Below, piece after piece: positions 1 through 46,410 of a stretch of 46,410 nt of DNA. Under the pieces are notes generated by a model, which ran no database searches, was not told the DNA's origin, and saw only the letters and a program-made list of their open reading frames with translations. The stretch lies in assembly GCF_000337135.1 (NCBI RefSeq), contig NZ_AOIN01000021.1, positions 13,214-59,623 of the forward strand, in the 5' to 3' direction. How positions within the stretch are numbered: position 1 is the stretch's first letter; each line of letters begins with the position of its first letter. Both the position numbers and the translations under genes were made by a program. The stretch comes from Natrialba chahannaoensis JCM 10990 (GTDB taxonomy: Archaea > Halobacteriota > Halobacteria > Halobacteriales > Natrialbaceae).

Positions 1-89
1 GAACCTTTGTAGGGTTGAAGCGAAGACGGCGGCAAGACGTGGAAAGTCTGTCTCGACTTGTTTCAGACGAACCTTTGTAGGGTTGAAGC
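1..89 (+). CRISPR. Trailer end of a CRISPR array (truncated by the window start)
   Basis: A 30-nt repeat at 60-89 begins GTTTCAGAC and ends GTTGAAGC. The last 21 nt of the same repeat occur identically at 1-21, so the window starts inside a repeat. The 38 nt between them (22-59) are unique and have normal spacer length. The repeat closely resembles type I-B repeats of haloarchaea such as Haloferax, whose crRNA handle is the last 8 nt. In this orientation transcription runs left to right, so the leader and most spacers lie to the left and 60-89 is the last repeat. No further copy follows within the next 100 nt. No cas gene is in the window. Confidence 0.85.
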
Positions 90-240
90 TTGACAACAGT
101 CGACTTGAGCGGCATTACAGGTTGAACAGGCGCAATGCCACGGTCTTCAGGCCGTGGATACGCGCCGTCACTTAGTGACACAATCCACCGACGATAGCAC
201 GGCCTGATATTCCAACAGATACTTAAGATATCGTGCCTAA

Positions 241-251
241 TTACAATTGTA

Positions 252-252
<1 letters not shown>
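241..252. promoter_or_regulatory. 12-bp palindrome overlapping the tnpB start
   Basis: TTACAATTGTAA is a perfect 12-bp palindrome whose last base is the A of the tnpB ATG. A TATA-like ACTTAAGA lies about 26 bp upstream (around 222-229), so the transcript is probably leaderless and the palindrome would cover the transcription start. A second inverted repeat, GGTGAC-T-GTCACC, lies at 260-272 within the first codons. A repressor site is a guess. Confidence 0.35.
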
Positions 253-1545
<1,293 letters not shown>

Positions 1546-1625
1546 CCGAAGCAGAATACTCGTGATGGACCCATGGCAGCGGTAACCACGTGGCACCCGC
1601 ACGTAGTGCTGCTCGCACTCGAATG

Positions 1626-2987
1626 CTACGCCGCTTTCGCATTCGGACCGACCGCGTCGATCGCCTCACAGAACAGTCCAATCCCGAGTTCGATCTCGCG
1701 GGTACTCGAGTCTAGCGGCGGGAGCAGTCGGATCGTTTTCTTCCCACAGCCGAGGGTGAGCAGGCCGCGCTCGAGTGCTGCGTTCACGACCGCGTTCCGG
1801 CGCTCGGCGGTGTCGAACTCGACGGCGAGCATCAGTCCCTTACCCCGAACGTCGTCGACGTAGTCGGGCGTGTCGTCGCGAAGCAGTTCTTTGGCCTGTT
1901 TGCCGCGACGAGTGGCGTTCTCGAGGAGGCCGTGTTCCTCGATGGCTTCGAGGGTGAACGTGCCCATCATCGAACCGAGGAGGTCGCCGCCGCCGAAGGT
2001 GGAGCCGACGCGGTTTTTTTCACTGGGGAAGATGTCCGAGCGGGAGATGGTCGCCCCCACCCGAAGCGCCTTCGCGCTGGCGATGACGTCGGGTTCGATC
2101 GGGTAGTGATCCGACGCCCAGATTTCGCCAGTGCGGCCGATACCGGCCTGAATCTCGTCGACAACGAGCGGGATATCGTACTCGTCGGTCACGGCTGCAA
2201 CCTCCTGCATGAACGCCTCACTGGGGAAGCGGTAGCCGCCGACGCCCTGGATCGGTTCGAGGGTCAGAAACGCGATTTCGTCGGGGTTGATCCGGCCGCC
2301 TTCGGGTGCCAGCATGCGACGAAGTTGTGAGGTCTCGCCCGCGAAGAAGCCACAGTCGCAACTGTCGGCGTCACAGCCGCGGTCGGCGCAGAACGGGACC
2401 GTTTCGATCCCGCTGACCTGTGGATAGTGACGGGTGTAGACCTCCTTCGACTTCGTAATCGAGAGCGTTCCGAACGTCCGTCCGTGAAAGCTTCCCTCGA
2501 ACGCGACGCCGTACTTCGCGGGTGCGCGATAGTCGTGGGAAATCTTCATCGCGTTCTCCATGGCCTCGGCTCCAGAGTTCGAGAGGAAGACTGTGTCCAT
2601 GTCGTACTGACTCGAGAGGTCGGTCAGCTTGTCCATGAGGTGACTCGAGCCGGGCACATCTGACTCCTCGGGTGTCGGGCCAGCACCGAAGTACATGTCC
2701 TGGCCAGCGATCTTCATCGGTTCGACGAGGTCGAACTCGTGGAGTTTCTCGGTGAGCTTCTCGTTGTTGTAGCCGAGCGGTGCCGCGCCGATGTGGCAGG
2801 TAAAATCGAGTAAGACGTTGCCGTCGACGTCGGTGACAAAGGGACCGTCGGCTTCGCGAGTGATGTCCCAGACGAACTCGTGGGAGTACTCGCTGGGTGC
2901 TGCGTTTGTCCCGTGGAATTCGACCCACTTGCGAGCGTTCGGGCCGGGATACGCGTCCACGGCCGGTTCCGCACTATTTCTGTCCAT
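1626..2987 (-). CDS. Class III PLP-dependent aminotransferase (GabT/ArgD-like)
   Basis: This 453-residue fold-type I enzyme probably transfers an omega- or alpha-amino group to 2-oxoglutarate or a similar acceptor. It shows the class III landmarks: a phosphate-binding SNSGAEAMENA near 136-146, the cofactor aspartate D277 in VVDEIQAGIGRTG, and a Schiff-base lysine at K306 in SAKALRVGA. The length is normal for 4-aminobutyrate or acetylornithine aminotransferases. A cysteine-rich CADRGCDADSCDCG insert at about 200-213 is unusual and may bind metal. It lies 25 bp downstream of a BCCT transporter on the same strand, which suggests use of an imported amine or betaine-like compound. It also has its own TATA-like box and leaderless start. 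The exact substrate cannot be told; related archaeal enzymes include amino-acid racemases. Confidence 0.85.
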   Translation of the reverse strand: MDRNSAEPAVDAYPGPNARKWVEFHGTNAAPSEYSHEFVWDITREADGPFVTDVDGNVLLDFTCHIGAAPLGYNNEKLTEKLHEFDLVEPMKIAGQDMYFGAGPTPEESDVPGSSHLMDKLTDLSSQYDMDTVFLSNSGAEAMENAMKISHDYRAPAKYGVAFEGSFHGRTFGTLSITKSKEVYTRHYPQVSGIETVPFCADRGCDADSCDCGFFAGETSQLRRMLAPEGGRINPDEIAFLTLEPIQGVGGYRFPSEAFMQEVAAVTDEYDIPLVVDEIQAGIGRTGEIWASDHYPIEPDVIASAKALRVGATISRSDIFPSEKNRVGSTFGGGDLLGSMMGTFTLEAIEEHGLLENATRRGKQAKELLRDDTPDYVDDVRGKGLMLAVEFDTAERRNAVVNAALERGLLTLGCGKKTIRLLPPLDSSTREIELGIGLFCEAIDAVGPNAKAA

Positions 2988-3012
2988 ACACAGATTGTGT
3001 GTATGTTATAAA
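2986..3012 (-). promoter_or_regulatory. Leaderless promoter and palindromic operator for the aminotransferase
   Basis: On the minus strand TTTATAAC (3012-3005) sits about 22-25 bp before the ATG at 2987, the normal place for an archaeal TATA box of a leaderless gene. Between TATA and start, overlapping the ATG, is a perfect inverted repeat ATACACA(2986-2992)-N5-TGTGTAT(2998-3004). This position suits a repressor that blocks transcription start. Twelve bases of it, CATACACAGATT, recur at 4854-4865 upstream of the transporter gene. The regulator is unknown. Confidence 0.55.
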
Positions 3013-4721
3013 TTAAAACTTGTTATGGGCCGCGGGACACTCCGGGTGAGCGGGGTATCGTTCCGCGGCCGGTGTCGGATCGTCACTGGACGGATCTCCG
3101 GACGACCCGATCAGTACCGTTTTGTCCTGGAGCAACACCCGTCCTCTGGTAGCGCTGAAGTTCTTGATCAACGAGAGCATCGCGAGGAAACAGACGATCG
3201 CGAACGGCGCGCCGGTGATGACGACCGCCTGCTCGAGTGCACCGGCACCGCCCTCGCCGCCGAGGATCATCAAGATTGCAGCGGTCATCCCGAGGACGAC
3301 GCCCCAGAAGATGCGGTTGATGGTCGATGGAGACTCCTTGCCGCCCGTCGTCATCATCGAGACGGCGAGCGTCGAGGAGTCAGCCGACGTGATGAAGAAC
3401 GTCGTCACGAGGACCATGAATCCGAGGATCAACACGGAGCCAATTGGAACGGCGAACTCGGCGACCCCGAGGTCGACCGAGAAGGTGAGCGCTTCGAACA
3501 GGATGAAGCCAGAAACCTCTGGTCCGGCACCTTCAGGCGCTACCACTTCGCTGAAGTCTGCGATACCGTTGTGCTCTGCCCACACCGCGGTCCCGCCGAT
3601 GAACGTGAACCACGGAATCGTCGCTGCAGAGGTCGCGACGATGCCGGTAAAGGCAACCTCGCGCACGGTTCGGCCCTTGGAAATACGGGCGATGAACAGG
3701 CCGGCGAACGGCGACCACGAGAGCGCCCACGCCCAGTAGAAGACAGTCCAGGCTTCGACCCAGCCAGTGCCGCCTTCGGCAGCGCCCGTGTAGAGGCTCA
3801 TCGCGGTGAAGTCCGAGATCATTCCGCCGATGGCCTGTGAGCCGAGTAACAGCAAGAACATCGTCGGACCGACGATGAACGTCGCGACCATGAGCAGGAC
3901 GAACAGGCCCATGTTGAAGTTCGATAGCCGGCGAATGCCCTTGTCGATCCCGAGCACCATCGAGACCGTAAACAGGATCGTCATCGTCGTCACAACGAGA
4001 AGGATACCCATATCGCCAAAGTTGAGCCCCCACTGGTAGTCCAGTCCCGTGACGAACTGACTGCCGATGAAGCCGAGCGAAGTCGCGACCCCGCCAATCG
4101 TTGCGAAGACAGCCAGGATGTCGATGACCTTCGCCGCAGGTCCATCGAGATTCTCCTTCCCCAGGATGGGCGTCAATGCCGACGAGACACGGAGAGGGAC
4201 GTTGTCGTAGTTGTGCGCGAAGTACCCGATTGCGATGCCCATGATGGTAAACACCGCGAGCTGTGGCAGCGCCCAGTGGAACAGTGTCTGCTGGACAGCG
4301 AGCGGAATCGCCTCACTCGTGCCCCCTCGACGCCGAACAGCGGGTTCGGATCGGCGTAGTAGAACAGTCCCTCCGTTGGTCCCCAGAACACGACACCTGC
4401 AGCGAAGCCGGCCGAGTACAACATCGCGAAAAACGACAGGAAGCTATACTCCGGATCCTCGTCGCCGAGTTTGATCTTCCCCCACGGCCCCACGATCAGG
4501 AACAAGAGGAAGATGACGATCAGGAACACGATAACCAGCAATGCCCAACTCATGTAGCTGAGCATCTCGCCGTGGGCGGTGTCGATCATCGTCTCGACAG
4601 CGCTTCGGTTGACGAAGAACGCGACGATCACGCTTACCGTCAACAGTGCGCCGAACGCGAAGACGACCGTGTCGAGCTCGTTTACGAACCGCTCAACGGC
4701 ATTCCCCTTACTTCCGCTCAT
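3013..4721 (-). pseudogene. BCCT-family transporter, interrupted by a one-base frameshift
   Basis: Together the two reading frames would give a normal-length transporter (about 569 residues) of the betaine/carnitine/choline family, which takes up compatible solutes or quaternary amines with Na+ or H+. The start at 4721 (MSGSKGN) is supported by a strong GGAGGTGAT at 4734-4726, four bases away. The family tryptophan signature WTVFYWAWALSWSPF lies in the second part. After ...NPLFGVEG the frame is lost at a run of five C (4322-4326, plus strand). One more C would restore the expected GGTSEAIPLAV continuation into the second frame, which then reads to TAA at 3013. Both halves are otherwise well conserved, so this is either a very recent mutation or a homopolymer sequencing error. 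It lies upstream of the aminotransferase on the same strand. Confidence 0.88.
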
Positions 4722-4782
4722 CGGTATCACCTCCGTTCGAGCGATACGCTGCCGCTGTTTGTAACCAACCCCTGGCACCATA

Positions 4783-4799
4783 CACCATGCTGAATGGTG
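4783..4799. promoter_or_regulatory. Inverted repeat upstream of the BCCT gene
   Basis: CACCAT(4783-4788)-N5-ATGGTG(4794-4799) is a perfect 6-bp inverted repeat, 62 bp before the transporter start. It has the same 5-nt spacing as the palindrome at the aminotransferase start but a different sequence. A TTTATG-type TATA candidate lies just upstream on the minus strand, around 4829-4834. It is a possible operator; only the symmetry supports it. Confidence 0.3.
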
Positions 4800-4865
4800 G
4801 CATACCAGTGTGATTGCTAGTATCATGCATAAATGTTCTCTTCTCGTAATCAGCATACACAGATT

Positions 4866-5155
4866 TCGTTTATAGAGAACGTCCGCTATCGGGGTACCAT
4901 ACCCAGAGAGAATCGACCGACTGGCCACTTCTTCACCGTTCCTCTCGGTAGACGACTCCTAATCGCCAACACGGTTTTCCTTCCATACACTCAGCACCGG
5001 CTTCAACCTTACACTGCTCACAGCCACACTGGCACCGACTCGAGTACCCTGCCGTTCCGGTCTAGCCACGGACACACTAAACGGTGCTGGCGCTACGTGG
5101 ACGTGTGCTGCCTCCTCGTCACGTTCACAGTGAATCGGTGCCAGTAACGAACCGC
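4866..5155. other. Intergenic stretch without a recognisable gene
   Basis: Between the BCCT promoter region and the tandem repeats at 5156-5260 there is no reading frame with protein-like composition on either strand. The first 60 bp are AT-richer than the surroundings. The stretch from 5261 to the stop of the next gene at 5361 is also featureless. Confidence 0.5.
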
Positions 5156-5260
5156 CTTCTCGTGGGTCTGTATCGCTGGTCGGCCCGCACCTCCTTGTGG
5201 ATCGATGTCGCTAGTCGGCCCGTCTCTTCTCGTGGATCACTGTCGCTAGTCGGTCTGCAT
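5156..5260. repeat. Three imperfect 35-bp tandem repeats
   Basis: Units at 5156-5190, 5191-5225 and 5226-5260 align without gaps. They share CTYCTYGTGG near the start and TCGCTRGTCGG in the second half, with roughly three quarters of positions identical. They lie downstream of the minus-strand gene at 5361-6008. No ORF uses the 35-bp period convincingly, since 35 is not a multiple of three. They could be a binding-site array or a decayed element. Confidence 0.6.
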
Positions 5261-5360
5261 CAGCGCGGGTAGAAATGGACTCCGTGGTCTGCTGTACCCT
5301 CTTGTAGTACACCAACCACTCACCTTCGAACGCGGCAGTACCGACCGACAGCAGTCCGGT

Positions 5361-6008
5361 TCAGTTCGTCAATTCCTCGAGTTTGCGCTCGCGTGCCTGC
5401 GCGCTCTCCTCGACGTTACTCGAGTACTCGTCGAGTCGGTCCTTGATGTGCTCGCGGGCGGCGTCGGGGGAGAACTCGTCGGACATGGTCAGCAGGCGGA
5501 CGAACGCGCGCAGTTCCTCGTCGGTAAGTTCGGCGAACTCCTCGTTGTCGAGCTTTTCGATGACCTCGTCGACGTCGATCTGGCCGACCGGGTCGACGTT
5601 GAACTCGACGTTGACCATGCGGTAGTTCGAGCCGGCGAGGCGCTGTTCGGCCTTGCCAACACCTTCGGAGAGCATGTCTTTGAACGGAGTGTGATAGCCC
5701 ATCGTTCCGAGATGGAGGAACGCGAGCATGTCCGTAATGCCCTGCGTGTAGGCGTCGCGGTCCTCGTTGTCGGGATCGAACACTGTTTCTCGGTCCCGTT
5801 CTTCCATGTACTCGAAGAGAATGCTGAAATCGAGAATCGCGTTCCGAACGCGCCGCCGAATCCGGTTTCGCTTCTGTTTTTTCGAGTGGTCGGTGTAGTC
5901 CGTTTTTCGACCGAGAAGGAAATCGCGGTCGGAGGGGGTGAGGATACCGCGGGGCCGATCCGAATCCGCCGCCGTCTGTAAGGACTCCGGCACGTCGTCC
6001 TGGCTCAT
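5361..6008 (-). CDS. Conserved haloarchaeal protein of unknown function
   Basis: This acidic, soluble protein of 215 residues has no signal peptide or membrane segment. It begins MSQDDVPESLQ and contains a basic stretch around residues 40-62 (KKQKRNRIRRRVRNA), then a mainly helical middle and an acidic helical C-terminus. A preceding segment RGILTPSDRDFLLG is, from memory, common in haloarchaeal proteins of unknown function. The start at 6008 was chosen over upstream ATGs because the added residues are not protein-like and a TATA-like ATTAAT lies about 26 bp upstream. It follows the M20 gene by 73 bp on the same strand. I do not assign a function. Confidence 0.8.
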   Translation of the reverse strand: MSQDDVPESLQTAADSDRPRGILTPSDRDFLLGRKTDYTDHSKKQKRNRIRRRVRNAILDFSILFEYMEERDRETVFDPDNEDRDAYTQGITDMLAFLHLGTMGYHTPFKDMLSEGVGKAEQRLAGSNYRMVNVEFNVDPVGQIDVDEVIEKLDNEEFAELTDEELRAFVRLLTMSDEFSPDAAREHIKDRLDEYSSNVEESAQARERKLEELTN

Positions 6009-6081
6009 ACGGGATACACGGAGAGCCCGCGGATTAATCCTTCTGATCCGACCGACATGACTGCCAGAAGACAGGTGTGGG

Positions 6082-7363
6082 TCAGGGCTGCTGCCGTGCA
6101 CACTCACGAACTGCATCGGAAAGAACGCGCACGCCGATTTCGAGGCTCGCTTCGTCGATGTCGAACGTCGGCGTGTGGTGGTTCGTCGGATGGTCCGAGC
6201 CGACGAGCAGGTAGGAGGCCAGTCCGCCGTCGTCCTGCACGCGCTCCATCAGGTAGGTGACATCCTCACTGACGCCGAACTCGGTCGTTCCGATCACCTG
6301 GTCGACGCCCTGCGTCTGCCGCGCGACGGCGCTGACGAGGTCGCGCAAGGCCGGATCACTGTCTGCTCGCGGCGATTCACTGATAACGCGCGGTGTGACG
6401 TCGCAGTCGTGCATCTCCGCCGCCGCGTAGAGCACGCGCTCGAGTTCGGTGCGCATGTACTCCATCAATCCCGTGGTTTCGCCGCGAACTTCGGCCTGGA
6501 TCGTGAGCTCCTCTGCGATGACGTTGCTCGCCGTGCCGCCCTCGATGTAGCCGACGTTCACCCTGGTCATCCCCTCGCTGTGGCGCGGGATCGCGTAGGC
6601 GTTCTGGATCGCCGTCGCGGCGGCCTGCATCGTGTTTCCGCCCTCGTTCGGGGCCTTTCCGGCGTGGGCGCTCGCCCCCTCAAAGGTGGCCGTCAGGTGG
6701 GCCATCGCCAGCGGCTTCTCGATGCCGGCGACGATTTCGCCGGTTGGGTGACCCAGACCGATGTGTGGCGCGAACAGGTAGTCCACGCCGTCGAGATAGC
6801 CGCTCTCGGCCATCGCCTTCCCGCCGCCCGAAATCTCTTCTGCGGGCTGGAAGAAGACTTTGAGCGTCCCGCTGAAGTCGCTTGCTTGCACCGCCTGAAT
6901 CGTGCCCAGCGCAATTGCGATATGTGCGTCGTGCCCGCAAGCGTGCATGTACCCCTCGTGCTCCGAGCGGAACTCCTCGGCTGTCGGTCGGTGGTCGTCG
7001 GCCGCCGACTCCGTCATCGAAATCGCGTCGAGATCGACGCGCAACCCGACCGTTGAACCCTCACCCTGTTCGAGGACCGCGATTGCACCGGTGTAGCCGC
7101 CGGCAGTCTTCTCGATGTACGTCCTCGCGTACACCCGCGGCTCGCGCTCGCTCGAGCCACGGCTCGAGTTCATCCTCGGACGGAACCGCCATTCGCTCCT
7201 CGGTGGCGAGCGCATCCCGGCCGACTGCGATTTCGTCGACGCCGAGGGACTCGAGTTCGGAGACGACGCGGGCGGTCGTTTTGAACTCGCGCCAGCCGGG
7301 TTCCGGGTGGCGATGGAACGCTCGTCGGAGATCGACGACACGGGTGTGCACATCGGTAGCCAT
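6082..7363 (-). pseudogene. M20-family amidohydrolase, interrupted by a +1 frameshift
   Basis: The product would be a di-metal amidase/carboxypeptidase of family M20D, most like aminobenzoyl-glutamate (AbgA-like) or N-acyl-amino-acid hydrolases, of about 426 residues. Visible landmarks are FHRHPEPGWREF near the N-terminus, HACGHDAH (two metal ligands), QPAEEISGGGKAM with its catalytic and metal Glu pair, APHIGLG, and the C-terminal NHHTPTFD. The N-terminal 75-80 residues read from ATG 7363 (MATDVHTRV), but the rest is in another frame. The switch falls near 7118-7126, where one extra base separates ...ARAAGVRE from YIEKTAGGYTG. No catalytic motif is lost. A TATA-like box lies about 28 bp before 7363. 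Confidence 0.87.
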
Positions 7364-7576
7364 CGTGGTGGCGTCTACGAACAGTGATCACTTAATTGTG
7401 GTCGGAAATCGCGTACGCCTTCTACACAATCCACGTTCGACCTACCTGGTCCATCTTCGACTCCGACTGTGCGGTGTCGGTACCTGTGGGTTGGTGGTTC
7501 CTTCAAAATACAGTGACGGATACATGTGATCCTATCCGCTATGTTTTACCATACCACTGCTGTAGCTGTGGATGTG

Positions 7577-7798
7577 ATGCGTCCCGACAACGATCCGCTG
7601 CGAACCAAAGCCGGCGTCGACAAGATGGAAGAAACCGAAATTCCGATCGGCGAGCCACACGACTCGACCGAGCCGAGCTACATCATGTGGCGCTGCCAGG
7701 ACTGTGGCGAGATGGGGGAACTCGAGGAGGACTTGCCGGACGAGTGTCCCAACTGCAGTGCACCGAAAGAAGATCTGTACTACTGGGAAGAAGACTGA
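7577..7798 (+). CDS. Small rubredoxin-like zinc-ribbon protein
   Basis: The short acidic protein has two CxxC pairs, in WRCQDCGEMG and DECPNCSAPKE, and ends LYYWEED. This is the arrangement of the rubredoxin-like zinc ribbon common in haloarchaea. The four cysteines would bind Zn or Fe, for electron transfer or protein-protein contact. The start is uncertain: ATGs at 7526, 7541, 7577 and 7625 are in frame, and the conserved part begins around 7625. An AAAATAC TATA-like box near 7504-7511 would allow any of the upstream starts. It is 72 bp upstream of the haem-domain gene on the same strand, so a redox link between them is possible. Confidence 0.75.
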   Translation: MRPDNDPLRTKAGVDKMEETEIPIGEPHDSTEPSYIMWRCQDCGEMGELEEDLPDECPNCSAPKEDLYYWEED

Positions 7799-7870
7799 TC
7801 GCTGGGCCAGCTCACGGTGAACGGAGTGCCAACACACTGATTCAAGTACGCTGCGTCCGCGTATGCTGGT

Positions 7871-9154
7871 GTGCCTTCGGACTGGACTCCCAAGACGACG
7901 CTCAAACGGTTGCAGACGCAGATTGCCTACAACGACGAGCGGATTTTCTTTCGGTTCAGATGGGAGCAGCCGGACCCGGGCGGCTGGCTGCACGACATGC
8001 TCGTCTATCGCGACGGCTCTTGGGAGCGCTTCGCCGAGCCGTCGCCGTGGGTCCCACACCGCAGTGACGAGGACCACACCGGTTTCTACGAGGACAGGGT
8101 CAGCTTCCTCCTCGACGACGGCTCCGTCGAGGGGTTCGAGCAGTTCGGCGGCTGGCTGACCGCACACTACGGCATGCGGAGCCTGCCCAGTGAAGTTCCG
8201 ACAGAGACCGTGCAGAACGACGAGCACTTTGGGTTCGACGGACTCGACAAGACGGACATTCGGAAGTACATCCCACAGGCCTGTACGGGCGACTGGTGGG
8301 AGAACGACTGGGAGACGATTCGCCCGCAGGCCGAGCTCGAACAGCTCAAATCCGACGGCGTCTTCCTCGATCTGCCCATGTGGCGGGCCCACCGCAGCAA
8401 TCCGAAGGGATACGGCACGGACCACCACATCCTCGACTACCGCCACAGCGATCAGGGACGAAACACCTACACGACCCAGTCGTGGACTCCCGACGACGGC
8501 CCCGAACTCATGTGGGACCCGGCGGTCGTCGACGGCGGCGCACTCGACTACCACGAAATCCGTGACGGTACCATTCCAGACCAACAAGACGGCACGTACG
8601 CACTCGAGTTGGACGACGCAGTCGAATTTGATCCGTCGGTTGCCGAGTGGGAGGGCGCGATGATCCCGCGCCGACCGCTACAGGAGCCACACGGCAGCGC
8701 GGCGGACTGGCAAGCGACCGGTACGTGGGCCGATGGCGAGTGGACCGTCGAGATGTGGCGCGACCTGGAGACGGACTATCCCACAGATACGACCCAACTC
8801 GAGTCGGGTGAGGTCTACACGTGGTCGCCGGCGATCCACCACGGTGCGGGAAAACGCTGGCATTGGGCCGGCTATCCGTACAAGTTGGGTCTCGGCGTGG
8901 AACCAGACTATCCGGGGTCACAGTACACCGAGGGGACGACCGAACTGGTCGCTAGCGAATACAGCGGCGAGACGCCGTCATGGTCGTCGATCAAGTCGTA
9001 TACGATTCCGCTCATCTTCCCGGGGATTCTCATCTGGGACGATCTCGTGGACGCAGACCATCCGCGCGCCGCGGACGTTCGTGATGGAACGGTTACGATG
9101 TGGGAGCTGTACGAAAACGACCCGGAGACATTTCTTGCTGCTGAGGAGTTCTGA
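7871..9154 (+). CDS. Ethylbenzene-dehydrogenase-type haem-binding domain protein
   Basis: The 427-residue soluble protein is rich in Trp, Asp and Gly. It resembles haloarchaeal proteins with the beta-sandwich haem b domain known from the gamma subunit of ethylbenzene dehydrogenase and related molybdoenzymes. Typical stretches are YNDERIFFRFRWEQPD, GFYEDRVSFLLDDGSVEGF near residue 80, and the C-terminal YTWSPAIHHGAGKRWHWAGYPYKLGLG. The best available start is GTG 7871; no ATG and no Shine-Dalgarno lie close, and the frame is open a few codons upstream. The N-terminus may therefore be slightly truncated or differently placed. It has no signal peptide or molybdoenzyme partner here. It precedes an MFS permease. 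Confidence 0.6.
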   Translation: MPSDWTPKTTLKRLQTQIAYNDERIFFRFRWEQPDPGGWLHDMLVYRDGSWERFAEPSPWVPHRSDEDHTGFYEDRVSFLLDDGSVEGFEQFGGWLTAHYGMRSLPSEVPTETVQNDEHFGFDGLDKTDIRKYIPQACTGDWWENDWETIRPQAELEQLKSDGVFLDLPMWRAHRSNPKGYGTDHHILDYRHSDQGRNTYTTQSWTPDDGPELMWDPAVVDGGALDYHEIRDGTIPDQQDGTYALELDDAVEFDPSVAEWEGAMIPRRPLQEPHGSAADWQATGTWADGEWTVEMWRDLETDYPTDTTQLESGEVYTWSPAIHHGAGKRWHWAGYPYKLGLGVEPDYPGSQYTEGTTELVASEYSGETPSWSSIKSYTIPLIFPGILIWDDLVDADHPRAADVRDGTVTMWELYENDPETFLAAEEF

Positions 9155-9230
9155 AGAACGTCTTTGAAATCTGGTCTGTCATGACTGCTGTAACAACAAC
9201 GTCTTAGTAACCCCCAGTTCACGTTTTCGT

Positions 9231-10550
9231 ATGGCCCAACAGCAAGCCGAAGTTGCTGGCCCGATCGACGCCTTCCGGCAGTTTTTCTCCCTTCGCCGAG
9301 ATGTGCTGGTGCTCTCGCTGGCGATGTTTGCGTTCAGTCTGGGATTCCAGATGACGAATCGGTTCATTCCGGACTACCTCTTCTATCTGGGCGCAGGCGG
9401 CTTCGTCGTCGGTCTGTTCGCAACTCTCGGAAACGTCATCGGGGCGGTGTACCCCTACTACGGCGGGGCCGTCTCCGACCGCGTCGGCTCGCGATACGCC
9501 CTGACGGTGTTCGGCTTTCTCTCGACGTTTGGCTTTGCGATCTGGCTCGCTGCCGCGTACGTTCCCACTATTGACCTTGGTGTCGTCGCCGTCGAGCCGT
9601 GGGTCTGGGTCTTCGTCGGCCTCCTGCTGGCCCAGTGCTGGAAATCGTTCGGAATCGGCGGCCACTACGCCATCGTGAAGCAAGCGACGGAACCCGGCCA
9701 CCTGGCGCGTGGCTTCGCGAGCACGGAGACGTTCCGACGGATGGCGTTCCTGATCGCGCCGCTGATCGTCGCCGTGCTCGTGGTTGACGAACTCATGCCC
9801 GGTTTCCTGTGGGTGCTCGTCATTGGGATCATCTTCGCGCTGCTTGGGACGATCATCCAACACTTCCTCTACGAGACCGATCAGGACACGCTCGGCAAGG
9901 AGTTCCAGGGCGTCGGCCAGGTCGTTGACGACCTGCGGGCGCTGCCGGATGAACTGCGTCCACTGCTGGTCTCGGACGCACTGGTCCGGTTCGCCAACGG
10001 CATGGTGTACGCGTTCTTTATCCTCGTGATCACATTCGAGAAGGGGATTGGTCTCTCGCTCACGCTCCCTGTGATCGGCGCAGTCGACCTCTCACCGGCC
10101 GCGTTCTTCGGTGTCCTCCTCAGCATCGAGATGTTGGTCGCGCTGCTCACTATGGCACCGGTAGCTAAAATCGCCGAGTACACAGGCCTCAAGCCGGTCG
10201 TGGCACTCGGGTTCTTCGTCTACGCAATTTTCCCGGTGATGCTCATCTCCGCCCCAGAGGACAACGCTTTGCTGTTTATCGCTCTCTTCGCTTTTTCAGG
10301 ACTCCGGTTCGCCGGTCTGCCGGCTCACAAGGCGTTGATCGTCGGTCCCGCTGAGAAAGACGCAGGTGGCCGCGTTACCGGTTCGTACTACCTCGTACGT
10401 GGTGCAATCGTCATCCCGAGTGGTGCGCTCGGCGGCTTCCTCTGGCAGTACGTCACGCCAGAAGTGTCGTTCACCCTCGCTTCGATTATCGGACTGATCG
10501 GTGTCGCCTACTTCTTGCTCTACGGCAAGGAGTTCGAAGCGTACCAGTAA
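9231..10550 (+). CDS. Major facilitator superfamily permease
   Basis: The 439-residue membrane protein has about twelve hydrophobic segments in two halves, separated by a charged loop around residues 210-245 (ETDQDTLGKEFQGVGQVVDDLRALPDELRP). The MFS loop 2-3 signature is visible as GGAVSDRVGSRYALT at about residues 78-92. Substrate and direction cannot be inferred. It starts with ATG 9231, 76 bp after the haem-domain protein, with a weak TATA-like stretch about 24 bp upstream. It converges with the chlID gene; the 206 bp in between hold no gene and no clear terminator. Confidence 0.88.
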   Translation: MAQQQAEVAGPIDAFRQFFSLRRDVLVLSLAMFAFSLGFQMTNRFIPDYLFYLGAGGFVVGLFATLGNVIGAVYPYYGGAVSDRVGSRYALTVFGFLSTFGFAIWLAAAYVPTIDLGVVAVEPWVWVFVGLLLAQCWKSFGIGGHYAIVKQATEPGHLARGFASTETFRRMAFLIAPLIVAVLVVDELMPGFLWVLVIGIIFALLGTIIQHFLYETDQDTLGKEFQGVGQVVDDLRALPDELRPLLVSDALVRFANGMVYAFFILVITFEKGIGLSLTLPVIGAVDLSPAAFFGVLLSIEMLVALLTMAPVAKIAEYTGLKPVVALGFFVYAIFPVMLISAPEDNALLFIALFAFSGLRFAGLPAHKALIVGPAEKDAGGRVTGSYYLVRGAIVIPSGALGGFLWQYVTPEVSFTLASIIGLIGVAYFLLYGKEFEAYQ

Positions 10551-10756
10551 CGTCGAGCTTGTTTCTCGGTTCGTTCGCAGCTGGTCAAACTATGCTCCGT
10601 TGCTCTCCCGTTCAGTAAACCGCATCTTGAGAACCAGCGTCGATTCCTCGGACAAACGGACCGAACGGGTATGGGGCTACTCGAGTACCGAGCACATACT
10701 CACACACGACACTCGAGTTCGATTCGAGTTCGCCATCGAATCCGTTGTTCGGCTCC

Positions 10757-13030
10757 CTACGAGTTCTCTCTCGTCGCCGTCTCGGCGACCGACCGCACGT
10801 GGTCGGCCGTCAGTGCGGATAGCGGCACGTGTTCACCGCCCGTCTCGCCCGCAATCAGCGACGCGAGTCCAACGCGGTCGTCGTCGCCAGCGTCGACGAC
10901 AACGACATCGTCGGCGGCCTGCTCGAGTCGCCGCGCCGCCGTTCGAACCGCATTCGTCGGTGCCTCCGCGACGTTCTCCTTCCCGTCGGTCACGAGCACG
11001 ACGATCGCCGTCTCCGTCGCTGCCCGTTCGACGACGCTGTGGCCCGTCTTGAGCCCCGCCGCGAGCGGCGTGCGGTCGCCCGACGGTAACTCCTTGAGAT
11101 GGCGTGCAGCCAACTCGACGCTCGCTGTCGGTGGTAACAACACCTCGGCATCCTTGCCTGCAAAGGCGACAAACGCAACCTCGTCGCGCCGCTGGTAGCT
11201 CTCGCGGAGCAACTCGAGTACGACGCCTTTCGCGGCGCGCATCGCCGGCCGCATTGACGCGCTGGCGTCGACGACGAAGACGATCGTGGCTGAGGTCGTC
11301 CCTTCTCGGACGGCGGTTCGAAGGTCGTCGCGTTCGACCTGGGAGCGACCGCGGTTGGCGGCAGCGCGAACCGACGCGGCGGCGTCGATGGGATCACCTG
11401 CCGCCGTTGATGCGCGCTCGGTACGGACACGCGCGCCGCGGTTGGCCGTGCTCGGTGTTGCACGCCCTCGCGCTCCATCGCCTGCTGCGTCTTGCTCGGC
11501 GGACGTGGCCTGGTTGTTCAGGTTCGGTGCGACCGCATCGCCAACGTCGACGGCGTGCTGGCGCTGACCGGGGACGAGCGGGGTTGCGGTTTCGTCGCCG
11601 CTGGACTCCTCGTCGGGTCGGGACTCGCCACCTTGTTGTTCGCCTTCATCGCCGTCTGTTCTCGTATCGCCCGCCGCGTTTGTCGACTGGGGAGTACTCG
11701 CGTTCCCGTCAGGGTCATCGGTGCGACCGGCATCGTCGCGGTCACCGTTTGCGTTCGGCTTCGTGTCCGTTTCTGGGCCGGATTCGGGTGGCTGTTCGGT
11801 GCCGTCACCGTCACCACCACTGTCGTCTCCGGAATCGGCAGAACTGCCGTGGTCACCCTCTCCGGACTCCGACCCTCCATTTTCGTTCGGGTCTGAGTCT
11901 GACTCCGCGTCCGATTCTGACGCTGAGCCCGTCTCCGAGTCACCTTCTCGATCCGGCTGTTCGCTCCCATCCGTCGCGCCGTCGTCCTGCGCTGTCGCGT
12001 CATCGAAGTGTTCGTTGAGCAGGTCCTCGAGTTCGGGTGCCTCTTCGAAGGGCGTACTCCGGAGTCGGTGCGGAAGTGCGAAGGTGGCGGCCTCGTGTAC
12101 GTCTGATTCGGTGACGGTCAAGCGCCCATCGAGTGCGGCGAGGGCTCTTGCGGTTCGGGCAGTTGCGATATCGCCGCGGTGGCCGTCCACGCCGGCGTCG
12201 AGACAGAGTTCCGCGATCTCTGCCTTTCGATCGTCGGGGATCGAGACCGAGGACAGACGCGATCGCGCGTCCACGAGGGTCGACCGAAGCGCCTCGGTGT
12301 CGGTCGCGTACTCGTCGGCGGGATTCGTTGCTTTGTTCTCCGTCGAGGCGTCGAACGCCCGGTCGATGATCTCGACTCGGTCGTCGATTGCTGTCGCGCC
12401 TTCGACTGTCGCCTGCAGAGCGAACCGGTCGCGAAGTTGTGGTCGGAGATCCCCCTCCTCGGGATTCATCGTCCCGATCAGGGTGAACTCCGCGGGGTGT
12501 GAGACGCTGACGCCGTCGCGTTCGACCGTGTTGACGCCGCGTGCGGCGACGTCGAGGATGACATCGACGATGTGGTCGTCGAGCAGATTGACCTCGTCAA
12601 CGTAGAGAATACCACGATGTGCGCGGGCGAGCAGACCGGGGTCGAACGCGGTTTCGCCGGCCATCGCGTTCTCGACTGAGAGGGTACCGACGACCCGGTC
12701 ACGGGTGGCTCCCAGTGGGAGCGTTACCAGCGGTGGTGTCTGCAGTTCGACCGGCGGCTCCTCGCGGTTCCGACACTCTTCACACTGCAGTCGCGGCTCA
12801 TCCGGTGCACAGCCGTAGGGGCAGTCCGAAACCGTCGGCTGTTCGGGAAGGAGGTCGACCAATGCGCGAACTGTCGTCGACTTCGCAGTTCCTTTCTCGC
12901 CCGTGATGAGTGCACCGTCCAGGTCGTCGTCGACCGCTGCAGCCAGCAGCACCCGTTTGAGTTCCTTCTGGCCGACGATTGCCGGGAAAGGCAGTGACGA
13001 TAGCTTTTTGCACCCGGACTCTGCAACCAT
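10757..13030 (-). CDS. chlID: ChlID-type cobaltochelatase ATPase/VWA subunit
   Basis: This single 757-residue protein combines the AAA+ I subunit and the von Willebrand A-type D subunit of magnesium/cobalt chelatases. It would power CobN in inserting cobalt into the corrin ring. Walker A is GEKGTAKST (44-52), Walker B ILYVDE (ending D145-E146) and sensor LIGTMNPEEG about 184-193. A four-Cys cluster (C70, C74, C83, C86) follows Walker A. An acidic Asp/Glu/Ser/Gly-rich linker, roughly residues 350-480, joins it to the C-terminal VWA domain with MIDAS motif VVDASAS from about 585. Start 13030 fits the TATA box TTTAAA about 25 bp upstream; an earlier in-frame ATG would include that box. It is divergent from cobN. 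Confidence 0.9.
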   Translation of the reverse strand: MVAESGCKKLSSLPFPAIVGQKELKRVLLAAAVDDDLDGALITGEKGTAKSTTVRALVDLLPEQPTVSDCPYGCAPDEPRLQCEECRNREEPPVELQTPPLVTLPLGATRDRVVGTLSVENAMAGETAFDPGLLARAHRGILYVDEVNLLDDHIVDVILDVAARGVNTVERDGVSVSHPAEFTLIGTMNPEEGDLRPQLRDRFALQATVEGATAIDDRVEIIDRAFDASTENKATNPADEYATDTEALRSTLVDARSRLSSVSIPDDRKAEIAELCLDAGVDGHRGDIATARTARALAALDGRLTVTESDVHEAATFALPHRLRSTPFEEAPELEDLLNEHFDDATAQDDGATDGSEQPDREGDSETGSASESDAESDSDPNENGGSESGEGDHGSSADSGDDSGGDGDGTEQPPESGPETDTKPNANGDRDDAGRTDDPDGNASTPQSTNAAGDTRTDGDEGEQQGGESRPDEESSGDETATPLVPGQRQHAVDVGDAVAPNLNNQATSAEQDAAGDGARGRATPSTANRGARVRTERASTAAGDPIDAAASVRAAANRGRSQVERDDLRTAVREGTTSATIVFVVDASASMRPAMRAAKGVVLELLRESYQRRDEVAFVAFAGKDAEVLLPPTASVELAARHLKELPSGDRTPLAAGLKTGHSVVERAATETAIVVLVTDGKENVAEAPTNAVRTAARRLEQAADDVVVVDAGDDDRVGLASLIAGETGGEHVPLSALTADHVRSVAETATRENS

Positions 13031-13035
13031 AGTTG

Positions 13036-13060
13036 CGATAATACAACAGAGGTTTAAATA
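13036..13060. promoter_or_regulatory. Divergent chlID/cobN promoter
   Basis: Only 34 bp separate the two start codons. TTTAAA at 13053-13058 is correctly placed as TATA box for chlID (start 13030, leaderless). On the plus strand GATAATAC at 13037-13044 lies about 25 bp before cobN (start 13065). Each gene's promoter overlaps the other's transcript start, so one factor could control both. No B12 riboswitch-like sequence can fit. Confidence 0.5.
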
Positions 13061-13064
13061 TTCG

Positions 13065-16000
13065 ATGACACGGATCGGCATCTACACCGCGACCGAGAAC
13101 GAGCTTGGCTCGATCGGCCGAGCCGCGGACAGACTCGAGGGGATCGACCTCGTCGTCCGCTCGGAGAGCGACCTCTCCGAGGAGGCCGAAATCGAGGAGT
13201 TCGTTGAGGAACTGACCGACGCCGCGGCAGCGATTTTCTGGCTGCACGGCGCTGAGGACAGCATGCCGGGCTACGAGTACGCGACGGGGGCACTCGCGGA
13301 TGCCGGCGTGCCACTTATCGTCAAGTCGACCGGCGATGCGTTCGCCGTCGAGGATACGACCATCCCGGCGACACAGCGGGATCTCGCTTACGAGTATCTC
13401 GAAAAAGGGGGGACAATCAACGTCGCGAATCTATGTCGGTTTCTGGCGGCCGAGTTCGCGGTTGCCGACCCGGACGCTGACACCGTCCAGAAGGTCGAGT
13501 ACGACGACCCGACTTCCCTCCCGACGGAGGGCGTCTACCACCCCGATTATCCCGGCATCGAGTACGAGGACCTACTCGAGACGCACGACCCTGAGCAGCC
13601 GACCGTCGCGGTCTGGTTCTACGAGTCCCATTGGACACACGAAAACACCCGCTACGTGGACGCGCAGGTCCGGGCACTCGAGGAGCAGGGCGCGAACGCG
13701 CTGCCGATTTTCTGTAATCCGGCAACGGACACCGACGAACAGGAAGATGCGGAGTGGGTGACTGACGAGTGGCTGATCGACGATGCGGGCGACCCGCTCG
13801 TCGACGCCGTGCTCTCTTCGTTCATGTTCTCCCTCTCGATGGACGAGCGCGGCCGCAGTGCAAGTGACGAGGGCAGTTCCGCTGCGGACGTCTTCCTCGA
13901 TCGGCTCGGTGTGCCGGTCCTCCAGACGATCACGACGATGCGCTCGCGCTCTCGCTACCAGTCGAGCGACACCGGCGTGATGGGCTTCGAACTCGCACTC
14001 TCTGTCGCGCTACCGGAGTTCGACGGCAACGTCATCACCCACCCCATCTCGGGCAAGGAGCGCACCAGTGACGAAGCCGGTATCGGAAGCGCACCGAAGC
14101 ACCACTTCCCGATCGAGGATCGGATCGACCACGCGACCCGGCTCGCGGTTAACTGGGCAACGCTGCGCCACACGCCGAACGAAGAGAAGAACGTGGCCGT
14201 CGTCCTGCACAACTACCCGCCGAGCGACGACGGGATCGGCACCGCGTTCGGGCTCGACAGCCCCGAGAGCACGGTTAATCTGCTGGGCGAACTGGATCGG
14301 CGAGGCTACGACCTTGACGGAGACTTCCCGGACAGCGGCCAGTCCCTCGTCGAGACGCTAACCTCACAACTGACGCTCGAGGACCGCTGGGTCGCCCCCG
14401 AGGACGTTCGTGACCTCTCGGTCGACGTGGTTGCACCCGACACCTACGAATCGTGGTTCGCCGAGGCTGACGAACGGTTTCAGGAGAACATCATCGAGGA
14501 GTGGGGCGAGGTGCCCGACAGACCGTTTGCGATACCGGGAGCCCAGTTTGGCAATGTCCTCGTCACGGTTCAGCCCCCGCGCGGATTCGGGATGGACCCC
14601 TCGAAGGTCTACCACGACTCGGATCTGCAGCCGCCACACGACTACTACGCCTTCTACGGTTGGCTCCGGAATACGTTCGAGGCCGATGGCGTTGTGCACC
14701 TCGGAACCCACGGTAGTCTCGAGTGGCTCCCCGGCAAGACCGTCGGCCTCGACGGCGAGAGTGCACCCGACCAGCTGATCGACGACATTCCCAACGTCTA
14801 CCCGTATATCGTCAACAACCCGGGCGAGGGAACGCAGGCGAAACGGCGTTCGTACGCCGCCATCGTCGACTACCTCACGCCAGTGATGCGAAACGCCGGC
14901 ACCTACGACGAACTGGCTGAACTTGAGGAGTTGGCGAATCAGTATCGCGAGGCCGGCATGGAAGACGCCCGCGCAGACGATGGCGAGCACCTCGAGACCC
15001 TTATCCGCGAGACAGTCGACGAGTTGGATCTCGCGGTCGAGTTGGGTATCACCGGCGAAATCAGCGAGAAAGCCGATGTTCGTGGACCTGACGAAGCTGG
15101 ATCGACGCTTGCCGAAGGCGAGGTGGCAGGCGACGACCTCGAGATCGATGAACTGGTCGAACGCATCCACGAGTACCTCACCGATGTCAAGACGACCCAG
15201 ATCCGGCTAGGGCTACACACAATGTCTGAACCGCCCGCAGACGAGCGCCTCGTCGAGTACCTCGTCGCGCTCACCCGACTCGAGAACCCAGGCGCGCCGA
15301 GCCTGCGTGAGAGTGTCGCCGGCGTGCTGGGCGTGGACTACGAGGCGATGCTCAACTCGCCAGGGACCTACGACGACGACCTCGGCATGACCTACGCCGA
15401 GGCTGCCGATACGGTTCACGAGACCAGTCTCGAACTGGTCGAGACGCTGGCCGAGCACGAGTTCGACGTCCCTGAATCCGAGCGCGAATCCGGTCCCGAG
15501 GACGAAGTGAACATGAACCTGCTCGTCGTCGACCTCGAAACGATCGGCGACGCGCGTGCTGAATCGGGCGCGCACGACGACCTCCGGAAAGCACTTGCGT
15601 ACATCTGTGAGGAGGCCCAGCCCCGCGTGCAGGGCGCAGAAGACGAGATTCCGCGTACCGCGGACGCGCTCTCGGGCGAGTACGTTCCACCAGGCGGTTC
15701 CGGCGCGCCGACCCGCGGCGGCGTCGATCTGTTGCCCACGGCGCGAAACTTCTACACGCTCGACCCGCGCAAGGTACCCGCGAAGCCAGCCTGGCAAGTG
15801 GGTCGGGAGGTCGCGGCGGGCGTCCTTGATCGACATCACGCCGAAAACGATGAATATCCCGAAGAGATCGGCGTCGTCGCCTGGGGTACCCCGACGGTAC
15901 GCACCCGCGGGGAGACCATCGCCCAGGTGCTCGCGATGATGGGCGTCGAACCGCAGTGGACCGATGCAGGCCGAATCGACGACGTGGAACCGATTCCGCT

Positions 16001-16982
16001 CGACGAACTGGGACGGCCCAGAATCGACGTGACGACGCGCGTCTCCGGACTCTTCCGGGATGCGTTCCCCGCCGCGGCAGGCGTCATCCACGACGCCGTC
16101 GACGCCGTTGTCGACCTCGACGAACCGCACGAGATGAACTACGTGAAGAAACACGTCGAGGAGGAACAGGCCGAACTCGAGTCCGAGGGTCTCGACGAGG
16201 CCGACGCTCGAACGGCCGCCAAACACCGCGTCTTCACCACGAAACCCGGCGGCTACGGCGCTGGGACGAACAAGGCTGTCGACGAGGGCAACTGGGACGA
16301 CCGTTCAGACCTCGCCTCGGTCTACGTCCAGTGGGGTGGCTACGCGATGGGCTCCAGAGGTCGGGTTTCGGACGCCCACGACGCCTTCGAGCGACGGCTC
16401 TCGAGTGTCGACGCCACCGTCAAGCTCGAGGACACGATGGAACAGGACGAGTTCGACTCCTCGGATTGGTACGCCTTCCACGGCGGCTTCATCTCCGCTG
16501 TGAGCGAAATCGCGGGCGAAGAGCCCGCCTCTTACGTCGGCGACTCCTCGGACCCTGACAACGTCGATGTCTACACCAACGAGGAGAAGGTCCGGAAGGC
16601 GATGCGCGCCCGGGTGCTGAACCCCGACTGGCTCGAATCTATGGAGGAACACGGCTACAAAGGCGCTGGCGACCTCTCGACGACGGTCGACGTGACCCTC
16701 GGCTGGGACGCGACCGCCGGCGTCATCTCGGACCGTCTCTGGTCAGATGTCGCCGAGGCGTACGCCTTCGACGCTGAGCGTCAAGAGTGGATGCGCGACG
16801 TGAACCCGTGGGCACTCGAGTCCATCACCGACACGTTGCTCGAGGCGATCGACCGCGACCTCTGGGACGCCGACGAGGAGACTGCCGACCGCCTGCGCGA
16901 TCTCAACCTCACTGTTGACGGCGATCTCGAGGCTCGAACGACGAACGAGGCCGTGGGTTCGGAGGTGTCCACCGATGACTGA
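13065..16982 (+). CDS. cobN: Cobaltochelatase large subunit CobN
   Basis: This 1305-residue protein is the porphyrin-binding subunit of the ATP-dependent cobalt chelatase. It inserts Co2+ into the corrin macrocycle with the ChlID ATPase encoded divergently. It begins MTRIGIYTATEN and shows CobN family stretches: FYESHWTHENTRYVDA, the conserved central HLGTHGSLEWLPGKTVGL, YPYIVNNPGEGTQAKRRS, and late in the protein KPGGYGAGTNKAVDEGNW and VDVTLGWDATAGVIS. Length is normal for CobN. The start at 13065 was chosen because residues upstream come from the opposite-strand chlID region. It overlaps cbiC by 8 nt, so the two are probably translated together. Confidence 0.94.
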   Translation: MTRIGIYTATENELGSIGRAADRLEGIDLVVRSESDLSEEAEIEEFVEELTDAAAAIFWLHGAEDSMPGYEYATGALADAGVPLIVKSTGDAFAVEDTTIPATQRDLAYEYLEKGGTINVANLCRFLAAEFAVADPDADTVQKVEYDDPTSLPTEGVYHPDYPGIEYEDLLETHDPEQPTVAVWFYESHWTHENTRYVDAQVRALEEQGANALPIFCNPATDTDEQEDAEWVTDEWLIDDAGDPLVDAVLSSFMFSLSMDERGRSASDEGSSAADVFLDRLGVPVLQTITTMRSRSRYQSSDTGVMGFELALSVALPEFDGNVITHPISGKERTSDEAGIGSAPKHHFPIEDRIDHATRLAVNWATLRHTPNEEKNVAVVLHNYPPSDDGIGTAFGLDSPESTVNLLGELDRRGYDLDGDFPDSGQSLVETLTSQLTLEDRWVAPEDVRDLSVDVVAPDTYESWFAEADERFQENIIEEWGEVPDRPFAIPGAQFGNVLVTVQPPRGFGMDPSKVYHDSDLQPPHDYYAFYGWLRNTFEADGVVHLGTHGSLEWLPGKTVGLDGESAPDQLIDDIPNVYPYIVNNPGEGTQAKRRSYAAIVDYLTPVMRNAGTYDELAELEELANQYREAGMEDARADDGEHLETLIRETVDELDLAVELGITGEISEKADVRGPDEAGSTLAEGEVAGDDLEIDELVERIHEYLTDVKTTQIRLGLHTMSEPPADERLVEYLVALTRLENPGAPSLRESVAGVLGVDYEAMLNSPGTYDDDLGMTYAEAADTVHETSLELVETLAEHEFDVPESERESGPEDEVNMNLLVVDLETIGDARAESGAHDDLRKALAYICEEAQPRVQGAEDEIPRTADALSGEYVPPGGSGAPTRGGVDLLPTARNFYTLDPRKVPAKPAWQVGREVAAGVLDRHHAENDEYPEEIGVVAWGTPTVRTRGETIAQVLAMMGVEPQWTDAGRIDDVEPIPLDELGRPRIDVTTRVSGLFRDAFPAAAGVIHDAVDAVVDLDEPHEMNYVKKHVEEEQAELESEGLDEADARTAAKHRVFTTKPGGYGAGTNKAVDEGNWDDRSDLASVYVQWGGYAMGSRGRVSDAHDAFERRLSSVDATVKLEDTMEQDEFDSSDWYAFHGGFISAVSEIAGEEPASYVGDSSDPDNVDVYTNEEKVRKAMRARVLNPDWLESMEEHGYKGAGDLSTTVDVTLGWDATAGVISDRLWSDVAEAYAFDAERQEWMRDVNPWALESITDTLLEAIDRDLWDADEETADRLRDLNLTVDGDLEARTTNEAVGSEVSTDD

Positions 16983-17748
16983 TGGCAAAGGTGACCATTC
17001 CGTCGAGGAAGCGTACGCCGACCTCGGCGCAACCACCCAGAACGCCATGGACATCGCCGAGACCAGCATGGACATCGTTCGGCAGTTCGTCCCCGACGAG
17101 ACGCTCGCCGATAGGCTGCGACAGAAGTCCGTCCACTCGATGGGTGACATCGAATTTCAGCACCTACTCGAGTTCACCGGGGACGAGCACGGCGACGAGG
17201 ACGCGCCAGTCCGTGCCGGCGCGCGAGCGGTGCTCGACGAGGCAACTATCGTGACGGACATTACGATGGCGAAAGCAGGCATCACGGGCCGCGGCCATGA
17301 CTGTGAGAAGCGCAAGGCGATCGGTAACGGCGCTGAGCTGGCGGCCGAGACGGGAATGACCCGTACCGCCGCGTCGGTGCTCGAACTCGATAAACAGGGC
17401 GTCTATGACGGATCGATCGCCGTTGTCGGCAACGCGCCGACGGCTGCGTTCGCGCTTGCAGATTGTATCGAGAACGGGACGCGGCCGGCCGTGATCGTGG
17501 CGACGCCAGTCGGTTTTGTCAAGGCCGAGGAGAGCCGCGACCGCATTCGTGCGGTCAGTGAAACGTACGGTGTCCCGGCAGTGACGAACGTCGGACGGCG
17601 CGGCGGCAGCGGGCTCGCTGCGGCGCTAACGAACGAGTTGATTCACGTCGCGTCGGACGTGCGAAACGGCGAGCTTGAACTCGCCCTCGACCGTGATGGT
17701 ACCCGGAACCGAAAGCCGACAAGTGCCACAACGGAGACAAACGAATGA
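16975..17748 (+). CDS. cbiC: Precorrin-8X methylmutase (CbiC/CobH)
   Basis: The enzyme moves a methyl group from C11 to C12 of the corrin ring to form hydrogenobyrinate or cobyrinate. The 257-residue protein contains the family stretches RQKSVHSMGDIEF (with the likely catalytic His), DITMAKAGITGRG, and the C-terminal VGFVKAEESRD and RRGGSGLAAA motifs. Start ATG 16975 overlaps the cobN stop and has a good GGAGGTG at 16961-16967. Its own stop overlaps the next start (ATGA at 17745). This tight packing marks a cobN-cbiC-cbiE operon. Confidence 0.93.
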   Translation: MTDGKGDHSVEEAYADLGATTQNAMDIAETSMDIVRQFVPDETLADRLRQKSVHSMGDIEFQHLLEFTGDEHGDEDAPVRAGARAVLDEATIVTDITMAKAGITGRGHDCEKRKAIGNGAELAAETGMTRTAASVLELDKQGVYDGSIAVVGNAPTAAFALADCIENGTRPAVIVATPVGFVKAEESRDRIRAVSETYGVPAVTNVGRRGGSGLAAALTNELIHVASDVRNGELELALDRDGTRNRKPTSATTETNE

Positions 17749-18593
17749 GCGACGAGTACGATCTGGATGCCGGCCCAGATCCGGCAACAGTCGCCGCTGC
17801 AGCGGCCGAGACGGACTTCGAGACATCGAACAGTGGGGCGGACGACGAGTTGTCGCCAGTCTACGCTGTCGGTATTGGCCCCGGTAATCTCGAGTATCTC
17901 ACCCCGCGCGGTGAGCGTGCGATCCGCGAGGCCGATGTTGTCGTCGGCTTCTCGACCGTCGTGGAGTTTATCGAGGACCGAACGGACGCTGACCTGCTCA
18001 CCTGTGGGTACAAGGACGAAGCGGCTGCCCTCGAGGCGTTTGGCGAGCGCGTCGCCGCGGGCGAGCGCGGAACGGCGGTTCTGATGGGCGATCCGAACCA
18101 CTCCGGCTACCAGTTCGTCGGCAAAGTGCAGGACGCTGTCGCGTCTGCCTTGGAATCAGCATCGGCATCGGAATCATCATCGGAATCGGCAGATAGTCCG
18201 GTGCGTGTCGTTCCCGGAATCTCTTCGCTCCAGTTGGCCGCCAGCCGTGCTCGAACGCCGATGGAGGACACCGAGTTCGTCACTCTCCACAAGAGCGGCT
18301 CGTTGGCGTCCGATATGGATCGCCTTGCTGCAGCCGTCGAGAACAGACACCTGCTCGTGTTGCCGCGTCCCTACGACCGGATGCCCGGCGACATCGCCGA
18401 CTTCCTGCTCGAACAGGGAGCGGACGGCGATCTCGAGGCACTCGTTCTGGAGAAACTCACCCACGACGACGAGCAGTGCCACCGCTTCACGCTGGACGAA
18501 CTGGCGGTGTACGCCGGCGGCACCGGTCCCGAGGAGACGCCGTTCTCCGATCTGATCGTGCTCGCGGTGCGACAGCCAGTTCCGGTCGAGTAA
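17745..18593 (+). CDS. cbiE: Cobalt-precorrin-7 (C5)-methyltransferase (CbiE)
   Basis: This is an S-adenosylmethionine-dependent tetrapyrrole methylase. The N-terminal SAM-loop motif YAVGIGPGNLEYLTPRGERA begins near residue 40, and LMGDPNHSG and VVPGISSLQLAASRA follow as in CbiE. At 282 residues it is longer than typical CbiE (about 200). It has a 35-residue acidic N-terminal extension and a serine/glutamate simple repeat (about residues 135-148) encoded by near-repeats of TCGGAATCA. The C17-methyltransferase CbiH is a relative; the RTPMED-EFVTLHKSG stretch fits CbiE better. CbiT, its usual C15 partner, is encoded separately 231 bp downstream. Confidence 0.82.
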   Translation: MSDEYDLDAGPDPATVAAAAAETDFETSNSGADDELSPVYAVGIGPGNLEYLTPRGERAIREADVVVGFSTVVEFIEDRTDADLLTCGYKDEAAALEAFGERVAAGERGTAVLMGDPNHSGYQFVGKVQDAVASALESASASESSSESADSPVRVVPGISSLQLAASRARTPMEDTEFVTLHKSGSLASDMDRLAAAVENRHLLVLPRPYDRMPGDIADFLLEQGADGDLEALVLEKLTHDDEQCHRFTLDELAVYAGGTGPEETPFSDLIVLAVRQPVPVE

Positions 18594-18653
18594 CCGGGCT
18601 CGTCGACTGATCGGATGTGGTGACCGAATCCGCTGACAGCGGCCCTCCCACTG

Positions 18654-18734
18654 TTTCCGTTCTCGTTCCGGCTCCCTTTTCCGTTCTTTTCCGTTCCGGT
18701 TCCCGTTCTCACTCTCCGTTCACTCTCGTCTCCC
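18654..18734. repeat. Pyrimidine-rich tract with repeated TTCCGTTC
   Basis: Between cbiE and cbiT the plus strand is almost pure pyrimidine with scattered G for about 80 bp. TTCCGTTC occurs exactly at 18655, 18679 and 18689, with variants near 18700 and 18716. It contains no ORF of note. It may act as terminator for the cobN-cbiC-cbiE transcript or as a slippage-prone repeat. Downstream, TTATAG and TTGATTTAG boxes at about 18773-18800 look like the cbiT promoter. Confidence 0.5.
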
Positions 18735-18824
18735 TGCCGCCTGGCTCCGCTGCTCGGACTAACAAGCTCGATTGTTATAGAACAAAGAAAATTGATTTAG
18801 TGCCTGCGGAAGATTGGTCGCACG

Positions 18825-19436
18825 ATGTCTGCTATCGCGCTTCCACACGACGCCAAGGCAGGGCCGACAAAGCCCGAGGTACGCTCGGTGGTTCTGGGCA
18901 AACTCGCACTCGAGTCCACCGACCACTTCGTCGACGTCGGCTCTTGTACGGGAGCAGTAACGATTGAGGCGGCACGATACAGTGGGCGTGTCACCGCGAT
19001 CGAACGCAAGGAGGACCGTCTCGCCGTCACCGAGCAGAATCTCGCAGCGAACGAGGACGAGGTTACTGCCGATGTTGACCTCGTGAACGAGGCAGCACCG
19101 GCAGGAATCCCGGCCGACGCGGACGCCATCTTCCTCGGCGGCAGTCGCAATTTCGAGGCCGTCCTCGACCGCGCCGTGGAACTCGGCATCGACCGCATCG
19201 TGATGAACGTCTCGCGACTCGAGGTCGCCGGTGATGCAGTCGAGGCCTTCCGCGACCGAGACCTTCTCGAGGAGGTCGTCCAGTTGCAGGTCAGTCACGG
19301 CTACGAACTCGCAGGTGCAACGAGTTTCAACTCGGAAAATCCGGTCTACATGCTTGTCGGCTCGGCTACGTCAGCCGTGACCGAGACGGGCGACGGTGAA
19401 ACCGACACAGACAGCGCCGCGGAGGACTCCCAATGA
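18825..19436 (+). CDS. cbiT: Cobalt-precorrin-6B (C15)-methyltransferase, decarboxylating (CbiT)
   Basis: The protein methylates C15 of the corrin ring with loss of the C12 acetate carboxyl group, acting with CbiE. The 203-residue protein has a class I methyltransferase fold. The SAM motif is FVDVGSCTGAVTIEAA (about 36-51), followed by GRVTAIERKEDRL and the FLGGSRNFE loop. The N-terminal PHDAKAGPTKPEVRSVVLGKL is typical of CbiT. A TATA-like TTGATTTAG lies about 26 bp before the ATG. The acidic C-terminal tail is a haloarchaeal addition. It overlaps cbiL by four bases (ATGA). Confidence 0.9.
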   Translation: MSAIALPHDAKAGPTKPEVRSVVLGKLALESTDHFVDVGSCTGAVTIEAARYSGRVTAIERKEDRLAVTEQNLAANEDEVTADVDLVNEAAPAGIPADADAIFLGGSRNFEAVLDRAVELGIDRIVMNVSRLEVAGDAVEAFRDRDLLEEVVQLQVSHGYELAGATSFNSENPVYMLVGSATSAVTETGDGETDTDSAAEDSQ

Positions 19437-20131
19437 CGCTCTACGGCATCGGACTCGGTCCCGGCGAGGCCGACCTCGTCACCGTCCGTGGCAAACAACT
19501 CCTCGAGCGCGCCGACATCGTCTACTCGCCCGGCCGCCTCTCACGATCGGTCGCACTCGAGTACGTCGACGAGGATGCGATCGGCGACCTCGACTTTCCG
19601 ATGACGAAAGACGAGGAGAAACTCCGTCGAGCCTGGAAGGAAGCGGCCGAGGTGGTCGCGCCGAAGGCTCGTGAAGGCGATGTTGCGTTCGTTACGCTCG
19701 GTGATCCGAACGTCTACTCGACGTTCGGTCATCTTCGACGGACGCTCGAGGCCTTTCACTCCGACGTGGACCTCGAAATCGTTCCGGGTGTCTCCGCGAT
19801 GACGGCGTTCGCGACGGCGCTTGGTGTCGAGATCGAGGCGGGTGCGGGTCTCTCGCTGCGCGAGGCGGCCAACGGTGCGAGCCCGACTGGTCCGGATCGG
19901 ATGATCCTCTTCAAGGTGACTGACGCGCCCGCGACTCACGAGGGGCTGATCGAGGCAGGGTACGACGTTCGATACGGACGGCGACTTTTCATGGAGCAGG
20001 GCGAGACGCTCATCACGGACGATCCCACGGAGTTGGCCGAACGAGATTACTACACGCTGGCGTACGCCGAGCGGCAGGATCTCGAAATCGAGTCACCGAC
20101 GGCGGCGTTCCAGCGTGGGGGTCACCAATGA
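19433..20131 (+). CDS. cbiL: Precorrin-2/cobalt-factor-2 C20-methyltransferase (CbiL)
   Basis: This SAM-dependent methylase adds the C20 methyl group, an early step of ring contraction. The 232-residue protein begins MTLYGIGLGPGEADLVTVRGKQLLE, the SAM-loop signature of the tetrapyrrole methylases. It continues with the CbiL-type FPMTKDEEKLRRAWKEAA, FVTLGDPNVYSTFGHL and IVPGVSAMTAFATALG. Both ends are coupled by ATGA overlaps with cbiT and cbiF. Confidence 0.92.
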   Translation: MTLYGIGLGPGEADLVTVRGKQLLERADIVYSPGRLSRSVALEYVDEDAIGDLDFPMTKDEEKLRRAWKEAAEVVAPKAREGDVAFVTLGDPNVYSTFGHLRRTLEAFHSDVDLEIVPGVSAMTAFATALGVEIEAGAGLSLREAANGASPTGPDRMILFKVTDAPATHEGLIEAGYDVRYGRRLFMEQGETLITDDPTELAERDYYTLAYAERQDLEIESPTAAFQRGGHQ

Positions 20132-21054
20132 CTGCTGATGGTGTGTCCGGCGGACCTACCGATGACGATGCATCCGCCAGTGATGACGGACCCGCTGACG
20201 ATCCGCAGGCGGCGATTGACGCCCAGAGCGAGCGCCGCCGTGCGGCGCTCGACGACCGAATCGTCGAGCACAGCGCCGGTGATCAGCAGGACGGGGTTCC
20301 GTTCGTCGGTGCCGGCCCGGGTAACCCGCGGCTGTTGACCGTCGCCGGAATGGAACTCCTCGAGGAGGCCGATCTGGTTGTCCATGCGGGCTCGCTGGTC
20401 AACAGCGAACTGTTAGACGAGTACTGCGACCACGCCGACCTCGTAAACTCTGTCGGAAAGGACCTGGAGGAACTCATTCCGCTAATGCGGGATGCCTACG
20501 AGGACGGCCGGAACGTGGTTCGACTTCACAGCGGCGACCCCGCGATCTACGGCGCTGCACTCGAGCAGATGGACGCGCTGGAACACGAAGGCGTTCCCAC
20601 TTACCTCGTCCCGGGAGTTACCTCGGCGTTTGCGGCCAGCGCCACGCTCAGGACACAGTTAACGCTCAACGAGGTTTCGAATCACGTCGCGTTTACCCGG
20701 CCACAGGGGAAGACGCTCACTCCCGAGGAAGACCACATCTCCGAGTTCGTTGAAATGGGCGACGTGACGACGTGCATCTATCTCGGAACTCACGCTGTCC
20801 GTGAGACGATGGATCGCCTGCTTGCCGATGGACACGATCCCGAGACGCCGGTCGCAGTTATCTACCACGCCTCCTGGCCGGACGAAGACGTGCTCGTCGG
20901 GTCGATCGGTGACATTGCGGATCGTGTCGAGGAGGCGGGCTACCGTGCCTCGGCGTTGGTCGTTATCGGTGAGGCGGTAACCGGTGCGGGTTACGAACGG
21001 TCGTTCCTCTATGGCGACTGGGCCACCCGAGGCAGCACGGAGTCGTCTGACTGA
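20128..21054 (+). CDS. cbiF: Cobalt-precorrin-4 (C11)-methyltransferase (CbiF/CobM)
   Basis: The protein adds the C11 methyl group to (cobalt-)precorrin-4. The 308-residue protein has a variable acidic N-terminal extension of about 50 residues, then VPFVGAGPGNPRLLTVAGMELL. The CbiF-specific LVVHAGSLVN, VVRLHSGDPAIYGA, LVPGVTSAFAASA and the late VIYHASWPDE motif follow. In haloarchaeal cobalamin clusters cbiG and cbiH normally follow. Here the series stops and, after a 213-bp gap, the injection-system region begins. Confidence 0.92.
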   Translation: MTADGVSGGPTDDDASASDDGPADDPQAAIDAQSERRRAALDDRIVEHSAGDQQDGVPFVGAGPGNPRLLTVAGMELLEEADLVVHAGSLVNSELLDEYCDHADLVNSVGKDLEELIPLMRDAYEDGRNVVRLHSGDPAIYGAALEQMDALEHEGVPTYLVPGVTSAFAASATLRTQLTLNEVSNHVAFTRPQGKTLTPEEDHISEFVEMGDVTTCIYLGTHAVRETMDRLLADGHDPETPVAVIYHASWPDEDVLVGSIGDIADRVEEAGYRASALVVIGEAVTGAGYERSFLYGDWATRGSTESSD

Positions 21055-21226
21055 CTCGGTTGCTGTTTGGGACCAACAAAACCTCGGGCCACCGCGTCCG
21101 GTGTCGTTTACCTGTTCCTCTCTCGTTCCAACCGCTCTACTCGTCTTGCGTCACACTCGTCGGCCACCATTCTGCTGTCATCTACATCCGACATCGGGTC
21201 ACGGCTAAGCCATTTCAATCAGAGCA

Positions 21227-21234
21227 TTTATAAT
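21227..21234 (+). promoter_or_regulatory. Promoter for the membrane-protein/CIS region
   Basis: TTTATAAT in an AT-richer patch is the best TATA box in the 314 bp between cbiF and the membrane-protein gene. Transcription would start around 21257, ten bases before a short ORF at 21268. The rest of this gap (21055-21220) shows no gene. Confidence 0.5.
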
Positions 21235-21267
21235 TCCTCAGGAAAGTTGGGATAACAAACAATTCGT

Positions 21268-21372
21268 ATGTACGCTTTTGAGGGGAGCGAGTGCTGGTCG
21301 TGCTGGTGTTGGGTCTCGAGCGGCTTCGCAGGTCCGTCAGTGTCGCGTGGATGGCGGGTGAGATACCAATGA
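21268..21372 (+). CDS. Possible 34-residue Cys/Trp-rich leader ORF
   Basis: This short ORF begins MYAFEGSECWSCWCWV, with three Cys and four Trp within 15 residues, and ends in ATGA overlapping the start of the membrane-protein gene (21369). It begins about ten bases after the predicted transcription start. The overlap suggests translational coupling or a regulatory leader peptide. It could still be chance: only position and overlap support it. Confidence 0.35.
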   Translation: MYAFEGSECWSCWCWVSSGFAGPSVSRGWRVRYQ

Positions 21373-22541
21373 GATTGTTCACATTGATTCAGTCGTTCGC
21401 CGGCCGCGCCCGGAAGCGACTGGTTCCGGTACTCCTCATTGTCGGTTGTGGCGTCGTGTTCGGACTGCTTGCTATCGGTGTCGGCCGTCTCTCCGGTCTT
21501 GTTACACGCGTTCCATCCTCGTCACCGCCGCTCGTCTCGCAAACGCTTGGTCCTGAGGTGGTTCTCTTTCTCGTCTCGTTCTTCTGCAGCGCACTCACGT
21601 GTGTCTGCGTTCTCATCTATCGAGCAAATCGGGAGGCAGTCGATGCCCACTGGCAACAGTACTCGACGTGGGCGCAGTCGGTGATCGTCGGCTGTCTCTG
21701 TGCCGTCGTCGCCGCTCTGGTGCTCGGTTCGTTCACACTGGTGAGCGAGCTCACAGGCACTGCCGTCGTCCTCGGTTTCCTCGTTACCTGGCCGCTCGCG
21801 GCTGGGCTGTTACTCCTCCAGGATCGGCGAAGCGCGACCGCTGACTCCTCGTTCTCGTCTGTCAGAACTGGCTACGCTCACACGAAGGGACTCGAGAGCC
21901 GGACGCTTTCCGTGATCGTTGGCTTCTCGGTCGGCGTCGCCGGCGGCGTCGCCCTCTGGTACATCGGCACCTGGTACACTGGTCGCGTTCCGTTGGCGGT
22001 GACGGCCACGATTGCGCTCGTACTCTGGGTCGGAACGACGGTCCTCGTTTACAACCGGTACGCGGCCGCCACGACGGCACGAACAGAACTTACCGTCGTC
22101 GCCCTCAGAACCCCGGACTCCCGTCCAACGCGGGAACTCGCCATCAGAAACGACTCCGCTGCAGCGATCGATCTCTCGGAGTCTCGGATTCGCGACACCG
22201 AGTTCGACCTGTATCGACTCGGCGTCAACGTCACACTCAAACCGGGTGCCGTCTGTTCGTTCGAGATTCCCGAATCGTTCTCGATCGCACCGAACGACGA
22301 CTCGGTCGAACTGCCGCTCGGATACAGCCTCAAACGTGGGGGTGAAACACCGACGCTTCTGACGAGAACTGGCGCGATCTACTCTCTACAGTGGGCACCG
22401 AATGCGACCACGGATGTCGATGCGCTCGATGCAACGATCGATTCCGACTCGGCGTCGGAGACCCCGTCTGACCACTCCACACAACAGGATGGCGAGTCCG
22501 ACCTGGAGCCGCCCGTTACCGGTACTACGCCGCAGGACTAA
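21369..22541 (+). CDS. Six-helix membrane protein with soluble C-terminal domain
   Basis: I do not recognise a family for this 390-residue protein. Six hydrophobic segments lie roughly at residues 18-38, 65-85, 103-125, 132-152, 180-205 and 212-232. They are followed by about 150 residues of soluble, beta-rich sequence (ELTVVALRTPDSRPTREL onward), which could be a small immunoglobulin-like domain. The end is an acidic Ser/Thr/Asp tail. The start at 21369 (MRLFTLIQ) was preferred because an ATGA overlap couples it to the preceding short ORF; GTG 21291 is in frame and possible. It lies 138 bp upstream of the giant protein. It could anchor the injection system to the membrane, but only position supports this. 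Confidence 0.7.
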   Translation: MRLFTLIQSFAGRARKRLVPVLLIVGCGVVFGLLAIGVGRLSGLVTRVPSSSPPLVSQTLGPEVVLFLVSFFCSALTCVCVLIYRANREAVDAHWQQYSTWAQSVIVGCLCAVVAALVLGSFTLVSELTGTAVVLGFLVTWPLAAGLLLLQDRRSATADSSFSSVRTGYAHTKGLESRTLSVIVGFSVGVAGGVALWYIGTWYTGRVPLAVTATIALVLWVGTTVLVYNRYAAATTARTELTVVALRTPDSRPTRELAIRNDSAAAIDLSESRIRDTEFDLYRLGVNVTLKPGAVCSFEIPESFSIAPNDDSVELPLGYSLKRGGETPTLLTRTGAIYSLQWAPNATTDVDALDATIDSDSASETPSDHSTQQDGESDLEPPVTGTTPQD

Positions 22542-22615
22542 CGAGTCGTGACTTTCACTCACAGTGATAATAATTAAGTCATCGCAGTCGATAGCATCAC
22601 CTAGTACCACCTTCG

Positions 22616-22687
22616 ATGAAACGACCGTCTCCTGGCGTTCGTCCCAGCACTGGTTGCCACCCACGGAGGAAGGCCGCCGATGACTGA
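22616..22687 (+). CDS. Possible 23-residue leader ORF before the giant protein gene
   Basis: ATG 22616 opens a 23-codon frame (MKRPSPGVRPSTGCH...) that runs into the next gene and stops 8 nt inside it. It follows a TATA-like TAATTAAG near 22568-22575. The Shine-Dalgarno of the giant gene (GGAGG, 22665-22669) lies inside it, so ribosomes translating it would arrive at that start. This is evidence of layout only. Confidence 0.3.
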   Translation: MKRPSPGVRPSTGCHPRRKAADD

Positions 22688-25600
22688 CTCGGCACTGCCC
22701 TCCGTCGAACCGGCGGTTCGCGACATCAGCGTTAGTACCAACCACAAACAGGGCGACACGACAGCAGGGGAGAACACACCGCGAGCACCAGCTTCGGTGT
22801 CGTCTACAGTGGCGCGAGAGTCGCCACACCAACTGACAATCGACGGACTCAGTCGCCGGCACAGACCGATTGCCACACTCGACCCGACTCGCCTCGCTGG
22901 CCGCTTCGTTCATCGAATACTCACCCGACACGCAGGCATGTCGCTCGTCTTTCGCCACTCACGCCGACAGTCTCCCGCAGACGCCGATCTCTCCGATGGA
23001 GTCACGGCAGAGATGCCGTCTGATCCGCCGTCGTTGCTCCCTGCCTCAGAGCCCGCTGCCAACCCCGGGGCCGCCCCTATGTCCATAGGTTCACCCGACA
23101 CCGCCGCTAGTTCTGCGCCGAGTACCGATGCCACAACTCGTACCCGGTCATCCGCGAACGATCGGACACCGTCTTTCCGGTGGATTTCATCGTCTAACCC
23201 CCAATCGAGTGCTCCAGACGCAACTTCAGTGTCCCGCCTCGCTCACTCAGCCGAAGGTGAGTCGGCGGCACCTGACTCCTCGATGCGCCACGTCGGTGCA
23301 CAGACAGCACGAAACGGCCGTAATCGTCCCCACGTTGGCAGTCTTCCCGTCGATAGTAGCGACGACCAGCACCAACATCAGACACGGGAATTGATAGACC
23401 ACGACCATGGCCCTGTTCGGCCCGTCCGTCGTCGAGCCAGTTTATCGACTGACGCTCCCTCTCGGACATTTCCGCCCAAACTGGATACCACACCGGCAAC
23501 CGCGGACAAGCCAGTCCGTCAAGATCCGGCGAAGTTGCGTGAGAGACCGAAACCGAGTTCGGGTTTGGGTTCCGGCTCGGATATCGGGTCGCCGTCACTC
23601 CAACCACCGAGCGGACAGCGCCTCGCCGACCCGTTCTCAAGTACCCCGTCGAGTAGTGGTAACTCCCCGAAAGGTTTCTCAGGTAGTACGGACGCCACGG
23701 TGGAGACAGATGGTACGGCCGACACCGTTGAACGTGAGTGGACACCACAGCCACATCGATCATCCCGACTCCACCACCTCACACACCGACAACCCCCCAT
23801 GAACGGACAGCAGCGCGCTCGACACGCTGCAGCGCCGACAGTATTGGTCGAACCCAGTGGGGGTAACGCGTTTGCTACATCGACGGCCGAACCTGAGAGA
23901 GCGCGAACGGCCGAACGATCACGCCTGTCCGACTCGGTTTCGTCCGGGACACGACGAGTTGCTATAACTCCCGACGCAGCGCCGCGTTCGGCGCGTCCTG
24001 GGAGCGAAGATAGCCGACTCGTATCCGGTCACGGACCCAGACCTGGTGCTGGAACTGAACCTGAATCCGGACCCGGACCCGGACCTGAACCCGAACCCGA
24101 ATCCAGACCTGACTCAGGATCTAGAGCCAGCGCCCCACGCTCGACAGTTGGCCCGTCATCACCGTCGACGGCGTCTCGCGCGCCCACCACGGTGACAGGG
24201 GAGGACGAACCGATTCGATCCCAGCGGCCACGATTGACGTCGGACGCTCCCGAACGGGTTTCGCCGTCGACCGGAACGGTCTCTCGAACGGCCTCCGTCG
24301 GTGAGTCACTGCGAGTCCGCGCTCCGCGTGTCTTGCCCCAGCGCGGGGTCCGAGATAGGCAGGTCGTCGTTCCGGCAACGGCCACACCTGGTTCCGTTCC
24401 GCGGACCGTACCGACTGGCACCAGTTCTGATCGCGCGGCTGTCAGCCGTTCATCCCCGGTTTCGTCTTCTGACGACTTCTCGCTCTCACAGAGGCAGATG
24501 CCAGGGGAGCGGGGCTCGAGTACACTCGCGACGCAGACTTCTGGCGAACGCGATCATCGTTCCGCGCCGGTCACCGAGACATCGTGGGAGGGGGCGGACG
24601 CTCCTCTCTCGCACGCTGCAACCGGGAGCACTACTTCACCAACCCGTTCAGTCGCACGGAACAGCGCTGCTGGCCACTCACCGGCGATCGAACGCGACGA
24701 CAACTCACGATCTGTGCTGTCGCGTCCGCGCTCTCGTCCGCACTCGAGTGCGATGAGTGAGACATTGTTGGAGGACCTCCAGACGTTGGGATCGAGAGCC
24801 GGCAGGGACACGACCGCTGCTCCGCCTGCGTCAACAGTTACGTCTCCCTCCTCCACTCTCGCCGGTACCAATGTAACGGCCACTGAGTCGCCACAACAAA
24901 CCCAGGCAGCCGTAGGGAACAGTGCACTGATCGGCACTGTGCCTGTTGACAGAAGTTCCGCTCAGCACAGGGACGCCAACTCACGCGCACGATCTGAACT
25001 GTCCGTGGACAGCGGGACTGCACCGAGCGCCGTACTCGAGTCGATCCGCCGCAGTGGTGTGACTATGCCTTCGGTTGAGCGCCGCTTCCTGTCTCGGTCG
25101 GCAGCTGGGACCGGGATTTCGGTGCTTGCGACGGATCCCACTAGGTGGTCCGAGGCGAGTTCGCACTCGCGATCGAACGGTGGGGCCGTGTCTACGCCCG
25201 CTGCTGCGGATACGTCGATTGCTCGACCCCAGCCCGCAGAACCGTCGCAAGTCCAGTCTGGATCGCAGACCCAGACTGCTTCTTTGGGACAGTCTCGTAC
25301 CCACACTTACTCTGAGGACCAAACCGGACGTTCTCGATCGCATTCCCACCAGCGGTCTCTGGATGTGCGCACAATTGACGATCGATCGAGAACTAATTGG
25401 ACTGAATCAGCAGCTTCGACTTCGACCTCAACCACGACCCCGATTTCCACCTCGGCCCCGACATCGAGCACGACCTCGATTTCCACCCCGAACCAAACCT
25501 CGGCATCCACATCGAACGCAACCCCGGTTTCGGCCTCAAGTTCAATTCCGATCTCGAATCAACCCAGGAGCGAGACTGAAGATAGCAGTGAGAATGAGGC

Positions 25601-27218
25601 CGGGAACAACCAGACACGACACCGGCAGTTCGTTCCCACTCTCGACGACCACGAATCCGGCTCGGGACAGCTCTCCCGCTCTCTTCCGACATCCGCAGTG
25701 ACTTCTGGTTACAACGACTCGGTCTCGGCCCGCAATCGTGTGGACAACCGGACCCGAACTCGAGTTGCCGCCAATCGCATTGCAGCTGAATCGACTGCCC
25801 GGTCGCGGCCTCGACAGCAGGAGACGCCTTGGCAGCGATCGGCCGGTAACGACACAGCTGTTGATCCGGTTACAGCCCGGTTGTCGTCGGTGGTCAATCG
25901 CCAGCGGATGGGGGAGTCGGTGCCGGCGAGTACCGAGCACGGTGTCACCCGCCTGAACACGTCGGCTGCTGGCGGGAGTGCGTCCGTGGTGAGCGACGTT
26001 TCGGGTACCGAGTTTTCGAGGGATGGCGCGGCCACACTCCCTGCTTCTGGCTCTGCGTTTGCCTCTGACTTTGGGTCTGTGCCTACTTCCGTCCCCGACA
26101 ATAGTGTCAGGGACCTTCCGAACTCGGGGTCGGACTGGTCGGCGAGTGCCACCACAGATTCGGCTCGAACGGGAGAGCGAGCTGGACGGATGTCGCGGCT
26201 CCGGCCGATTCGGTCCAGCACCGACACGTCTCCGGGTGGCAGCCAACCGCCCGAGCGGTCGAGCGCCGACGGACACACCGGTTCCGACCAACAGCGGGAA
26301 CGTGGCACGAACGCGACCAGGTCGCGTTTTTCTGCTTCCGTCACGTCCTCGGTTTCGTCCCCCTCACTTGCCACAACTGCATCGTGGACTGCGCCGACGA
26401 CACTGATCGATCCCGACCCGGACCCCAACCCTGAACTCAGTCCCGCTCCCACACCCACTGACTCGACTCCCAACACCGGCGTCCAGAATAGTTCGGATAG
26501 AATGATTAAATATAAAACACGTGCGAAAAAACGAAGCAGCAGCAAGTCAGATAGCAAACCAATGAACTCGAGTAGCAGTCGGCCGGACCTCGTCTATCGC
26601 GTTGGCAACCCGGGCACCGCCACGGATGCGGCCACGTCTGGCGCAGCGGACCACGGCGGTCGCTCGTCGGTAGCGGCGGCTCGCGGCGAACCAGCTAGAC
26701 GTACGGTCGACGGCAACCCTGGCGGAAGCGGTGCAGGAACGCATGCGAACGCACGCCCACAGACGCCCCAACACAGTCACATACCATCGTCCGAACGGTC
26801 GCGCGGGACGGGACGAGTGTCGGGACTGAACGAGCGAGCGACAACGCGGCGTTCCGATCAGGCGAGCGGGTTTGGTAACCAGTCTGCCTCACGGTCTCGG
26901 GGTGGCTCTCGCACCGATTCCCGTGAGTCGCATAGTCGATCTCGCTCCCCAGTTGAGTCGCTTCCGCCTGGCCCTCACAGCAGCGATGCGAACGCAGCCA
27001 GCGGACACACACAGCGACGGGAACCGGCCGCTGAATCATCGACACGAACTGGCGACCCGTCACAGCGGACCCAACGTGGCAGCGAGCGGGACCTTGCCGA
27101 CGTGCCCTGGGGTGACGATGCCGTCCAGTTTGACGCCGATGTCGACCGAATCGTCGAGCGGCTCTACCGCCGACTCGACCGCAAGCAACGGATTGAACGC
27201 GAACGGAGGGGACTTTAG
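22680..27218 (+). CDS. Giant Ser/Thr/Pro/Arg-rich disordered protein of the injection-system operon
   Basis: A 4.5-kb open frame encodes 1512 residues that look almost wholly disordered. They are rich in Ser, Thr, Arg, Pro, Ala and Asp, with no hydrophobic core segments, no signal peptide and no membrane helix. There are Pro-Glu/Pro-Gly runs around residues 455-480, a Ser/Thr-Ile/Pro run around 905-960 and a DPDPNPE run near 1240. It is unusually basic for a haloarchaeon: in the first 100 residues 14 are Arg/Lys against 9 Asp/Glu. Only the last 39 residues (1474-1512) look folded: an amphipathic helix FDADVDRIVERLYRRLDRK ending RIERERRGL. From gene order (just before the LysM tube-adaptor gene) this helix takes the place of the short Afp6-type component of other injection systems; the rest would be a huge extension. 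The GGAGG at 22665 supports the start. An internal Lys-rich, AT-rich patch lies at residues 1275-1295. Confidence 0.75.
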   Translation: MTDSALPSVEPAVRDISVSTNHKQGDTTAGENTPRAPASVSSTVARESPHQLTIDGLSRRHRPIATLDPTRLAGRFVHRILTRHAGMSLVFRHSRRQSPADADLSDGVTAEMPSDPPSLLPASEPAANPGAAPMSIGSPDTAASSAPSTDATTRTRSSANDRTPSFRWISSSNPQSSAPDATSVSRLAHSAEGESAAPDSSMRHVGAQTARNGRNRPHVGSLPVDSSDDQHQHQTRELIDHDHGPVRPVRRRASLSTDAPSRTFPPKLDTTPATADKPVRQDPAKLRERPKPSSGLGSGSDIGSPSLQPPSGQRLADPFSSTPSSSGNSPKGFSGSTDATVETDGTADTVEREWTPQPHRSSRLHHLTHRQPPMNGQQRARHAAAPTVLVEPSGGNAFATSTAEPERARTAERSRLSDSVSSGTRRVAITPDAAPRSARPGSEDSRLVSGHGPRPGAGTEPESGPGPGPEPEPESRPDSGSRASAPRSTVGPSSPSTASRAPTTVTGEDEPIRSQRPRLTSDAPERVSPSTGTVSRTASVGESLRVRAPRVLPQRGVRDRQVVVPATATPGSVPRTVPTGTSSDRAAVSRSSPVSSSDDFSLSQRQMPGERGSSTLATQTSGERDHRSAPVTETSWEGADAPLSHAATGSTTSPTRSVARNSAAGHSPAIERDDNSRSVLSRPRSRPHSSAMSETLLEDLQTLGSRAGRDTTAAPPASTVTSPSSTLAGTNVTATESPQQTQAAVGNSALIGTVPVDRSSAQHRDANSRARSELSVDSGTAPSAVLESIRRSGVTMPSVERRFLSRSAAGTGISVLATDPTRWSEASSHSRSNGGAVSTPAAADTSIARPQPAEPSQVQSGSQTQTASLGQSRTHTYSEDQTGRSRSHSHQRSLDVRTIDDRSRTNWTESAASTSTSTTTPISTSAPTSSTTSISTPNQTSASTSNATPVSASSSIPISNQPRSETEDSSENEAGNNQTRHRQFVPTLDDHESGSGQLSRSLPTSAVTSGYNDSVSARNRVDNRTRTRVAANRIAAESTARSRPRQQETPWQRSAGNDTAVDPVTARLSSVVNRQRMGESVPASTEHGVTRLNTSAAGGSASVVSDVSGTEFSRDGAATLPASGSAFASDFGSVPTSVPDNSVRDLPNSGSDWSASATTDSARTGERAGRMSRLRPIRSSTDTSPGGSQPPERSSADGHTGSDQQRERGTNATRSRFSASVTSSVSSPSLATTASWTAPTTLIDPDPDPNPELSPAPTPTDSTPNTGVQNSSDRMIKYKTRAKKRSSSKSDSKPMNSSSSRPDLVYRVGNPGTATDAATSGAADHGGRSSVAAARGEPARRTVDGNPGGSGAGTHANARPQTPQHSHIPSSERSRGTGRVSGLNERATTRRSDQASGFGNQSASRSRGGSRTDSRESHSRSRSPVESLPPGPHSSDANAASGHTQRREPAAESSTRTGDPSQRTQRGSERDLADVPWGDDAVQFDADVDRIVERLYRRLDRKQRIERERRGL
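26506..26517 (+). promoter_or_regulatory. TATA-like AT island inside the giant gene
   Basis: TTAAATATAAAA is the strongest AT run in an otherwise GC-rich 4.5-kb gene. It encodes part of a Lys-rich segment (MIKYKTRAKKR). An in-frame ATG at 26562 lies about 50 bp downstream and would give a 218-residue protein (MNSSSSRPDLVYRVGNP...) ending in the conserved helix. It may be an internal promoter for a short form, or a seam where two genes fused. Confidence 0.3.
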
Positions 27219-27890
27219 ATGGCAACCGGCGGCAAGCTCGAGAAGGCACAGATTATGATCGTCAACGGGAAGCACCAGGGTGAAACGATCGAATGCAAGT
27301 TCAACCCGAACTCCTACACGCTCGAGAAGAGCGTTAACTACGGTGAGATGAAAGCCACCGGTTCCGGCGCGTCGATCATGCAATTCGTCGACGGCAACGC
27401 CGAGACGCTCTCGACCGAACTGTTCTTCGATACGACCGATGCACTCGAGTCAGACGATGTCGACGCTTCGGCTGTCGACGTCCGTGAGCAGTACACAAAG
27501 TACATCGATATGCTGCTGTCAGTCGACGGCGAACTTCACGCACCGCCAGTCTGTCGGTTCGTCTGGGGTGACGGCATCGACTTTACGGCGCTTGTCCGGA
27601 GTGCGAACAAGCAGTTCACCAAGTTCCTGCCAAGCGGCGTGCCGATTCGCGCTCGCGTCTCGATCGTCTTCACCGAGTTCAAGACAGCAGACTACCACAA
27701 GTCCGAGGTTTCGCCCGAATCGACGGACAAGACTAAGGCGTGGACAGTGACTGAGGGCGATACCCTCTGGTTGATCGCTGCCGAGGAGTACGGCGATTCT
27801 GCTCACTGGCGGACGATTGCAGATCAGAACGATATCGACAACCCGCGTGCGATTACGCCGGGCGAGACACTCGAGTTACCGCCGTTATGA
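27219..27890 (+). CDS. LysM-containing tube-baseplate adaptor (Afp7/gp53-like)
   Basis: The 223-residue protein has two parts. Residues 1-165 match the CIS tube/baseplate adaptor family: KAQIMIVNGKHQGETIECKFNPNSYTLEKSVNY, then ELFFDTTDA and VPIRARVSIVFTEF. Residues 172-223 are a LysM domain with WTVTEGDTLWLIAAEEYGD and NPRAITPGETLELPPL. In phage T4 and in extracellular injection systems this protein links the inner tube to the spike hub. The LysM domain is a structural element here, since haloarchaea lack peptidoglycan. It begins directly after the preceding stop with GGAGGGG in front. Confidence 0.9.
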   Translation: MATGGKLEKAQIMIVNGKHQGETIECKFNPNSYTLEKSVNYGEMKATGSGASIMQFVDGNAETLSTELFFDTTDALESDDVDASAVDVREQYTKYIDMLLSVDGELHAPPVCRFVWGDGIDFTALVRSANKQFTKFLPSGVPIRARVSIVFTEFKTADYHKSEVSPESTDKTKAWTVTEGDTLWLIAAEEYGDSAHWRTIADQNDIDNPRAITPGETLELPPL

Positions 27891-27915
27891 GGTTGAGACG
27901 TCATGAGGTGTTCCG

Positions 27916-28941
27916 ATGAGTCCTGAACTGGATAACCATCCGCGGTACTCACCACGGTTTACCGTCGAGATCGGCGAGCAGACGTTTCAGGAGCCGGGTG
28001 GCCGGATCGCGGATCTCGTGGTCGAGACGACCTTCGAGGGCGCAGACCGGTTCTCGTTTGCGTTAAACTATCCGTTCGACGAAGAACTGGATGAGTTCGC
28101 CGGTCTCTCTTGGGACGATTTCGACATCGGAACCGATGTCGACATTTCGATGGGGTACGGCGACGACGGGCAGTTGACTCCATTGTTGAGCGGGAAGATC
28201 CAGTCGATCACCGGCGAGTTTACGGTCGATCGCGGCCCGTCGGTGCAGGTTGCCGGCTACGGATTGCTCTGGGAACTGATGCAGGGAACCCGGTCTGACT
28301 CCTGGTCGGAAACGACGGTTGGGGCGGCCGTTGAGGACGTCCTCTCCTCGTACTCCTTTTCGTCAGTCGTCGTCGAACGTGCGGACATCAAACGCGAGAA
28401 GCTCATTCAGAACGACTGTAGTGACTACCGGTTCGTTCACGACCTCGCCGCAACGTACGGCTTCGAGTTCTATGCCGAACGGGAGACGGTACGGTTCGTA
28501 CCGCGGTCCTCGGCAGTGACCGATGATCCGATCGACGAACTCTGGTACGGGGAGGCACTGCACGACTTCTTCGGTGAAATCACCCAGCAGAGTCAGACGC
28601 ACGAAGTCGAGGTTCGGTCGTGGGATGTCGGGAAGAAAGAGGAGATCATCACGACTGCGGGCAGTTCCAACGCAAAACACAAGGAGGTTTTCAGAGTACC
28701 AGCTATGTCACGCGATGAAGCCGAACGGATTGCAGAGACGAAGCACAACCAGTTTTCGGACGGGATCGTGCAGGCCCACGGCGAAACTGACGGTATCCCC
28801 GCCCTCCGTGCGGGTGAAACGGTCCGATTCGCCGAGCTTGGGTCCCGTTTCTCGGGGACGTACCACATCACGAAGGCGACCCACCGGATGGGTGCTTCGG
28901 GCTATCGAACCACGTTCGAGGCAGTGGAGGTGCCATCGTGA
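27916..28941 (+). CDS. Spike hub protein, phage late control gpD / VgrG N-terminal half
   Basis: This 341-residue protein is of the gpD family (T4 gp27 type), which forms the hub beneath the tube. It has the opening YSPRFTVEIGEQTFQEPGGRIADLVVETTFEGADRFSF, a DVDISMGYGDDGQLTPLLSGKI domain, IQNDCSDYRFVHDLAATYGFEFYAE, typical of the hub fold, and a C-terminal GETVRFAELGSRFSGTYHITKATHRM. Bacterial VgrG proteins carry hub and spike in one chain; here the spike part is encoded by the next gene, overlapping by four bases (GTGA). GAGGTG at 27904-27909 gives a good ribosome-binding site. Confidence 0.9.
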   Translation: MSPELDNHPRYSPRFTVEIGEQTFQEPGGRIADLVVETTFEGADRFSFALNYPFDEELDEFAGLSWDDFDIGTDVDISMGYGDDGQLTPLLSGKIQSITGEFTVDRGPSVQVAGYGLLWELMQGTRSDSWSETTVGAAVEDVLSSYSFSSVVVERADIKREKLIQNDCSDYRFVHDLAATYGFEFYAERETVRFVPRSSAVTDDPIDELWYGEALHDFFGEITQQSQTHEVEVRSWDVGKKEEIITTAGSSNAKHKEVFRVPAMSRDEAERIAETKHNQFSDGIVQAHGETDGIPALRAGETVRFAELGSRFSGTYHITKATHRMGASGYRTTFEAVEVPS

Positions 28942-29675
28942 GCCGACCGAGTGTCTTCGACGGTGAAACCTCCGATGGCGGTATTCAGGGCGTCGTTGTC
29001 GGCATCGTCACCGACAACGAAGATCCGAAGGATCTCGGTCGCGTCAAACTCCAGTTCCCCTGGCGTGACGCCGACGACGAGAGCTACTGGGCCCGCATTG
29101 CGACACCGATGGCTGGCGACGAATACGGCACGTACTTCCTGCCTGAAGTCGAGGACGAGGTGCTCGTCGCCTTCGAGAACGGCGACATCCACAACCCATA
29201 CGTCGTCGGCTCGCTGTGGAACGGCAAACAACAGCCTCCCCAGCAGAACGACGGGAAAAACGACGTTCGAGAGATTCGCTCCCGATCCGAGCACTCGATC
29301 GCGTTCGACGACGGCGAGGACGGTAGTATCACCATCAAGACCAGCGGTGGACACGAAATCGTCGTCGACGACTCGAAGAACACTGAGACCATTGCGATCC
29401 GTGACGACGACGGGAAGAACGAACTCACTCTCGACAGTTCATCGGGCACCGTCTCGATCACCGCTGATGATGAACTCGAGTTGTCTGCGCCGACGGTTCG
29501 GATCGACGGCTCGAAAACGGTCGATATCGACGGCGGCACGTCCGTCGAGATTGCGAGCAAGAATACGATTGACCTCTCGAGTAAGGCGCGACTGGATATC
29601 TCGAGTAGCGGACTGATGGGGATCGATTCGACGGGGCCGTTGACGATTCGTGGCGCGATTATCCAGCTCAATTGA
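28938..29675 (+). CDS. Spike protein, gpV/VgrG OB-fold plus beta-helix
   Basis: This 245-residue protein starts at GTG 28938. Residues 15-105 form the gp5/gpV OB domain: VVVGIVTDNEDPKDLGRVKLQFPW, ARIATPMAGDEYGTYFLPEVEDEVLVAFENGD and PYVVGSLWNG. The rest is a repetitive beta-strand needle with short runs such as ITIKTSGGHEIVVDD and KTVDIDGGTSVEIASKNTIDL, expected to fold as a trimeric beta-helix. It forms the membrane-piercing spike and is tipped by the PAAR protein encoded next. Its needle is short, and no effector domain is fused to it. Confidence 0.92.
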   Translation: MSRPSVFDGETSDGGIQGVVVGIVTDNEDPKDLGRVKLQFPWRDADDESYWARIATPMAGDEYGTYFLPEVEDEVLVAFENGDIHNPYVVGSLWNGKQQPPQQNDGKNDVREIRSRSEHSIAFDDGEDGSITIKTSGGHEIVVDDSKNTETIAIRDDDGKNELTLDSSSGTVSITADDELELSAPTVRIDGSKTVDIDGGTSVEIASKNTIDLSSKARLDISSSGLMGIDSTGPLTIRGAIIQLN

Positions 29676-29692
29676 GCAGTTGTATCGAACGA

Positions 29693-29812
29693 TGAGTGTT
29701 CACAGAGCACAGGTCAGAGACCGTAGATCACAGATCTGTACCCGAACGTGAACCTGAAATCGAAACGGAAACGGAAGCGGAATCCAATTCAGATCCGAAT
29801 CTAAATCCATGA
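29693..29812 (+). CDS. Possible 39-residue acidic ORF coupled to the PAAR gene
   Basis: ATG 29693 opens a 39-codon frame, MSVTEHRSETVDHRSVPERE followed by PEIETETEAESNSD, ending at TGA 29810-29812. It overlaps the PAAR start by ATGA. It fills the whole gap between the spike and PAAR genes, starting 17 bp after the spike stop. Composition (Glu/Ser/Pro-rich) is like that of haloarchaeal disordered segments. It is a plausible small coupled gene; without homologues it stays tentative. Confidence 0.4.
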
Positions 29813-30099
29813 AACCAGCAGCACGACTCGGCGATGCGACCGCACACGGCACGCCGTTGACTGGCACAGCGAGTCCGAACGTTCTGATCGGTAAGCGCCC
29901 CGCCTGGCGCGCGCTTGCCGACGTCCACACCTGTCCGCTCTCCTCCGGGCCAGTCCCACACGTTGGCGGAACCGTGGCGGTCGGTAGCACCAGCGTTCTG
30001 ATCAACAAGATGCCGGCGGCGAGAATGGGCGACAAGATCATCGAGAACGGCCCGCCGAACACGATCGTTGCGGGCTGTCCAAGCGTTCACATCGGCTGA
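29809..30099 (+). CDS. PAAR-repeat spike tip protein
   Basis: The 96-residue PAAR protein caps the spike with a small metal-binding cone. It contains PAARLGDATAHGTPL at the N-terminus, HTCPLSSGPVPHVGG in the middle and KMPAARMGDKII near the end. The His and Cys residues of the tip (H in TAHG, H and C in HTCPL, H in PHVGG, C in AGCP) could hold a Zn or Fe ion. No toxin domain is attached. It is placed between spike and gp25 as in other injection systems. Confidence 0.93.
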   Translation: MKPAARLGDATAHGTPLTGTASPNVLIGKRPAWRALADVHTCPLSSGPVPHVGGTVAVGSTSVLINKMPAARMGDKIIENGPPNTIVAGCPSVHIG

Positions 30100-30102
30100 A
30101 CT

Positions 30103-30501
30103 ATGGCAGACGAATTCCTCGGCACCGGTTGGCAGTACCCGGTCACGTCGGACCACCGCGGCGACGTCGAACTCTCGAACGCCGAAGGCGACATTCAGGA
30201 GGCAATCAGAATCATCCTCGGTACGGCGAAGGGCGAACGGATCATGCGCCCGGAGTTCGGCTGTGACATCCACGACCACGTCTACTCGGCAGCCTCGCCG
30301 GCAACGTTGAATCTGATCGAGAGCAGCGTCCGCGAGGCGCTCGTCCGCTGGGAGCCCCGAATCGATATCGTCGACGTCGACGCACGAACTGCCACGGACG
30401 ATCCGAATCGCATCCTGATCGAGATCGAGTACCACGTTCGGTCGACGAACAGCCTGTCGAACATGGTGTATCCGTTTCACATTACGGAGGGCGATGGGTG
30501 A
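30103..30501 (+). CDS. gp25-like baseplate wedge protein
   Basis: The 132-residue protein of the T4 gp25/GPW family links the inner baseplate to the first sheath ring. The family core is clear: DIQEAIRIILGTAKGERIMRPEFGCDIHDHV, followed by VREALVRWEPRIDIVDV and ILIEIEYHVRSTNSLSNMVYPFHI. It contains the handshake region normally used to start sheath assembly. This implies that a sheath gene exists, although none is present in this window. Confidence 0.94.
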   Translation: MADEFLGTGWQYPVTSDHRGDVELSNAEGDIQEAIRIILGTAKGERIMRPEFGCDIHDHVYSAASPATLNLIESSVREALVRWEPRIDIVDVDARTATDDPNRILIEIEYHVRSTNSLSNMVYPFHITEGDG

Positions 30502-30540
30502 TGGCACGCCCGCTTCACCGTCGCGGAGGGACGGACGACT

Positions 30541-33500
30541 ATGCGTGAAGGGCCGACGATCGACGACCGGGATCAGGAGGAACTCTTCGAGACGCTGCTT
30601 GACCGCGCGGACGCCTACACCGACGCGTGGGATCCCCACTCCGATGACGTCGGTCGAACGCTGCTTCGCATCTTCTCGACGTTCGAATCCGACGTCCGCA
30701 ACCGGCTGAACGAGGTCCCCGAGAAACATCTCCTTGCGTTCCTCGATGCACTCGATTTCGACCGTCGGCCGCCTCAGGCAGCCCGAACACCGCTTTCGTT
30801 CAGCGTCTCGACCGACCTCGATCGCAATGTCCCAATTCCGGGTGGAACACAGGCCGTCGCGGATGCAGGCTCCGGTGATACACAACTGTTCGAACTCCCG
30901 CAGGAAGGTGGGTTCGAGGCGACGCCGGCCAGGCTCACCACCGTCGTCGGCGTCGACCCAACGACCGACCGAATCGTCGACCACAGCGATGTACTTGAGG
31001 ACGAGTCGAATACGCTGTTCGTCGGCGACAACCGACAGTCGCACGTCCTCTATCTTGGCCACGAGACCGTCCTCACGCTCGCAGCCGGCTCCTCGCTGTC
31101 GATTTCGATACAGCTAGACGCCGCCGCAACCGCAACCTCACCTACGGCTGAGGAGTTTTTCGACGCAACCAGCTGGGAGTACTACGGCGAGGACGAAACT
31201 GGAACCGAGGGCTGGCATCGCCTCGAACGGGCAGGCGACGGTCTCCACCTCGGCGAGGACGCCGGTGTCGAAGCCCTCCAGGAGCAACTCGAGTCCGATC
31301 TCTCGCGACGCGAGGATGCACCCACCGACGACACCGCCGCTGAACGGACGTTCCGGCTTCCAGGACAGACACTCGAATGTGCGGTCAACGAGTGTGAGAG
31401 TCGCTGGATTCGGTGTCGACTCGCCGACGAGACGGCTGTCGTGTCGGCGGCGCTCGAATCTGTGTCGTTGCATGCGGCGAGTAACGGTGAGGATGGCGGG
31501 ATGGAACCGGATATGCTGTTGTCGAACGACGTGCCGCTGTCTGCGGCTGACGGGTCGATCAAACCGTTCGGACGAATTCCACAGCCACCGGCGACGTTCT
31601 ACGTGGCTTGCGAGGAGGCGTTTACGAAGCCGGGCGGCGTGGTCGATCTCGAGTTTGCCTCGGTTGGGAGTGTGGCTACCAATGGCGATAGCAGTGGCAG
31701 TAACGGTGGCAATAGTGATGGCGATGCTGGTGGAGATGGGTCTTCTGAGGGCCACGATCGAACCGGGGATCACAATGGAAACGGCTCCGGGGTTGGCGAT
31801 GATGCATCTGTGGGGCCGGACGCTACGGATGCAGGTTCGGAAACCGATGGCCTCATGGCCGGGTCAACTTCGTCGGATGCTCTCGGCGGCACGGAGCAGT
31901 CGGCGGCTGCGGGTATCGGCGTGCTCGGCGGTCCGCCTCGCCTCTCCTGGGAGTACTGGAACGGCGACGGCTGGACGCGTCTCGACGGCGTCGAAGACGG
32001 GACTGCAGCGCTCTCCTCGCCTGGAACTGTCCGGTTCGAGGTGCCCGAGGACATCGCGCCGACGACGGTGTCCGGCCACGACAACGTCTGGATTCGGTCG
32101 CGACTGGTCAGCGGGAACTACGGCCAGCCGTCGTTCGACGTGACGCGCGATGGAAGTCGGACGATCACCGACGAACCCGATCCGCCAGTCTTTGGTGACG
32201 TATCCGTCCAGTACGACCGCGGGAGCCAGCCCGCCGAAACGGTATTTCGGTACAACAACGCGGCCTTCAGTCCTGACCTCTCGGCCCAACCGGACTCCAT
32301 TGTGCCGTTCGTCGACGTACCCGACGACCAGCAGACGCTGTATCTCGGCTTCGACGACGTACTCGAGAACGGTCCGCTGTCGCTGTTCGTCACGGTCGAA
32401 GATACGACGTATCCACGCTCGTTCGATCCGGGAATCGAGTGGGAGTACTGCGACGGCGTCCGACGCGCCGGCGGCACCCACGCCGCCGACGGCTGCTCGT
32501 GGTCGAAACTCGACGTTCACGATCGGACAGGCGGCCTGACTGAGCGTGGCATCGTGACGCTGACCGTTCCCGACTCGACGACTGCGGTCGAGTTGTTCGG
32601 ACACGAACGCCACTGGATACGGGCGCGAGTGACGAAAGACAAGTTCGAGACGCAGTCTGGTAGCGTGTCCTCGGATGCTACCGTCCCGTTTGGCGCTGAC
32701 GATGGGACTAAGACTGGCGCTGCCACCGCGTCCGCAATCGAAGCCACTGCCGCGAGCGGTGGTGACTCGAGTAGAGCGGCGGACGCAGTCGATGGGACGC
32801 CAGCAGGCGTTTCCAGCGATCGGACCAGTACACCGCCCGTTCTCGATGGCCTCTACCCGAACACGCAGTGGGCGTACAACACGGTCACTGTCGAGGAGGA
32901 ACTCCTCGGCTCGAGCGATGGGTCACACGAGCAGTCGTTTCGCTGTTCGCACGCTCCCGTGATCGATATCGAGGTCTGGGTCGACGAACTGTCGACGCTA
33001 TCGGCGAGTGAACGCCGCCGCCTCGCGGAGGAGCGACCCGACGCAGTCACGACGGAGTATGATGCCCGCGGCGAGCCGACCGCCTTCTGGGTGCGCTGGC
33101 ACGCGGTCGATGACTTTCTCGACTCGACGCCAGCGGACAGACACTACGTCGTCAACCGCACACTCGGCCTCATCTCCTTCGGTGACGGCGACCACGGCGC
33201 AATCCCGGCGGCTGGGCAGGACAACGTCCGTGCGACGTACACGACCGGTGGCGGTAGCGACGGCAACATCGGCGCGAAGACGATCACCGATCTGAAGAGT
33301 TCGATCGCGCTGGTCGAATCGGTCTCGAACCCGCTGCCGGCCGACGGCGGGGCCGACATCGAATCGACGGACGCGCTGGTCTCCCGATCGACGAACAGCC
33401 TCAAACACCGCGGCAAGGCAGTGACCGCGAGCGACTACGAACGAGTCGCCGCTGCTGAATTCCCGGAACTCGCACGGGTGACGTGTGATCCATCACTCGA

Positions 33501-34104
33501 GCACACAGCCGGCAGTTCCGCCGCACAGGTCACCGTCCTTATCGTTCCACACACCGAGCGAGAGAAACCGGTGCCGTCGCTTGCGCTCAAACACCGTGTT
33601 CGGGAAACACTGACCGAACGCGCGCCGGCATCGCTCGTCGCCGCAGACGACACGGGTATCGTCGTTCGCGGCCCGAACTACGCCGACCTCTCGGTCGACG
33701 TAACGCTGGAAGCGACGGCGGTCACAAGCGTCTCGTTGCTCAAGGAAACGATTCAGCGCCGGCTCGAGGCGTTTCTCCACCCGCTGTCGGGTGGCAATGG
33801 AGATGGCTGGGCGTTCGGCACGCTCCCAACTGTCGACCAGCTCAGTTCGGTCGTCGCCAATGTCGACGACGTGGCGGCCGTCCTCGAGTGTCGCGTGCTC
33901 GTCGAGACGGGTGCCGACCGACGGCTGTTGTCAGAGTACAGTAGTCGGTCGTTACCCCGTGATACGCTCGTCTGTAGCGGCTCGCACCAGGTTTCGGTGA
34001 CGGTTGGGGAGTCGGATACGGGCGGTGCTGTGGCTGCGGATTCGACGTCGAGGTCGAACTCGAGTACAGCGGTGTCGACACGAGACTCGAGGAGGGAGTT
34101 CTGA
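30541..34104 (+). CDS. Baseplate wedge protein, J-like (first of two)
   Basis: This 1187-residue putative baseplate assembly protein belongs to the gpJ/T4 gp6 wedge type. The N-terminal domain (MREGPTIDDRDQEELFETLL, PHSDDVGRTLLRIFSTF) matches that of the next gene. The C-terminal J domain contains NSLKHRGKAVTASDYERVAAAEFPEL and FLHPLSGGNGDGWAFGTLP. Two low-complexity inserts interrupt it: a Gly/Asp/Asn/Ser run at about residues 380-455, and an Ala/Ser/Thr-rich run near 715-765. These are absent from typical relatives and may be flexible surface loops. GGAGGG at 30525-30530 supports the start at 30541. Confidence 0.88.
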   Translation: MREGPTIDDRDQEELFETLLDRADAYTDAWDPHSDDVGRTLLRIFSTFESDVRNRLNEVPEKHLLAFLDALDFDRRPPQAARTPLSFSVSTDLDRNVPIPGGTQAVADAGSGDTQLFELPQEGGFEATPARLTTVVGVDPTTDRIVDHSDVLEDESNTLFVGDNRQSHVLYLGHETVLTLAAGSSLSISIQLDAAATATSPTAEEFFDATSWEYYGEDETGTEGWHRLERAGDGLHLGEDAGVEALQEQLESDLSRREDAPTDDTAAERTFRLPGQTLECAVNECESRWIRCRLADETAVVSAALESVSLHAASNGEDGGMEPDMLLSNDVPLSAADGSIKPFGRIPQPPATFYVACEEAFTKPGGVVDLEFASVGSVATNGDSSGSNGGNSDGDAGGDGSSEGHDRTGDHNGNGSGVGDDASVGPDATDAGSETDGLMAGSTSSDALGGTEQSAAAGIGVLGGPPRLSWEYWNGDGWTRLDGVEDGTAALSSPGTVRFEVPEDIAPTTVSGHDNVWIRSRLVSGNYGQPSFDVTRDGSRTITDEPDPPVFGDVSVQYDRGSQPAETVFRYNNAAFSPDLSAQPDSIVPFVDVPDDQQTLYLGFDDVLENGPLSLFVTVEDTTYPRSFDPGIEWEYCDGVRRAGGTHAADGCSWSKLDVHDRTGGLTERGIVTLTVPDSTTAVELFGHERHWIRARVTKDKFETQSGSVSSDATVPFGADDGTKTGAATASAIEATAASGGDSSRAADAVDGTPAGVSSDRTSTPPVLDGLYPNTQWAYNTVTVEEELLGSSDGSHEQSFRCSHAPVIDIEVWVDELSTLSASERRRLAEERPDAVTTEYDARGEPTAFWVRWHAVDDFLDSTPADRHYVVNRTLGLISFGDGDHGAIPAAGQDNVRATYTTGGGSDGNIGAKTITDLKSSIALVESVSNPLPADGGADIESTDALVSRSTNSLKHRGKAVTASDYERVAAAEFPELARVTCDPSLEHTAGSSAAQVTVLIVPHTEREKPVPSLALKHRVRETLTERAPASLVAADDTGIVVRGPNYADLSVDVTLEATAVTSVSLLKETIQRRLEAFLHPLSGGNGDGWAFGTLPTVDQLSSVVANVDDVAAVLECRVLVETGADRRLLSEYSSRSLPRDTLVCSGSHQVSVTVGESDTGGAVAADSTSRSNSSTAVSTRDSRREF

Positions 34105-34106
34105 GG

Positions 34107-34259
34107 ATGAGTGGCTGTCCTCGGCCCACGGTGGGCGAATCAGTGCTTGAGCCTGTCGATCTCACCGGTCTCAGCGACACCAGTGAGTACGGCACGTGGA
34201 GGGATGTTTGCTGGAGTCGGCGAGGACGACGAGCACAGCACACGACCGACAGACGGTGA
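34107..34259 (+). CDS. Possible 50-residue ORF between the two J-like genes
   Basis: ATG 34107 begins two bases after the preceding stop and reads 50 codons (MSGCPRPTVGESVLEPVDLT, then GLSDTSEYGTWRDVCWSRRG). The frame ends 19 bp before the next start. The first 35 residues look protein-like. GAGG lies directly in front. It resembles the other short ORFs of this operon, but no family is recognised. Confidence 0.35.
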   Translation: MSGCPRPTVGESVLEPVDLTGLSDTSEYGTWRDVCWSRRGRRAQHTTDRR

Positions 34260-34278
34260 GAGAGACACGAACACAATA

Positions 34279-36309
34279 ATGGGACTGGACATACCGGAAC
34301 TCGACGACCGAACGTATGACGAACTGCTCGAGCAGGCGACCACACTCATTCCGGCGTACTCGAGTGAGTGGACCGATTTCAACCCGCATGATCCGGGAAT
34401 TACGATTCTCGAGGTCCTCGCCTGGCTCACCGAAACGCACACCTATCAGCTAGACCAGATCACCGACGAGCATCGAGAATCGTACCTGCGGTTGATCGGC
34501 TACGAACGCCGCCCGCCGACGCCGGCGACAGCCCGGATACGGCTCGATCCGCCAAGCGATGCGGCCGGTGCGCGACTTCCCGCAGGAACGCCGGTCGCCG
34601 TCACTGACGGGACGGAGAGTGTCTTTCAGTTCGAGACAGACTACGAACTGACGCTGACAGCAGCCAGCATCGACCGCGTGATGACGGTCGACGAAACGGG
34701 GGCGACCGATCATCGGAAGGCAAACCAGACTGATGGTATGTTCTATCGTCCGTTCGGCGACACCGTCGATCAGGGAGCCTGTGTCTACCTCGGATTCGAC
34801 CGCGATCCGTTCGCGATCGCCGACCGCCTCACGCTCGCTGTCGCCTATCACGACGATAACCTTCCGGAGCCGTCACTGGGTACTGACACTGATGGCGACC
34901 GTCCGACCTTCTCGCCGTCTGTCGATCTGGCTTGGGAGTATCACAATCCGGAGACAGGATACTGGCAGCCCCTCTCGGTCGCCGTCGACGAGACCAATGC
35001 GCTGTATCGGGACGGCCACCTCGAACTTGTCGTCGACGAGGCGACCACTGACAGTAGCGATCGTCCACGATCGGCCGCTGAGGGAACGCTTCCTGAGACC
35101 CCGCCACTTGAACTCGACGACACGGTCTGGCTCCGCTGTCGCGTCGACACGCCCGACTACGAGTTCCCGCCACAGCTCGAGACGATCAGTACGAACGTCG
35201 TCACCGCGAGTCATAACATCTCGATCATCGACGAACAGCTTTCGCCGGTCGGTGCCGATGCTCGTGGTGCTGGCGGCGCTGCCACAACGAGTACGCGGAA
35301 CACGGACACGACACCGATCCTCGACAGCCAGACGTACGCCGTCAAGCACACCCCCGTCCTGTCGGCATCCGTTCGCGTTGACGGCGAACGATTCGTCGAA
35401 GTACCTGACTTCGTCGCTTCGGGGCCAAACGACCCACACTACGTCCTCGACCGCACGCGTGGCCACATCACGTTCGGCGACGGCGTTTCCGGGTGCGTTC
35501 CTGACCCCGATGCGACGATCACCGCAGACTACGTCGCCGGCGGCGGCACTGCAGGTAACGTCTCCGATAGCGCGGTCTGGCGGATCACCGACTCGAGTAC
35601 GTCCTTCGACTCGAGCTCGGACGTAGCGGTCTCACCGACCGATCTCGAGATCACGCCGCTCGGACCGGCGACCGGCGGAACTAACCGCGAGAGCGTCGCG
35701 GACGCACTGCGACGGGCCAGACGCGACCGCCGCCGAACGCATCGAGCTGTGACGGCAGACGACTACCGGGCGCTCGTTTCGCGTACGCCGGGGCTCAGGA
35801 TCGGACGGACGAACGTTGTCGTCGAGAGCGAGGGGACAACCGTGGTCGTCGTTCCTTACGCACCAGTCGACGTTTCGAGTCCAGAGCCAAGTGACGGCTT
35901 TCTCGAAGCGATTTACAGCCATCTCCGAGAACGGACGCTGCTGACCGACCGCGTACACGTGACCGGTCCTCAGTACGTCCGACTCGAGTTAGACGTGACG
36001 GGGCGGACGCGTCCACGGTACACCGGCGGTGGGTACGAGGCGGCGATTACGGAGGCAGTCGAGTCGTACCTGCATCCGCTGTATGGCTACGACGGTTCGG
36101 GGTGGCCGTTCGGCCGAACACTCGAGAGCGAGGAACTGATCGAGGTGATCGAATCGGTCGATGCAATCGACCAGATTTCGGACGTATCAATGACCGCCTA
36201 CGGCGGGACGGCACTCGATGGCCGGGTAATCTCAATCGACGACACGTCGCTTTTCACCGTCGAAACGGTCACCGTCGATCTTCGAACGGCAGACGATGGA
36301 GGGTACTAA
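34279..36309 (+). CDS. Baseplate wedge protein, J-like (second)
   Basis: The 676-residue protein is paralogous to the preceding gene product and corresponds to the second wedge subunit (Afp12 position). It opens MGLDIPELDDRTYDELLEQA, then SSEWTDFNPHDPGITILEVLAWLTE and RLIGYERRPPTPATARI, as usual for the family. The C-terminal J-like domain has RRTHRAVTADDYRALVSRTP and YLHPLYGYDGSGWPFGRTL, matching FLHPLSGG-GWAFGTL in its neighbour. The start at 34279 is chosen because the in-frame residues upstream are not protein-like. It is followed by the next gene after two bases. Confidence 0.88.
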   Translation: MGLDIPELDDRTYDELLEQATTLIPAYSSEWTDFNPHDPGITILEVLAWLTETHTYQLDQITDEHRESYLRLIGYERRPPTPATARIRLDPPSDAAGARLPAGTPVAVTDGTESVFQFETDYELTLTAASIDRVMTVDETGATDHRKANQTDGMFYRPFGDTVDQGACVYLGFDRDPFAIADRLTLAVAYHDDNLPEPSLGTDTDGDRPTFSPSVDLAWEYHNPETGYWQPLSVAVDETNALYRDGHLELVVDEATTDSSDRPRSAAEGTLPETPPLELDDTVWLRCRVDTPDYEFPPQLETISTNVVTASHNISIIDEQLSPVGADARGAGGAATTSTRNTDTTPILDSQTYAVKHTPVLSASVRVDGERFVEVPDFVASGPNDPHYVLDRTRGHITFGDGVSGCVPDPDATITADYVAGGGTAGNVSDSAVWRITDSSTSFDSSSDVAVSPTDLEITPLGPATGGTNRESVADALRRARRDRRRTHRAVTADDYRALVSRTPGLRIGRTNVVVESEGTTVVVVPYAPVDVSSPEPSDGFLEAIYSHLRERTLLTDRVHVTGPQYVRLELDVTGRTRPRYTGGGYEAAITEAVESYLHPLYGYDGSGWPFGRTLESEELIEVIESVDAIDQISDVSMTAYGGTALDGRVISIDDTSLFTVETVTVDLRTADDGGY

Positions 36310-36311
36310 CC

Positions 36312-38591
36312 ATGGAGTTTTCGTACGCAACAACGGCAAGCGAGGCCGACTGGGAGGAGTGGGTAACCGATCACACGGAAGTCGCGGACGGAGGACTCAC
36401 ACTAGCGAGAACGGCTTCGATACGGGAATCAACGCTTGGTGAATCCATCGTCGACCTCGCTGTCGATCCAACTGGTGTTCTCTATACGCTCGATGCTGCG
36501 GGGCGACTCTCACAGTACAATCCACGTACCGATTCGCGCCAGCGGTTGCTCGATAGCGACGATCTGTCGCTCGACGAGCCGCGAGCGATCTGTGCCAGCG
36601 AGAGTCGCGTCTTCGTCGCGGGAGCGGACGACGAACGGATCGTCACGGTTTCACCGCGGCTTCGAAACGAGACTGGGGCGCTTCAATCGCCGGTGGCAGC
36701 GCCGGTCGAACTCACCTTCGATAGCGGGACGATTTACGTCCTCGACGGCGACGAACGCATCGCGTGTCTCGGGACGACCGAGGAACTCACGGTCGACTGG
36801 TGGGTCCGATCACCGGCCGACATCGCAGTCGCCGACGACCTGCTGTACGTCCTCGATAGCGTCGATGCCTCGCCGACCATCCGATTGTTCCGGGGCGAAC
36901 GCGAAGTTCGGAACGACTCGTATCCACTCTCTAGGGACGCGTTTGCGATCGATGGCAATCGATTTGTCCCGACCGCAATCGCCGCACCCCGTGGTTCGCT
37001 CGTCCTTGCAGGGACTGTCCACGGTGAACGAGGCCCCACGCACGGGCTCTTCGAGTGGAATGAAACAGCGGGCGAGTTCGAACAGCGACACGAACTCGAG
37101 GCCCGCTGTCGACGGCTTATCAGCCGGCCACTCAGCCACAGCGATCGACGTGTCTTCTACGCGCTGGTCGGTGACCAGCGCGTCTGCTGTGCCCTCCAGG
37201 AACGCCAGACCGTCGCATCTCACCCTCACCGCGATCGTCACGTTGGGCTAGCGTTCCACCGGTACGACGCTGGCGTCGACGGTATTTCTTGGCATCGTCT
37301 CGCACTCGATCTTGCTCGCTCGTCTGCGAGCACACAGGTCCGGCTTCGATACTACGCGACCGACAAACCAACTGTTCTCCCGCTCAACGGCGACGATTTT
37401 GAAGGCGGTGAAGACGGCCAAGACGGCGAAAACAGTAACGACAGCGAAAACCATGAAGTCGACGATCCCACGAACCAGCCCGATCTCGGTGCACTCGAGA
37501 AGACGGCTCGCTCGACGCTGCAGTCCATCGACGTCGACTCGGTGTGGGAACTTACGAGCACACCCGCCGCCGAACTCGCGGATAGAGACGAAGACGGGGA
37601 ACTCGAGACAACCACCGTTCGGTCCTGGCAGGAAACGGCGCGACGAGAACTCGCTGCTCATGCCGAGACGACGTGGACGCTCGTCGACGAAATCGATCCC
37701 GAGGACATCCTCTTGCGCGAGGCGAACGGCCGGTACCTCTATGTCGCCGTCGAACTCGTCGGCACTCCAACCGCTGCGCCACGAATCGACGCCGTCACTG
37801 CCTACTGCCCTCGCCAGTCCTACCTTCGATACCTGCCGGAGCTCTATCAGAACGACGATCGGTCGGCACAGTTTCTCGAACGGTATCTCTCGACGTTCGA
37901 GACCTCGTTCGTCGATATCGAATCCGAGATCGAACAGCTTCCTCGCTACTTCGATCCGGACGGAGTTCCGAGTGATTCACTCGCCTGGCTAGAAGACTGG
38001 CTCGCGGCCGACGAGTATCGCGACTGGCCCGAAAGCGCCCGTCGAGAGTACCTAGCGCGAGCACCCGAGCTGTACCAGAAACGGGGTACCAGAGCAGGGC
38101 TCCGTGAAACGCTCGAGCTCTACCTTCGGCACGCGAATCCACGTGGCGGTGTCAGCGATCCTGCTCACCGAGCGCGACCGGACGAATCGGCCACGACGAA
38201 CGAGGTCTCCGATCTCGAGGCGTCTTCGGGTCCATCCGTTGGCGACCTCGAAACCGGTCACCGACTGTTCTTCTTCGACGCGACGGATTTCGATCGGGCT
38301 GACGGCACTGCCGTCGAGCGAGAGTACGGATCGATGCTCGCTGGCGATCGGTCGTTCGCGCTCTTCTGTGGCCCCTTCGACTCTGACGCCGAACGGGATG
38401 CTATCGAGCGGATTGTTGCAACCGAGAAACCGGCACACGTTGATGCACGGGTACTTGCACTCGACGATGAGTTCGTCCTCGGTGATCGGACATTCCTCGG
38501 ACTCAACAGCGCACTCCAGACGCGGACGTTCGCGATGGGCGAGGCGGTTCTCGGCGAGGATACCGTTCTCGCTGGTCCGGATTCGATGTAA
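36312..38591 (+). CDS. Beta-propeller / phage tail protein I fusion
   Basis: This is a 759-residue protein. The first 330 residues have repeating units such as SIVDLAVDPTGVLYTLDAAG and PADIAVADDLLYVLDS, which suggest an NHL- or WD-like beta-propeller. A linker with an acidic run (about residues 360-395) follows. The C-terminal third is the tail protein I domain found in CIS clusters: YLRYLPELYQNDDRSAQFLERYL, LPRYFDPDGVPSDSLAWLEDWL, RGTRAGLRETLELYLRHANP. Tail protein I closes the baseplate periphery and holds fibres. The propeller could bind a receptor, taking the place of a separate fibre, but this is inference. It is the last baseplate gene of the operon. Confidence 0.85.
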   Translation: MEFSYATTASEADWEEWVTDHTEVADGGLTLARTASIRESTLGESIVDLAVDPTGVLYTLDAAGRLSQYNPRTDSRQRLLDSDDLSLDEPRAICASESRVFVAGADDERIVTVSPRLRNETGALQSPVAAPVELTFDSGTIYVLDGDERIACLGTTEELTVDWWVRSPADIAVADDLLYVLDSVDASPTIRLFRGEREVRNDSYPLSRDAFAIDGNRFVPTAIAAPRGSLVLAGTVHGERGPTHGLFEWNETAGEFEQRHELEARCRRLISRPLSHSDRRVFYALVGDQRVCCALQERQTVASHPHRDRHVGLAFHRYDAGVDGISWHRLALDLARSSASTQVRLRYYATDKPTVLPLNGDDFEGGEDGQDGENSNDSENHEVDDPTNQPDLGALEKTARSTLQSIDVDSVWELTSTPAAELADRDEDGELETTTVRSWQETARRELAAHAETTWTLVDEIDPEDILLREANGRYLYVAVELVGTPTAAPRIDAVTAYCPRQSYLRYLPELYQNDDRSAQFLERYLSTFETSFVDIESEIEQLPRYFDPDGVPSDSLAWLEDWLAADEYRDWPESARREYLARAPELYQKRGTRAGLRETLELYLRHANPRGGVSDPAHRARPDESATTNEVSDLEASSGPSVGDLETGHRLFFFDATDFDRADGTAVEREYGSMLAGDRSFALFCGPFDSDAERDAIERIVATEKPAHVDARVLALDDEFVLGDRTFLGLNSALQTRTFAMGEAVLGEDTVLAGPDSM

Positions 38592-38621
38592 GTATGGTAC
38601 ACACCTTCGACTCGACGACAC

Positions 38622-38646
38622 CGGGGTCGATAGGATTCGAACCGAC
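38622..38646 (-). other. tRNA 3'-end-like fragment
   Basis: Read on the minus strand, this segment gives GTCGG, the loop TTCGAAT, CCTAT, then CGACCCC and G. That is a T-arm (B-box consensus GGTTCGAATCC) followed by a 7-nt acceptor-like strand and discriminator base. The T-stem pairs at four of five positions, one a G-T wobble. No matching 5' half is visible within 100 bp. It may be a leftover attachment site from integration into a tRNA gene, located just 30 bp beyond the injection-system operon. Confidence 0.35.
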
Positions 38647-38741
38647 GATTCACTGTACCGACCAGAAGTGATTTCAGACCAAACTGAAAGTCAAATATCG
38701 GACGTGTTAGCTATTTTCTCTCCTGTATTGAACGTAGCGTC

Positions 38742-39227
38742 ATGGGACACGATGTGCCACTTCCACGGCGAACTGTCCTGTCGAGCGTTAGTGCAGTCGC
38801 CGTCGGGTCTATCGCAGCGACAGCAACAACGGCACGGGACTACGATCGACCACGAACAATCGTCGAGAACGGTATCGAGTTTACCAAGTGGGACTGTACG
38901 CGCGTCATCGTCGACACCAACCGTGACGACCTCGCCGAGGTCTGGGTACAGGTGCAGTATATTGCCGAATATTGGCGTGAGGAACTCGACACGACAACAC
39001 ATATGGAGCGTCTCACGGCGACCTACTACGGCGACGGGCTAGATATCAATACTCACCGACGTGTGCCAATTGAGGGTGCGTACGCTGGTTCTGATCGGCT
39101 CAGCTGGACGATTATCCGTGATGTCACCGCTGTCGATCAGTTCGGACGGGAGATCGCTTCTGTTGAATGGCCAATCGAGGAGTGGGACTGTGTTGAGATG
39201 ATGGAAGAAACTATTGGCGAGATCTAA
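38742..39227 (+). CDS. Small Tat-exported protein of unknown function
   Basis: This 161-residue protein has a twin-arginine signal: PLPRRTVLSS followed by the hydrophobic VSAVAVGSIAATATTA. The mature part (from about residue 32) is acidic and beta-rich, with GIEFTKWDCTRVIVDTN and AEVWVQVQYIAEYW. It contains two cysteines. I do not recognise the family. Export suggests a surface or extracellular role. It follows the baseplate operon by 150 bp with its own AAATAT-type TATA box near 38691, so it may or may not belong to that system. Confidence 0.7.
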   Translation: MGHDVPLPRRTVLSSVSAVAVGSIAATATTARDYDRPRTIVENGIEFTKWDCTRVIVDTNRDDLAEVWVQVQYIAEYWREELDTTTHMERLTATYYGDGLDINTHRRVPIEGAYAGSDRLSWTIIRDVTAVDQFGREIASVEWPIEEWDCVEMMEETIGEI

Positions 39228-39293
39228 AGAAGACAGCGAGAGTTCCACGGGTCACCCGACCTGTGGTTGTTTACCAACGTGTGGTTAGTTGGG

Positions 39294-39299
39294 TTTTTT
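39294..39299 (+). terminator. Oligo-T terminator
   Basis: A run of six T after GTTGGG, 67 bp past the stop of the Tat-exported protein gene. Archaeal transcription commonly ends at T runs, and this is the longest one in this intergenic region. Confidence 0.4.
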
Positions 39300-39570
39300 C
39301 GCGACTTTATGGACATGAATTCTGTTTGCCACAATCGTAAAATATTCGTCTAGATTGTTGATACACCCGGTCTGGATAGGGGTTGGAGTATAGTATTGAA
39401 CGCCAAATCATCTAGGCTGGAGAAATTAGGATTGTGTTCCCTCGAAGAAACACATTCAGAGTTTTGAAGTTCTGTGGAATGTGGGGGTTCCTCACGGTTT
39501 TTGAACTTCTGTGGGGGATGCAACCGCTGCGGATACGCTTTCCCAATCTGCAAGTCGCGTCGCCGAAGAC

Positions 39571-39640
39571 GGAAGCTCCCCTCCTTACGGAACGAGCAGC
39601 GATAACCGCGAGTGAGTCGGTAAGGGTGGTTCACTCGATC
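39571..39640 (+). ncRNA. Possible relic guide-RNA scaffold of an IS605-type element
   Basis: The segment GAAGCTCCCCTCCTTACGG, then ACGAGCAGCGATAACCGCGA and GTAAGGGTGGTTCACT resembles, from memory, the 3' region of other haloarchaeal tnpB elements. CCTTAC (39583-39588) pairs with GTAAGG (39620-39625), with further pairs outside. No tnpB is attached. Overlapping short frames on both strands here are not protein-like. The remainder of 39228-39776 holds a terminator and, near 39700-39710, a TATA-like ACTTTATC for the next gene. Confidence 0.3.
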
Positions 39641-39776
39641 GCAGATAGGATACACAGTAGTTGTTCTGAGTACTAGTTCAACCTATTGTACTGTCGGAAT
39701 GACTTTATCGGTATTGCCGTTGAAGCTCATCTGGAAAGACTCCGAAGACTTCTTCCCCGATCAACCACGTTCATCC

Positions 39777-40664
39777 ATGCCACAACACGTCCTCGTTCCG
39801 ATCGACGGATCGGATCACGCCCACGCCGGACTGGAGTATTGCCTCACGTCGTTTCCTGATGCGTCACTGACTGTGTTGTACGTCGTCGACCCCACATACG
39901 ATCATGAGGCAGCGGTCGGTTCCCAAACAACGTTACATGAGCACACCAAGGAACGCGGAGAGCAGGTTCTCGAACGTGCGGCGAGACGCGTTTCTGATTG
40001 CGATCGTGACATAGAAACGATACTCAGAACTGGACAGCCACATACAGAGATTCTGTCCCTCGCAACTGGTGATGTCGATCACATTGTCCTTGGTAGTCAC
40101 GGCGAGTCACCAATTACGAAGCCGTTTCTCGGTCGCGTGAGTGAAGCAGTCATCCGGCGGACACCCGTTTCGACCACAATTGTCCCCGAATCGACGACAG
40201 CCATTCGTAACCGAGATCTTCCCGGAGACGTTCTCATCCCAGTGGACGGCTCAGCACAAGCCGATGCCGCGCTCGCATACGCACTCGAGACGTTTCCGGA
40301 CGCAACCCACACTGTCTTCCACGCCCTGTCATTCCCGTTCGATCGTCCTCGGTCGGAAGTCGAGGGAACATATCTCGAAGCAGTCGTGACCGACCGCGAG
40401 GAGCAAGCCGAGGAACTATTCGAATCTGCAACCACGCTCTCAGACGAACTGGGATCATCGATCGAGACAGAAACCGCAGACGGGTTGCCAGCACAGTCGA
40501 TACTCGAGTACGCAGAAGTGAACGCGTGTGATCAGATCGTGATGGGGGCTCACGGTCGCTCGCTCAGGGCACGACTTCTCGGTTCGGTTGCGGAACGTGT
40601 CGCTCGCCGATCCCCGCGGACAGTGACGCTTGTTCAGGGTGATCCCCGGTCGAGGACAACGTGA
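39777..40664 (+). CDS. Tandem universal stress protein (two UspA domains)
   Basis: The 295-residue cytoplasmic protein is made of two UspA domains (about 1-140 and 150-290). Each begins with a beta-strand and Asp: VLVPIDGSDHA and VLIPVDGSAQA. Each ends with a nucleotide-binding loop: GSHGESPITKPFLG and GAHGRSLRARLLGSV. The second loop fits the ATP-binding G-2X-G-9X-G-(S/T) pattern; the first has G-R at its end and may bind less well. ATG 39777 was chosen over an upstream in-frame ATG that overlaps the TATA-like box. It lies upstream of a P-type ATPase on the same strand, a frequent neighbour of Usp genes. Confidence 0.9.
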   Translation: MPQHVLVPIDGSDHAHAGLEYCLTSFPDASLTVLYVVDPTYDHEAAVGSQTTLHEHTKERGEQVLERAARRVSDCDRDIETILRTGQPHTEILSLATGDVDHIVLGSHGESPITKPFLGRVSEAVIRRTPVSTTIVPESTTAIRNRDLPGDVLIPVDGSAQADAALAYALETFPDATHTVFHALSFPFDRPRSEVEGTYLEAVVTDREEQAEELFESATTLSDELGSSIETETADGLPAQSILEYAEVNACDQIVMGAHGRSLRARLLGSVAERVARRSPRTVTLVQGDPRSRTT

Positions 40665-41033
40665 TCAGTAACCGAACAAATCTGGGGGGTGTATTAAATG
40701 GCAAATCGTCGTAGGAGTCGCCGCATGACCATTCGGTTTGCTGGTGTCGATAGCACTGAATGGGGCTATCTCTCCTTGACGCTACTATCTGCACTCCTCA
40801 GAGTGTCTGCTTTCGAGATGCCAGTGTACATATCGGACTTACATTCCAGCAGTGACGACCTGTGTTCTGCTGAAGAAATCGACGACCGAACTCACAACGG
40901 GGGTGATTCAAATCGACGTTTAGTGGACAGACTCGCTGCGACGGGCGATCCGCGGTGCGACGGTCACCGGTATATCTCGTGAGGGATCGAGGCTGAAGAC
41001 GAGAGCGGAGTGAGTACCGACAACAACGGATCG
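40665..41033. other. Intergenic stretch upstream of the P-type ATPase
   Basis: Short open frames occur here (for example 40698-40982, plus), but their composition is not haloarchaeal-protein-like and I do not call them. GGTATATCTC near 40969-40978 is a good TATA candidate for the ATPase, placing transcription start near 41000. Confidence 0.5.
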
Positions 41034-43844
41034 ATGTCACAGTCAGAATACGACGACCGAATCGAACTTAGCGCTGGCAGCGACTGGCACTCGCGGCCAC
41101 TCACAGACATCTATGCGGAGCTGGAGACGTCCGAAGAAGGACTGGCGGCTGCACAAGCCCGTGAGCGACTTGAGCGCTACGGCCCGAACAAGGTCGAAGC
41201 CGAAGCGGGAACATCGCTGTTACGGATTCTCGTTGAACAGTACTCGTCGGCGCTGATCTGGGTGCTGATCGTCGCCGCAATTGTGATGGCTGGGGTTGGA
41301 CACACGATCGACGCGGCAGTCATCACGGGAATCGTGATCTTCATCACACTGTTCGGGTTCGTCCAGGATTACCGAGCCGAACAGAGCGTGCAGGCGCTGA
41401 AAGAGATGTCGACGACCTACGCGATCGTCAGGCGAGACGGCGAAAAACGGGAACTTGATGCCACGAAACTCGTCCCTGGTGACGTAATATTCGTCGAATC
41501 GGGTGATATCGTGCCGGCCGACGCTCGTCTCCTCGAAGAGTCAAATCTTCGCGTCGACGAGGCGGCGCTGACTGGGGAAAGTGTCGGCGTCTCAAAGGAA
41601 ACCAACCAAGTCGATGAGGGAACATCGCTGGCCGAGCGAAAGAACACCATCTACAAGGACACGGTAGTTGAGCGAGGCTCGGGAACGGCGGTCGTCGTTG
41701 AGACCGGTCCTGAGTCCGAAATCGGACAGATAGCGACGGCACTCGAGGAGGCTGAAGATCGGGAAACGCCGTTTCAGACCGAAATGGATCGCCTGGGGAA
41801 GATCATTGCCGGCGTCGTTGTCGGCGCGGTCGCGATCATCGCAGTTGCAGAGCTCATCGTTGGTGAGACAGAGCCGCTGCAGGTGTTCCTGACGGCTGTC
41901 GGTATCGCCGTCTCCGCGGTTCCTGAAGGACTGCCAGCGGTCGTCACGCTTTCGCTCGCACTCGGGGCCCGCCGGATGGCCGAGCAGAACGCGCTCGTCC
42001 GCCGGTTGCCGATTGTCGAAGCGCTAGGTTCAGTTGATGTTATCTGCACCGACAAGACCGGGACACTCACCGAAGAGGAAATGACCGTTCAACGGATCGC
42101 TGCCAACCGCGAGGTGTACGAGGTGACCGGTTCGGGCTACGATACCGAGGGAGAATTTCTACAGGATGGCGAGGCTACAGGCGAAGCCCAAGTTGCCGAG
42201 ATACTCCGCTGCGGAATGCTTTGCAACAACGTTGACAGAGGTACTCGAGAGCGCGACACAGATGGTGACGAGACAGGGGTCGCTGACACTGAGCAAGAGG
42301 AACGAACGTACCTCGGTGATCCTACCGAAATCGCACTGTTCGTCGCTGCCCAGAAGGCTGGCTTCGACCACGAGGAACTCTTTGAAGCGTACCCCCGCCT
42401 TGGCGAAATCGAGTTCACATCCGCACGGAAACGCATGACTACCGTCCACGAGACGCCCGACGGTGACCCCGTCGCCTACATGAAGGGGGCACCCGAGACC
42501 GTCCTCAAGCGCTGTGACCGAGAACTCATCGACGGCAGCTTCGTCGAACTCACGGATGAACGCCGCGAAGCGATTGAGGCTCAGAACGAGGACTTTGCCG
42601 AGGACGCTCTTCGTGTGATGGGGTTTGCCTATCGGCCCGACGTACCGACTGAGCAGGCGACACGTCCGGACGAGACAGTAGAGCATGACATGGTCTTTCT
42701 CGGCCTCCAAGGAATGCTCGACCCGCCACGACCGGAGGTGACCAACGCGCTCTCCGGATGTCTCAACGCCGGAATCAATATCGTGATGATCACCGGTGAT
42801 AACGCTGTCACTGCTCGTTCGGTCGGCGATGAGATTGGGCTCCGGTCGGTGACAGTGATTTCAGGACTCGAACTCGAGGAGATGTCTGACGATCGACTCG
42901 CGGAAGTCGTCGAGGATGTCGACATATTCGCGCGAACGTCGCCGGACCACAAGACTCGAATCTTACAGACGCTGCAGGCGGAGGGACACACGGTAGCGAT
43001 GACTGGCGACGGTGTCAACGACGCACCGGCCGTAAAAAACGCCGATGTCGGCGTCTCGATGGGGATTCGTGGGACCGACGTCACCGAACAGGCCTCCGAT
43101 ATCGTCCTGCTCGATGATAACTTTGCTACCATTCGGGATGCAGTCAAGGGTGGCCGACGTATCTTCGACAACGTCCGAAAGTTCGTCAACTACCTGCTGT
43201 CGGGAAATGGCGGCGAGGTCACGATGATCTTTACCGGTTCGATGTTGGGATTCGGACTCGTCATTACGCCGATCCAGATCCTGTTCATCAACATCGTTAC
43301 CGACGGCATTCCAGCCCTCTCGATGGGCGTCGATCCGCCCGCAAAAGACATCATGGACAGAGATCCGAGGCCGCCGGACGAGGGCGTCATCACGGATCGG
43401 ATCGTCACGTCGATCGTCGGTATCGCCGTCTTCATGACGATCTGTCTTCTCCCACTCTTTACCCTGAACTTCTACGGTGAACTCGTGCCTGGATATGACG
43501 TACTGGAGGCAGTCGCTGGCTGGAATCCTGGCTACGAACCGAGCCGGGAACTCGCACAGACGGTGGTGTTCACCGGATTCGTCGTCTTCGAGATCGTCCG
43601 CATTCAGGCGATCCGCTACCGGTACGGGCTCGGACTCTTCACGAACCGCTGGCTCGTGATTGCGGTCGCTGTCGCCGTAACACTCCAGTTACTCGTCCTC
43701 TACACGTCGACCGGCCAGCTCCTGTTCGATGTCGAACCGCTTGCACTCGTTCACTGGCTCCAGATCGGCGTCGCCGCGGTCGTCTTTGCGCTCTTGATGT
43801 CTCTCTTTGTGAAGGTCCAGGACCAGTACTTCGAGCGGTATTGA
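41034..43844 (+). CDS. P2-type cation-transporting ATPase
   Basis: The 936-residue membrane pump uses the phospho-aspartate cycle. Visible motifs are the actuator TGES in [10 protein letters not shown], the TM4 motif [10 protein letters not shown], phosphorylation site D340 in [12 protein letters not shown], the nucleotide-binding KGAPE, and the hinge [20 protein letters not shown]6 reads [20 protein letters not shown]. The N-terminal cation-ATPase domain ([22 protein letters not shown]) and the PEGLP motif place it with P2A/P2B Ca2+ pumps and related Na+/K+ or Mg2+ transporters; the ion cannot be fixed. About ten helices are present. An in-frame GTG at 41010 is an alternative start. It converges with the cytochrome-like gene; the 114-bp gap has no clear terminator. 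Confidence 0.92.
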
Positions 43845-43958
43845 GCGGATCTGGCGCGGGGAGAATGTCGCATACAGTGCCCAAGGATGTACAGGGGTGC
43901 TCAGACCCGAGAAGGCATGCAAGAACAGTTTCGTCTACCCATTCCCGTGCAACGGTAC

Positions 43959-44609
43959 TCACAGATCGGGTGGATACTCGCCAGTCTTCCGATATTCGGA
44001 GACGACAGCCGTGAACGCGACGACGTGGAGGACAACCACCAGGACGATCATCGCGAGGTAAATCAGGTGGAGCGGGTCGTCCGAGGGAAATCCCATCTCT
44101 TCGTACGGCCGGAGATACGCCCGATCGTAGCCGTGGACGGCCACGAGCCAGAAGATGACATACGTCCCATGGCTCTGGTGCCACTTCCACGCTTTTGCAC
44201 CGAGATAGTCGTAGGCCCAGTTGTTGGAGGTAAACGCCAGCACGATCGCGATGAGGACGGCAACCATGGCACCGAACGCCCACGGACTCATATCGACGAG
44301 ATACCCGACCACGTTCCAATCGCGCGCCCAGAAGACGAACACGACGTGGACGACCGACCAGATGGCGAACCAAATACCCAGTTCTGACCGCCAGTTCACG
44401 GGAAAATTCCCCGAAAACTGACGTCTGATCGACGGCCGGATACGCACCAGCGGGCCGATGATCATCACGAAAAACAGTATGAAGAAGGGGACGGCGGCGA
44501 CGACTCGCTGCCCGCCGTATCCGACGACCCACAGCAGGACCGCGACGACGATGCTTCCGATCGCTACGCCCAAATGGTGCGTGAGTTCGTTATTGGTATC
44601 TACCGTCAT
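43959..44609 (-). CDS. Ferric-reductase-like transmembrane cytochrome
   Basis: The 216-residue protein has about six membrane helices (starting near residues 12, 35, 75, 108, 145 and 185). Histidines are well placed to bind haem: in the helix WSVVHVVFVFW, in WKWHQSHGTYVIFWLVAVHGY, and in VLHVVAFTAV. This pattern fits the ferric reductase-like/MsrQ-type membrane haem b family, which moves electrons across the membrane. It lacks its own flavin or NADPH domain, so it needs an electron donor. The gene just upstream on the same strand encodes a Usp-ferredoxin fusion, which could serve. The 74-bp gap holds a TATA-like GTTTTATT and a palindrome. Confidence 0.75.
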   Translation of the reverse strand: MTVDTNNELTHHLGVAIGSIVVAVLLWVVGYGGQRVVAAVPFFILFFVMIIGPLVRIRPSIRRQFSGNFPVNWRSELGIWFAIWSVVHVVFVFWARDWNVVGYLVDMSPWAFGAMVAVLIAIVLAFTSNNWAYDYLGAKAWKWHQSHGTYVIFWLVAVHGYDRAYLRPYEEMGFPSDDPLHLIYLAMIVLVVVLHVVAFTAVVSEYRKTGEYPPDL

Positions 44610-44622
44610 TGTGTATTCGTGT

Positions 44623-44632
44623 CACCCGGGTG
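44623..44632. promoter_or_regulatory. Palindrome before the cytochrome gene
   Basis: CACCCGGGTG is a perfect 10-bp palindrome 14 bp before the ATG at 44609, downstream of a TATA-like GTTTTATTG (minus strand, near 44658-44667). It could be an operator that regulates the second gene of the pair independently. Only symmetry and position support this. Confidence 0.3.
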
Positions 44633-44683
44633 TGATGATTCAGACACCGATCGCTTCAATAAAACTATGCCTACTGACAGGCC

Positions 44684-45910
44684 CTATATAACCCGTTCCC
44701 GAAACTCGTCGAGATGTTTCACCCCATAGACCAGTTTGATCGAGTCGCTCGCTGGCGTGGCCACACAGGTCAATCGGAATCCCTTCTCTTCTACCTCCTC
44801 GTCCGAGAGACTGCGCTGAATATCCATCTCGAGTTCCCCCTCAAGCAACACGGCTGTACAGTTCACACAACCACCAGCCCGGCAATGAAACGGCCAACTG
44901 TGGCCGGCCGCTTCGGCCGCGTCGAGGACGTACTCGTCGCGCGACACCTCCAAGGTGCCGTGTACCGCCTCATCGAGGTCAGCGTCTGCAGCACGTTCAA
45001 GGAGGGCGTCATCCTCAAGCGACCAGCCACGGTCGTCGATAACCTGATAATCGAGGTATTCAACGGATACCGTCTCGTCTCGGGGTGCGCTGATGCCGAT
45101 CACCGGGACACTTGCAAACCGGACGATGCGTTCCGTCGTACTCCCGAGGAGATAGCGCCGCAGTCCGGTCTCACCGTGCGTTCCCATTACGATACAGTCA
45201 ACATCGAACGTTGCGGCAGTTGCGAGGATTTCCTGATCCACCCGCCCACTCGGAATCGATACGTCAACGACGTCCAGTTGCGACTCGTGAAGGAACTCAA
45301 GCGCATCGTCAACAGGATCAAGGCCAACCTCGACCTCATTCGAGAGGTCGATCGTTTCGGTTCCCTCGATCGGTGATTCAGCGTTCACGTGGACGATGTG
45401 CAATCGTGCACCCGTTTCGACCGCGAGGTCGACAGCGTGTTCGAGAGCAGTCGCTGCACTATAGCTTCCATCGGTGGGAACCAGGATGCGCTCAAATCCA
45501 CGCTTGGCCGTCGTCTCTTCGTGGACTGTCGCGACCGGAACTGACGACTCCTGAAGAGTCTGTTTGGCGACGCTGCCGAGCAGGAATCGACCGAGTCCAC
45601 TCCGCCCAGTCGTCCCCATCACGATTAAGTCTGCGCCGTGTTCGTCAGCCGATACGAGAATCTCTTCGTGAACGCCATCGCCCTGCTCACGAACCTCGGT
45701 TGTCACTTCAAGACCGTGATCTTCCGCTCGGTGGCACAGTTCGTTGACCGCCAGTTCACTCTCGCTTTTATCGTCGTCGACGAGTCCCTGTTCGAGAACC
45801 GAGAGGATGTGTAGCGTCGCGTCGAACTGCTTTGCAATTCCGACTGCGTACCTTCCAGCGTCTGTTGCGACCGTACTTCCGTCAGTCGGTACGAGAATCG
45901 TATCATACAT
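44684..45910 (-). CDS. Usp-Usp-[2Fe-2S] ferredoxin fusion protein
   Basis: This 408-residue protein has two universal stress domains followed by a halophilic plant-type ferredoxin. Usp 1 (1-135) opens ILVPTDGSTVA and closes GTTGRSGLGRFLLGSV. Usp 2 (about 143-278) opens ILVPTDGSYSA and closes GTHGETGLRRYLLGST; both keep the G-2X-G-9X-G-(S/T) ATP-binding loop. From about residue 285 (VEYLDYQVIDDRGW) the sequence follows the Halobacterium ferredoxin, including its acidic insertion LLERAADADLDE and the end KHLDEFRERVI. The four iron ligands are all present: C343, C348, C351 and C382. Nucleotide sensing could thus be tied to electron transfer. A TATA-like GTTATTTTC lies about 27 bp upstream (leaderless). 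The ferric-reductase-like gene follows on the same strand and is the likely partner. Confidence 0.9.
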   Translation of the reverse strand: MYDTILVPTDGSTVATDAGRYAVGIAKQFDATLHILSVLEQGLVDDDKSESELAVNELCHRAEDHGLEVTTEVREQGDGVHEEILVSADEHGADLIVMGTTGRSGLGRFLLGSVAKQTLQESSVPVATVHEETTAKRGFERILVPTDGSYSAATALEHAVDLAVETGARLHIVHVNAESPIEGTETIDLSNEVEVGLDPVDDALEFLHESQLDVVDVSIPSGRVDQEILATAATFDVDCIVMGTHGETGLRRYLLGSTTERIVRFASVPVIGISAPRDETVSVEYLDYQVIDDRGWSLEDDALLERAADADLDEAVHGTLEVSRDEYVLDAAEAAGHSWPFHCRAGGCVNCTAVLLEGELEMDIQRSLSDEEVEEKGFRLTCVATPASDSIKLVYGVKHLDEFRERVI

Positions 45911-46271
45911 TGCGGCAGTCCTACCACACTCAAGTGAAAATAACTACAGTCTCTTCTTCTTCTTGATCAGTAGGCAGCGAATGCCTCCCTGTCTATGGCG
46001 TGTACGCTTCTCTATAATATCGGGAGACGTGAACGGCAACTGGTAGTGTTGCCTGTGCGGCCACAGCTGGACCCCTAGAACCACGACGTCGACGTCACGG
46101 ATGAGACCTCGGTCTACCCTCTTCGATGTCTGCCCTGTATGGGAACACAGTTGCTGGACAGCGATGGAAACAGGTGGCATCCTACTGACGCGATACCGGC
46201 CCGTCGGCTCACGAACAGGCACTCGAGTTCGACCCTGAAATAGACGCGTCACGTCACCACTGAGACAGAGA
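45911..46271. other. Intergenic region upstream of the Usp-ferredoxin gene
   Basis: Besides the promoter of the fusion gene (near 45935-45942) I see a TCTTCTTCTTCTT run at about 45951-45963 and no convincing gene. A minus-strand frame at 45944-46294 contains DVDVVVLG, reminiscent of a Usp domain, but the rest does not fit. Confidence 0.4.
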
Positions 46272-46357
46272 CTATAGTAGCCACTGCAAGTCACTGCACA
46301 CCTGATTGCACGACTGCTGCGCGATCAGTGTGTAACTAGTTGCAGTTGTTACTATAG
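46272..46357. repeat. 86-bp imperfect inverted repeat
   Basis: The 18-nt arm CTATAGTAGCCACTGCAA (46272-46289) and the arm TTGCAGTTGTTACTATAG (46340-46357) are inverted copies with 16 of 18 matches. The 50 bp between them contain no ORF. An AACTAGTT palindrome (46334-46341) touches the right arm. This could be a miniature mobile element or a regulatory structure. Confidence 0.45.
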
Positions 46358-46410
46358 CCGTCGACCAGTGATTCGCATCTCACCGTGCTTATCTCAGTGG
46401 TGTGTAGTGC

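Follow-up and report, generated by a model that had tools for sequence, protein, structure and literature searches.

A haloarchaeal gene fusing two Usp domains to a complete ferredoxin, and its candidate partner, a YedZ/MsrQ-like membrane protein

We have analysed a 46,410-nt stretch of the Natrialba chahannaoensis JCM 10990 genome (hereafter the window), in which, as the earlier note had described, a gene for a fused Usp–Usp–ferredoxin protein is followed on the same strand by a gene for a membrane protein. The second gene starts 74 nt past the fusion stop, and its product appears mostly helical (Table 1). RefSeq labels the first product "ferredoxin Fer" and the second "hypothetical", and because of these names the link between the two is invisible in current annotation. 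Convergent with this pair lie genes for a tandem Usp protein and a cation P-type ATPase (39699–43844, plus strand), the ATPase being a frequent neighbour at clade I loci (defined below). Further away on the plus strand is a set of contractile injection system genes (22680–38591), with CIS_tube with LysM, Phage_base_V, Baseplate_J and Tail_P2_I domains, and upstream of it a gene for a 1512-aa Ser/Thr-rich protein with zero Pfam matches.

Table 1. Features of the fusion locus, in coordinates of the window
Feature	Coordinates	Strand	Evidence
Usp–Usp–ferredoxin fusion gene, 408 aa	44684..45910	−	ORF and translation, Pfam, NCBIfam, 25 homologous fusions
Usp domain 1, residues 1–131	45518..45910	−	Pfam PF00582
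Usp domain 2, residues 139–273	45092..45496	−	Pfam PF00582
Complete haloferredoxin domain, residues 282–408	44687..45067	−	NF041393, PDB 1e0z/1doi, cysteines
Intergenic region	44610..44683	−	TATA-like TTTTAT (44659–44664) and imperfect inverted repeat TCACacccggGTGA (44622–44635), upstream of membrane gene
FRD (YedZ/MsrQ-like) membrane protein, 216 aa, mostly helical	43959..44609	−	Conservation, hhalign to MsrQ, R-x13-H signature

Pfam orders the fusion protein as Usp, Usp and Fer2 (E 2.7e-56 for the two Usp domains and 6.6e-13 for Fer2). The ferredoxin part matches the NCBIfam model NF041393, "ferredoxin Fer", with residues 282–408 over profile positions 2–128 of 128, scoring 198.8 bits where the cut-off is 150, and in the PDB the fusion comes closest to the haloferredoxins 1e0z and 1doi, which align with residues 282–408 as well; the claim that two Usp domains are joined to a complete halophilic [2Fe-2S] ferredoxin is thus borne out. 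The proposed cluster ligands C343, C348, C351 and C382 stand where they had been placed and are invariant in 25/25 fusion homologues. Both Usp domains have the fold, the G-x2-G-x9-G(S/T) loop and the N-terminal DGS aspartate: D10 and G99-x2-G102-x9-G112-S113 in the first, D147 and G243-x2-G246-x9-G256-S257 in the second, with all ten named residues invariant in the alignment of 25 fusions. By motif, then, both appear to be of the ATP-binding type.

A search for the same three-domain architecture and its neighbours retrieved 25 uninterrupted fusions, without a single internal stop, from 22 of 391 Halobacteria genomes in 14 genera. The fusion is carried on finished plasmids in N. magadii (pNMAG01) and N. 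occultus (plasmid 2), and this and the 25 intact homologues rule out a frameshift or sequencing artefact at the Usp–ferredoxin junction, which the earlier note had named as a way in which its reading could fail. The architecture is old and has been maintained, and all three fusion domains are under purifying selection (dN/dS 0.16–0.29, with 0.11 in the membrane protein). A phylum sample of 197 genomes yielded full-length fusions solely in genomes previously known as carriers. In a tree, the ferredoxin domains of the fusions form one clade (support 99/97) apart from ordinary Fer, and the simplest reading would be a single fusion event followed by vertical and plasmid-borne spread.

Ordinary Fer is retained in all 23 genomes checked, and its sequence is ∼55% identical to the fusion ferredoxin domain of the same genome; since the fusion genomes among them have both, the fusion represents an additional ferredoxin, one that is specialised. 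It shares with the haloarchaeal Fer/Fdx proteins (1DOI, 1E0Z; NF041393) a full-length domain with four cysteines, all 127 C-terminal residues being alignable, but differs from them in its two added Usp domains, its separate clade and its coexistence with ordinary Fer. With tandem Usp proteins (3LOQ; TTHA0350, UspE) it has in common two Usp domains per chain, here with both nucleotide loops present, but a ferredoxin is absent from the archaeal Usp survey, which lists fusions to a permease and to a cation/H+ exchanger and leaves ferredoxin unmentioned (PMC12159084). Unfused Usp tandems in other haloarchaea sit in different gene contexts, from which the membrane gene is absent. Another composite form occurs at three haloarchaeal loci (L199, L200 and L201), where an N-terminal J-domain-like region precedes a haloferredoxin in proteins of 225–251 aa that fall outside the Usp-fusion clade.

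The membrane protein is harder to name. Pfam gives zero significant matches for the window copy, and the NCBIfam MsrQ model (NF003831) reaches E 3e-5 and 23.6 bits, below its 130-bit cut-off. Among 19 relatives, matches to MsrQ or MamZ recur, and Ferric_reduct (PF01794) is found in three, with a best E of 4e-4. A profile of the family aligned by hhalign with MsrQ scores 95.2% (E 2.8e-8), and the Smith–Waterman score against E. coli MsrQ is 97, as compared to a maximum of 57 in two sets of 500 shuffles. Thus, the "ferric-reductase-like" label holds, but only at the profile level, without the MsrQ cut-off being reached. Residues R74, H88, H144, H159 and H12 are invariant in alignments of 31 and of 19 homologues, with R74 lying 14 residues ahead of H88 (R-x13-H; both invariant in the 19). 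We take the same 14-residue spacing between arginine and TM3 histidine to apply to YedZ and STEAP, deriving it from NOX2 numbering. An arginine in place of the first canonical haem histidine is the YedZ/STEAP signature (PMC3591440). In TM5, H159 and H144 are invariant, and H147 is lost in clade II (31 homologues), so the partner of H159 may be either H144 or H147. Hydropathy shows five clear segments, since the fifth helix of the FRD core is rich in His and too polar to register, and a single-sequence AlphaFold model, although poor (pLDDT 54), is mostly helical at its low confidence; six helices are probable. By signature and profile we place the protein as a distant YedZ/MsrQ-like member of the FRD superfamily, which would be expected to bind b-type haem. 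The window copy is the sole such FRD protein found in the source genome. A search of the PDB with the family profile gave nothing meaningful, and a match on an Alkalihalophilus plasmid (31% identity to the membrane protein) carries no Pfam domain.

Two more specific identities were rejected. The protein is not a self-sufficient NADPH ferric reductase of the NOX/FRE type, having 216 aa and no flavin or NAD(P)H dehydrogenase domain; Pfam and NCBIfam detect no FAD or NAD domain, in agreement with the earlier statement that it has no reductase domain of its own. Nor is it the MsrQ of an MsrPQ system, given its score against that model and the failure to find an exported MsrP: none lies at the locus, and the genome's single Oxidored_molyb protein is encoded on another contig and by inspection has no export signal. 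With YedZ/MsrQ, STEAP and the FRD superfamily (PF01794) it shares the FRD core, the invariant Arg that precedes the TM3 His by 14 residues, the absence of a flavin domain and probably the TM5 histidines, and a separate soluble donor would recall Fre with MsrQ. It differs from YedZ/MsrQ and STEAP in falling far under MsrQ cut-offs, in having no MsrP, in being archaeal and in its pairing, which is with a ferredoxin and not with a flavin reductase. The pairing of a plant-type [2Fe-2S] domain with an FRD haem domain also has a precedent in the natural Fer2-fused FRD proteins (architecture M8), already recorded as electron-transfer modules (PMC3591440), but here the two are separate proteins and the ferredoxin is borne on a Usp tandem.

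The association of the two genes extends well beyond the window. The membrane family occurs in 21 of the 22 fusion genomes, compared with 8 of the remaining 369 (P 3e-27 by Fisher's test), and, by genus, in 13 of 14 fusion genera versus 5 of 72 others (P 1e-10); these P values ignore finer relatedness, but the genus count and five same-genus genomes that have neither gene agree with them. The other weak point that the earlier note had foreseen, separate genes in relatives with no co-occurrence with the cytochrome, is therefore not what the genomes show. The membrane gene is adjacent at 21 of the 25 fusion loci, downstream and co-directional in clade I (13 loci) and divergent in clade II (8 loci). 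These clades are separated in both the fusion and the membrane gene trees, and the membrane tree has in addition a clade III without the fusion. Distances of fusion and membrane proteins correlate weakly in clade I (r 0.18) and with r 0.82 in clade II. One genome (G029) has a fusion without an adjoining membrane partner, and another (G344) has a fusion and no FRD protein at all. At three fusion loci without an FRD neighbour, the fusion adjoins a gene for a two-helix protein of 70–79 aa with invariant H4 and H46. No homology of this protein to the FRD membrane protein is detectable by hhalign; its weak Pfam matches, mostly to b-haem membrane families (DUF4079, cytochrome b561, PepSY_TM and Ni_hydr_CYTB), suggest that it is b-cytochrome-like. 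On the genomic side, electron transfer is best argued for by this recurrent pairing of the fusion with two different, apparently haem-type membrane proteins. At the N. occultus locus (L126:9247-10884), an insertion separates the fusion from the membrane gene, namely a potassium-channel-like gene with TrkA_N and TrkA_C domains.

The intergenic TTTTAT and its flanks are conserved at 13/13 clade I loci, and an imperfect inverted repeat, TCAC-N6-GTGA, is present in most of them and is a possible operator. With a conserved TATA-like element between the genes, the membrane gene may have its own promoter in clade I, so that co-transcription with the fusion is not certain; this element and the existence of a fusion-free clade lead us to regard the two genes as linked rather than as one obligatory transcript.

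A third component appears in some relatives. At two loci (L112 and L114), a clade III membrane gene directly follows a gene for a Tat-type lipoprotein with a Fer2 domain (the export signal being recognized by eye), and a Tat-lipoprotein [2Fe-2S] ferredoxin is also encoded close to two fusion loci. A further locus (L115) combines a Usp tandem without ferredoxin, an exported ferredoxin, the membrane gene and a P-type ATPase. Close homologues of the lipoprotein were found in 17 genomes, 14 of which have the membrane gene or the fusion (P 5e-15); none was found in the source genome or in several other clade I genomes. The adjacency in clade III and the co-occurrence across genomes suggest a route from cytoplasmic ferredoxin through membrane haem to exported ferredoxin. 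Apparent export of these proteins (L068, L069, L112, L114 and L115) is in itself unusual for a plant-type ferredoxin. Elsewhere in the window lies a gene for a protein of the ethylbenzene dehydrogenase family (EB_dh; 7871–9154, plus strand), and a similar-looking Tat-lipoprotein adjoins an exported ferredoxin at another locus (L208).

We lean, with modest confidence, towards a reading that takes the fusion for a dedicated stress ferredoxin, acting as soluble electron donor to the adjacent FRD-type b-haem membrane protein. Haloarchaeal ferredoxin receives its electrons from 2-oxoacid oxidoreductases, and its re-oxidation has been described as unresolved (PMC8305020). Low-potential electrons from 2-oxoacid:ferredoxin oxidoreductases or from ordinary reduced Fer would enter the [2Fe-2S] cluster of the fusion, and the reduced ferredoxin would dock on the membrane protein from the cytoplasmic side. 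The histidine-ligated haem or haems of that protein would relay the electrons through the membrane to an acceptor on the outside, which in relatives is plausibly the exported [2Fe-2S] lipoprotein. Both direct transfer and its direction, from fusion to membrane haem, are inferred. The Usp pair would probably tune the timing or place of transfer according to ATP/AMP level or stress, and the system would serve as a stress-time outlet for ferredoxin electrons. Such an outlet is probably conditional, because most haloarchaea are without the pair.

Of the alternatives, the one that survives best, as a real if minority possibility, is that the two genes are only co-regulated neighbours, the fusion serving, in times of stress, some other redox enzyme of the cytoplasm and the membrane protein belonging separately to the same stress island, with its Usp and P-type ATPase genes. 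The locus is indeed set among Usp, P-type ATPase, CBS, DUF2267 and pyridoxamine-oxidase-like genes, the first four making up a set that we take to resemble bacterial hypoxia or dormancy stress islands; the promoter-like element of the membrane gene and the fusion-free clade of its family point the same way. However, the ATPase and Usp neighbours vary by locus, whereas the membrane gene is adjacent in both orientations, including at clade II loci free of the ATPase, and at loci that lack it its position is taken by another kind of b-cytochrome-like gene. Usp proteins are mostly considered regulatory or protective, and with both nucleotide loops intact and invariant in 25 fusions one may also envisage a redox sensor, in which the [2Fe-2S] domain reports the redox state of cell or membrane to a signalling or protective Usp pair, gaining or losing the sensing electron through the membrane protein. 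We consider this improbable: the fusion carries a complete Fer, not a degenerate sensor, an effector or DNA-binding domain is absent, and electron carriage is the simpler reading. MsrQ can draw on the quinone pool, and the profile similarity to MsrQ would fit a reverse flow, in which menaquinol gives electrons to the membrane protein and this in turn reduces either the fusion or a repair enzyme on the outside, for example MsrP. This last is very unlikely, as the MsrQ cut-off is missed, MsrP is not adjacent and the lone Oxidored_molyb protein is no substitute by location or export signal, and the potential of halophilic ferredoxin, similar to that of NAD/NADH (PMC8305020), makes the transfer uphill from menaquinol.

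Returning to the dedicated stress ferredoxin, nucleotide control by the Usp pair is a tentative element of it. The fullest version, a nucleotide-gated ferredoxin, is likewise a speculative proposal that we hold to be doubtful as it stands: an ATP/AMP- or stress-sensing Usp tandem would switch on the link between the dedicated ferredoxin and a membrane-spanning haem relay, which in some relatives would end at the exported ferredoxin lipoprotein. The parts are each known (FRD proteins, the pairing of Fer2 with FRD (PMC3591440), tandem Usp), and the combination is new; in keeping with the remark that such a link had not been seen described, text searches of the literature, with subscription papers outside their coverage, found no published description of a Usp–ferredoxin fusion or of this locus. 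The gene pair offers a concrete, testable candidate route for ferredoxin re-oxidation, at least under stress, in hosts that include cultivated species such as Natrialba magadii, where the fusion is NMAG_RS22510 and the membrane protein NMAG_RS18410. If the proposed transfer is real, Usp domains, about whose molecular function little is known, would gain a direct redox partner, and if the nucleotide-gated version is also true, haloarchaea would have a regulated outlet for reduced ferredoxin.
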